Positions 1 to 64,000 of a stretch of 64,000 bases of DNA are shown here, one piece after another; position 1 is the first letter of the stretch, and each line of letters opens with the position of its first letter. Origin of the DNA: Apostichopus japonicus (lineage: Eukaryota > Echinodermata > Holothuroidea > Aspidochirotida > Stichopodidae); the NCBI RefSeq assembly GCF_037975245.1, contig NC_092568.1, forward strand, positions 8,505,001 to 8,569,000. Direction: 5' to 3'. The position numbers were made by a program, and so were the translations under genes. The notes beneath the pieces were generated by a model. The model worked only from the letters and a program-made list of their open reading frames with translations, ran no database searches and was not told the origin of the DNA.

Positions 1-416
1 TTTTTTGTACACAGAAATTATATAGTACAGGGCCTTCAACACTGCTACATCATAATCTGGACACTAAAAATGATTCCCTGTCAAAGTGATGAAAAGTCCA
101 TTGGAAGTAATTATTGTTGTTGGTTATTAATGCTGACATTAATTCCACCGAAAGAAGTTACTTTCATCGGTAAATGCTTCTTCCCTTTTGTATAATACGT
201 TATGGTTTGTTTGCAGAGACTTTGACCCAGTCCTCATGAAATAAAACCATATTTTTTCACTTTGAAATCCAAAGCAACCGTCTCCGAAATATTAAAACAG
301 TACGTTAAACCAATTGCCCTGGACGTTCTGTCAGAGTACTGTACCTTCAAGGCACTGTGAATGGATAAAGAAATTTTACTTGAAAAGGCTGAAGTTCTTT
401 TGACTTCGCAACAATC
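1..416. other. Downstream flank of ABCD4
   Basis: Follows the ABCD4 stop codon on the minus strand, so at least part is probably 3' untranslated region. No second gene, recognisable repeat or clear poly(A) signal was seen. Confidence 0.4.
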
Positions 417-592
417 TCATATTGTGTCCAGACTCCAAAGGCCATTACCTTTTAAAGTCAATAAAGAATCGTGGAATTTCTTCAATCTTTCTCGATGTCC
501 GACGCTGACGAGCGTCGTACCCTGCGTGATGAGGATTTGATACAACTCCTCTTCCTGTTTGGAAGTGAGTGCACTTGTTGCTTCATCCAGAA
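417..592 (-). CDS. ABCD4: ABCD4 terminal coding exon
   Basis: Encodes [20 protein letters not shown] and then the switch-histidine segment [17 protein letters not shown], ending ...GLWSLDTI and TGA. The 3' untranslated region must continue into 1-416. I see no canonical AATAAA on the minus strand there, so the cleavage site may be outside the window or use a variant signal. Confidence 0.92.
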
Positions 593-3500
593 CTGTAGGG
601 AAAAAAAGAAAGATTAGTGTCAACATTTTATGCGATACTCAGGGAAATATCTCGTATACAGATGTATAGCAGGTTTATTGAAAACCTAACATTACCACTT
701 TCTCCTTTTTCTGATAAACAGAATCAGATGTATAAGAGATTTCTTCACATGTACACAACCATAGTACTTGCTTCATTTTTATGATAAAATCTTGGTATTT
801 TATTCTCTATATGGTAAGCACAAAAAAAAATTAAAATTGCTACGCAAGATGTCGACATTGAAATAGTAACCATGGTAAGTCCTGTGCAAGAGGTGAAAAT
901 AATGACTTGGCTTAATTGGCCATAAAGAACCGATTGAAATGGTTTTTAAACAAAATTTCAAATTTACCACATGAAACTGAACTACATTTTAATATTTAAA
1001 TAGAGCAGAAAGGAAAACACATAACATTACTTACTGGCAATAACAGGCTTGGAATACAAAATTCTTGCAAAAGAGATACATTGGGTTTCACCAGGAGTGA
1101 GGACATCTGACCAATTCCAGTCAAAGGGGGTATCTAGTCCCTCACATCTCTTAAAGATGTGCTGCAGGCCCACCAGATTTAGGATATTCTTGATCCTTGT
1201 ATCTTCTGTTGAAGTGCACCTCTCATTGTTTGTGTAAGGATATGTCACCTACAAGTATTGAAACACAAAATTTATGAGTATGGAGGAGAGTTAATATCTG
1301 CATTGCAAGTCACCATAGGGATCTTGTGGCTCTATCTCATAACACAGAGATGTAATGTAAATATGTAAATAAATCACTTAATAATGGGCCATAAATCCAG
1401 TGCCGAAAGCTTGTTCAAAGGCGCAGTCGAGAACTAAGTCTTAAAGATGAAAATATCTATACAACAGAAATGTCTTCAGCTGGGATTATTTAAATGAGGT
1501 GGCTTTTTTACTGAGGTTAAGTGGGATATTGTTCCAAAATATAGAGGCAGCGATTACAAAATATGGATGGCTGTGACATTGATTTTCAAGCCCATACACA
1601 GCGAAATTGTGTTCCTTATTTGCAGTCCACAACATTTATAATGGTACCTATCCTCATGATAACAAGAAAAAAGAAGATATATCACATTGCAAGGAGGAAA
1701 AATCAACAGCAAGTTTTACATTCCCAATGTCCATCTTTAGTCTGAAATATATTATTACTATCTAATTAAAGTACACATTTATTATGCTTTTCATAGCTTC
1801 AAGGTTCCATGGGCTGTATTAATAGGGTCTTGAAAACCTTGCAGGGCCTCAAACATTCATCAGCAGGACTCACTTTGCCCACCAGTGATTAAAAGCAAGA
1901 CATTAGTTAGGCTGGATTTGACTTGTCACTCATGAAGTTGTGGAAAGCTGACATGAGAATGAAATAATGTTCAATGGTATATCAGGTTGTCTAGTTGATA
2001 ATTAACATTTCTCTCTTTTTTTGAATATTTAGTTTTGCCTGAAAATCCTTTAGAATGCAGTAAATGATCACATGAAATCATTAAAAGCTGACTGTTTATT
2101 TACATCATATCTGTATGTAGCTGTTAATTATAAATGATAAATGACTGACTGCAATATTATATATGTATGTAGCTGTATGTAGCTGTTGTAGCTGTATGTA
2201 TATATGTATGTAGCTGTTAATGATACATGATAAATGACTGACTGCAATCTTATAGCTGTATGTAGCTGTTGTCGCTGTATGTATATCTGTATGTAGCTGT
2301 AGCTTTTGCTTGAATTGGTATTAAACGAACATTGACTAAAAGTAACAATCCACTTGATGAGTTCTACTCCTTACCTGTTCTCTCAGCGTCCCATCTGAGA
2401 GGAACGGTTTCTGCGGCACAAACATCACGTCCTCCTGGCTTATCGACATGTACCTCCTGATTTTGCCACAGTGTAATGGCCAGAGACCTCTGAGAACTCG
2501 AAGCAGGGAGGTCTTACCACTGCCGGTAGCCCCCATGATCAGCAGGCTCTTTCCTTGTGTGATTTCAAGGGTCAAATCTAAACAAAAGATTTGTTGAATA
2601 TGCAAATTTAGATTTTCTTAATCTTTACTGACATTAATTACAAATGACAGTTTAACAAAAAGCTACTAGTTTTATCAGATAACATAACTCTGGCAAAAAA
2701 ATTGTCATCTTTCCTATAAACAAAACCACAAAATAATAACTGAGCTATATTTAACCATTGCTATGAGTGTCTCTACCACCACCTGCTCAGACTTGTGAGT
2801 ATCTGCTATTTATTGAACCAAATCACAAACTTAGATAAGGAATAACTTTTCAAACTAAATTCTAAGATAAATTTAAAAGAATCCTTTTAAAACTTTGATT
2901 GCTTATGCTGCATTTAGCATTGAATTTTTAACACAATCTGGTTGTAGCATACTCTGTCTTCGAAAGGAAAGTTAGCAGGCACCCTGGCAACCACAGGTGG
3001 TAGTTTTAAGTTCCCCAAAATCACACCAGGAATGAACATTAAAGTCATCAAAGTCAAACTTACCAGATGGCATAAATGATACATCACATCAAGTTTTATT
3101 ATCTTTAACATACTTTTCTTCTTGATAACTTTCTTCTTGTATACTTTTCTTTTACGAACACTTTTTGTTCAATCAAATTTTACACATTTTGCATTTGTTC
3201 CTCGTAGAGATTCTATTTACAAATCTGTTTAGAATTGATCCAAACAAGAAGAAGAAACAAAGTGCCCCTTCTCCCTCCCGCACATCTCCCCCCACCACCC
3301 AAAAAAAGAAGGAGAAAACAATAGGATGATGGCGATCAAGTAATGCAAGCCATTGCAACCACAAAGAGCAGTAAAATACTACTTCTCCAAACAAATCTCG
3401 GAAACGTTTCTTTTTTAGTTATATCATGTATAATGTATAGATTGGTTAAACAAACTTTAATAATTAACAAATTTCAAACATTTATTCATGAAGATGTTCA

Positions 3501-6500
3501 CCAATGAAAAGCTGACTACGAGTTTATGATTTGCATAGTATATTGCACTGTAAATTCCAAGTATTGATTTTTATCCGAGTGCTTCTTTACTCATGTCTGT
3601 ATTTCTCTATCTTTGACATACAAACAAACAAACATTTCCTACTAAGAGCATGACAGGCTCGGTCACTATATTGATTGGCCTAATCATACCACTATTTAAA
3701 AGCTCAAATCTGTCCATGAAATTTATATTACACATACCTTGAACTAATATTTCATGATTGGTTGGAGTTCCTATGGAGACGTCTTCTAAATGGAATGCAC
3801 CGTTGCCATGGTAACTAGAGAGACTATGTTCATCGGAGGTGTCCGCTTCGACGGGCTCTTCCGATGAGTTGACTAAGCATTCCCTGTCTGAATAATTCAC
3901 GAGTAGGTTGTCTTCAAGCCCAGGTGGATCCGAACGGGGATAACCGGTGTCGTATCCCTGCTGTGAGAGGGATTGCGTGCATTCCAGTAGCTCACCGATT
4001 CTAGAAACCGAAATACCACATGTTTACATCTTGTAGACTTCACAAGCATCATTCAAGTCTAACTGATTGTTAATGACTATAACAGCTATGCCCCATTACT
4101 TATAAAGTAGGCTAGGTTAGGCTAGGCTGAGTTACACCTACTACAAGGGTAAAACACACTTTTAAGACCGGTTTCTAAACAGTGAATATCTAGACATTTG
4201 TTTCCCTTTAAAGCTCAACTGAATTTTAATAAATAGTACTGGGCAAGTATATGACAGTATAAACAGAAGAACAGTTTCTCTCAAGTGTCTGAAGTGTCTA
4301 TCCTCCTTTCCCCCTATTGATCCCCCATTCTCTTCCTACCCTCATTTTCCCCTCTATATCCCCGCCTCTTCTCCATACCCATCCCTCTGCTCTTCCCCTG
4401 CCACTCCTCCTCCTCCTCCTCCTCTCCCTTCACTCCCCCTCCTCTTATCCCTCTGGTTCTGACCCCCCATATTCTCCCTTACTATCCCCCCACACCCTCC
4501 ATTTCTCTCCAGTTCTCATTACCTTCCTATCCCTCTCTGGGTACTCATCTTCTCATTCCTTTCCCCTCTGTTCTCTTCCCAATGTTCCCTCCTATCCCAC
4601 TCTTCCCCACCTACAGCTCCCTCCCTCTACTTCTTCTACTCATACTTCATCCCTTCTCCTCCCACTTGACCTATTCCCGACGACATCTTGTCGGAGAGAA
4701 AATATTTGATAGAGTACCTGTGAGAGTATCCAGCAATATCTGAGATTTGGTTTGATAGATCTATCAGTTGAGAGAAGGAGTTGATTAGGTACATGCACTG
4801 GAAGGAAACCTGCAGTTAGACAAATAGCAAACAAAATAATTGAAACAATCTCCCACTACTGTAACTGGTTTGGTTTTTGCTTCAATTCCCTTTTGTTTCC
4901 TTTCCCTTTCGAATTGGTATACGAATGCTTTCGTGGTGGTAAAATCCAACCGACCTTGTTGGCCTAGTTTCTTCTACGACCGGGAACTAGTCAATTATGA
5001 TATACTTAAATATCCAGAACTTTGAGGCCTGAGTGGTTCCGGATTTTATAAATCAATCAGTATTTATATAGCACTGATATCGTGGAACAGTTCAAAAGCG
5101 CCTTGAAAGAGACAGGTTTTAAGCTGTTTCTTGAAACTGTTCAGTGAGTGGCAACGTCTGAGTCCATGTGGCATGGAATTCCATAAACGAGGGCCAATTC
5201 TAGAAACTGCCCGACCACAGTATCCATTGAATTTGAAGCGAGACTCAATAAGGAGTTTAGCATGCTGAGAGTGGAGAGAACGAGGTGGCTCGTAAAGGGG
5301 AGATGAGATCACACAAATATTGAGGTGTTTGCCCATGAAGGGCCTTCCAAGTTTATCCACCTGCTTTGTTACTATTTGCTCAATTCAATGTAGTTTTGAG
5401 ACCATCTCTGAAATGAAGAACTGCTTAATTCAATTTTCACTCGACCAACCGATTAGCGACCTATAGGTTCCATAATATTTCTGTACCACTGCCACCATAC
5501 ATTGCAATCTTACAGGCTGCTGGTGGCTTAAGATAATCCCTATTAAACCTAGCGTATAAACCACTGATGTAATCCAATCTCTTTTCATTTTTTACAGTTT
5601 CCCACTTTGGGATGTTTTTTTTGGCCCCAAATACAATGTCATTTTAATAATACTGCACTTTTATTTGAACTAAGGCAACAATATTTTTATAGTAAAATTA
5701 CATTTCATGTCATCATAGTCTCAAAAACGAAACATAAATTGAGCCATAAAAGGGTCTATAAATAAATGCAAAGTTAGACCAGATGTTGTATAATTTTACT
5801 TACCTTACTCATCAGACTAGCAATATCTGCATTGTCATAAAGTCCGGCAAAGATGGGAATAGCGACAACCACGTAACTGATGATGCTTCCGATGTAATCA
5901 AATAAATTGACAGAAACTGGAGGGAGATAAAAAAACATAAAACAGGACCAAAAAAAATATTATGAATATGCCAGACCTAAACTCCTGTCCATTAGTTCAC
6001 TGTTGACAGCATCAAAGTATCTCAACAAACCTCCCAAATGCTGCAAAAGCTTGTGTTTGATAGAAACTTCCTATTTCAAGAATTCTACCTCTTGATCCCA
6101 TTGAAGGGAAATGTGAATGACAGGAGATACTTAAACAGAGCTTGTTGCGTTAAATCATTTTTCAAAACCTCCCAAACGCTAAAAGAGTTTTGTGTTTCAT
6201 AGAAAATTCCTATTTCAAGAATTCACCCACTTGATCCCATTGAAGGGAAATGTGCATGACAGGAGCTACTTAACAGAGACTGTTGCTTTAAATTATTCTT
6301 CTTTTTTTTTCAAGCCTCTTGGGTTTTCTTCAAAAGTAAAAACTGTGATATGGACCAAACTTCACTTCTTTACCAAATGACCATTAGGGATGATGCACAT
6401 TTAATGTATCTATTTGATTTTGATAATATCATCACACAAAAACATTTTTCGATTAGCATCTATAGATCACAAAGAGAAAGTAAATCACAATTTTGTTTTA

Positions 6501-9500
6501 ATAAATCCTCCCTCTTCATCACTTTTTTCTTTAAATTAAAAACTTGAATGGTCAAGCTGATGAACTACATTGCAAGTTTAGATATTTACATGTAACATGC
6601 AGTTTAGTTTTTATGTTATAACTTGCTGACACCATGCTTCTGCTAAAGGTAAAAAATATTGCTCAAATATGGCTATATAGGTAATAGAGAGGTGAAATAA
6701 ATATAACTTTATGAACGATCTAGCAACACCTGCTCAGTGAGAGGACAAATAAATGCAGCAATAATCCTAAATCACTGAAAGCCTTAAAGCTAGGTAGTGG
6801 TAGTTTCTGATTGGTCGACTTTACAATTTAAAATGGACTGATTGTGCCTTTTCATTAAAAATTGGCTTCAATTTGATCAACTGCAGGATATGCCATTTAG
6901 GTTGAGGGAAACTTCAAAAGTTTGGGCGAATGATAGGAAACGGATTGACGTATCTTGCAAGATGGAATAATTTGGCATTAAACTACTGTAGCTCACAGTT
7001 GTAAATATAGATGGAAATAACTTCTAAGAGATTTTTGTAAACAGCAAAGACGTATGCAAGTAACACCTGTTCATAGCCTGTCTTGCTGTATGAAAGTATT
7101 TATTTCATAAAAAGACTCACTTTGAAGCCAGAATTCTCTGTTTACCAGGTTCATCTGTGTGTCCAATAGACTGGAGAGCTTCTTATCGGCTTTGATCTTC
7201 TCCACCGGTCCTGCTGTGTAAAAAGCCGCAGCCTCGGCATTAGTCCTGATTTGAACATGCTTAAACCTGCGGATAGTAAAAAAAAAAAACGAGCAGTGGT
7301 GAGAGCCTCTGTTTTTAATTATGATTGGAACTGGTACAAATTGAAAAAAAAAATAGAGAGGAAAAATCAATAAGTTTGGCTATTCCCCAGGATTCCACCT
7401 TCTCATAATAATAATGATAATAATACATAATTTTTATATAGCGCAAAACAAACTATGAAATAATTCTCGTAGCGCTTAACATAATAATAACAATTATAAC
7501 AAATGTGCCTTGAGAGCTGATTTGAAACCGTTCACAGTATTGCACATTTTTACATGCTGTGGAAGTGAGTTCCACAGGCACAGTGCACTGGATGCGAACG
7601 TTCTCAAGCCGAAAGTCTGTGTTTTTACTCTAGGGATGAGTAACATCAGCGATGAATTAGAGCGAAATGAGCGTGTGAATGATGGTCGAAGCTTAAACAA
7701 TTTGGTGAGGTAGCTTGATCCTACATTGTGCATTCATTTGAACACCATCAGAAGTAGTTTTTAGTTGATTAGTTCACGTATTGGGAGCCAGTGGAGTTCC
7801 ATATGGTAGGGGTAATGTGATCATACTTCCGAGTTCTAGTATCATACATCCATGTATTCACTTTTTGATAAATGTCAGAACGTGTCATGCACTTCACAGA
7901 CGAGCTGACAGAGTTCCCTCCAAAAATTCAACCTAACGATTGCAGTTAAGGTTCATTGAATTTGGGGATTCAGGTCAGGTCACTCCCATACTGGAAAAGC
8001 CGTCTGGGCACTTTCGTGACGACACCCTCCTCCTCTACTTCTTCCGGCCTTCTGCCTTTCTCAAACAAAACATCACACCTTTCCCCCGATTGTGGATTCA
8101 TCCTGCTTTGAACAAAGGTTAGCCTTTCGACGTACAGAATAGTACTTGTAGGGGAATTTTGACTTGACATATTCTAAAAATTGCAAACAGAGAGGTCAGA
8201 TCTTCAGGTCTCCGAATAGATTTTAAACTCAAAGCTCAGCCTTTAAAGTCACATATTAGTGATTCTTAAAGTATCATTAGACAACTAATGCCACATATCA
8301 ATGCTAGTTAAAAATGATAATGGTTAATTATACTGCAGGTTTTGCATGCTTTACATTCACCTCCACTTAATAGACAACTTACCTAAATGCACCCTCCTGT
8401 TTCTCTTGCTTGTAGGTGTAGTCGATAACAGGAGCCATGAGGAACTTATTGATGGTGGAACCAACAACAAAGTAACCATATATAACCAAGGGACCGATGT
8501 AACCAACACTAAAAGATGATAAAAAAAAAGACACTGTAACATTCCATCATTATGCTAGAAATAGGGAACGAGAGGGATGGGGGAAAGGGATAGTGAGGGG
8601 TAAAGGGGGGGGAGTGAGGGGAAAGGGGGAGAAGGAGAGGGAAAGAGAAAGGAAAGGGGTAAAGAAAGCTAGATATTTATCAAGTCATCTGGTACATATA
8701 TATCTCGTTTTATATCAGCAATAGATTGACTGATTGTAATAAAATACACCGATGAAACATACTCTAAAAATTGTCTTTCCGACTCACCTTTTCCAACAGA
8801 AATATGTGTACGTAACAATCGTCAGTGGTGATACGAGAAGGAGGGCAGCCATCTGACTAAACTGATTGCAGAGACGCTCAACATCCTGCGTAATACGTTG
8901 GTCTCTAAAATAATGTAATTAAAGGGAAACATGAAATTAAACTTGATTGCCATACAAACTCAGACACAATATTGTAATATAGCCCACTATATCCACTCTA
9001 CTCCTTTAATCCTCCCTCTTCTAGGAGAGCTACCGGTCCTTGGACTAAAATGTCACATCGTTACCCAAACCTGTAGATTGAACAATACTGACCACCATTG
9101 TACAATTTTGTGTTGCTACATGCACTCACGCTGTTGATATAATACGATGACAATGGAATTATACCAGGGGAGAAATTCTGAATGGAATTAATAATAATAC
9201 TTCAATAATATTTGATTTTTATATAGTGTGTTTACATGATTTATGTTTAACTTACGGATTATCGATGTTTCCAGCGCGTAGAATATTAATTTGGTAGTAG
9301 TTAGCACTCTGGAAGTATTCTCTGTGAATATAAAGCGTCAGTGACTCCCTCCAATGAACATACAGAATCCCACTGATGTACTGCTTGGCACTTTTGATCT
9401 GATAAAAGAACAAAAAGTCAGTTCATGTTAAACAGATATTTCATTACCATCCATTCTATATAAACCTTGATTTCCGATACTACAATGTTGCCCTGTAGAA

Positions 9501-11292
9501 TATACTCTCCATTAATGTCCTAGCTGTGTCCTACACTTAATAGCAAATTATCCCATTTAATATACCATATATATTATTTAACTTTAGTTTTGGAGGTTTG
9601 TTTCCTTTCACCAATTTCTCTCCAGTATATGTATATATTTATTATATTTAAATGGGGAAATCATTCTATAAGCATTGCGCTTCTTTTTTTCTCCTTTTCC
9701 ATGCATTTGTATAGCTTAGATATTGTACATAAATTAACATAATGAACGTTTTTTTTTCTTTTTTCTTTGTACTTGTCTTCCTAGATCGTATTGCATATCA
9801 AAATATTCGTTTACACTTTGTTAAACATTCATGTACTGTACACAATTGCTGGAAATAAATTGTTGTCATTGTCATATATTATAATCATATTTTATACAAC
9901 CTCCATTAATATTCTGTTGTAAACACCATTCAAGACCATCCTGTTTCTAGGCACTTTGTCAAAAGGAAAAGCTGCAGTTGCTCAGCTAGGACGAATCAGT
10001 ATCAAGCAATAGGAATGATCTCTGCAGACCTACACTGCCTATTGTGAGAAACTGTGGAACATCACATATTATGCCCTACCCAGCCTGCCCGGCTGCAAGC
10101 ACTGCAGCCCCCTCAGCATCCTACTATTGACAAAGTGCCTTTAAATAACATCCATATTGAATTATTCTGTTACTTACCCAGGGCTACATTATCTTCAAGG
10201 TCGGGTATGGTTCAAAACATTAATACAACGCAATTCAGCCATGCTTTGGTCCAATTATCTGCGACTGAAAATACTGAATTTCATGAAAATTGATTACTCA
10301 CCGAGGCTACCAGGACAATGTACATTATAGACTCGGAGAGAGTGCTCCAGAAACCTGCCCAATCCTTGGCTGGTAGTACATGGTAAAAGTTGCTGGGTAT
10401 CAAACCAACAAAGTAAACAGCCACTTGCTCTGCAAAGAAAGTGAATTGAAAAATATAAACACCACAACAGACTGATAGTTTAATATCTAGAGGGGTATAA
10501 CCGTTGGCAACTACAGGGGCGTGTGAAAGCCTTCTCCCTTCCCTAGGTCCCAAACTTTTAATCATAAACCAAATGAGAGAGATAACTTCTCTTTAGTCCA
10601 CCCTCAAAACCCTTCAAATTCTTTCAGGTTTACCACTCATGATGCCATATTCCTCAATCTAATAGACAATACCACAAGTTAACTTATATACTACTATTAT
10701 ATTTATTAGTCTTACGTAGGATGATGTTGGTGAGAAGGGAGGGAGCAAAGAGATCAAGATATTGAAAGTGCCTAAAAATGTACACCTTTGAATATATTCC
10801 ATGAGAAATACATGAAGGATATACCCATAGCTAAGTCACATCAGAACCCAACCAACTATTTTCATCATTGATTTCACATCATCAGGGTCCTTGGAGGGGG
10901 AGGGGGGAGGCCTACGGAAGAGAAGAGGCAGGGAAACACGACCCCTCAATAATTTTCACAGCAATGATATTCATGCTGGTATGTTACTTTCAGAGGCAGT
11001 AACTTCAGTGCCAATGAACTTTGGTATGAGATATGCTCCCCTCCACAAACTCAATCCTTTATTGGGGTCCCTAATAATAAGTGCATAAGTTAAATTTTGT
11101 ACGTCAATGGTTCCCATTTAGGGTGCACGGCATTGGAGTACATTCAAACGGAACACATTGACTGTCATCTTACCTCCAACTGCAACCACAAGAAGCAGAA
11201 CAAAGAGTCCGGATATTCTTGATAACAATGCAGGAAAGATTATCTTCAGAATATGAGCGAACCTCCTCAGGAAAACAGCATCAAGGCTATAG
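417..11292 (-). CDS. ABCD4: ATP-binding cassette sub-family D member 4 (lysosomal cobalamin transporter), 5' end missing
   Basis: Half-ABC transporter. The vertebrate protein works with LMBD1 to export vitamin B12 from lysosomes. Exons in transcript order: 11174-11292, 10302-10429, 9256-9398, 8788-8904, 8383-8508, 7121-7266, 5804-5916, 4718-4809, 3738-4000, 2375-2577, 1035-1248, 417-592; all junctions are AG/GT and phases agree. About 612 residues are recovered (human about 606). The membrane domain spans the first eight exons, with family-typical stretches [13 protein letters not shown] and [15 protein letters not shown]. The nucleotide-binding domain has Walker [10 protein letters not shown], signature LTPGE, Walker B/D-loop ILDEATSAL and H-loop VSVGHR. 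The linker in exon 9 is acidic and longer than in human. The first coding exon, which must end in phase 2, was not found; a nine-codon candidate at about 12456-12433 (MNNQPFAD...) fits the phase but is weak. TGA stop at 417-419. Confidence 0.93.
1035..1248 (-). CDS. ABCD4: ABCD4 exon with ABC signature
   Basis: Encodes a helical segment, then [18 protein letters not shown] and [14 protein letters not shown] stands in for the canonical LSGGQ; vertebrate ABCD4 has LSPGE at the same place, so the departure is normal for this subfamily. Donor A/GTAAGT; the final split codon joins exon 417-592 to read PVIAILDEATS (Walker B and D-loop). Confidence 0.92.
2111..2306. repeat. Tandem repeat with GTATGTAGCT core, ABCD4 intron
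   Basis: Two diverged units of about 93 and 83 bp. Each holds 'ctgtatgtagctgttaat' followed by 'gataaatgactgactgcaat', then shorter TGTATGTAGCTG reiterations, and a partial third unit follows. It lies about 70 bp from the Walker A exon. Confidence 0.8.
2375..2577 (-). CDS. ABCD4: ABCD4 exon with Walker A and Q-loop
   Basis: Tenth located coding exon. It encodes [18 protein letters not shown] (Walker A, P-loop that binds ATP phosphates) followed by [16 protein letters not shown] (Q-loop region), both close to vertebrate ABCD4. The acceptor follows a T-rich tract ending TTTAG and the donor is CAG/GTAAGG. It enters in phase 1 and leaves in phase 0. Confidence 0.93.
4296..4680. repeat. Pyrimidine-rich tract in ABCD4 intron
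   Basis: Nearly 400 bp of C/T on the plus strand (cctcctcctcctcctctcc and similar) with few purines, so the ABCD4 transcript is G/A-rich here. An open frame of 130 codons across it is low-complexity Pro/Leu/Ser and looks non-coding. Such tracts can form triplex (H-DNA). Confidence 0.75.
5044..5360 (-). mobile_element. 3' end of a CR1/L2-like non-LTR retrotransposon
   Basis: Minus-strand open frame of 98 codons containing [17 protein letters not shown] and [13 protein letters not shown], the usual C-terminal tail of CR1/L2/Jockey-type ORF2 reverse transcriptases. It is followed by a tail reading GCTATATAAATACTGATTG, typical of the 3' end of these elements. It is 5'-truncated, with the reverse-transcriptase catalytic domain missing. 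Inserted in the ABCD4 intron between exons 5804-5916 and 4718-4809, sense to the gene. Confidence 0.8.
6030..6307. repeat. Tandem duplication, 139-bp period, ABCD4 intron
   Basis: Two adjacent copies begin 'cctcccaaa' (6030 and 6169) and share 'cctatttcaagaattc', 'cttgatcccattgaaggg' and 'atgacaggag'. Differences are scattered substitutions and small indels. No coding meaning seen. Confidence 0.85.
7403..7733 (-). mobile_element. 3' end of a second non-LTR retrotransposon
   Basis: Minus-strand frame encoding [20 protein letters not shown] and [12 protein letters not shown], the C-terminal end of a CR1/L2-type ORF2, followed by a tail with GCGCTATATAAAAATT and a (TTAT/ATT)n run at 7403-7440. 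It differs from the copy at 5044-5360, so it is a separate family or subfamily. Lies in the ABCD4 intron upstream of exon 7121-7266. Confidence 0.78.
8569..8672. repeat. Purine (G/A) tract in ABCD4 intron
   Basis: About 100 bp of almost pure G/A on the plus strand (runs such as gggggggga and gagaaggagaggg). In the ABCD4 transcript it reads as a pyrimidine tract. Confidence 0.7.
9836..9890 (+). mobile_element. Possible LINE-like 3' tail
   Basis: 'ggaaataaattgttgtcatt' carries AATAAA followed by a short (TTGTCA) reiteration, as at the 3' end of several non-LTR families. No coding remnant was seen upstream, so this is a weak call. Confidence 0.25.
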
Positions 11293-12840
11293 CTATGGTC
11301 AAAATAGGAAAGAAATCTATGATGAATAATTGTAGATTCATTAAAATCATGTTTGTTGATGTCTCCTGTCTAACCTTATAATCAAGTTGAATGTTTTCTA
11401 GTTTTATACAAATTCTTAATGACCAATTGATATGTAGTATTTATAGTTCAACCACTTTATTTATAGTGGTAATGTGAATTAAAAAGGCTGGAAAAGGTAC
11501 ATAAGGATGGTGCCTTCTTGTAATAATCTATCAGCTGTAATTGCTAAATAATAATTCAAAGTTTGATATAGCAAAGTAAGTATTGTGTAAAACAGGATTC
11601 AAACACGTATTCCAGGAAACCTCATGTGCTACATACTGTACACAGCATTTGGCGGGTTGGCCACTGAGGTTGATGGACTTGACAGAAGTAGGTGCCGAAC
11701 TATGGGATTGCAAGACATTGTAATATATTGGTACCTCTAACTCCCCCCCCCCCCCGTCTCGATCCCACTCTGACCCTCCCCTTACATCTAACAATACCAT
11801 GCAATTGATAGCCAAGGCCTACTGCCTATGTCATGCAGACCATTAACCAGTACTTCATGCCTAAAGTTCCAAACCAATGCAATGGCAGACCTGCTAAAAA
11901 ATTTCAAATATTTGAATCTAGCTTGACTTCAATTTAAGGCAACTTAGAGTAGAACCAGTTCAGCAGGCGATGCCTACGCACCATAGTGCTGTTTGTTCAT
12001 CGTTGTTGCTGTTTAAATCGTTTGCCTAGTTTACTTCGGTACTTAATATTACTGTATAGTAATAGTATATTCTTATCACCCTACGTCTAATTTGTTAGCC
12101 TAGGTCGCAGCATTAGGTTCTAATTTTTGGCTACTGTAGGCCAACGTTAATTTAGATATACCTTTTCCCTTTCTTCGATTTCGGGGCCATTGCCACAATA
12201 TTAAGTTAAATGTATTCTTGGGCTCGCAATCGAAAAAGGATTTCAAGAACTGAGGTGGCAAAATTTGGAAAGTTTCTTTTGAAGAGAGTTCTCCGCTGGT
12301 TTCAATCCCTATGCGTGCATTACCGTACTTTTTACATATCGTGTATCAGTTTTGCTACTGCAGTTAGTAATGTAGACTAAGTTGGTTGCTGGTTGAGGCT
12401 TCGTCGACGTGAAAACATGTGTTTGAGAAAGCTGATAACATACATGTCAGCAAAGGGCTGATTGTTCATGTGATATTTTGCCAATAGCACGGTTAGAGTT
12501 TAACCAAGAACGGTGAAACCTGTTCATGGGAGAACGTAAGCCAAGCTATCATTGGTGATTAGTTAGTTCATGGCGAGGACAAACGGAAACTTTAACCTAT
12601 GGTATGATCAAGGGGTGTTATATTGTTAATATTTCAGAAATCAACAATGCCAGGTCGTGAAGGTCAGGAAAGGAAATTTTCGGAGGATATTGTGGTTAAA
12701 AGCCTATTTTATGATTTACAGCTTGAACTCATCACCTTGCTAATAATAGATCTGAAAGTGCACTTCTCGTGAGCCTATATTAGTTCACTAAGTTCAAACT
12801 ATAGACAGTTTTGGTTTGGGTTTATGTTAGATATGGTGGA

Positions 12841-12900
12841 CAGTGGCGTACCTAGAATAGTTGGCCCCCGGGGCGGATCCTTAATCCTTTGTCACCCTGT
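12841..12900 (+). mobile_element. One end of a hAT-like element
   Basis: Begins CAGTGGCGTACCTAG, matching the terminal motif shared by the elements at 31822, 32508, 45257 and 61555. No matching opposite end was identified with confidence, so the element is truncated or too diverged to bound. Confidence 0.4.
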
Positions 12901-15214
12901 ACAGGGGTTGTCGTCCTGGGGAGGGGTCGAAGGGAGGATTTTGTTTATGTTAGTTGGCATAGATGCAAAATGGTGCTATATTTGCCAAACTTTTAACTGA
13001 CTCGGATTACACAATTATTTACAATAAAAATATGGATATTTTCTTGGGCTGTCGGTGGGATTTTTTTGGCAACGAAAATATATTGTCCTGTGGTCAAACT
13101 AAGTTGTGCTGCTTTTCTAAAGGTATTTGTAATGTTAACAAAAATCACTGTTTTTACAATACGCAACCTACGCAAGTAGGTTGTTTGTATCATTATACAT
13201 GACCGTTCGGAAGCATGTTATAATCGTTTTCAACACACGGCGAGCATGATATTAGCCACACAAACGTGACGGGGAAAGCTGTTTAGCTCTTTAAAATGCA
13301 TGTATTTTCTGAGAAGGGAGGGAGGGGTGTAATGTCCCAATTTTTAACGAAAGAAACATGGTAATCATACTAGCGAAATGATTGCAGTTCATTATTTCTT
13401 TAGTTTCTTTGAACGATAACCCACAAATGGACAGAAAATAGATATACAGCTTGTGTAACGAAAAACATTACTTCCACCTTCAGAGCTTCTTCCTTTGGTC
13501 AGAATAATTTTGAGGTTAAAAGTACATTACACTCTTCCTAACCAATTGTTATTATTGGGGGAGGGGGGAGACACTTTTTGTAGTAGGGGGACCTAATGGA
13601 TTTTGCCTTTGCCGCAACCCCTGCCCACATTTTGCTGTTTGGAGCCCTTTATGGAGGGCCACTAAAGAATTTTTTCCCGTATTTTGGTTGCCTAAATGTT
13701 TTATCAATTACCTTCCTCCCAAATATCTCATATATTCCTTTGCATGTCTTCATTTAAAAAGAATGTTAGACAAATTATTTATAGGGTATGCTACAAATTA
13801 AGTTCAAACTAAATACAGAAATGACAAACAATACCATTTTCTCAAGTTTAATAATGTCAAAATATTTATATTTGTCTCAAATCTCTCCCAGACTATGCAA
13901 TCATGTCCCCCCCCCTCGCCCCATGCCCACATCCTCACTTATTGGAATACATGAAAATAAGAAATGTGATCAGTGGAAGTATCTATAGACAGATCTTTAT
14001 CACACGAATTATATAGTTGCAAAAGCAAAATTGTGTCAGTCATTTTTAAGCAAACAGTCTTCGAGTAGGATGCATTAGAATATAGTCACAGAAAATGAAC
14101 TATGAGCCTAATCACTTAACAGAAACAGTGTATAAAGCAAACAATTAAAAGGGATTGATAGTTTTTACACTTTAAAATTTATAATTTCAATAAATAAATA
14201 CCCATGTTTTCAAGGTGATAGGTTCAAGACATTTTGCTCACAGTTAAAGAAAAAAAAAAGGAGGGAAAAGGGAGGTAAAAAGGACAAAAAGAAAATGAAA
14301 GGGATGTAGATAGAGTGCATAACAAACATCAATAACAGCTCCAGCATAAAAAAGTAGTATTAAGTAGGGTTGGGTTGGTGGGGGGGTGGGTCCCCAGATG
14401 TGTGGGAGGGGAAACTTTGATGACAGACCAAGAGCATCACACTGCAGATTAACAGTAAGGTGAATATTTGTATTCATCCAGTGAAATACAGATTAAATCA
14501 GTTTTGGTCTCCTAACTTTAAAGCAGCCAATTGGGACAATGTAATTATTATTTTCTTAAACTAACACAAAAAGCATTTAAAAATTAAATCCAGAAGAAAA
14601 TCTGACAATTGGAATTACACTTAACCTTTCCAAGTAACACTACCATTAAAGATTCATTCCTGAGATTATAAAAACATGCTTTAAAGAGGGATGTGTGTGT
14701 GTAATTATGGCATGGGAATGGGGCGAGGGGTAGAATTATGATCCCACAGCCGACCATGAATAGGGTCAATGTTTGATTACTACATGCTAAATCAGTGATT
14801 AAAACATTGATATTTTTGTCTTTGTAGACTGTTATAATTATTTTCTTAAAATAAAAAGAAAAAAATGTTTCAAAATATTATACAGGAAAGAACTTGAAAA
14901 TTTGGAATACAAATTTATTTAAGATACATACTTGAGATCATAAATACATTTTAACTAAATTCTTAGGACACCCTTGGCAGCAAATTTTGACAATATCTTG
15001 GTGACTTTGCAAATGAAACTGGTCTTGTCAACACAATCTGATGAGCATACGTTGCTTTCAGCAGGAGAGAAGGAAGGACATTGTGTAGTGTCCAAAGTCA
15101 AACAATCATGTATAAGAATTTTCACTCTTTCAGTTCTATTACTTTTACTCCTGCTAGTACTGATATTTCAAAACAGTTCCTTTAGGATTACTCACATTCT
15201 TTATGTATGTACTT

Positions 15215-15288
15215 TAGATCCTCCTGCAAGCAGGAACTCGCGAAGAAGCCTCATTGGCTTAATTATCAAAGCCGCAAGCTGACCGAAG
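15215..15288 (+). repeat. Dispersed repeat copy A (open frame, possible TE coding fragment)
   Basis: Shares most of its 74 bp with the reverse complement of 58016-58086, including 'cctcctgcaagcagg', 'aactcgcgaa' and 'agccgcaagctgaccgaag'. In one frame both copies read RSSCKQELAKKP...QSRKLTE. The only length difference is three bases, which keeps the frame. This suggests a fragment of a transposon-encoded protein. No known family was recognised. Confidence 0.7.
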
Positions 15289-15568
15289 TCAGTCTCTTAC
15301 ATTCATGCCATGTCATAGATAGAGCATCATAGCAAATTTCAAGTGATTTGTATAGCAACCTAGTAACATCATTATTACTTATTAATAATTAACAAATAAT
15401 AATTGTAATTGAAAATTGATCTTTGCTCAGTAGTGGACTTTACCAAATTGTACATTGTGATAATTTTTTGTTTTTCCTCGTAGATCTTTGCATAAATAAA
15501 CGTAAAATCCAGTACAAAAATGAACTTGTGGCCAATGAGTTATACTTATGGAGTAACAATACCGTAGC

Positions 15569-18314
15569 TCAGCATTCGACACCATATTTTTCAAAGTTTC
15601 TGAATATAAGACCTAATTTTAGGTGAACTTTGCCCATGGATACAGTCTGTAGAGTGAACCTTTCAGAGCTGTGTACCATATCTGGGTTACGTAACTGAGG
15701 CGCCCCGCCGATGAAGAACTGGGCAATCCCTTCACGATAGCTTCCGGAGGGCCTCCACGTTGGGCATTCGATATTGTGTATACCAGGTGAGGTTGGGAGA
15801 TGACAAAAGCCATACCCATACAGTTCATTGCGACCAAAGTCATCCATGTGGTAGACTTCAAATTTCAGTTTGGGCCAACCTGTAACAATGAAACAAGTTA
15901 AATATGAAATTTGAAGTTTAAGAAATGTCACCATAAAATATGTGAGGAAATTTTCAGATGGAATTGAGAACACAAATAATAACATTTTTGGGTAAATTAC
16001 CATATATTCCATGCAGTCATGCTCTTGTGTAAACATATTCTTGTTCTGATGTGAGACTGAAAACTACAGCAACAGAACCAACTTATCCCATGACCAACAG
16101 AAGTCGCAGTCACACCCAGGTATTGAAACGTTTTTGTTTGGTGACCCCACATAAACACCTTCATCATCTTGGCAATCATCAAGTGGTGAATGCTGTGTCC
16201 TGGGGAAGGGGTTCTATGAGGAGGTATCTCCTCATCTTTCAAAAAGTTTTATATGATTCCAAGGTCAGCTGTAGTCTGTTGCAAAATGGTGATATTTTGC
16301 AACTTTTAAAGTCATTTATGTTCAAGATTTGTCACTTTTTCAACAATGTAGTCAACTTCTTTTTTTTTCTGAATTACTTGACGACCCTCCCAAACTTTTC
16401 GTCGACCCTGAACAGGTTATGCAACCCCTACATGGAATGCCAGGGCCACATAGGATAGATAAACAAAGACGAAGCAGTTCTACTTATTACTTTAACATAA
16501 TAAGATTTAATCCCAAGGATATACATAATTATGGGAACAATCAGTGGATAGAAAATTGACTGAAAGATGTTTTTTTTTTTAAACTGAACCTGCTTGCTGT
16601 TTTTCTTGTTTCCATTCTCTCTTAACCTCCATTTATTGATTTCATCTTTTATAAGCAAACGTTGTACATTTTGATTCAATACGACATAAAGTTACTAGGG
16701 AAACAGCCGTTACTATTATACAAACATCGAACATTACAATTTATAATAAAGAAACAACCCACAACGATTAACCAAACTGAGTCCCGTCAATTTAATTTGG
16801 TGAAAAGAATTGGACAGGAATGAAAAGAATGCCAAAAATCTAGTAAATCAAGGAAACTAATGACAAATTAGAGGTAACATAAAGCCTACTTGGAAAAAGC
16901 ATTTTGCCATGTTACATTTCCAATTTGACTTACATCTCATTACAATTCCAATATAATTTCAATTTACAGAATACCTTGAAGGCCTTTAGTTGCAAAGTGG
17001 ATATCTAGTGGATGACTCCAAACTGCAAATTCTTCATTTTGTGGATTATCGATCTGTGTCTGGCCCTCTCTTAAGCCGGCTATTACCTTCCAAGCACCAC
17101 CTGAGTATAATAAAATAAAAATAACAATACTGCAGGGATAGACAATGAAGGGAGGGAAAAAAAGAGATTGCTCTGAAGCTGCTAGAGATCCTCTCATACA
17201 TTGGACCTCTTGGGATTCTTGAACTATGCTGTCACTTTTAATTAACCACTACTGATGATTCTATATGACGAAACATGAAAAACTGTGTGTACAAGTCCCA
17301 TAATTAGCATGTTAGGTTTAATTGGAACACTTGACTTTCTGACAAACAAAATGCAGCAAAGTCTTGAAATTCTTGAATTTATCAAAGCTGTGGCACAGTA
17401 CCATTGCTCTTTAGCTTTTCCTTAAATAATGTAACTTAAGTATTTTGATTTGCTGACGGCCTATTTGTGTGTAGCAGTTCCTTGGCAACAAAATTTGCCA
17501 AGCTGAAATGGAATCTTGAATTACTGACTAATTAAACTTGATGTGCTGCAAACTTAAGGATTCCAAATATTGACCAATTTTAATCTTAAACATGAGAAAA
17601 CTCAGTTGGTTTTGGAGAAGTGCCAGATATCTATCAAGTTCTGTTTTTTTAAAATAAGTTCAAAACACACATATAAATCTTGTAAAACCTTCAAAGCAAT
17701 TGATCTGAAAAATCATTTGAAAAAAAAAATAATACAAACACAAGTTTTTGTATTTCACTTTTGCTTAAACTTAATGTACTTTTCTTCCCATTAACTTCTG
17801 CCTTTGAAAGATGTACTGTAATAATCTTTTTTCCATGAACATATCGACCGTCATATGTGTAAGTATTTGATCATTATTTTCTTTAAAAAAATCGACTACA
17901 AATGAAACTTTGAGTTCGTCCAAAAACAGTATTCCCTTGTACTGAAATCTAGCTAAAATAGTGGCAGGCCAATGATCCACCCAGAGGAGGGTTTTACTAG
18001 CCCGAAGAACAATATATTTAAGTATGATATACTGAACAATATAAACTGAGCTTATACCAAACACTCGAACTTTGGTACAGTATATCAATTATGACGGAGA
18101 TTGGTCACACCAAAAATCATTGCTGCAAGATATCATGGATTTAGTGTAATAGGCTTAAGTACATATTTACTCCAAGTAATTGTTTACAAAGTGGAAACAT
18201 GATGCATGCTTGGCAAAAAAACAAACCTGTGTGAATATCCCACTTGCAGAACAATTTATGACTGGGAAAACCACTCGCTCCAACTATTTCTCCAATCACA
18301 TGGACCTCTGCCAT
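15569..18314 (-). CDS. B9D2: B9 domain-containing protein 2 (ciliary transition zone)
   Basis: Complete three-exon gene: 18227-18314 (ATG), 16975-17100 and 15569-15879 (stop), joined in phase 1 both times, 174 residues (human 175). It begins [16 protein letters not shown] and ends [13 protein letters not shown], as in animal B9D2. Other diagnostic stretches: [39 protein letters not shown] and [12 protein letters not shown]. The B9 (C2-like) domain fills most of the protein. B9D2 joins B9D1, MKS1 and tectonic proteins in the MKS module that gates the base of the cilium. The start is fixed by homology; exon boundaries are AG/GT. An LTR-like element begins about 380 bp upstream of the ATG. Confidence 0.96.
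18227..18314 (-). CDS. B9D2: B9D2 first coding exon
   Basis: Encodes the first 29 residues, ending [10 protein letters not shown], plus one base of a Gly codon; donor CAG/GTTTGT. It is only 88 bp and easily missed, but the match to the N-terminus of B9D2 is clear and its phase agrees with exon 16975-17100. Confidence 0.93.
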
Positions 18315-18697
18315 GGTAGTAGCACTTGTCAGGCTATTAGTTGTGATACATCATTATCACTAATTATATCACCTAGCTGTGAGGGAAAGGAAAAAATGGG
18401 ACTTCAGAAGAGTTGTTGATTTTTTTTTATCATAAAGAATGGCTTTAAATACTTTGTGAAGAATGAGACTTGATGCACTTGGATGAAAGTTAAACTTTCC
18501 TGAAAGTAAAAATTACTTTACCAGTAAGTAATGATACAGATAAAATAGCTGAAACATTCAATTGTATGTGTTAATCGGCTAAAAAGAAACTATACAAAGC
18601 AGTGTAGCTCTAGGTACAAAACACAGTGGCCTACTATGAAACTTTTACTCTGTCAGGGTAATTTTTACATGGTCAGGAGACTCCACACACTGAATAG

Positions 18698-19716
18698 TGT
18701 GACGCCCAGGGGAGCGTCACGTAAACGCCTCCGTACATAGGTGGCATTACTGCTGGAGTAGTTGTCCTGTTTGTGAGTATTGTTTTATTGTTCTCTGTGG
18801 GTCTGTTTTTTTCTAATATCTTTTTATATGTAAAGTGAATTGCTGTAGTTTCATATGCTAATCTATACCTTTTGTTTCCGTCTCCCTTTCAGCTGTCCAG
18901 CTCTTGTGACAATGGTCTGGTCCCTCCGTAGCTATGTGGAATGTTCGAGCCACGCGAAGTTCCAATGTTACGACTAAGTTTTTGTGTTAAGTTAGGGCAC
19001 TTGCCATTTTGGGTTCTAAGAGTGTGTTCCATTTTTTGGTGTTTGCTGCTACCTAGTGAGGTCCGTTGGTCAGTTCGTTAAGTAAGTTAAATGTTCTTTT
19101 ATAGTTTAGGCAAGTCCGAGTCCTATTTCTTAAAATATTGTAGGCGTATTTCCCCGTTTGTCAGAATCCCTTTAAATTATAACATCTAAATTTACTAAAA
19201 GGTTGGGAACACGGTCGCGTTATCGCCGCACCCTGCGGGGTTATTCTTATGTTTGTGGCGCGGGGGGTGACTTTAATTCGGGTTGAATTTTCCCCGAGGC
19301 AACGCCTACGTATTGTAAATTTAGGACTCGTAATTATACGTTTGGCCACGGATTTCACAGGTACGTATCGTTATCATTTATGTAAATTATAAGCTGTGAT
19401 TTATGTGGATTTGTATGTTATTAAATTAATTAAATATTGGTCCTAATTTAACACCTTACTACCTTATTTTTGGAGGTCACTGCGTTGACCTCATGCATTA
19501 TTTAATTTGGTTTTTATAGACACCTGCCCAAGTGGAGAAGGCAAAGGTTTTTTTGTATTAGAAGCTTAAAAAGCAATTTATTTGTTCGTGTGTTTATTGG
19601 TTCAGGTTGTCTCAACTTGTAGTTGCCCCACATTAATCCTGACATAGGGTGGCCGACAGCGGCCCTATCGAACCCACGGCCGCTCGGCAAGTTAAAACCC
19701 CGTTGGGGGCGCTACA
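18698..19716. mobile_element. Solo LTR or LTR-like element, 1019 bp
   Basis: Begins TGTGACGCCC and ends GGGCGCTACA, giving TG...CA ends with imperfect terminal inverted repeats (TGTgaCGCCC against TGTagCGCCC). It is flanked by ATAG on both sides (18694-18697 and 19717-19720), consistent with a 4-bp target duplication, or 5 bp (AATAG) if one terminal base is shared. GC content rises inside relative to the flanks. No gag/pol frame is present. A 'TGGTAGCAGAAC' sequence just beyond the right end resembles a tRNA primer-binding site, so a truncated 5' LTR plus leader is an alternative. It lies between the divergent B9D2 and TDP1 starts. Confidence 0.55.
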
Positions 19717-19720
19717 ATAG

Positions 19721-21301
19721 GCCTATATGGTAGCAGAACCTAATATTCAAGAATAAATAACCATCAACACAATTAAAACAGAAATTAAATATCAAGTAAC
19801 TCAACACAATCCAAAAAGTTTTCTGTAGTAGGCTGAAATTCAATCTGTTCCCTTATTTTTACTGTTTTTAAATGATTTTATAAGCAAAATTTATGATGAA
19901 ACGTTTAAAAGTAATGGTATCCAAATTGTTACAAATATATTTACGATCAATTGATTTTCCCAATTAACTTTCAGTGTTTTGGTTTGTTTTGATACATTAA
20001 ATGGACTACTAAATTATGTAATAAGGCATTTTTTCTACTCCAAAAACAACTTAACATTTACCATTGATTTCCTTTAATTAATGAAAAAGGTTTCACATTT
20101 AATACAACCCCTGAGATCAAACATACAAGTAGCTGTATTTTACTACAAGATATTATTTGTTTCACTGCAAGAACAGGGAGTCAGACCAATGTTCAGTCAA
20201 TGTTGAAACTGCAGCACATGACCAGGGGTTTAAATAATGTGTGTGGGGGGATGGGGGGAGGGGAGATATGGGTGGTTGAAAATCACAAGTTGGTCCCACA
20301 TCAATGCCAAGAAGGTCTCAAAATTTTAGCCTAATTCAGCATGGTCTTACACCAATGAATGTAATCATAATTAATTGAAAGTGAAGAAAACCCCCATGCC
20401 CAATCCAGAGAATTTTAGATTATCTTCTCTTTCTGATATGTGTTTTAATGGTGTATGTTCCAACCTGAGAACAAGAAATATGTCCAAATGCAAGAGCTTT
20501 CAGGCCTTTAGGTTTATGAAATACTGTACATTCCAGAGAAATTTAAATTCTCTCTCTCCTCTTTCTGACATGCATTATCATTTTTAGTTTTTCTGGAAAT
20601 GCAGCCTCCAGAATCCAGGAACTTTGTCCCATCCCCTGAACTTCTAACCAACAAACAGTTGTAATTATGAAACAAAGGACTTTGTTTGTTGGTTTAGGCT
20701 ATAGTATTTTTTGCAACTTTGGGCTGACGATGCAGTCCGTCTCTAAATCGCTAATTTGAGGTTGTGTCTACTGTTGTGTTACTTTTGCATGACCTAACAT
20801 TTGACTTAGACTAGAGTTAGACCTAACGAAGGCCTAGGCCTAGCCCAATGCATGACTAACGGTACAGCGTACGGTAGAGTACTGTACGGTCAGAATGTTA
20901 GGATCGAACTGTTTAGCCTAGGCCTACTGAAGTATGTAATAATAGCCGTATTAAACAATTAGATTATAAGTACGTCTGAATTCATTAGTTTTATTTGAAG
21001 ATTATGAAAACAAAATGGTATTAACTGTTGAGAGTAAACTACAGCTCAACTTACTGTTGTGAAATTGCTCTAACGATAATGGCTCTCAATGGCTAGCTGC
21101 AACATAGGAATGTCACCTTTCGTACGCGTTAGGGACGCGGCAGACGACACTGTAGTAACTAGGCAAAGGCAGTGTAGTCTGCTATGTTCAGACAATTTCA
21201 TCTTGCATGTAAATAGAGCTTCTGTGACACACTGAAACCCAGCTTGAGTGCAGTTGTTTGTCTTGCAAATTTCAAGCCTTACAGTTTCTTTCATAACAGA
21301 A
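19721..21301. other. Upstream region of TDP1
   Basis: AT-rich until about 20700, then richer in 'ggcctaggcct'-type sequence. The last 300 bp probably hold the TDP1 promoter and 5' untranslated region. A possible untranslated intron acceptor (tttctttcataacag) lies directly before the ATG. No TATA box can be assigned. Confidence 0.35.
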
Positions 21302-21355
21302 ATGGCGAAGAAATGCAACAGTGATGAAGATTTCGCTAGACAACTCCAAAAACAG
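21302..21355 (+). CDS. TDP1: TDP1 exon 1 (start codon, ubiquitin-motif-like helix)
   Basis: Encodes [18 protein letters not shown], continuing in exon 2 as [12 protein letters not shown]. The acidic-then-ARQLQ pattern resembles UIM/MIU ubiquitin-binding helices, which is an inference from pattern only. Phase 0 donor CAG/GTGTTT. Confidence 0.85.
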
Positions 21356-24300
21356 GTGTTTATTTAGTTATGCAGTGAAATGAAGTAAAAAATTGAATAG
21401 TTTAGTTTATCCTTTCCTTTAATTGTTATTAGTTATGGCCATATGCCACTCTACACTACAGTAAGCCTAGGGCCTACAGTAGACCTAACTTAGCCCTAAC
21501 AGTAACACTAAAACTAAGTAACAGTTGTAATCTTGAGTTAGGCCCTAGGCCCTAAGTTGAGTAACATTTCTGTAACTAGCTGCGACCTGGTGTAAGACTT
21601 ACTAAAATATAACTTATGGAACTTCAGCCTCAATGGGATATTTAGTGCAATAATTCTCTGTAGGCTCATTTATGTCAGTATATACCTGTAGTTAATGCTT
21701 CATAATTGACACACCTTCGTAATTAATGCACCTTCAGTTATCACTAGCAACAATACAGCAGGCAACCTAACCTTGTTGCAGCAAAGCAGTGTTACATATT
21801 TCATGAGTTTGAATCCCTTTGAGGTATGTGCTGATCAAATTGTGTTTTTCTTTTGGCTTCCGGCCAACACCCTCCCTCTCCCCCCCCCCCCCCCAGCTGC
21901 ATGTGTTTTTGATATTTTGGTATTTGGAATTGGAAATCTTACTCCCTAAAAATAACCAAAATTACCTCAATATATTACCATTACTCTCTGGGACCTGACC
22001 TTTCTGAGCTTAGAGGCTCAGAGCATAGAAAACAACATCCAGAGTCAAAAGTACAGTTAGCTTTCGACGAAAGTGTCAATTTCGGGTATGAAAGAACTTG
22101 ACACGGCAGACACTTTGTGGTCAAGTTCTGCTCAATTGTATGTTGTTAGGCACAGAACAATAAATAATTTGAAAATTATTGGATTTCTGAAGGACTACAC
22201 ATACAAAAAACGCATACAGTTGAGTGCTTTGGATTTTTCCTTCATAGACATCGTTGATCAAATCCTAAAAGACATTGAAGACTCCCCCCAAACCGTGTGC
22301 CGCCCTGTGAAAAAGTTAACTTTCCGTTGCTTGCAAGTGAAGGTTTTTTCTTGTCGCTACAAAATGCAGACAGTAATGAAACGTGATACCTTGTTATCTT
22401 TTATCTAGACCTGAGATGGCCATCGCTGCTATGTACACTGTGTTATGGGTATTGAGCGTAGCTGCATGTAGTGACTGTACACTAGTGTCTAATTACCGAT
22501 GGTAGCAAGCTGTGTGTGTATTTACTGGGTTCCATGGTGGTGTCTAACACTTCTGTTACACCTCATTTGAAACTAGATCAGATTACTGGCATGAGATGTT
22601 TCTTTGTGCGCGAGTCTTCACACCCTTTAAGTGCGCCAATTATGAGCCCACCATGGTTACAATAGTTTGTTCACCTTGGCTTGATCACAGAACAGTTATC
22701 AACTATGCTCATATGCACTCACCATGCGGGGGAGGCTCTTACCCCATCATCAATTAAATTAGGATGGTGCTCTTGCTTGTTTATCCAACTGTTTGTAAAA
22801 TGAACATTGCTCTGATGCTTACTTTGAGGTTTTCCAATAAATGTTGGATGTTGATATGCCCTCCCAATCCTCCTATACCCAATCCCCCCGTAATTTCAGA
22901 TAAAGAAAATGTGAAATTAGGAATACAAAGTAGTTACGCAACCCTGCAGTGAAAGAACAACTGGGGCTAAATCCCACCGCAAAAATTTACAAACCATGGA
23001 AGATGCCGTTCAAACGGTGTGATCAACCTGCATTTATAAGAACATTATTTGTAATATGTGAATAATTTATTTGTCAAGGAAATCTTTCTCCTTGTAATGA
23101 AAAGCAGTTGGAACCATCAATGTAAATGTACAGTACTGTACATGTGTTTAGTTTTCTCATTTGGTTCATACTTCTTCAAATTGCTCATTCCTCATTTCAT
23201 CGGGGATAATCCTAAGCAAGGATGGTTGTGGTGAACAATAGATGATGCAGGAAGTGTAACCTTTATCCAAATGAGGCACTTCTTTCCAACGTTAAGATCT
23301 TTCACATAGAATGAGCAAATGACAGCAACAAGTAGCGGATGATAGCTCTTGTGGCAAATTGCCAGCCATTGTTTACTGGCAAAACATATTCCCTTACAAC
23401 CGACATAAGGGTTAAGTATGCTCACAAGTCACAGGTCTTCAGTGAGATACAGTACTCTGTAAGTTGTCAGAAGTCTAAGTTGTCCAAACAAATCAATAAT
23501 ACATAGACTAGACAGTCCTATTAAATCTCTTTGATAATTGGTATAGTAGTGATCATTGATTTCAAGTCTAGTGATGATGATGCATATATATGCCAGCTGT
23601 TACTAAGGGATTGTTATATGATTATTTGGTCTCTAAAAACATTTTGCAAATTTCCAGTTTGACAAGGAAGCAGCAGAGATAGATCAACGTGAAGAAGAAG
23701 ATAAAAAGATGGCAGGAGCCTTAGCAGCTGGTCATGAAATATCCTCCTCGGAAGATGAAGATGACGCAAAGCAACCAGAAACCGTCTCCCCAAAAAATGT
23801 GGTGAAAGAGTCACCACCATCTGCATCATATACTCGTACACCTGCGAAGCAACAGGGCTCAAAGAGGACCAGCGACAACGAACACAAGAAAGAAATAGGA
23901 AAACCCATGTGTGCTTATGGAACGTACTGTATTCGCAAAAACCCTCAGCATTTCAGGGAATATCATCATCGCAGCAAAGGTAATTTTAATTTGTAATGCC
24001 ACTTATTGTTTTAGTTTTAAAAGTTAAGATCCCCAGTCAGTTTGACCAACAAGGCTACAAAGCCCTGAGAGGTGAAAACTGGTCGGAATACTTGATCAGT
24101 CTATGTTCAGCGAATAATTTGTCCATTATCACATTGCCAAATGCTAATCCAAATGGTGAAGTTGATATACAAGTCCAAAGCTGTATAGCAGGTTTTGTAC
24201 AGGAACCATATTATTTTATAAGGGACAAAGTTCATAGCCGTCAAAAATGCTTCACAAAATTTGGAAAACTAAAATATTCATGATTATCCTGAATATATTA

Positions 24301-27300
24301 ATAATTCAAAGTACTGCTCTGTTTCAAACTGGAATGGTGGAATCACAATCGGTCAGAAACAGAAAATGTAAATAATATTTTACATCAACAGTTTCCCCAA
24401 AATGCCAATGAAAATTTCATCAAATAGTAATGGGATTGATTGATAATTACAGTACAATAATGAAGAGAAGTAGATGTAAATTTCCATCAGTAAACACCTG
24501 AACTCCTGAAAAATGATTTCATAGGGGATATTCATGCATGGCATTTAACCCAATAACTTAAAAGCATCGTAATCCATCATACCAAGTTTACAAATACTAA
24601 AGTGCTTTGCAGTTGGAAACTTATCTACTGTGGCTTGAACCTGTCATTCCAATACAATGGTTTGCATGGATCCATTTTCAGTATACAGGTGCACAACATT
24701 TGTGAACCTAGCCTGTGTGAACATACATACACTGACTTGTTATAGTTTAGTGTCGTTTCACCTACAAAGTAGCTACCAGTTGATTTAATAAAATACCTTC
24801 TCAAAGCTGAGCTGACTTTTATGTCTCAAAACACGCAACCATCACTTATTCCTTTATACTGTATGATTATTTAGCAATTAGAACAAAACTCATGCTCCCT
24901 TATCCTATCTACTGCATGGTATTAAAATATCATGTGTAGAAAATTGTGATGGTGCCCAGTCACTTAAGGTTATGTTGGGCATTTTTTACCAGCCAATATA
25001 AGCTTCATCATGAGGTTTGATTCAACTTAGAAAGGAAGTAGATCTAGTTTAAAGGCCAAGTATTGAGAGGCCTTATTATTTAATGTTTTGGATATGTTTC
25101 ACTAGTAAAAACGTATGGAAATTGTTACCTTGTAGCTACTATAGTCTGAATTGGTGCACATACTGATTTTTAATGTCTGCTTGATATACATTGCAATCAA
25201 TTGCTATACAATCTTAAATAATGGTGGCTTTTCATCTCTTAACTTCTTTTGTAAGATGATGATTTAATAAATTTATCTTCTCATTAAAGATTACTCAGAG
25301 TCATCAGATCAACCACCCACCAAGAAGAGGAAGATTTTTTCTGACAGATACGATACATTCCAAGAAGTGCTCCAAGATGCAGATCCGTTCAATTTCATGC
25401 TAACGAAAGTGAGAGGAATTCCAGATAAATTCAATAACAAACTGGCAGTGAACATCAAAGGTACTGTTCTGTTCCTGGTTGTATTGTCTTTTATGCTTTC
25501 CCTTCTTAATTCACCCTATCTCCACCCTATCATCACAACCCTTGATCATATGACCTCCCAGTATGTGAGCACTGTGTGTTCGCATGTCAAGTGGTAGCAA
25601 TGGTAGTTGTGTACGTAAAAGTTGACATTGGTTACAATTTTAAGAATGGAATTAAAGCAACTGAGATAAAGCCTGACATTGATATGTGGTGTTCATTTAT
25701 TTATGAGATTGTTTACCTTGGAATCGTTTTAGACATTTTGAATGATGCGATATGTTTATTATTTTGGTTTTGCTATCGATTGCACAAAATATAGAAATTA
25801 GATTTGGTACTGCAAGTTATTCTAATACTTCTGCTTAAATCTACTGTAGTGATCTTACTTCCTCTGCACTTACCAAACTTTATAAAGTTACGCCATACTT
25901 TCAAATTCAAATCTTTGCAAATATTTTATAGGAATTAGTGTCTTCTGTTGAGGCAGACATTTCACAACACAATTTGAGATGTTTTGTTGCTTAAATTTTA
26001 TGTAACCCAGAATTCTAAAAAAAAGTAAAGTGCCACTCCATGCTTTTTTAAATTTTGTCTGAATGAATTTGAATATCTAGGGAGTTATGTTGTACAAGTA
26101 CTTATGTGAAAATTATAAGAAATCATGTAGGCACATTTATAATTAATTACCTTTTTGTTGAAATGTCTATATTAAGCCCAAGATGATTCCACTATTATTT
26201 AAATGTTAGAAAATCTTTGAACAGATATATGTAGGAATACTAGATGTAACATCTACTCTTAGCCATTCATGATATATTTTTGATCTCAATTTCAGATATC
26301 TTAGCTGTCAGCATGGGAAATCTTGTTGAATCAGCTCAGTTTAATTACATGCATGATATTCCATGGTTAATGCAACAGTACCCTCTGGAGCATAGGTAAC
26401 TTGTAACCTCTTTCTCATCTTTATCTGGTATTTTACAATTGTTCTAAGCTTGTCAAAAGAATGAGCAACAAGCAAACAATAATCAGATCTTGCTTAATTC
26501 ACCTAATGCGTAAAACTTTATTTTTGACTGCATTCATAACTGAGCCTAGAAATGTGACCAAGTGCAAAGTGTCCACATCTTGAGGAACTTTTTCGTATAA
26601 TACAAGTTTAACATTTTGTCCTTAAAAGGAAAGAAGTTTTAATTAATTATGCTAGACATAATCAACTGATCATGCAAATTAGACCCATGAAGTCAAGTGC
26701 TGTGGATGTTGCATTAATTTGTTCTCCATAAACGATTCAAAATTAGATCAATGCATCTTTTTTTTTCCATTTTGATTTAAGGGGTTTTATGTGATTTAAC
26801 AACATAGCACCTGATGTTGTTTGGTTTTGTGTATTCGTATAGTGCTGAATTATTGTTTCAAAACACCTCAAAGCCTTTATGTCTATGTGGAGTAGTATCC
26901 CCCTCTCCTTTTAGAGAGTTTGATAAAAATGAATAGTGCTTCATTTCTTTGATTGTTTCTCACATGATGCATTTCATATTTACAACAAATTGCAAGAAAT
27001 ATATACGGCTTATTCTTTAACCTTAGATGCCTTAAACATATTCGAGCTATCAAATTTTGTTTCCTTGTTTGAAGCGTCTGTGAAGAAAACTGACTATTGT
27101 TCAACATTTCCTTCAATGTTTATAGAGAAAGTAGAACCCATTTACAAAGCATTGTTTATGATCTTATCTCAATTACATTGCGTAAACAATTAAGGCTATT
27201 TATCTTCCTTAATAATTATTGTTAACAATATAAAATTCCTGCTGTTTCCTCCAAGGTCTTCCAAAGTAAACATTCAATCCTTGGCTAACATAGTATTTCA

Positions 27301-30300
27301 AAGCTTTATAAGAATAATTAATGTATTTTGATAAATGTACCGTTACCAAACTTTGCAGATATTATTTGTGATTGGCCTAATTTGAAAGAAAACAAAAACA
27401 GAAATGTTGCTGGTGGTTTCTTGAATGACTTTGAATGTCTTTAACGGTCATCTGAACAGCAAAGTCGATTGTCCAATGTAAAGTACTGTGTAATGGTTCT
27501 ATAAATTATAGTAGAAAATTATTTGACTTTTGGATAACCTCAAGGATAATTGAATAAGATCAATATTGAGAAGATATTTTTAGTTATGGGACCATCTTGG
27601 ACAACCCTAAAAGATTAGCCTAGGTACATCACATCTATTCTGCATAATGAAAATGAGTCATGTCGTCTCCATTTCTATGGGTTTTATATATATCATACTT
27701 GAAGCACAAAGTGCATGTTGTTGAAGAATGTACAGGTTATTTTTTTTGGTGTAAATGAAAATTCTCTAAATATATATATTGAGATATTAAATAATGGTAT
27801 TACCTAAAGATTGAAGTATTTGTAATTACCATGATTAAACTTGAAACTTAAAACAAAGACTTTATTTCAAAACCTCCCCTCCCCTCTACCCAACCCCCAC
27901 CCAACCCTTTCACTCCTTTTCCTTGTACTACAGTAATTTTATTATTAAAGTTCAAATGTGATAGCAACATTGGCCTGTTACAGTAGAAAAATGTAGTTTC
28001 ATGAATGATTCTTAGTAGAATACTATTGAAACTTTACAGAACCAATTTCTGTTATAATATAACATATAAAATAATATCTGCAAATTTTTTGTTATAGCAA
28101 ATATGACAAATAAGATTGACCAGAGCTCAATAAATCGTTTCTTTTTCATTCACAGTATTTTGTCCACATAACCGTTTGTATAATTTTTATTAGCATTCAC
28201 ATCTTTCAGCATGGCTGCAGTACACTCTCACATACTCCTGGAAATTACTTGAAACTGGGTATTCGATTCTCTATGAACTGGTCAGTGGATTAGACCAACA
28301 CCTCCCCTTCCCCTCACCTCCCCTCCCCCACCCTTACTTCCTGGCTATCATTCTAGAAACATCTTAATCAAGAATTGCTTTACATATGTGCATAATAATC
28401 ACAACTAGTCATGTTCAAAGGGTTTCCTTTCTTGAAGGTCCAAACCTCTATTGATTGGATTAGTCCCACCCCCCTCCCCTCCCCCACCTTTCCTTCCTTG
28501 ATATCCTTCTAGAAACATCTTAATCCAGAATTGCTATACATATGTGCATAATAATCAGTCATGTTCAAACGGTTTCCTTTCTTGAAGGTCCAAACCTCTA
28601 TTGATTGTACATGGAGAGGACAGACAAGGCAAGATCAGTCTTCATGAGGCTGCACACAACTTTCCTAATGTCACACTCTGTCAAGCAAAATTGGACATGT
28701 TATACGGAACTCATCATAGGTAAGTTGCATCACTCCAAATTTGAAACTGTCATAAATGAAAAAATTTCTGACATTTCACAACAGCCATGTCATCAGGATT
28801 TGTCTGGTCACTTGAGTGGAATAAATCTCTGATCAGATTCAACCAAACCTTTCATTAGGATTGCCTATTAAAGGGAAAGCTTCTTTAATAATATTACAAA
28901 ATGCTCTAGCTCTCTCAGTTTTTTATATATCAATAAACTTGCAATGCACAACATAGGATTTCATGCATTGGTTGTGAGGCATGTGAACCCCAAAATATTC
29001 TACTAAGTTTGCAGTTCAAAATGTCATGTGCATTGTCTGAATTAAATTTTGAGTGCTTATTCTAATTTACATATTGTTTTTGGTTGTTTTCTTGATCAAA
29101 ACAAAAGCACTGGTTTCTACCCTTTCAAGGATGACTTGAGACACAAAATTAATTTTGATATGTTGCAGACCCTTCAACATCACTGATAGCAGTCTAGGTT
29201 TTACTTCTAAAACACATTTAATCGTTGAGAAATTACCCTTTAAACATCTGAGGCTCATCAATGAAAGTGGCTGAACCGCTTAGTCTAACACACAGACCAT
29301 AAAGTTAGTTCCCCAGATATAACACAAAAATCAATAGGAAAAGATCTTTGCCGTGACCTCAAATGACCTGTTTGCAGTGTATTCCAAACTGGTCAAAGGA
29401 CAAATGGAGTTGAATGTCATCCAAGGTTGCTCTGTTGTTTGAAAGTGAAAATAATGTGTTTTTCATTGAGTTACAGTTTAGATTTTGAGTATTAAATTCT
29501 ATAAAACAATGGATTAATATGTAGGCCTGCATCGAGGAGCCAACACAGTCATCAGTTTAGCCTTAAAGGCATTGAAGACTCGCTCACAAAGAAATGTCTC
29601 ATGCCGGTACTTTGACCTAGTTTCGAATGAGGTGTAACAGAAGTGTTAGACACCACCATCGATCCCAGAAAATACACATACAGCTTGCTACAGTCGGTAA
29701 TTAGACACTAGTGCACAGTCAATAAATGCTGCTATGGTCAATACCCACAACACAGTGTACATAGCAGCGATGGACATCTCAGGTATAATAAGATAACATA
29801 TAAAAGATAACAAGGTATCACGTTTCATTACTGTCTGTATTTTGTAGCGACACGAAAAAAACTTCACTTGCAAGCAACGGAAAGTTAACTTTTTCAGAGG
29901 GCGACACGCCGTTTGGGCGAGTCTTCAATGCCTTTAAAAGGAGCATTCCAGAAAATTTGCATATTTTAAAGGTGAATTTCTTGAATACTGATGGAACTAT
30001 AAAAAAATCATCAGCTCTAAATTTTTTTGGGGGCTTGGGCTATAACTTGTCTAGACAAAAATTCTGCACTCAACCTTTAAGTACTTTAAATACCAATGGT
30101 AAGTCATTGTTAGAAATTATATGATGGCAGCACACAAGTACTCACCTATGAATGTCGGCATGAAAATCCCTTTGATAGCAAGGACAGCTGAAGTTGTTTG
30201 TTAGTTACTCTGTGTCTGTCTTGCGTTTGCTGTAGAAGGTGTCTTTCTCAAATGCTAAACAAAATGTACAAGTATTGTTTGCAGTAATATTTGTATTGAA

Positions 30301-33300
30301 GTTTAACAGATTCCTCAATATGGCTATACTTGACTTGGCATATTATCGGTGCCTGGTTTTCGAAACTAATATGTAGCACCTGCGCAAATCACGTTTAGCT
30401 CTGTTTCCCAGGAGTCCCTGCATTAGTTACAGTATATTATTATTTTATGCCCTGAATGTGCAAGATCTTGCACTCTCTGATATTTAAAACCACATCCAGA
30501 TAATAAGAACAGGAAAAGGACTCTGCAAGGAGCCTTTCTAAAAAAAGTCTATTTTGAATTTTTATTTATTTAAAAATTGATGAATCTGCCATTCATTCAA
30601 GTCAGTTTGAACCATGGACATCCATAGGGGATGTTGTAATTTATGCCTTTTGCATCCTGTAAGTAAATACTAAGCCTTGCAAAGCCTGTATTGAATCGCC
30701 GGTTTATAGGCTACACAACTGGTGCTTTACAAATTTGAGAATTAGAGTTTGCAAGAAATAATTGCCGGGTAAACTTGGTATTAGATAACTGCAGTCTATA
30801 GTACACCGCTATGGTTTCTTGCTTGTTTATAATACAACTTTTCCTTTCTTACTTTCTGGATGTTTCTATAGACATTTATACAGATTTATGGTCGTAATAA
30901 ACGTCCGATGTTGTAGTCATCTAAATGACACCAGACATGTCGGATGTACAAAATAAAAACTTTATTGTTCAGTGTTCCAATTGATTTGTCTAGTTAAGTT
31001 GTGTCCTCTGCTTTTCATTTTAGTCTGACTCTGAAGAATTAAAAGATTAAGATTGAAAAGATTGAAACATCAAATTTATATTTGAAACATACACAGGCTT
31101 ATTGCTGTAAACCAGCAGTTTTGTTATCAAATAATCTCTGTATGTAGTATGAATGCTTGCCACTAAACACAAAATTTCATTTGCTTAATTATGGAAAAAT
31201 AAGGCCTTTGCATTCCAATACTGTTTTTTTTTTGCTCTTCCTTTTTCATTTACCCTGAGATTCAAAACCTGTAGGTCTCATTTTAAGGTCAGAATTTGCA
31301 GTGTTTGCTGTTGCAGGAACCTGTTGCAAAGAATGTCCCAATTTGTTATTTCTAATTGTTATGGCATCATGCTCATAATTATTGGTCAAAGGGGGGTAAG
31401 ACAAATCCAATGTGGTCTAGAGTGAGGTGAATTTTTTGGGAAGGACTGAGCATGTGGAAGGGCAAGGAACCACACCATTTAGCAAGTTTCTGGTTTCATA
31501 AGTTTGTGAATTGTTTTTCTAGTTAAGTTTCACTCCTTGTATTTACAGTAAGATGATGTTGCTAATCTACACGAATGGGCTACGAGTTGTAATACATACA
31601 GCAAATCTTGTTGAACAAGACTGGGACCAGAAAACACAGGGGTAAGCAAAGAGATAAAACTTAGTTGTAGTGAAGCCGACTTTGATGCTTACTGATTTAA
31701 TCAGCTGACCATGCAGTTATGCTTCGTAAACAAAATTTTATAAATATTTCAGCTCTCTTCAGTCTATTCACTCATGTATCTATTGGAATGTTTTCATTAA
31801 TTTTAATTAGTATACTAAAAACAGGCGCGTATCCAGGATTTTCAAACCCGGGGGGCGCGAATTACTATCTAAGCGGAGCGCCACCATCGGTTGGCGCGCA
31901 GCGTACAAGAAAATTTCTTATTTTGATACCCCCCCAGATCACCGGAAACGGCACTTCTCGGGCTTGAAATGACCAACCAGATGTACACTTTTTGCCTGAG
32001 AACCAAGTATTTCCTAATAGTTTTTTTTCCATCCATAACCTTTTTGAAGATTGTCAACCCTGCACACATCATGTTCGACCTGATCGCATCTCCTGTGGGT
32101 CTTTGCTTTTGTAGGTGATTCTACGTCGCGGCCCACAATACTCGTCAGCCCCACTTTTCAAGGTTTTAAGCCCCATATTTGTTCAGAATTTGAAAATTCA
32201 CATTTCTCGTGAATAAACTCACTTCAAAACGTACCCATAATGTTGTACAAAATTTCATCTATGGACAACCAATATAGAAAAACTTCCTTCAACCCTAACA
32301 GACCGGTCAAAATTGCACGAGTAGAGGGAAGTGTGATGCAGAATGTTGGTCAGAAATTTTCGAAACTTCAGACACAGTTAATTTATTGGTGTACAAATAT
32401 TAAAACCTCTTATAATGGCTATTATAAAACTTGGTTGAAGGAAATGAGAAAATAGCAGATATTACCGAAACCGAACACTACACACATAGGCGTAGGAGGC
32501 GCGGCGGCAGTGGCGGAGCTAGGGGTATTGGTCAGGAGGGGCGAGAATGGTCTGTAGGGGCGCTTTCGACACTATCTAAGCGGAGCGCCACCACTGGTTG
32601 GCGGGTAGCATACAGAAAATTTTTTGAGTAAAGATACTCCCTAGATCGCCGGAAATGACCCTTTCCGGGCCTGGCTAATTTGCAGATAAACGAAGAATAA
32701 GGTGTCATCGCCAAATTACACCAACAAAATGTGACAAATGTCAATAAGTAGATGAGAGCGCAATAAAAAAGTCAATAATCTAGAATAAGTAAAAAGTGGT
32801 AAAGAGCTGAAAAAGGCGCCAGCAGTCCATTTGAGTCCATCAGGGGGGCATCTGCCCCCATGACCGTATGGACGCTCCGCCACTGCGCGGCGGGGGTGCA
32901 GCCCCTAATTCACCATTACTAATGTAAAAAAGAGTTTTGACATAATTGGACCTCCATGCTTTTTTTACATCTACATGAGACATGTCGTTGTTTACATTAG
33001 CATCCCGCGGTATACTGCGCAATTTTAACGGAACGTACGGTACACGATGGCATGCGATGTAATAACCGATGCTTGCTTATAAGATATTGACATTAACACG
33101 TTGAGTGCGCGCGAAAATTTTTGGTTATTTCTTCAGGCAAGTTGGACAGTTTTGAGGCTTTTCATCCTGGAACGCCATTTTCATGCTCACTGATATGATG
33201 TGATATCTGCTGTTTGCGTTACAAATTCAAACAGGCGCGTAGCGAGGAATTTGTCAAGGGAGGGGCGAAGCCTGTAGGCAAATTATCTAAGCGTAGCGCC

Positions 33301-36300
33301 ACCATAGGTTGGCGCGAAGCGTACAAGGAAATTTCGGCCGAAAATGCCTCCCAGATCGCTGGAAATGGCACCACCCAGGACCATTTGTTAGCGCAAAGCG
33401 TACAAGCAAATTTTGGCCAAAAATGTCTCCCAGATCGCTGGAAATGACACTTCCCAGGCCTTGTAAGTTGCATCTACGCACTTGCTATTTTGAAATTACT
33501 TAGCGATATCATTTAAAGAAGTGCTGAATGGGGGGGGGGCGGGCGGTCGCCCCCATCCCAAAAATCGTCATGTTCCCCGACGACGCTGTTGAGTTTAAGA
33601 CCAGCCACAGTTGGTTTCATAGCAAAATTATACACACGCGTTATGATAGACCATATATAGTATATATATAGATCATTAGTGAGAGAGGAAATGGAAACGT
33701 TAAAAAATGGAGTTGTCGGTGTAAGGGGTAGGGTGAGTCACACATTTACGAAATCATTGATCCGTCACTGGCTACCCTTCAGCGCTGTAATGATGTCACT
33801 GTTCTTCTTTCTCTTCCCGATGTCTTCGCGTTTTTCTTTTACTCCCTCCTTTTCTCCTTTTTCTCTCTTTCTTCATTTTCTTTTCCCTTCCGTCCTCTCC
33901 TCCTCCTCTTTTTCCCCCTTTTTTTCCTTTTTCTTCTCTTTTTTTCTCTCCTCTTTTTCTTACCCGGGGGGCGCGCGCCCCCAACGCCCCCCCTGGATAC
34001 ACACCTGAATAATACAATTTATAATGTGCTATTATCCAGAAAATGGCATTCGTTCAAGGCGTCGTACCAAAATAAATTGTGACACGGATGTAACTATGGT
34101 GAGGTTAAAGAGTTCCAAAGCTTAATAGGAGTTACCAATGATAAGGAAGAATCATAGAAGCAAGTGAGCGATCAAGCAGGAGTTAGTGTAAATGTTTTAA
34201 AATACAAAGAGGAGCTGTTAACTTTTAATCAACCCATCCAGGTCTGTCTGGTTTCAGACTGCAATGGTGACTTGGCCTGGGTGTATCAGCTATGAAACTG
34301 TTGTATACTTTTGACTTTTTTCCCTTCCAAAATGACAGACAATCCCGAAAGGTAATATACCTCTTGTGATATAAAAAATGCAACTAGCTGACAAATATGT
34401 TTTGTATTATAGTTTATTTGAAAGAATAGAAACGTTACATTACAAACCCAACCATCCGCTTAAAATGTCCTCAACTATGAAATAGTGTGCACTGTGTTGA
34501 ATTATGTATGTCACACATCTAGCCAGGGTTCTAAGAAGAAGTGGCCATCTACAAATATATATTTCTGTTACTGCTACTTGTCATTTAGCCTTTGAAGAAG
34601 ATCCTGCTAGGATCGAAACGTCAGGCCAACTTACTTTTACACATTATATATATTTTAGACGGTTTACTTTGGTTTATGTTGTAAATGTTGGATACGTCAT
34701 ATTTGTATTACAGGATGACAGTAGGCAGAATTATGTTAGTGCTCCTATGTCATAATCCAACAGAAAAATGAAAAATTGATTGTTAGTATTTCAACACCTT
34801 TCTCTTTCAGGGTATGGATAAGTCCTCTCTTCCCTAAGCTTGAGGAGGGTGAACTATCCCTGGATGGCATTACAGCTGACTCTGTTACCCATTTTAAGAG
34901 GGACCTTGTGGAATACCTGTCCATGTATAAGTCTATTTCACTCATGAGATGGAAGAAACATATATTACAACATGACTTCACCAGTGCCAGGTGAGAAAGG
35001 TGGAACAATTGTTCAGGAATCAAATACCAAAAAATGCTATGTAAAATGGTGTAGTTGCTATGCAACAGAGAAGATGTATATTGGTATATATATCAACAAG
35101 CACACCTTTTGTCAAGTTTTGGGAGAAACAAATATCAATAAACCTCAAATCTGCTACACAAACTAAAACTGCTAAAGTTATTTCCTAATAAAATAAAACT
35201 GTTAGCAAACTGCTTATCCATTACAGAGCCTGTGTAGGAAAATGTGTAAAAGTAAATTGGTAAATTGACGTTTCGATCCTAGCTTTAACCTTTGAAGAAG
35301 ATCCTGCTAGGATCGAAACGTCAGGCCAACTTACTTTTACACAAAGTTATTTCCTGGGGTTATTTGCCTACTAGTAACAGTAGTCAGAGAATATCAAGTG
35401 TCCAGGGGAAGGGGGGGGGGAGGCAGGAGAGGGTTGGTGTTTGGGCTGCGTGAATATCCGGGTAGCTGCCTCTCTGATTGTGTTTGGATTGACCGGGTGT
35501 TACATCATTTGAATCATTCTACAGTTAAGCTTGCATGTGATAAACTCTGCAACTGTAGTCTGTAATTTGGTATCTACAGTGCCCCTAGGCTTAAAACTTG
35601 TCAGCATCTATGAGAACCGTCAAGCAGTTATTAGTCAGTGGTCTGCAAGTGTGAAACTTTGGTCTTGAATCAATACCAGTCATGTTTTTTTTTTATGGTA
35701 GGTGAAACTGCTGCATTGAGTGAACAGATCTAAACCGCTGTCATAATGCATCAATATGCAAACCCTCTCTGTCATTAGAGCATTGCATTGTATCTCTACA
35801 ACCTTGTACAGTAGCTCTCCCGTAGGTAAAGTCTTTATCTCCAGGTGGTCTAGACATCTCAGGAAATGTTGTTATGTCTATTTGCAGAGTTTTCTTGGTA
35901 GCCTCCATTCCAGGAAGACATACCAACGATGCTAAAAGTAAATGGGGCCACATGAAGGTCAGAAAGGTAACTAGGAGATTATTATTGAATAATATTAAGA
36001 AGTGGAAAACTTTAACCCCTTTTGTATCCTTAATCATTCTTCCTCTATTTATGATAACTTTTATGTTGAAAATTTTTTTGTTATATTCTAAGACAGTCAT
36101 AAGTTAAATGTAACCTTTGCCGGATTTATCAGCAGAGAGTCTTTGAATTGTTGTTGTCACATAAGATTGTAACTTATGTTATATATTTTTAAGATGAGAA
36201 ACCTAAGTCACTTCTCAGACTTAAACAAAAAATTCCCTCATTCGGTTTCTATAGGATAGTATTAAACTTTACAGAAAACTGTCCAATGGTATATGAATGT

Positions 36301-39300
36301 TTCCTTTGCACTTTTATGCTCTGCCTCCACCCATTTGAGGGGGGCGGGGGATTAGGCTTTGATACGTTGAAAGCTTCTGTAGGGGATTCATAACTTACCA
36401 TAAGTTTGTAAGGTTTTAGATATTTGGTGGAGCAAACTGGAATGAAAGCAGTTTCTCCTTTTATTGCTCAACAAATATCTGTCTGCATACTTAGAAGGTT
36501 TTATCTTTTACAAATTGGAGTAAAACTTAAAAAAAATCAACCAAATTATTGCAGTTATAAACAGTAAACACACTAGTTTATAGTGATCTGTGTGTTTGTC
36601 TAAATAAAACATCCTACTTATTGTTAATGTTTACATTTTAATGTAACATTCACATGAGATCATGGTGAAGTACTTCCTTCCTAACCTTTATCAGTTATTG
36701 ATATGAAAAAAATAGTAAAACTGCTGTTTCCTGCAAACAAAAATCAGTGATTCATAAGTTTTCAGGTAAAAAGTGTTTTTTTTAATGGATCTATAGAGAG
36801 CAATACTTTAAAGCTACCACCCGCTGATAAATGTTGCTAATCGAGGAAGCATAGGTGAGGTCAATTACTTTTTACTTTTTTGTTTTGTTTTTGCAGGTTC
36901 TTTCAAAGCAAGGTCCTGACAGTGCTATGGTTAGAAACTGGTCTGCGATTGGTCAATTTTCGAGCGTTGGTTCCCTCGGGGCTGATCAGACCAAGTACCT
37001 GTGTGGTGAATGGCTACAGTCAATGCTCTCATCCAGAGGAGTATCAACCCAGTATGCATCCAGAGATGTCTCAACTAAGACACTCAAATTGGTAAGTTGG
37101 TCTCAGTTTGAGTTTGAGTGTATGTCCACAACAATAAGAGAGGAGTAGTACAGAGTCGAGATAAAACAAGGTGGTGGAGGAGGACCGAGTACGAGCAGTC
37201 CCCCTTAAACAGTTAAAACATTACAGATAAGCAGAATACAACAATAGAGGAAAAGAACAAAGAAAAAAAAAGGCATTTGGTTAAAGGAACTCTCTGGTGG
37301 TAGACAATGTAAGAATAATATTGAAAAGGGAAACATTCCACATGGTCAATTGAAGACCCCCCCCACCTCAATATCTTGTCCCTTGCCCAGTTTTATTGAA
37401 TGGGTTCAAGTAATTTCGTGAATTTGGAAAAAGGAAATACATAAAACTATTTATTTTCAAACAATGGAACTTTGTTTAAGTGGCTTATCTAACGGACCAT
37501 GAAAAATGAGATGGTTTTACCAAGCTAATTTTGTCAAGAACGTTTCATTAAGAAATTAAAGATCGAAAGTATCCAAAAATTTATCAAATTTCATTCATGT
37601 ATTTCTTTACCCATGCCTCTTGCTTTACACAAACTTCGTTTAAGCGGCTTATCTGACGGACCATGCAAAATGAGATGGTTTTACCAAGCTAATTTTGTCA
37701 AGAACGTTTCATTAAGAAATTAATGATGGAAAGTATCCAAAAATTTATCAGATTTAAACAATTAATTCATGTACTTCTTTATGCCATGCCTGTTGCTTTA
37801 CATAAGCCAATGAGATAACGCAGTGTAATGCATATTCATTACCAACGAAATTCTCCTTGCTCGAAGAACAGCTGATCGTCGATGTGACTAGCAGACTACT
37901 GACAACAGTAGTAAATGTGCAAAACCTAGCCTATAGTCACACATAATACTACACTTGGTATCACATACCTTCCATTATCTTCACAGTCTCTCTCTGACAG
38001 AGCCGAATAGCCTAACTATATTAGAACTAGGTCTCTGACTAGGCTACCCTATTATACTAAGACATAGGCTACTAACAGTTAGCTCAGGTTCCACCTGACG
38101 TTCAATGAAGCTGATCAAAGGAACACTGACTTACCATCTTTATTGTATATTCAATTCAGAAATAATCTCACATCCAAGGTCCTATGATATTAAAATAGTT
38201 GTCCGGTGATAAAACCTAACGTAGAGGAAGAATTTAGTCAAGAAGAAAAAAACCGATATCACTACTACATCCTTTTACTATTTCACAGGATTAGTGTATA
38301 TCCTATTACTTAACAACGCAATACCATGCTGATGCAACCACGGAACTAAATAAAAACTTACAGGCCATGAGGCAGTTAGTTTTACAAACACTAATGTGGG
38401 AGAAGCTTGCAAGGATTTATGGATTACAGCTTCACATCGGGTGGCTTCCATTCGACATTTTAACTCAAATTTAGAATCGAAAATGAAGCAGTGTGCATTT
38501 GTTACACCGGTGACACCGTTGCTGTTTAGTGTTGCATATTCATTACTTAACTCGAATCTAGGCGTGGTCTAGCTCTTATAATGTGAACCATTTTTTCAAA
38601 AAATGCTTTCAAAATTTTTCCGTCTATACACCGGTTTCGTTAGTTTTAACAACTATCACTGTCGTCTGCAGTCGTTGAATGACATATTTTATCCATGAAC
38701 AACATCGGTGGTAAATCTAAAAATAAATCACTTTAAACCTGTTATTACTGGCTATTAAACCTTTCCTTACTCCAGGAAGTGGTCTCACAGTAGGTGGTCT
38801 GCAAAGTCAGCTTCAAAAGCTTAACTTGGGATATTTTAATCTTCTCGTTGGTTATCTTTGAAATATGATACATTCATCAAAATACAACTCATTTGTAGAA
38901 ACTGTATTCCTCTGTGAATAAATAATTTGCAATGTTAAAGAAAAACAATTACATTTTCAGCTCAATTGCATTGATGATATCATTGAAAGTGTTATGAGGA
39001 TGTGGTTTGGGCCTATTTGATGCAAAAAAGTTTCCAGCAATATTTATAAGCAAACAGCTGCCGCCACCAGAAGATTGCTTTTAGTTGAAGTCTATGCATT
39101 GGCAGAAAAGTGATTGGGGAATTTTTTACAAAACTTTGAAAGAGGAGAACAGGATTCAACCCAGTGGCCACATGTTTTTGATTCCTGTGTTGCACCAACT
39201 GAGCAATCAAATGATTCCTTGGTGTGGTCATGCCTGTTAACCTTTCCTGTTGCTCTAGTGATGGCTGTCAGGAAAGATAGTATCTTGCATGTGCTTCAAG

Positions 39301-42300
39301 TTTTTGTTTCTGTAATCCCCCAGCATGATAGGGAGTCTATGAGTAAGCTGGCAGTATTGGGATATTTATTTAAGTGGGGTAGCAAGGGTTGGGGAAGAGT
39401 GGGGGATCGTCTTGGCTTCAACTCAAGTGCCAATGTCATTTGTAAGCAAGTTTTCAAGGGAAAAGTGAAAAATATGACACAATAAGTTCAAAATGTCTCT
39501 CCAACAAGAAAGAAGATAAACTTTGATATTGATTAGCCTATCATGTGGCTTGCAATTTCTGTTGCCTTCATTTCCAAATTCAGGGTTTATATTGTTCTTT
39601 GTTACAGATCTTTCCAACAATTGATAATGTCCGTACCAGTTTAGAAGGCTACAAGGCAGGAGCATCTATACCATACAACATACAGAATGCAAGAAGACAA
39701 GAGTACTTCCACACATTCCTACAGTAAGACCAACATTGCCAGAATATCTTTCTTTCTTTAGATCGGGGTTGGGGAGGGTGTGTTCTTTGGCTTAAATACT
39801 GCATATGTCCGTATCCAATTCATATTTATGCAATACCTCTTCATAATGCAAAAAGTAATTTCAAATGCATGCGAAATGTGAAGGAGAATAGCAAAACAGT
39901 GAATTAGATATTGTAATCATATATGTAAAAGTGTATTTTACAGAGGGGTAACTTTAAAGTAACTTGAAACAACAAGTACATTTGGTAATTCATTTTGAGT
40001 CCATTGTCACATTGTCCAGAAGTGAGCATATATGGACATTCCATCATCCTTAACATTATTGGACTTTATTAAATATTTTTTCATTTCAGTAAATGGAAAG
40101 CTAGTAACAGAGGCCGTTCAAGAGCATCTCCTCATTTAAAGTCATATTCACTCCTGTCTCCCGATAGCAAGAAGGCCGCTTGGTTTATGGTCACAAGGTA
40201 AGATCTGTCAGATTTAGTCAATATATGAAGAAAACAACTGTAATCTGTAGTCTATTTGAAATTTACAACCTCAAATAAGTTTCAGGTATGAATTGCAAGT
40301 GGTGTTAACATTTCGTGCCTTCCGAGGTAGAGTGGACAGGACTTCTTTCTTCTTTTTTTTGGCCAGTGTGAAAATGTAAAGAGATGTAAACATTGACAGA
40401 CTTTTTGTACGAGACAGACTCCTCGTGTCGTGGGCCATTTGCAAATGTGCACTAGGGTATAACTTCTTTCATTGAGCAATTTCTCTTTTGCTGAATTTGC
40501 TTTTGACTGATAAAAGAGAAACATGGTAAAAGCATCCTCTTGAAATTTACATCCAATTTTTTGTAGTTCAAAGTAGGAATTAATCGCAATATAAGTGAGT
40601 CATTCCATATTAAAGACAGGTATCTAATTTGTGACATTTTGTAGTGTTCTTGTAACAACACATAATCAACTATATATTACCATGGTCTGTAAAACGGAAA
40701 TAATGTTATTTATAGGGGTTAGCCACTCTAATGTGAAGTACCTGCTTCGCTCAAAAGTCGATGACCTTCGCATTGTTTGTTTATGATAATATTAGGCTCT
40801 ATTTTACCATGTAAATGTTATACTAGCTGATTCACAATGTGACAGAAACACTAAAATTGTCACAAATTTGGATCCGTTATTTATGAAAATGACCTCTACT
40901 CACCACATTCATAAGTATCGTATTAATTTTACAAAATTAGAGCTCGACCAAATTCAAGGTCATTGTTCAAGGTCATTCAAGGTCTTCATTCAAAGTCATT
41001 ATTCAAGTTCATTAAATTCAAGGTCATTAAATTCAAGGTCATTAACAATAGAGTGAAAACTAATTTAACAAAATCTTCATGTAAGTTTGCAATGATGACA
41101 TTACTAAAAGTCATCCATACTTGCATTTAAAGGTGACTGAAGTGTTTTTTTTGTGGAAATTTTATCGAAGTTTTAAGGAAACTTTTTTTATCAAAACCCT
41201 TTTTTCATCACAGTGCTAACATGTCGAAGGCGGCATGGGGAATGCTAGAGAAGAATGGAAGTCAATTGATGATCAGGTCTTATGAAATTGGAGTCCTCTT
41301 CCTTCCTCATCTGTTTGTGAGTATTTTCCTCGAAAACAGTTTTGGAAGATTTCTAGAAGAGACTTGAGCTCTTTTTGTGGAATTGGGAAGGGTGGGGGGG
41401 TCGAACATGAAGCCAACTTTTCCATTTTTAACTGTATCATGTCCACTGTTTGGGATTTGACTTGAAATACTGTGAAAAGATATATTTTAAGTAATAAGGA
41501 ACCCCTGCCTCCATCCCTCCCAGCTACACCTCAAATATTTTTGAAGTAATGTCTTAGGGACTCTATCAAAGCTAATTTCAATGGCATTCTTAAATGTATT
41601 TTTGTCCTTAGAAAATTTTTTAACCTGAGGGACACTTCATTTCAAAATAAATCTCGTAGAATGTGTGTTAAATTTGAATTTGTCTTAATTACTAATTATC
41701 ATTTGCTCTCATCACTGCTTGTCATTTTATCTATATAATCATGGCTTGCTGAAGCTTACATCTCTTCTATTCATTCAAAACATTTCAACATTTCAATTTA
41801 TGGTTTCATCTCATTAGCACTCCATTTTTGTTTTAAATTTTTATTCAATTTTCAATCAAACCTTTCCATATTTAGAAAATATGTTTTGCAATTAAATCTC
41901 CAACAATTGGCAAAATGTGAGAAATTATGCATTTTAGTGAAATACATTTTTTTTTTTTTAGGATGAGAACTGCAAACAGTTTTCTGTCTCTGAGGAAGAG
42001 AGTTCAGAATCATGTCTTCACTTCCCTCTTCCATGGGATGTGCCTCTGGAACCATATACAAAAACAGGTAAGATGCCAAAAACGTCAGTTTAATATAGAA
42101 ACCTTTTTATATCATTTTTTCTCTAGTACAGCAGTAAATGTTGGAAGGGGAAAACTTGCCTGTTCCCCACCTCCCCCCCCCCTAATTTTTTCTGTTCCCT
42201 TTCATGAAGTAGATTTGTCACTTCGGTATATTTCAGCTTTTTGTCACATAAGTTGTTCAAGACTAACCACTCTCTTGTGTTTAGTATCAAACTTTTTGTT

Positions 42301-45300
42301 GATTTCATTATATATTATCTTGTTTCGACAAAGCCTTGTTTCTATACTTGTATTTTATCAGATGACTCTTTCATAGAAATGTTACCAAACACAATTATAT
42401 CAACAGAATCCTCTCTGCCCTCAAATTTCTGCTGACCTTGCACCCTTACAGCCTTTACAATCCCCCCCCCTGCCCACCCACCTTTCTCCCTTACACACAC
42501 TCACAAAAAATTAAGTACCCCACCCCACATGCAAACCTTTGCATGAGTTTTGCATATTTAATGTGTATTTTTTTAAGAAGTTCAGGCTCTATCTACTAGC
42601 TTCCAACATTCTTTACTAATATTGTTACTATATAGTATTTATGTATGAATATGTATAGATCACAAAACAGTAACATGTGTCAATAATTGTGTCTGTACTG
42701 TAAAAAATGTCAATGTTATGTCATTTTTCCTATTACTATGTGATGATTCCACTACACTGATCACATGATAACATGAAACAGTATTCACAGTAAAAGACCC
42801 AATAAACAAAACAAAAAACAGACAAAATAATGCCAAATTCAACCCAATTCTTGTTTATCCATTCAAAAAAATTTAATCTTTTCATATTATTTTTATTACA
42901 CTTTTGTTCAGTTTCCTCTGTTGTGTTTTCCTTAAAAAATAAAATTTAAAAAAAAACATTTTTATGATTTAATTTTTTTGTTCGTGTGTTATTGCCTCAA
43001 ATTATTATTGTTGAAATTTTACTTAACTTTTCAAAGTATGGCTTTTTTTCCTACTATTTATTAACCTTTTTTTGGGGTTTTTTATTCCGTCGCACTTTCC
43101 GTGAAGGTCAAATCATTGTTACATGTTTAACAAATTGTTTGAAAATGTGCCATTCTTCGATGTTGGAACTGGGTCATGTTCTTTCTCTGACTCATTTCTA
43201 CTAAATCACCGCTTAAACAATTTCTTTTTATTCAGCAGACATAATACAATGTGGAGTCCATTAACTTCATATGCTTACTTCCCTTTCTTACTTGTACTAA
43301 CAGCCTCTAATTTGGTACAACAAAAAGCTCATATAGACTTTCAACTTATTTTACTGATTGTCCAACCTGCTTCCAACCTAATTTTCCTCATTTGCAGAGA
43401 AAAGAAATATAAATGGGTCAAGAAAATGCTACCAAAAACACTTGTTGATTTAGTCTCTAAGTTGATTAGAGCAAAATTAATTAAAGTAATTGCTACTTTG
43501 GCTTTTTAGAAGTATGGCTTCGGTTCCATTGTGTGTTGTAAATAATAGTGCACAGGTATTTTGTGAGCATTTCAACAGGGAATTTAACCAAAAAGAAAAA
43601 ACACAAAATGGACAAAATATCAATGTTTGCAATATGATTTGCTGTTTCTGTGGCTTGCGTTGGTCAGTTAGCTGTAGAAAGCACTGCTTGCTAGTCATCC
43701 AATTCTCCAGTAGAGCATGACCTGTTCACTACAGTGGTGTAGTATGGCTATCGTAGTAATATCCTTAACAACCGCTGGTCACCTCTAGAAGGGTTTTCCT
43801 TCCTTCAGAAGTGCAAGCTCATGAATAATTCATGAATTTACAGCAACGTAAATAAAACCCAAAGACTGCCTCATTGTCGAATAAAATAGGGTCATTATCT
43901 GCATGCCTCCAAGTCAAGGCTTTCTAAATAAAGCGAAATTATCTGACTTCGTCTGCATGATAGTAACACTCCGATTAATTGCCATGTCGGATGTTAATTA
44001 GATTACAAGCAACTTTGGGATTTCGTATGAAAGCTGACAGAAACTTTAACATTCAAAATGTAAGCACAGACAGTCACTCTACGTATTATGAATAGTGCCA
44101 ACTGTCCTTATACTATTCAACAGTCTTACAGGCAGGGTTCACCCCCTCTGCACCCCCCTCCCCTGCTACCGCCCAGACAATACATACCCCAAGGAATTAT
44201 GAATTTTGGAAGTTTATTCATAAATTATTAGATATTGAATCATGAATATTGACAAAAGGGTTAGGGGATATTCAAGTTTTATGGGTTTTTACATTTTATG
44301 GTAGTTGTTTCTGGAAATTAGGCCATTTTTAGTCAGTGAAGTGCCTTGAAGGCTTTTATATAGTTATTCTCTGTACTTTTTTTTTTTTAATATTCTAAAA
44401 TTTCTCACACTATCACTTGTTCTCTTCAATGATTATTGACCATTTTTTATTAATTCAAGAGAAGTCTTTCAGATCTCTCCTTGAAACTTGAATTTATTTG
44501 TCTCCCACATAAATATTATACATTTGACCTTCGTGAAAGTCATGTCTGTTCTACAATGATGTCAATGAATTAGTCAAGACGCTGTCATATTATCTATAAG
44601 TTTTCTTTGTTTGTGTGTTTGCTACTAATTTTGAACGAAATTAATCGTGTCAACTTTGCAAAATTGAATATTAAAATTTAAAAAGCATTTTGAGAAAACC
44701 TACTATGACTATCATATTAAAAACCAAGTCATTTAAGTTCAAACAAAGTGACTATTTTGTAATAAAACAAGGATTTATCCAGACCCATCTTATGGAATGA
44801 ATAAAGTTAGTATGAAGATACTGGGTTTGTTTCCCCCTATAACCAAATGAAATGTTTTGGTTTACATAAATTGATAGTTAACTACCCACGATTGAAACAA
44901 AATTTTTGTTTTATTGATAACTGTGCGTTTATGAGCTGTTTATTGATTCATGCCGTACAATTAGTAGAAGCAATTATTAGCAGATTTCCGTATGGCACCC
45001 ATCAATGTTCATCACAGCCTGCCCCCCCCACGGACCCCCCCCACTCCTCCCATATCCCTCATTTAATTGTTCAGGCAAAAATTTAATGCTGGATTCTTCA
45101 TTTTAACTGAGTTTCTAGTTAAAAGATTGTCAGGTTTACTGTGTTTTAAAGAGTCGTTTCATAATGCAAACTTGAGAGTTGGATGCCAAACTTGAAGCTC
45201 AGATCATATTATTCAATCACAAATGCACATCTGAATTTTGAACCCCTCAGTATTCACAGGGGCGTATCCAGGGGGGGGCGCAACAGGCGCGCGCCCCCCC

Positions 45301-48264
45301 TATTGGCCGTCACCAAAAAAAAAAAAAAAAAGTTTAGCAAAAAAAAACAAAAAAATTGATGACGACCTTTATGTGAGATGTCGGTGATCGCTCAACCCCC
45401 CCCCCCCTCCCGTATGCTTTATTTTTTGTTTGCCAAAAAAAGGTTCTGGCGAAGTTCGGCGGCATAATAGTTTTAGAAACATAGATGGTAATTGTGTTTG
45501 TATTATCACTATAAACACTAAATGACATGCCAGCCATACTAAATTGTGCATTTTGTGTCCATATTTACTGGAAATGTTGCTTATTATTAAGGTCGAAAAA
45601 TGGATCACATATGGCCATGGGCGGCGATCCTGGGTGGAGGGGGGATATATCCCCCCATGAAAATGGGTGGAGGGGATGTAATGCACCATATCCCCCCCCC
45701 TACCACCAAATGCCACGGATAAGAATATTTTCATGCCTACATTTATGCATCTTTGTTAATGTACGGCTCTTTTTTAGCTTCATTTCTCGCCTACCATAAA
45801 CGCAGTGCGATCTTTTCAAATAAAGCGTCTTTATAAAGCAAAAATAGTTGACTGTAGGCTTCATTGGCCCTATAACAACAAAATGTATTATTGCGCCCAC
45901 GGTATTGATATAGTACATATATGCACGCTCATAGTATTCATATAGGCCCTATAGTAGGCCTACACACGTACATGTTCCCTCGAACAGCTGAGAATCTCAT
46001 GTAACCAGGGTAATGCTTAATACACGTTTCACCTGGATGCCCTAGCAATCGGTACCTAGGAATGTAACTATGTGTAATTGTGTATTGCATGTGTATAGGC
46101 CTATAATAGCCTGCATGAGGCCATTTTCTTCATCGAATAATATAACAGAGCTCTCGAACATTCTAACGTTGCGCCTGAAACAAGATTTACAGGGGCAATT
46201 TTCCCAAAATAACACCCGAAATTAAAAAAAAAAAGTATTTTGGATCCTGATTATGAGATATTTCGGACATGACATCCCTATTTTAAAGTTGGGTATATGC
46301 CGCTTGGAAACCTCGGGAAGTGCCGTTTCCGGCCATCTAGAGGGTTTGTTAATCCCAAAATTTTCTTGTACGCTTCGCGCCAACTCATGGTGGCGCTACG
46401 CTTAGATAGTCAACAAGGTCATATCCCCTCCCCCACCCCCCCACTCGGAAGAACGGATCGCCGCCCATGCATATGACACCATTTTGCATTTCAGCCCTTC
46501 TTTGAAAGCAAAAATTGTACACCCCTCCCCTTAGACCCATCCCCCAGGACGGCGATCATTCATGCCTGGCGCCCCCCCTATTGGAAAATCCTGGATACGC
46601 CCCTGATTCATTCCCCCCCCCCCACACCCCTTCCAAAAAACCAGTGTGAATTTTTCTGGCTAAAGATCCATGCCTTCAACTAAGATGTTTGATGAATTTC
46701 TTGGTAATGTTTTGTTAAGGAGCTTTAAGATGATCCAAGCTGTGCAGATGGATGTTATAGTTCATTGTCATATCAAGTGATATTACCTCAACCACTCATC
46801 AAAATTGTCACTTTTAATACATGTAATATTTATTCCTATCCCCTACCACCCTCTCCCCTCACAACCCATCCCATCCTCTTCCCTCTCCTTCTTGTTTACC
46901 CCGTTCCATCCTCTCCACTTCTCTGTCCTCCCATTTCCCACCTCTTAAATTACTCTGAAAAAGTTTTTATACTTATTCAATACTTTAATAGATATTCCAA
47001 ATCATCATTACTTATCCAAACCTTATCCACACCTTATAGTGTTGTCTCCGTTTAAATATTCTGAATTACAGAGTCAGTAACAGAGCTGAGACTTGTCTCC
47101 CACTACTGTGTCTATTGTTACCTAAGCAGTAGCCATTTTGCAACCTGAATGACTGTATCTAGTCACAATTAAGTCACTTTTGTTCTGGATTGTGATTCAA
47201 AGATATGATCTATAGCTTGAATTGAAAACAAGTCCAGTTCCTCTCATTATGTAGGTCAGGGTTATCAGGTAGTTGGGAATGATGGCTTTGTGTAGTAAAA
47301 GTTATCGAAGGAAAAGAGAAAAAAAATGTTCAGTGTGAAAAGACCTTGGTAAGGAAAAATGCAGGCTTTGTGTGTATTTTGAGATGGTAAATATCATTGG
47401 TGGCATTTTGTACAAAAACTAGAAATGATTTGAAAGAAGATCACTCCCCAATTTGCATATCAACATCATTAGTGGGTTGGAATGCAAATCATTTAAAGAT
47501 TGGCTCTTGGCAGAATTGTAGTGTTCATTGGTCATAGTCCCACACAAAGAGAGATGTTTGTAAATTTTGAATGTCCGTACTGCTCATTTAACACACTCTT
47601 CATGAGGATGAGAGCTCCTCAATGCATGCATTCATTGTAATGTTAGCCTATTTTTGGAATAAATTCGAATTAAATTGTCAAAAGATATTCTTATGGTAAC
47701 AAAGATGCATGGTCCTGATGTCCACTTCAATAGCGAAGTGGCTATAACCGTCAAATAAGAGCTTGATAGTTCAGTTCAATGGTAAAGCACGGGATTTATC
47801 CCCCTGAGGTCACTGCTGCGAATCCTGTTCTTGCCAACAATTTTGGTGCTCTTTCGAAAAAGAAAAAAAGGAAAAAATTATTCCATAGCATCAGGGATCT
47901 GAAGATGAACTCCAAAAGTATTTGACCTTGACAAATTTCAAATTCAACTATTGTACAGTTATTTGAAACCCTCAATCCCTTAGGATGTTTTATTTTGTTA
48001 TTGTTTTGTATGCCTTTTGAGGAGGGGGACTCAATGTACTCTGCCCTAAACTAGGTATTTCAGCCACTTTGATTGATTTTGCATTTGTTGTTAAAAGGTT
48101 AATATCTCAATAAGTGAAAGTTATACTAACATGCATTCTCTTAATGATGGTTTTTCATCATTTGATATTTGCTATCTTTTACAGACAGGCCATGGGTGTG
48201 GGACATACCATACACAGACAAACCAGATACCCATGGTAACTCATGGATACCAGGTGGACGATAA
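21302..48264 (+). CDS. TDP1: Tyrosyl-DNA phosphodiesterase 1 with N-terminal PBZ zinc finger
   Basis: DNA-repair enzyme that removes trapped topoisomerase I peptides and other 3' adducts. Fourteen exons: 21302-21355, 23658-23979, 25290-25460, 26296-26395, 28588-28719, 31549-31641, 34811-34990, 35888-35966, 36897-37091, 39608-39723, 40090-40197, 41214-41316, 41962-42067, 48185-48264. All borders are AG/GT with consistent phases, giving 612 residues (human 608). Order: acidic/serine-rich N-terminus, PBZ finger at about 101-124 ([15 protein letters not shown]), basic NLS KKRK at 137-140, then the phospholipase-D fold. Catalytic HxK motifs are THHSK (H259, K261) and PHLK (H496, K498), matching human H263/K265 and H493/K495. 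The start has a good Kozak context (acagaaATGG); stop TAA at 48262-48264. The PBZ finger is not in human TDP1. No inactivating change was seen. Confidence 0.96.
22270..22626 (+). mobile_element. TTAA-type MITE, degenerate copy (TDP1 intron 1)
   Basis: 357-bp element related over most of its length, in inverted orientation, to 29567-29933. Left end AGACATTGAAGACTC; right end GCGAGTCTTCA...CCT followed by TTAA; the left target site has decayed to TAAA. A 111-codon frame begins before the element and runs into it. It is a chance frame: the corresponding copy is broken and has stops. No transposase. Confidence 0.75.
23658..23979 (+). CDS. TDP1: TDP1 exon 2 carrying the PBZ finger
   Basis: Encodes a charged region, a possible CK2-type acidic patch SSSEDEDD, a Ser/Pro/Lys-rich linker and then [20 protein letters not shown] and YHH. 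Spacing C-x5-C-x6-H-x5-H with YG between the cysteines and RKNP after the second is the PBZ signature seen in APLF and CHFR. In those proteins the domain binds poly(ADP-ribose). Confidence 0.92.
28287..28606 (+). repeat. Tandem duplication spanning the TDP1 exon 5 acceptor
   Basis: Two adjacent copies (28287-28456 and 28457-28606) begin 'ggattag', continue through a C-rich stretch, 'ctagaaacatcttaatc', 'acatatgtgcataataatc' and 'tttcctttcttgaag/gtcc', and end 'tctattgatt'. The first copy therefore contains a decoy 3' splice site (AG at 28436-28437) and the first 19 coding bases of exon 5. Only the second copy continues into coding sequence. Confidence 0.9.
28588..28719 (+). CDS. TDP1: TDP1 exon 5, first catalytic histidine
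   Basis: Encodes [15 protein letters not shown] and ends [14 protein letters not shown] plus a split Ser codon. The second His of THH is the nucleophile position in the family. The acceptor is the second of two duplicated copies (see the repeat at 28287-28606). Confidence 0.93.
29567..29933 (-). mobile_element. TTAA-type MITE, intact ends (TDP1 intron 5)
   Basis: 367-bp non-autonomous element with perfect 17-bp terminal inverted repeats AGGCATTGAAGACTCGC, flanked directly by TTAA on both sides (29563-29566 and 29934-29937). TTAA duplications are used by piggyBac and Kolobok transposons; which one mobilised this cannot be told here. Its interior is the reverse complement of 22270-22626. Confidence 0.85.
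32508..32885. mobile_element. hAT-like MITE with perfect 8-bp target duplication
   Basis: 378 bp, ends CAGTGGCGGAGC and its inverted copy, flanked on both sides by CGCGGCGG (32500-32507 and 32886-32893). CAG...CTG ends with an 8-bp duplication are the hAT superfamily pattern. No transposase. The target is itself the end of a related GC-rich element. Confidence 0.85.
33314..33460 (+). repeat. Internal tandem duplication in hAT-like element
   Basis: Two copies, offset by about 78 bp, of a module running 'gcgaagcgtacaaggaaatt' to 'cagatcgctggaaatg' and 'cccagg'. The same module occurs in single copy at 31890-31965 and 32600-32670, and inverted at 46300-46400. Confidence 0.75.
34589..34643 (+). 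repeat. Hammerhead-like repeat, copy 1 (TDP1 intron 6)
   Basis: Reads TTTGAAGAAG, a GATCCT-gct-AGGATC stem-loop, then GAAACGTC and a tail 'aggccaacttacttttacac'. TGAAGA + stem + GAAA resembles the CUGANGA/GAAA core of hammerhead ribozymes found in Penelope-like elements and SINEs; the first core C is U here. No cleavage-site arm was confidently identified. Confidence 0.5.
35244..35342 (+). repeat. Hammerhead-like repeat, copy 2, within a long inverted repeat (TDP1 intron 7)
   Basis: The right arm (35306-35342) and loop repeat copy 1 almost exactly. The left arm (35244-35283) is its reverse complement with a few changes (GTGTAAAAGTAAATTGG ... GACGTTTCGATCCTAGC). The result is a stem of about 37 bp with a 22-base loop, as if two copies had joined head to head. 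Confidence 0.75.
37468..37803. repeat. Tandem duplication, 164-bp period, TDP1 intron 9
   Basis: Two adjacent units begin 'aacttTgtttaag' and 'aacttCgtttaag' and share 'gagatggttttaccaagc' and 'tttgtcaagaacgtttc'. High identity suggests a recent event. No coding content. Confidence 0.9.
39125..39225 (-). mobile_element. tRNA-derived SINE (TDP1 intron 9)
   Basis: On the minus strand it reads ATTGCTCAGTTGG (RNA polymerase III A box, complement of about 39194-39206), then 34 bases later GGGTTGAATCC (B box, complement of 39152-39162). Spacing and flanking text ('...ctggGTTGAATCCtgttctcc') follow a tRNA-derived SINE head. It does not fold into a clean cloverleaf, so it is not called as a functional tRNA gene. 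Confidence 0.65.
40090..40197 (+). CDS. TDP1: TDP1 exon 11, second HxK motif
   Basis: Encodes [18 protein letters not shown] and then [19 protein letters not shown]496-L-K498 aligns with the human general-acid histidine 493 and lysine 495. Exon 12 continues [16 protein letters not shown], which is highly conserved. Confidence 0.94.
40954..41043 (+). repeat. Minisatellite with TCAAGGTCA units (TDP1 intron 11)
   Basis: About 90 bp of 'attcaaggtcatt'-like units. Four perfect TCAAGGTCA sequences start at 40954, 40967, 41018 and 41033, with near-matches between. TCAAGGTCA is the extended half-site bound by monomeric nuclear receptors of the ERR and SF-1/FTZ-F1 types. The repeat may bind them by chance. 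Confidence 0.8.
43800..44060. promoter_or_regulatory. Possible intronic enhancer (TDP1 intron 13)
   Basis: Homopolymer-free block of higher complexity than its surroundings, with clustered homeodomain-type sites (GATTAATTG, GTTAATTAGATTA) and two 'cataaATTcatga'-like motifs. No direct evidence of function; conservation in related genomes would decide. Confidence 0.2.
45257..46605. mobile_element. hAT-like element with nested insertion (TDP1 intron 13)
   Basis: Left end CAGGGGCGTATCCAGG and right end CCTGGATACGCCCCTG are inverted repeats. ATTCA is present on both sides (45252-45256 and 46606-46610), a possible 5-bp target duplication. The element contains a second one, 45619-46468. No transposase seen. 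Confidence 0.7.
45619..46468. mobile_element. Inner hAT-like element
   Basis: Ends CATGGGCGGCGATCC and its inverted copy. Flanking 8-mers catatggc and catatgac differ at one base, consistent with an aged hAT target duplication. Near the right end it carries, inverted, the 'cttagatag...ggcgctacgc' module found in the 31.8-34.0 kb nest. Confidence 0.65.
47757..47880 (+). mobile_element. tRNA-derived SINE with A-rich tail (TDP1 intron 13)
   Basis: Reads 'gatagttcagttcaatggta' (A box region), 'gcacgggatttatccccctg' (anticodon-arm-like), 'aggtcactgctgcGAATCC' (B box) and ends in an A-rich tail near 47860-47880 (aaaaagaaaaaaaggaaaaa). The order and spacing are those of a tRNA-derived SINE. Confidence 0.7.
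48185..48264 (+). CDS. TDP1: TDP1 terminal coding exon
   Basis: Encodes [19 protein letters not shown] and SWIPGGR, then TAA. The segment matches the conserved TDP1 C-terminus (human ends ...DTHGNMWVPS). It is separated from exon 13 by a 6.1-kb intron, the largest in the gene. Confidence 0.93.
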
Positions 48265-48595
48265 CAAAAAGCAGACACATCACCGAGATAGTTTGCCAGC
48301 AAAGATGTAACATGAAAGCTGATGTCCTGGTTATCAACTCAGGTCTCCTTTTATCTCCCAGAAAAAGCACCATAGAAATGAATTAGAACAAGATTTAGAT
48401 TTAGATCAGATTTAGATCAGCATGTTATCTTTGTGATTATACATTCTGCTCTCACTTTACTTGCCATAAACAATTTTCATTTTTGAAAAGAAAGTTACAG
48501 ATGAAATTGCTTTCAAAGTAGATACAAATAATGGTATCATTTTGTAGAATTTATTTGGCTGAAATTGCCTTAGTAAACATTTTGTTTGATTTTTT

Positions 48596-48601
48596 AATAA
48601 A
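48596..48601 (+). terminator. TDP1: Candidate TDP1 poly(A) signal
   Basis: AATAAA 332 bp after the TDP1 stop codon, in an AT-rich context. It is the first canonical signal seen downstream, so a short 3' untranslated region of roughly 350 bp is likely. Confidence 0.5.
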
Positions 48602-51600
48602 ACTAATAGTCTGACTCGAAGCTGTTAAGCTTAGATTAACATATATCAGCAGCTGTAGGAGTTATGGCCTATCTTTGTGCGGAAAAAATTCAAATTGATA
48701 GTTGATGTTCTTAAAAGATCTGGCAATGGAGTTCACATTTCGCTTGTTATATGCTGTGATGGCACATTCTGTTTTCATTGTTAACTGGTCAGGTCAAGAG
48801 ATACCTGACCCCGTAAATGACGACATTTTGACCTCTGATGTGGCTAAAAATTGGTGAATAATCTGGACAAGTTTTAAATTATTTGTAGCATGGAATTATT
48901 TATCCAGCAGGATCACAAAATGGACAAATCGCAGTGCAAAGATGTATAGCACTTTCTGTTTTAACATACGTTTGTTATAAAAACTTAGTTCAGTGCCTTC
49001 CCAGGGTTGAACCACCATTTCTGTTAGGAGGGGGGGTGGATAATATGTAATTAGGGAGGGGTCTATTAGGAGGGAGGGGAAATTTTGGTAAAATGAAGGG
49101 TGTTTAGCTGCAAAATGTTGCTATGATTTGGAAACAATGTTAAACAATTGTCACCTGGTTAGGTTTTACTGTACATATATACATTTATGTAATTTACTAA
49201 TTTACACAAGGAATGTTTGGTTATATGCTGTCTATCTGAGGGGAGGGGGAGGTTGCACCCCATTGATTTTATCCTGCCATCCTAGAAGTAACATGGTTCT
49301 GCCCCTTGTGCCTTAAAAACTATGGCACATAATTTGAACACTAAATTATTATTATCCTGCTCATTTCTCCATATAACAATGAAACTTTACCGATCAGTTC
49401 CATTTTAGTGTAAGCTTTCACGTTTGTGCATGTGCAGTTTAGAGTCCAGAAAACATTGTAAAATTATTGTATTGAATCACTTAGAGGTCACACCCAAATA
49501 CTGACATACCTCTCTTGCACATAAAGAGAATGTTAAGTATCATCTTGAAGAAATGCGTTGTACTGTTATATGCTTGTACAAAATACAACACCCAACTTAA
49601 TACTGAAATCATATTAATTTCTAACCCATTTTGTGTTGTAAATATCACCTTGCAAAAATTTTGCGCAATGTAATGTCATTTAATATTTACAAATATAAAG
49701 CACATACAATGAAATCTTAGTTATAAGTCCACTTATTTTGCTATGTTTGTTTAGCGATAGGAATACCTATTTTGCCGGTTTTTCTCATATCGTCTTTCAC
49801 TTTCATCAAATTTATATGAAACGATTAATATACAGTTCAAGAAAGTCTTAGGGAGGGGGAGGTGTAGGGACATGAAAGATATGTTGCTTGGTAAATTTGA
49901 AACATTTTTGTATCTTCTGTTTTCAATGTCGGGGGACAGAAGTAGGTGAAACATAACTTTCTCTATCAGAAAGAGGAGTTGCCTTGAGATATTTATCTGA
50001 CATTACAATTTCCTTTTATTAATACTGAGGATCCAATTTGAATGATTTATCGCTGCCGTTGAGTGCATAATATAAATATTAAAATATTGAGGGGCAGAAA
50101 TGTACTCCACCCCCACTTTGAATGTGAGGGTGGCGGTACGCCTATTTACCAGTATATATACAAATTAACTGTTCAATTCTTCATGAATTGATCGCTTCTG
50201 AAGTGACGCAAAGTATTCCTGTACCGCTGTAGGGTAGCATAAGGGTGAAGTGGGCATCTGAACACAAACAAGATTACCCCGAAAGATATAATAATGAGAG
50301 TAACTAACAGGCTTGTGAGTAACAAGAATCAAGTTTACTCAACGAAAGTCCGAAGAAAGGTAGAACAGCCTTGTTGCTGCAAATGTCCATGTGGTTGAAT
50401 ATAAAAGAAACTCTTTGCTGATGATGCCAGAAGCGAGACCTTATATTTACCCTCTCGTATCGAAGTTGCTACGCCACTCCTTTTTCCCCACTCACACCGC
50501 CCCCCTCCCCCCCCCCCCCCCGCTTCCACTGCCCTGGTCAGAACTGCAGAAATTTAAGCTTACCATTTTTTTCACTTTTTGTGAAGATTGATCATCAACA
50601 TTTAAAACCTTTACAGCGATTTTCCTTGCTACAATCACATTGGTTGGATTTGACCATGACAAAAGCTGATATTTTCGTGGAAAAACCCATCCATGTTAGT
50701 TTCTATTTTATCTATATGCTTTTTTTCCCCCCAATTTGTTCTACGCGTTGAAATTAACATATTCTTAATTTATACTTTGAAACTCAGTGTCAAAGTTAGC
50801 GTTATTTATTAACTGTTATATTGTTTATATTGACTTCACTTGAACAACGACCCAATATAAACATCTTAATGACAAATATATATGACAGACGATTAATAAC
50901 GATAACTCAATCCTCCTCCTACCCCCTACCCCCCCCCCCCAATCACCCACCCACCCTCTACGTCCTCTGTAAAGGTTGAGCTTACCCGAAGAAGAGCAGA
51001 TATACAGCCGAGGATGAGTATAGAAAACATTGTTTTTTATACAGTTGACAATTTAACTGACCCGTTCCATACTGGATTTATCATGGAGCCTTCTCTCTAT
51101 ACTATTACATTGATAGTATTGCATTAAGTGCAGATAATATGTAAAGTAATGTGGAATGGAACCAGCTCTCTTGAGCTGGGGTCCCTAAAAACCTAGCTAC
51201 GCCACTCGAATTATGCTATTGTGCTATAGAATCAAAGTGTAAGAAATAATAAAAATATTTGTAAGAAAATGTATCCTCATAGAATTTTGGGAGCAATCTT
51301 CTCCCCAGTTAGTCGCAATAAATTAATTTTCTGTTATATAAGGAACGATCGCGCGCAAAGTTTGCTATATAATATCGAATTAACACGTACCCTGTTTCAA
51401 GGTAAATTATGCGTGTGGCTGGCTCTTAGTGCCACTAAATATTTTCTTCAGAAGCCCCTCTCTGCAACCGCCCCTGGTATGTACCACCTTCTATATGACT
51501 TTATCATAGCGGTAAAGTTCGCCATATGAAACCGACTTGAAATATTAACCGCAATAAAAATAAAAGGAAAAATTATACTCGGATACACATTTAAACGATA

Positions 51601-52893
51601 TACACGTTACTATTTATGGTTTAATTTGTATCAAATTAATATTCAATAAAATTTAGATTCAAGAATTTTATAAGCAATTGAACGTTTATGAAATTCTTGA
51701 ATCATAAACGTTCAATTGTTTATAATTTATTGGTGGGCGGTAGTATAATTTCTTTCATTACCGGTCAGAAGCGTGGTGACATATACATCTTATTTGAAAA
51801 TAATTGAAATAAAAGACAGGAAAAACAATTGTACCTTCAATCGGAGACTGAAACAATAGAACAAACCAAATTTTGTGGAATGGTGTTTTTGTTTTTACCT
51901 CTTGAGCATTTTAACCGGTTTGATTGTGTTACTTCTCAGAATATTGATACGAACAATAGCAAATTATAATATAAAATGTAATAAGGATGTATACTGTAAA
52001 AGCGAGAATGCAGAATGCATAAAGAAAGCAAAAGCTCTTTTCAGAGTAAAATAACATCACGTAAAACTCTTTTGTTTCGTAATGGCAACTTACGAAACGA
52101 CGAAATGATTAATTTTGTGTTCTCTTAGAAGCATAATGGAATAGTCAGTTATCGTATATTTATTTGTATCTTGATCACTAAAAGGCCTCGAACCAGTTAT
52201 GTCTTTTTTTTTCTCTCTCTCCACCTCTCTTTCTCTCTCTTTCTATCCCCATCTGATTCATTGAAGAAAAAATAATAATGATAACAAAACAGGCAAGCAT
52301 CTTAATGGCAAATATGTAAGACAGACAATAACGATAACTTAATCCAGCTGTCGTTAAAACCTCATCCGGCTCCATTTTTACTGGCGTCAATATCAACTAA
52401 TATTTGGTTAACATTTGATTCGTGATTTATCTTCGCTATTATAATATCACGTAATATGTCATTGATTTGTAAAGCTAAAGTGCAATTAACGCCAGTTTAC
52501 GTTGCGCCGTAGCGACATTTTTTTTCTCCCTTTTATTAATTTTATCAATGTCTGCTTTTATAATAAAATTCCTTCCTTCCTTCTTTTTTTTTCTTTTCTT
52601 TTGTTTTCATATCCGATATCTATATTCATGTTATTGGCATTGTCCTTTCCTTTTTGTATTCCAATTTTTACCTCTTAGTTTTTTCTCTTATCTCTTTTCC
52701 TTTTTCTTTTGATCTCATGTTAGCAGAGATCTAACTTTTGACTCACCGAGTCAGTTTTTATGGTAATATAGCCGTACCGATATGCCTTCATAGTAATTCA
52801 GAAATTAGAGAGAATAATAAATAACGAAGACAAAAGCCAACTTTCCCCACAAGTAAAGTGGAATAATTTGTTATCAGATTTATGACTTGGGAG

Positions 52894-52897
<4 letters not shown>
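48602..52897. other. Gene-poor region downstream of TDP1, first part
   Basis: No coding exon recognised. Contents: right ends of hAT-like elements at 50465-50479 and 51191-51207 (complement of CCTAGCTACGCCACT), a 15-base C run at 50507-50521, a stem-loop at 51669-51724, and T/C-rich tracts at 52200-52260 and 52510-52730. Confidence 0.5.
51669..51724. repeat. Perfect-looking 23-bp stem-loop
   Basis: Left arm 51669-51691 (tataagcaattgaacgtttatga) and right arm 51702-51724 are near-perfect reverse complements around a 10-base loop. Outside, 'gattcaag' and inside 'cttgaatc' can also pair, so alternative folds exist. Confidence 0.85.
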
Positions 52898-52935
<38 letters not shown>

Positions 52936-52973
52936 AATTGAATTGATAGGTCACGAGACTATAGTCTTGACCT
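52898..52973. repeat. (TA)n run followed by an imperfect palindrome
   Basis: TA dinucleotides fill about 52898-52933. Directly after, AGGTCAcgAGACTATAGTCT TGACCT (52948-52973) is an inverted repeat with two mismatched bases at one arm. The palindrome may be a transposon end or a recombination scar. Confidence 0.75.
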
Positions 52974-54565
52974 ATTTTGGACAACTCTGTATGCCACGTG
53001 ACTGACCAAAGTGAACGTGACACGAGATTGAATATAACCAGGGCCTGTTTAACTTTTCTTTCTTTTTTTCTATCGCATTTTGAATTTGGTTTCTACAATT
53101 CGTGACGCCGGATTTATGGCGGGGCCACAGAGAGCCTTGCCCCACCCTCTATAGGTGGGGTCCCTCATATTTTTCGACATAAAATTTCGTCGACTTCTAA
53201 AGATGGGTGATATGCTTTATAGGTCTATAAACACGATAGCATCAACGCGATCTAAATATCTGCGATGGATTTACATGATATTTAATTATACTTTAAAGAA
53301 ATACCAAACGCTACCGCTATGGGTGAGAGAGGGAGAGACAGGAGGGGGGGGGGAGGGTACAATACTGCAGTTATGTCTAGCAGATAATAGTTTAATATGA
53401 TTGTGGGGTAGAGGTATGTGATATTAATTTATCTCTACGCGAAAGTTATAAGTAGGTATTTTGTTTATATAATTGTTCATTAATGTTGAAATGGCCTCCA
53501 CAAACGCATGGCGACTTGATGGTCACCTCCAGGCGGGCGACGGACCTGGGGGGAACGTGCCACCTGTGCCCCCTCCCCACACACACCAATTTTCTGATTT
53601 GCCCATCAACTCAATGTCACACGTCCCTCGAGGTTCGTGCCTCCCACCCTATCCCCTCACACTCATCTGACCACATTCAGTCCTCTGTCAGAAAAAACTT
53701 AGAATTTGAAAACAACAAAGACATTTTCTTTGTAAAATAAGATATCACTAGTTGAAACGAAGACAAGCTCCCCAAGTTTATTTAATCGAAATAAGTCAGT
53801 GAATAACTGTTCATGTAATATAGTTAATTAAATTTTCGATAATTCTGAGTATAATTCATATAATTATCCACGCATATTTTCAGTCACAATCACAAAAGGG
53901 GAGGGGTGGACCGAATGGACGGGGGGGGGGGGGGCACACAACTCTGTCGCCTTCAACGAACCCACAGCAACAGTCATCCTCGTTCGTAAAGTTTGATTAT
54001 TTTATTTGCCTACAGCTCGTCCATAAAGGTATATATCCCTCATAAAATCAGTCGGGAATGTTTGGATTCAACCTCCCCCACCCCCTCCCCAACCCACCCC
54101 CCCCCCCCACTTTCAAAAAAACCTTTGAAATTGTCTTCTGATATTTCAAGTTGAAACTTATTATTAAATTTAATGCACTGCAATGTTATGGGATATATTA
54201 ATATTTTTGGTATCTAATTTTATCCACAAAAATTTCAGCAAATTAAGCCAACGTAAAAGACCGTTTCATAACAACAATTATGACTACTCTCTACTTTCGC
54301 GGGGGGGGGGGAGAAAAAGGGGGTAAAAAAGAAGTAACCAAAACAAAAACATTCCTTGTGAGGTCTTATTGTTCCATGTATATCCAAAGGCGCCAATTTC
54401 ACGTGAGTTTGTATTCTTTTCTGATATGAATCAACCTTGAGATTGACAGGAACGTTACTTGACGTGGTTGTAATTGGTCATTTACATACTAACCAGTTGA
54501 TTAGTCTACACTCTGCCAATATCTCTCAGGGTGATCTCTTTAAGTAGCCCATTAACTGAAACCAG

Positions 54566-54937
54566 TATAAAACTCAGGCAGAAGTCTTGGGAATATACTT
54601 CATAGTCCTTTTTCTGGTATAACAATCTTTTGTTCATCTCTGAATGGGGTGTTTTTTTTTATAGTTATCTATTGATCCTTATAGCCGTATACGAGGTCCT
54701 TACCGAACCCACTGGGGTGTCACCGTAAATGGCCAATTAATTGGACCTCGTTCAATTGCTATTTGGAAGAGTCTCATTTGACGTCATGTTATAGCGAAGA
54801 AGAGTTGATAGCTGACGTCTCGTTAAATGAGCTGTCACTCAAAACTTGAGACTGGCAAGTGACTCTCGCATAGTGTGGTCCTTAAAACGGACAAGAAGTG
54901 GTGATTCAAAAGATACTAGATAAACTATGATAAAATG
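54566..54937 (+). promoter_or_regulatory. Candidate TATA-box promoter with a short downstream start codon
   Basis: TATAAAA at 54566-54572 is followed about 30 bp later by 'cttCATAGTcc', resembling an initiator. At 54935 an ATG in strong context (aaaATGGCC) opens a 28-codon frame (MATTFVTKHSLKPDLNSSG...) that ends at 55019 in a G-rich run. No splice donor is evident. It may be a chance arrangement. Confidence 0.2.
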
Positions 54938-56269
54938 GCCACAACTTTCGTGACAAAACACTCTTTGAAACCCGATTTGAACAGTTCGGGAATAAATTGG
55001 GAGAGAGAGGGGGGGGGGTAATCGAATTTAGAAAGTCAAAACGTCTCCAGAAGAGTAATTACGTAAGGCTAGTGATGTCAATAATGTTACTTCCCTTTCA
55101 ACATGCTCTAAGTGGCGTACCCTGTTTAACATTCCTGACAGTGAATGTAGTCAGATTTTTGAGAATTGCTTTTATAGTGTTCGGGATACGAAAATATGTT
55201 ACTTCCAGTTTAGATACTTTACATTTTATTCTTGGTACAACTCAGCTACTTTTTAAGATGAAAAAGGGACAGGATTCTATATTTACATTCAGTAAATTAG
55301 AAGATGAAGATATACCCCTCACTTCTTTTGGCACTGTAATAGGGTTATAGGTTTTTGGAATCATGCTATTTCGAGTTGTTTTCCTCATAATCGAATATCT
55401 TTAAAAATGATCTCCTTTGGCATGTTGGACAAATATATGAAACAATATAAGTTTTTTCTTACTTCATGCTAAAATATTTTATTTACAAATGTAAAATACA
55501 GGAAATCAATCCCAGCCGCGAGGCTCATTTTAAAAGTGCTGTAGATTTTATCCTTAGTGTTGAGAAACACATTACATTTAAAAACCACAGTTTCCATATG
55601 TACAATAAATTAAAAAGATATTGCTAACGGTATGTATGATAGTATATAAGAAACTATCGTTAAGTATATTCGTTTATAATTCTCTATTTGCATTGCTTAT
55701 GACACTATTTCTGTTATGTTTACATGTATATATGCTTAATATCTAGACTGAAAATACACTGAAAAAAAAAACACCAGTTAGAGACTAAAGGCGAATTCTG
55801 CTCACAAATAAATATGATAACAACTAAAGATAATTTGCATATTTCTCACAGAGTGGGCAAAAAAGTGAAGTCAGAAGGGAAGAAGTTTGGAGGGTCAGAA
55901 CCCCAAGCAAAATACATTTGATTTTTTTGTAATAATTCCTGAAATTTGACAAGAATTAGTTAGAAACATCACTTTATTATACCAAGTTTAGGTGGTGTAA
56001 AAATGCCAATTTATTTGAGAAATATTTAGGACCATCCAATGTTAGTGAAGGTAAGTATTAAACACATGGGGTGTACATTAGCTTTCACAGATTACATGCT
56101 TGGCACCGACAGAAAAAAAAACCAGTGAAATTACGTCATTCACAAAATCTGCATGAAGGCTCCAAATTGTCTAGATTTCATCAAAAACATTTGAGTCAAT
56201 AAACAAGTATTTTTCTTGTCTCGGGGCAAAAGATTAGGGTGGACAAAGATCGCTTAATTTCTTAACATC

Positions 56270-56480
56270 CGATCTGAAAATTATAGATCGAACGGTAACT
56301 TTGTTTGCTAACGTGTTTTCAGTGTCCCGGTGAGAACAAGTAAATAACAAGCATGACCCTTCTTCACTGGTCGTTTGCGCAAACCCATCCAATTGTCTCG
56401 CGATTACGAGCCATTGTTGTTAAAGAATTGTTATATCTGTCAATCAAAGCCTGTTTTATTTACCATCGTCCCCCTTTTCA
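56270..56480. promoter_or_regulatory. Possible cis-regulatory block
   Basis: Contains close-spaced strings resembling known factor sites: GTAAATAA (forkhead), TTTGCGCAAA (C/EBP-like palindrome), CATTGTTG (Sox) and TGTCAATCAAAG (Pbx plus TCF). The block is freer of homopolymers than its flanks. Inference only. Confidence 0.2.
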
Positions 56481-57563
56481 TCTCCCTTAAGTAGCCTAAC
56501 GGTATCACTTCTTGTCGGTTTTCACCGCCAGATATGCACATATATATAGGCATAAAATTTAGTTTATATCCGAGGGGGGGGGGTGGGGAATGCTTTTCTT
56601 AATTAATTACTTATTAAAACTCTGGAAGTAAAGTATACCACCGGGGAACAGCCCAGCCACCGAGAAGAGATTTTTCTCTTCATGTGGCCAGATGCTTCTG
56701 GGGAGGGTGTTTTGCCAGGGCTGGAGCAGCCCCCGCCAGTGAGTCAGCCCCTCCCCTTCCTCTAGCTGACTCTATTGTTCTATTTATTTCATTGTTTTGA
56801 CGCTTCCACTCTGCAAAAAAATCATTGCTTGTTTACGTTACGCCTACTTTTCCCCATTTTAGTCTGCTTTAAATTTCGCTAACCTGCATGAGGTCGATCA
56901 TGCTCCCTCCCCTCCCCTCCCATACCCCTCCCCTCCCTTTCCCCGTCACACAGTCTTTATTTATTAAAAACGCATTTCCTTGACAAATATCCTCCACGAA
57001 GACGAAAATATCATAACCATGTTTATTATTTCTCGAGTGAAGATGGTGCAAACACATCGTTCAAGGATATATGAATATTCATAAATGCCCTGAGTGAAGG
57101 GAGAACTCTTTTACATTGAATGATAAAGATGTAGAGTTTTCTTTCTCTCTCTTGTATTAATTAAGGAGATATTAGTGTACTTAAACTACTCTTAAATTAA
57201 CTACTTATAATTACTTCCTCTGCTTCTTAACATGTTTAGAGCCATAAACTAAAAGTAAAAGGAAGGTCAATTTTTTTAATAATCTGTTTTTGATTTCATT
57301 TGGTCGAATTCTTTATGAAATTGTGATAATAGAAAATTTACATGTTAGGGTATGTGAGTAACTCCCATGTGACAATAGTGAACAATATTGGGATACAAAA
57401 TGCTGTGTCGAAAGCATATATTCATCCAGAAGCGATGATTGATATTAATATAGAGTACGAGTTGATTTCCGATAGTTTGAAACAAGTTTGTATATCAAAG
57501 ATAAAAGTATAGATGAAAGCTGTATTGTGAGTTGATGCATGGTGGTACTAAATTCAAGATATA

Positions 57564-57619
57564 ACAGAATAGAATTATAATAGAATAGAATAATAATAGA
57601 ATAGAATAATAAAAGAATA
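57564..57619. repeat. AATAGAATAG microsatellite
   Basis: Irregular reiteration of 'aatagaatagaataat' units over about 55 bp. Confidence 0.8.
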
Positions 57620-58015
57620 ACTTGTCACTCTGACCTGAAATGATAAAATTAGTAAGCAAAAACTACAAAATCGGTCTGCAAACAAATATAAGACATTAAA
57701 CAACTACATTAACACTTAGGAAAACGAAACAATTAGTGTTAATAAGTTTATACTGTTTTATGAATAATGTCGAATGAATATTAGTATGTTTCATCCAGTG
57801 TTTCATTTTTTTCAAGTAATTCACTTTTTATAGGTGATATCAAAACTGGTAGATGACCGCAACATTTGAGACATTTTCATCAGAGTATAATTCTTCATCA
57901 TTTGCACGGTATTCAAACTGAATAAGCACCATTATAGTCATGTTGTTGATAATACTGTTCAACTATTGTAATAAAATTTAATATTATTATTTTTTCATCT
58001 TTATTATTAGACTAT

Positions 58016-58086
58016 CTTCGGTCAGCTTGCGGCTTTGATAAGCAAATGATGGCTTTTTCGCGAGTTCCTGCTTGCAGGAGGATCTA
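58016..58086 (-). repeat. Dispersed repeat copy B
   Basis: Reverse complement matches copy A at 15215-15288, with substitutions and one 3-base length difference. The shared frame reads RSSCKQELAKKPS...YQSRKLTED. No terminal repeats or target duplications could be placed. Confidence 0.7.
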
Positions 58087-60580
58087 CAAAAACTACATAT
58101 GGGTTATTGCAATCAAGTGGGTTCGCATTTAGGTCTATATATGCCTCAGCCTGAATCCAAACATTGAGTATCCTTGTAGATTTGAGATCATATAAGTTAG
58201 AACCTATTAACAGCTGTCAGTGTACTGTCAGCCTGCCCGTAGCCAGACTTTGGCACGGGGAGTGCGTTGGCGTTGGCGTGCCTAGTGTGCCCTCCCCCTA
58301 CCCCCCCCACCCCGCCAATTGCAAAATTCCAATATACTTGTGCTTCCCATCATTTTACTTGTAATGACTGTAAGGGGACATTACTATGGTGACAGTGGTC
58401 TCCGTACAACCGATACGGTAATCAAGCCATAAAATCATGCTGTCATAATATCACGTGATCCATTTATAAGCTCGCCGAATGGTGAGATACCGTTTTGGTT
58501 TGTTTCAACGCATAACGTATAATCGTGTAGCGATGAAGCAGCAACACTTTAACTTGCACGCGCGACACAATTAATTGTGCCCCTCCTTAAGTTATGCCCC
58601 CCCCCCCCTCAACACTCACACACGCACTCAAAACTCCAGACTACGGGCCTGACTATTGTGTATAACTTCCACTTTGTTAATTTAAGTTTTAATTTCATCT
58701 TTTGTTGAAGTCGATTTCCTCAACTCGATACAAGGAGTGGGCGAATCTATCTGCTGACCATTGAAGCAAATAAACTTGTTATTCCCATATTTGTAACTCA
58801 TTTTTCTTTTGGTAAAACACACTAGATCATTAAAATAATTTCCCCTGCGACATAATGGGGCCTTTCCGGATCAAGTATGAAAACTCGTAGCCCGCATGCT
58901 TGCACGGGTCAAATTTGTTTCCTATATGTTGACTGCAAGCATGCATGTGATGTGTGAATATATACTTGTATATAGCTTAATTGCAATTATCGAAATATAT
59001 CTATACAAGTATTTTATTATCCCCGGAGAGCTTGTCACATAGAGATCAGTGGAGTTGAAAGATTTAATCATCTTTTTATCGGCCGTGATAATCACATTAT
59101 CTCAATTATGAAAGAGATATTAACTCCTGCGTAATGGATTTTTGAATTCATTTTTTTTTTTTTCGATTTAAACTCCGTGTAGTAAGAGGTAATTGGGATA
59201 GGGGTGTGATCACATATTGATGGGACTGCGGTTTAACTTGAGAGAATATAAGTGATTTCTCACTTGCGGTTGGTTCACACAAACCGGGTGGAAACATGAA
59301 TGCATGGATGATGAATAAAGTAAATACCTTAAAAGACGTGTCCACATTATGACTTGCATCGTGTATCTAAATTTATCCCAACTTGAAGTTCAATTATATC
59401 TTTCTTTGATTTACAATGAAATATACATTTCAACAACAAAAGAATACACTCACCCATAAACTCTACATTTATTTATTTATTTGTATATGTTTACATACAT
59501 TCACAGAGGGAAAAGTTAAAGAAAAATGGGAGCTTTAACCTGGTAACACCATGGTTAAAACAGAAGAAGGGACAAAATAACATTCGGTAAGATGACACAA
59601 ATCAAGATTAAAATAAATAAATAAATGAGAGTTCCTTGTAAACAAAACAATTGGCAACGAGACACACATGATACCGATATTAATGAGATTAAAGTAAGAT
59701 CATTCTTCCAAATATTGCACACACACACACGCACACACATATATACATACTAACATACAGACCATAAACTTTAACTTCATGTGTAATGTTTAAACAGACA
59801 CCAGCCATGATTTATCTTAATTCTCTACTTCCCTTTAACGCTTCAAGAAACACACAAAGTTGATACATCGGTACCGTATTAATTACAGTTTGTGTCTACC
59901 TGGTTATTCTTCCTAATTTAAACACGTTTTTTTCGCATCTACGAAGGAGATAACTCTATCAGTGATATATTAATACAAAACAGACAAATTCGTCTTAATT
60001 TTCCCAGCCACCAACTGATATGCTATTAGTTCCTTAATGCTCTCTCTCAAGAAAAAATGTATATAAAAAATCTTAGACTTTAGAAAATAAGAAACACCCA
60101 AATATAAAAAAAAAATGTACCGTCGTTTATTTCAAATCTCATTTTTTCGGTGTGTCTCATCCTTCTTTAAGACATCTTTAATTTTTCATTTCATCTTGAC
60201 ACTTTTCCTCTAATTCAATTAAAATTTGGAAAAAGTACAAAGAGCGGGAAGAGAAATCATAATTAGGGCACGTTTATCACGTCTGTTCCTGCTATAATGA
60301 GCCAATGCGAACGGCAAGCTGCATCCCGGGTTGTGAGGCTTTCTTGCTGCGGCACGATCGGGGGGAAAAACATTGCCAAAAGTTTGCTCTTAAACGAATT
60401 ATTCTTTTTTCCCTCTCTACTTTTGATTATCTTTAGTCTTAACTTACTCTATTACAAACCCTAATGGACAATCAAGGTTCTGCGCAGTGACGCTAAACAA
60501 ACTCATTAGCAAATTAAACACGTACAAATGTATATGTACACGAGTAGCTTGTTGGCGATGTTATAAACTATCATCTTTTG

Positions 60581-60726
60581 TATGTGTGTATGTATACATA
60601 CACACACATATATATATGTTAATATATATACATATATGTATACATCTATATATGTATACATATATATGTATACATCTATATATATATATTTATATTTACA
60701 TATATATATATATATTTATAAATATA

Positions 60727-60777
<51 letters not shown>

Positions 60778-60875
60778 ATATTTACATACATAATACATAT
60801 ATATTTATAGGCCTATATATATATATAGGACTATATATATATAGGCCTATATATATATAGGCCTATATATATTGT
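60581..60875. repeat. Large TA/TATACA/TATAGGCC compound microsatellite
   Basis: Nearly 300 bp of TA, TGTATACA and, near the right end, 'tataggcctatata' repeats. Apparent 84- and 92-codon frames through it (Ile/Tyr repeats) are low-complexity artefacts. Confidence 0.95.
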
Positions 60876-60943
60876 ATGTAGGCTAGAGTTGAAGTGAAAA
60901 GTATACACAAGTGAAATGAACGAAAGTTTAAGCAGTGACATTA

Positions 60944-60990
60944 GACCTTTGCTGAAGAAGGTCCCAGGGTGACCCAAACATTTCAATACA
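60944..60990 (+). repeat. Third, diverged hammerhead-like repeat
   Basis: Reads GCTGAAGAAGGTC, CCAGGGT, then GACCcAAACATTTC: a CUGANGA-like core, a GGTC/GACC stem and a mutated GAAA (cAAA). Similar layout to 34589-34643 but little sequence identity outside the core. An A run follows. Confidence 0.35.
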
Positions 60991-61554
60991 TATTGTAAAA
61001 AAAAAAAAGTTTCCCTACTTTGTCAAGTATGATTCCTGTCTCACTTTTATTTTTACACCTGGATCTTCCTTTTAATATATATATATATTATAGATTATAG
61101 TCGGGCAGGTACAACTGAAATCAAATAAACAATGAACAATCTTTTGATAGGGTGTTCTTTTAATTATTTGGTATAGACCCGAAATATATCTTAAAAACCT
61201 TTGGAAATAATTAATTTTCAATCTTTTTTCCCCCTCCTTTTCTTCGTAACATATTGTACTTAAAATTTCTCTTTAAGAGTTGTCGGATGTTACGACGCGT
61301 GACGTTTGGTGCGTATGTCAAATTTACCAGAGGGGAAGAAATGTTTAATTGAAGGTAAGTGTCTCTCTCACACACACACCTGTAGGTTCTATGATTGCCA
61401 GCAAATGTGCCTTCCGTCGTTATAATTAGGTTAGCGGTTTCTTTTATATGTTATGAAACATTTTATAAACACAATTGTGAGATTTTGAAAATTACACCGT
61501 CTCCGTCAGTTTGTATAACGATCTAAGCTATAACTAAATATATACAACATGGAC

Positions 61555-61720
61555 CAGGGACGTAGCCAGACATTTGAATGAGGGGGGGGGTGAGGAAGAA
61601 TTTTAAAAGGGGCACTTCTCACAAAGGGAGCATTATTACACTTAACGGAGTGCCATGATGTACAAAAGAAATCAGTTTCCGCACAAAATGCCTCCCACGT
61701 TGCCGGAAATAAATAATAAT
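61555..61720 (+). mobile_element. Degenerate hAT-like fragment
   Basis: Begins CAGGGACGTAGCCAGA and then shows a decayed copy of the shared module ('cttaacggagtgccatgatg', 'atgcctcccacgttgccgga'). No right end identified. Confidence 0.45.
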
Positions 61721-64000
61721 AAGAGTATTGTATTATGTAGCAGACGAACGAAAGATTGAGAAGGGTAGCTTAGCTTCCTTCAACCTGAAAAGAAGGCTTA
61801 AATAATATTTCCTGCTTTTAGTTAAATTTTATTTTTCGGGCTAATCAAAGGTTTGTGGGAGCGATCGTTCCCATTGCTGACATTCAGGTATCGTTCGATC
61901 AAAGATAAATGCTCTTATATATATATAGTAGAACTGATGCATTGACTAACACACTAAATTCGTCACTTCGTCACATGATCGCTAGAGCATCATCAGATGT
62001 TTATAACTGACATGTCCTATACCCACCATATCATAACTGATTGCCTTCACCATCATGGCACGTGTACATTAAACCACCTTAGTAGTTTAGATTTTGAGCT
62101 AGAAGAGGTGAGAGTTTAACATCGTATACTTCCCAACCCATCTGCCAGCTCTCGCTGCGGAATGTAACTGTTTCACGAATGAATGTTTAACACGCCCTTA
62201 AATCACCTTCAATCCTCCTGATTTTTAGACCATCAGTAGTTGTTTTTTCATCGTTTTCAACTTTCAAAGCATGGAAAAAAACCATAATGATGATGACAGA
62301 CAAAATGCCATCCAAAAATACGTCGCTTCCTGCTGTTGGTGGTCCATTTACTACATTTTCTCGACAATGGTTAACTATTCAAGCGGATGTATAGGCCTGT
62401 ACTACACTGTACTATAATCGTGGTAGCGTACCTATGTATCGCCATACAATGAACAGTTGTTGCCCTCCAATTAAAGTGATCAATATATGTATAGTGCCCT
62501 TTCTTTCAACTATTAACCTTGAAATTCGTAACTAATTTGAGCACATTTATTTAGGCCATTGTATGTTAAATTAAATACTGTATTAACTGAAAGAAACATC
62601 ATTTAAACATGAATTATTTCCCCCCTTTCATGCACTTCCGCAGTAAATCAATGAATGTTGACTCCGCTCCACCAACCCCACCCCAACACCGCCAGGCTGA
62701 TCAACCATAACCAAATTCCAGTAAAATAAATTTAAAGCAATCCTCGTTTCTATTCATAAGACTATATATACATACGAGCCACTCAATATATACTGGAATC
62801 ATGCCTTGCATACCTTAATAAGCCTGACATATAGACCTACGTATGTTCTAATTCTTGACATCTTTTTTTTAACTATATACCTTAATTTCTCGTGACGTAA
62901 TTATATATGCCTATATATGTTGGTATTGTACTCACTGCTTAACATCAAGGGTAATTGAATCCTAAATGAGTTAATAAATAAATTTTATTATGTAATAGCG
63001 CCTTTGATCATGCTTTGTGGAATTGTTGCGCTCTATAAAATACATTATATTATATTTTTTAATATATAATCGACCCGTAAAGTTTTCCAATTATGGAATA
63101 ATTTTTTTGTCTAAGTAACCTAGATCAGAGTTATTATAAATGGTTTTGTGCATTGACGATGTTGATTGCAATTCCTTGTCGCATAAAAGTAATTGGCTAC
63201 AGGATAAAACTTAAATAGAGAGGTTGTCATCGTCCATACAGGTCCGTACTGATATAGTTGATTAACATTCAATTTAACCCCAAAAATGGTTTAATATTCG
63301 AATCATCGGACTTTCTATTATTGGTTATAGGGAATTCCCCTTCATGCACCCCCCCCCCCCTTTTTCAGTTTAATCCCGCTTTTACCAAAGGTTTCCAGTG
63401 AAAAGAGAACTTTGTGTACTTGCCACACTATGGTTACACTAATACCATAAACTCGTCCATATTACAAAGATATTGGCCTACATATAAAAGATAATATCTA
63501 CATACTTTCTTTATTTCATTGATATAAAACAATAGAATTGAAGCTATAATTTCAAATTTATGCAAATGAAAGTAAGAATACATTACATTAAATTTGTGCA
63601 CACAAAATCATATGTATTGAGAATTTATCATCTTCTTTATAAGTCACTCGTTATATAGAATGTTTAAATAAACAACAGTATCCCCTAACAGATATAATAA
63701 CTCACGTCAACAGACTTTCTGCAAGTTAGGTTTGTGGGATTTCCCCATCCTTAGTCCTGCATTGTACTAAACGATTAATAACTCGCTACTTAACGATTAT
63801 AATGGTTTTGGCTCCAAATTTTAGCAGGTTAACCGCCCCCCCCCCCGCCCCCAAATAGACTCTGTTGGAGTCTGTGTTTTCAAGGTATTTGATAACGTTA
63901 GTATAGACAGTTAATATAACGCAGCGTTAATATAGACAGTTAAATAACTCAGTTTGGATACCTACTCTTATAGTGCGTGCATGGGAGTAACTTGAAATGC
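61721..64000. other. Right-hand end of window, no gene recognised
   Basis: AT-rich sequence with a LINE tail at 62980-63062, C runs near 63348 and 63836 and short TA runs. No open frame of interest. Confidence 0.5.
62980..63062 (+). mobile_element. LINE (CR1/L2-like) 3' tail
   Basis: 'TAATAGCGCCTTTGATCATG' followed by 'TTGTTGCGCTCTATAAAAT' and an ATT-rich tail is the usual closing text of CR1/L2-type non-LTR elements in marine invertebrates. No coding part remains. Confidence 0.55.

Follow-up and report, generated by a model that had tools for sequence, protein, structure and literature searches.

An Apostichopus japonicus TDP1 gene with an N-terminal PBZ zinc finger predicted to bind poly(ADP-ribose)

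PBZ fingers have been described as confined to eukaryotes and as occurring mostly in damage-response proteins, and different lineages have fused them to different members of this class (PMC4245714, PMC5087659, PMC10665377). An N-terminal PBZ is found on HPF1 of insects, sea urchins and molluscs and is missing from human HPF1; poly(ADP-ribose) (PAR) is bound by the fly protein and not by the human one (PMC4858568). In Dictyostelium, PAR binding by Ku70 is dependent on its PBZ and the PBZ of APL likewise binds PAR (PMC5087659), and the Ku70 finger is needed for chromatin enrichment of the protein (PMC5087659, PMC8529158).

The recruitment of human TDP1 has been reported to depend on PARylation (PMC6895789, PMC8373905), in agreement with a preliminary description of the present locus. 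In human cells trapped TOP1 is PARylated fast, the contact between TDP1 and TOP1 is increased when PAR is retained and decreased under PARP inhibition, and persistent PAR blocks the action of both the proteasome and TDP1 (PMC8373905). Human TDP1 contacts the C-terminus of PARP1 through its N-terminal domain, and a further PAR-dependent route by way of XRCC1 has been proposed (PMC6895789); the TDP1 N-terminus has been called understudied and the least conserved region of the enzyme (PMC10547559, PMC6895789). That human TDP1 itself is devoid of a PBZ finger, as had also been stated, agrees with the mammalian lists in the portions of text available, which name only APLF, CHFR and SNM1A (PMC4245714, PMC4030884). 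A further paper also counts three vertebrate PBZ proteins, but names them CHFR, APLF and APL.

The window, which is the whole stretch of DNA that was analysed, comprises 64,000 nt of Apostichopus japonicus NC_092568.1, from 8,505,001 to 8,569,000 of the forward strand. A TDP1 gene of 14 exons is complete within it, running from 21302 to a stop at 48264 on the plus strand and encoding 612 aa. Each of the introns is of the GT-AG type (13/13) with compatible phases throughout, and nothing in the uninterrupted reading frame suggests a pseudogene. The features of the gene, in window coordinates, are as follows.

21302..21355, plus strand: TDP1 exon 1, with the start codon and 18 residues, ending in phase 0 at a weak donor
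23658..23979, plus strand: TDP1 exon 2, with an acidic N-terminal stretch, the PBZ finger and an extra in-frame ATG before the finger
23901..23969, plus strand: PBZ finger, 23 residues (aa 100-122), from Pfam PF10283, the APLF match and the consensus scan
25290..25460, plus strand: TDP1 exon 3, a linker with a basic KKRK stretch, followed by the beginning of the catalytic fold
26296..26395, plus strand: TDP1 exon 4, from the gene model
28588..28719, plus strand: TDP1 exon 5, ending within the first catalytic motif (the HH of HHSK)
31549..31641, plus strand: TDP1 exon 6, with the Lys and Asn of the first HKN motif
34811..34990, plus strand: TDP1 exon 7, from the gene model
35888..35966, plus strand: TDP1 exon 8, from the gene model
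36897..37091, plus strand: TDP1 exon 9, from the gene model
39608..39723, plus strand: TDP1 exon 10, from the gene model
40090..40197, plus strand: TDP1 exon 11, with the His and Lys of the second HKN motif (PHLK)
41214..41316, plus strand: TDP1 exon 12, with the Asn of the second HKN motif
41962..42067, plus strand: TDP1 exon 13, from the gene model
48185..48264, plus strand: TDP1 exon 14, stop codon included

Exon 14, which lies 6.1 kb past exon 13, carries a 21-residue motif, and the KKRK stretch of exon 3, a motif picked out by eye, is possibly a nuclear localisation signal. The border of intron 4 and exon 5 holds a tandem duplication (28398-28457 and 28548-28607, spacing 150 bp, 92% over 60 nt) which copies the acceptor together with the first 20 nt of exon 5 and so provides a decoy splice acceptor, and a 92-nt pair adjacent to it is 89% identical. 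Two copies of an inverted repeat (22287-22631 and 29562-29917) flank exons 2-5 and are complementary over 226 nt at 88% and over 118 nt at 94%. Elsewhere in the window, a piece of an ABC transporter gene lies on the minus strand at 2336-2617 (ABC_tran, 37 bits), its best PDB match being 'ABC transporter D family member 1' (in two stretches, 115.9 bits), ahead of ABCD4 (72 bits); the span 417-638 reads by eye as the end of this gene and gave no Pfam family match. A B9-C2 (ciliary basal body) gene is partly present at 15569-16063 on the minus strand (102 ORF residues, 112.2 bits). Search of the window against Rfam returned 0 matches at gathering scores.

The catalytic part of the encoded protein is that of TDP1 over its full length. 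Tyr-DNA_phospho (PF06087) matches residues 161-584 with 437.7 bits, covering profile positions 2-445 of 445, and the best PDB matches of the protein are TDP1 chains, the top one at 535 bits. The part is 52% identical to human TDP1 in an alignment to the PDB-derived human sequence, with the two HKN motifs (H259-x-K261...N279 and H496-x-K498...N519) unchanged at their His, Lys and Asn. Both HxK motifs, which had been announced as lying in frame downstream of exon 2, are thus present there as H259/K261 and H496/K498, and hydrolysis of 3'-phosphotyrosyl DNA bonds is the predicted activity of the enzyme.

The finger ahead of this domain can be assigned to the PBZ family by several routes. Exon 2 had been proposed at 23658-23979 with a C-x5-C-x6-H-x5-H arrangement, and this span indeed holds 107 codons plus one base without a stop, with the spacing as claimed and all four zinc ligands present (C103, C109, H116 and H122). 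With the whole protein as query, PF10283 (PBZ) scores 28.9 bits (E = 1.1e-06) at residues 100-122, above the curated cut-off of 22.7 bits, and with exon 2 alone it scores 31.9 bits; the Pfam search called for in the preliminary description therefore scored the finger as PBZ. Comparison of exon 2 with all PDB chains gave four matches up to E 10, and those with E < 0.1 are only two APLF constructs (43-44 bits) covering both PBZ fingers. The other two are proteasome-subunit constructs (E 0.81 and 1.7) over the acidic stretch, which look like matches of composition.

With respect to the published consensus, [K/R]xxCx[F/Y]GxxCxbbxxxxHxxx[F/Y]xH (PMC4030884), every named position is found in the finger, namely K, C, [F/Y]G, C, the basic pair, H, [F/Y] and H. 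Three residues stand before its first histidine and not the four of the consensus, and both APLF fingers in the PDB match share this. Scanning of the six frames of the window, with three or four residues allowed before the first histidine, found the PBZ consensus once, against 0 occurrences in 200 random sequences with dinucleotide frequencies kept, while the bare spacing C-x5-C-x6,7-H-x5-H turns up about 0.1 times per random sequence. A chance or low-complexity match is ruled out by the profile score and the random sequences. AlphaFold2 modelling of a 36-residue finger fragment was uninformative (mean pLDDT 50.8, single-sequence alignment). Taken with the APLF matches and the in-frame gene model, the Pfam score bears out the original claim of a PBZ finger fused to TDP1.

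We consider it likely, at a probability of roughly 0.7, that this is an intact TDP1 gene whose N-terminal PBZ binds PAR and helps to recruit the enzyme, binding and recruitment being inferred. The finger sits in the N-terminal tail, 32-38 residues ahead of the catalytic domain. It would fold around zinc and bind the PAR that PARP lays down at TOP1-DNA crosslinks, at single-strand breaks or on nearby chromatin, and such binding would raise the local concentration of TDP1 at the damage. Once PAR is removed and TOP1 degraded, the catalytic domain would hydrolyse the 3'-phosphotyrosyl bond. One protein could in this way do what human TDP1 is reported to achieve through its contact with PARP1, its own PARylation and perhaps XRCC1. 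The precedents for such a role are HPF1, Ku70, APL and SNM1A, all with measured binding to PAR (PMC4858568, PMC5087659, PMC11199599). As a single finger is expected to be weaker than the tandem pair of APLF, it would probably be one among several weak tethers. A naturally occurring enzyme of this type would uncouple the recognition of PAR from contact with PARP1, and comparison with a fingerless version would show cleanly whether reading PAR directly is sufficient.

The preliminary description had attributed the fusion to this lineage. We lean instead towards a fusion that is ancient in invertebrate TDP1 or arose there repeatedly, and that vertebrates lost or never gained, a view which is compatible with PAR reading by the finger. 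Because the distribution of PBZ on HPF1 is patchy, being present in insects, sea urchins and molluscs and absent in human (PMC4858568), a lineage-specific gain is no more likely than an older or repeated origin. The occurrence of PBZ on other repair proteins in several lineages (PMC4245714, PMC5087659, PMC10665377) and the description of the TDP1 N-terminus as least conserved and understudied (PMC10547559, PMC6895789) point in the same direction. In a published TDP1 phylogeny two invertebrate clusters are described, as is a highly variable N-terminal part of the enzyme, and the words zinc and PBZ are absent from its main text (PMC10547559).

Searches for relatives gave no pattern match for the catalytic part alone in viral contigs, and with the alignment of window and human protein none of the pattern matches was confirmed, either in viral contigs (0/61) or in genome contigs (0/68); since these collections consist of viruses and prokaryotes, the null results say nothing on animals. 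No description of a PBZ in TDP1 was found in the available portions of the open-licence PBZ and TDP1 literature searched; TDP1 is possibly named in published lists of PBZ proteins (Ahel et al. 2008, the original PBZ paper, and Fig. 1A and S1A of PMC4858568), and a PBZ-TDP1 may well be listed in eukaryotic protein domain databases. With HPF1 as the nearest parallel, a lineage-restricted PBZ is an established principle, of which the fusion to TDP1 is a variant. A TOP1-repair enzyme would thereby join HPF1, Ku70, Ung and ligase K/E among the lineage-restricted PBZ carriers.

It is rather unlikely, in our estimation, that the finger is a PBZ by descent only and a poor reader of PAR, with its zinc fold used for contact with protein or nucleic acid or having little function. 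The argument for such a finger comes from APLF, where the adenine and phosphate contacts of each finger are made by two tyrosines (Y381/Y386 and Y423/Y428) and one arginine (PMC6264785). The first tyrosine and the arginine are kept here as Y105 and R111, and the second of the adenine-contacting tyrosines is replaced by Ile110, because of which the affinity for PAR may be lowered. The finger is moreover a lone one, whereas the two APLF fingers together bind PAR more than 1000-fold better (PMC4030884). However, all named consensus positions are occupied as expected, and the consensus needs no aromatic residue at the position of Ile110. The PBZ peptide of SNM1A has a threonine at the second-tyrosine position and is devoid of the first tyrosine as well, and, although more divergent and further from the consensus than the present finger, it binds PAR in vitro and aids recruitment (PMC11199599). 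As PAR is bound by SNM1A without either tyrosine, I110 need not prevent PAR binding.

The region ahead of the finger (21302-21355 and 23658-23760) is acidic and holds two D/E-rich repeats of the A-x-x-L type. By eye, residues 7-47 resemble two short acidic helices of the ubiquitin-interacting type. Searching aa 7-47 for MIU or UIM motifs in Pfam gave no UIM match and only two matches, both under the cut-off of 27 (CCDC50_N 13.6 and Sas-6_C_CC 12.7 bits), and against PDB the same residues gave four matches (E 0.89-1.2), none of them named as a ubiquitin-binding helix; a ubiquitin-interacting motif in exons 1-2 was therefore set aside as having no profile support. It is doubtful that the tail reads two signals, with the PBZ binding PAR and one or two of the acidic stretches (12 and 16 residues) binding ubiquitin. 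Such a tail would sense the order of PAR and then ubiquitin on trapped TOP1 and engage fully only with both marks, and, if true, this TDP1 would be the counterpart of SNM1A (UBZ + PBZ) for TOP1 crosslinks.

The presence of the finger in the TDP1 protein depends on the splicing of exon 2. The junctions that had been put forward for checking, 21355/23658, 23979/25290 and 25460/26296, are of the GT-AG type and phase-compatible, and they extend into the 14-exon frame of 612 aa. Ranked with leave-one-out matrices built on the TDP1 gene's own sites, the donor of exon 2 stands 11th of 1608 GTs and the acceptor of exon 3 25th of 1555 AGs. The sites on the other side are weaker (exon 1 donor 184/1608, exon 2 acceptor 143/1555), and three donors elsewhere in the gene rank at 362-443 of 1608; owing to its weak donor, the first exon is the least certain part of the model. 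Skipping of exon 2 yields early stops, the phase 0 end of exon 1 being incompatible with the phase 1 start of exon 3. Upstream of exon 3 the frame runs for seven codons to a stop without passing an ATG, and exon 2 holds its own in-frame ATG ahead of the finger. The open length of exon 2 is no argument by itself, as the window contains, over its six frames, 12 stop-free stretches of 119 aa or more, each no shorter than the one around exon 2. An unrelated ORF at exon 2 can be dismissed, given that the phases fit, that the frame is lost on skipping and that exon 3 is unable to begin a protein alone. The link of the finger to the catalytic exons is consequently predicted as firm, and the start of the gene as less certain. 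It is very improbable that exon 2 is confined to a minor isoform or to a transcript of its own, with the main TDP1 protein lacking the finger. Although the sites that join exon 1 to exon 2 are comparatively weak and an unseen alternative first exon is conceivable, the strong exon 2-exon 3 junction, the frame shift upon skipping, the upstream stop of exon 3 and the internal ATG all speak against it.

Overall, the predicted protein can be placed beside five described systems. With the PBZ fingers of APLF it has in common the C-x5-C-x6-H-x5-H arrangement, the RKNPQH core of the second finger, the zinc ligands and the first pocket tyrosine with the arginine, and it differs in having one finger instead of two, in the change of the second pocket tyrosine to isoleucine and in the attachment to a phosphodiesterase. 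SNM1A (PMC11199599) is likewise an end-processing enzyme whose one PBZ lies in a mostly disordered N-terminal region and aids recruitment, but is another enzyme, a nuclease, with an additional UBZ and a PIP box. Dictyostelium Ku70 (PMC5087659, PMC8529158) is similarly a core repair protein that contains a PAR reader of its own which the vertebrate orthologue is without, although it acts in end joining and the need of its PBZ for chromatin enrichment has been demonstrated. Human TDP1 shares the catalytic domain, 52% identical and with both HKN motifs, and a poorly conserved N-terminal tail (residues 1-149 in human, about 154 residues here), whereas the tail carries a PBZ in the present protein and in human binds PARP1 and XRCC1 and is modified (PMC6895789). 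HPF1/C4orf27 (PMC4858568) is, like this TDP1, a damage-response factor with an N-terminal PBZ in some invertebrates and none in human; it is a different protein, and PAR binding has been demonstrated for its fly form.
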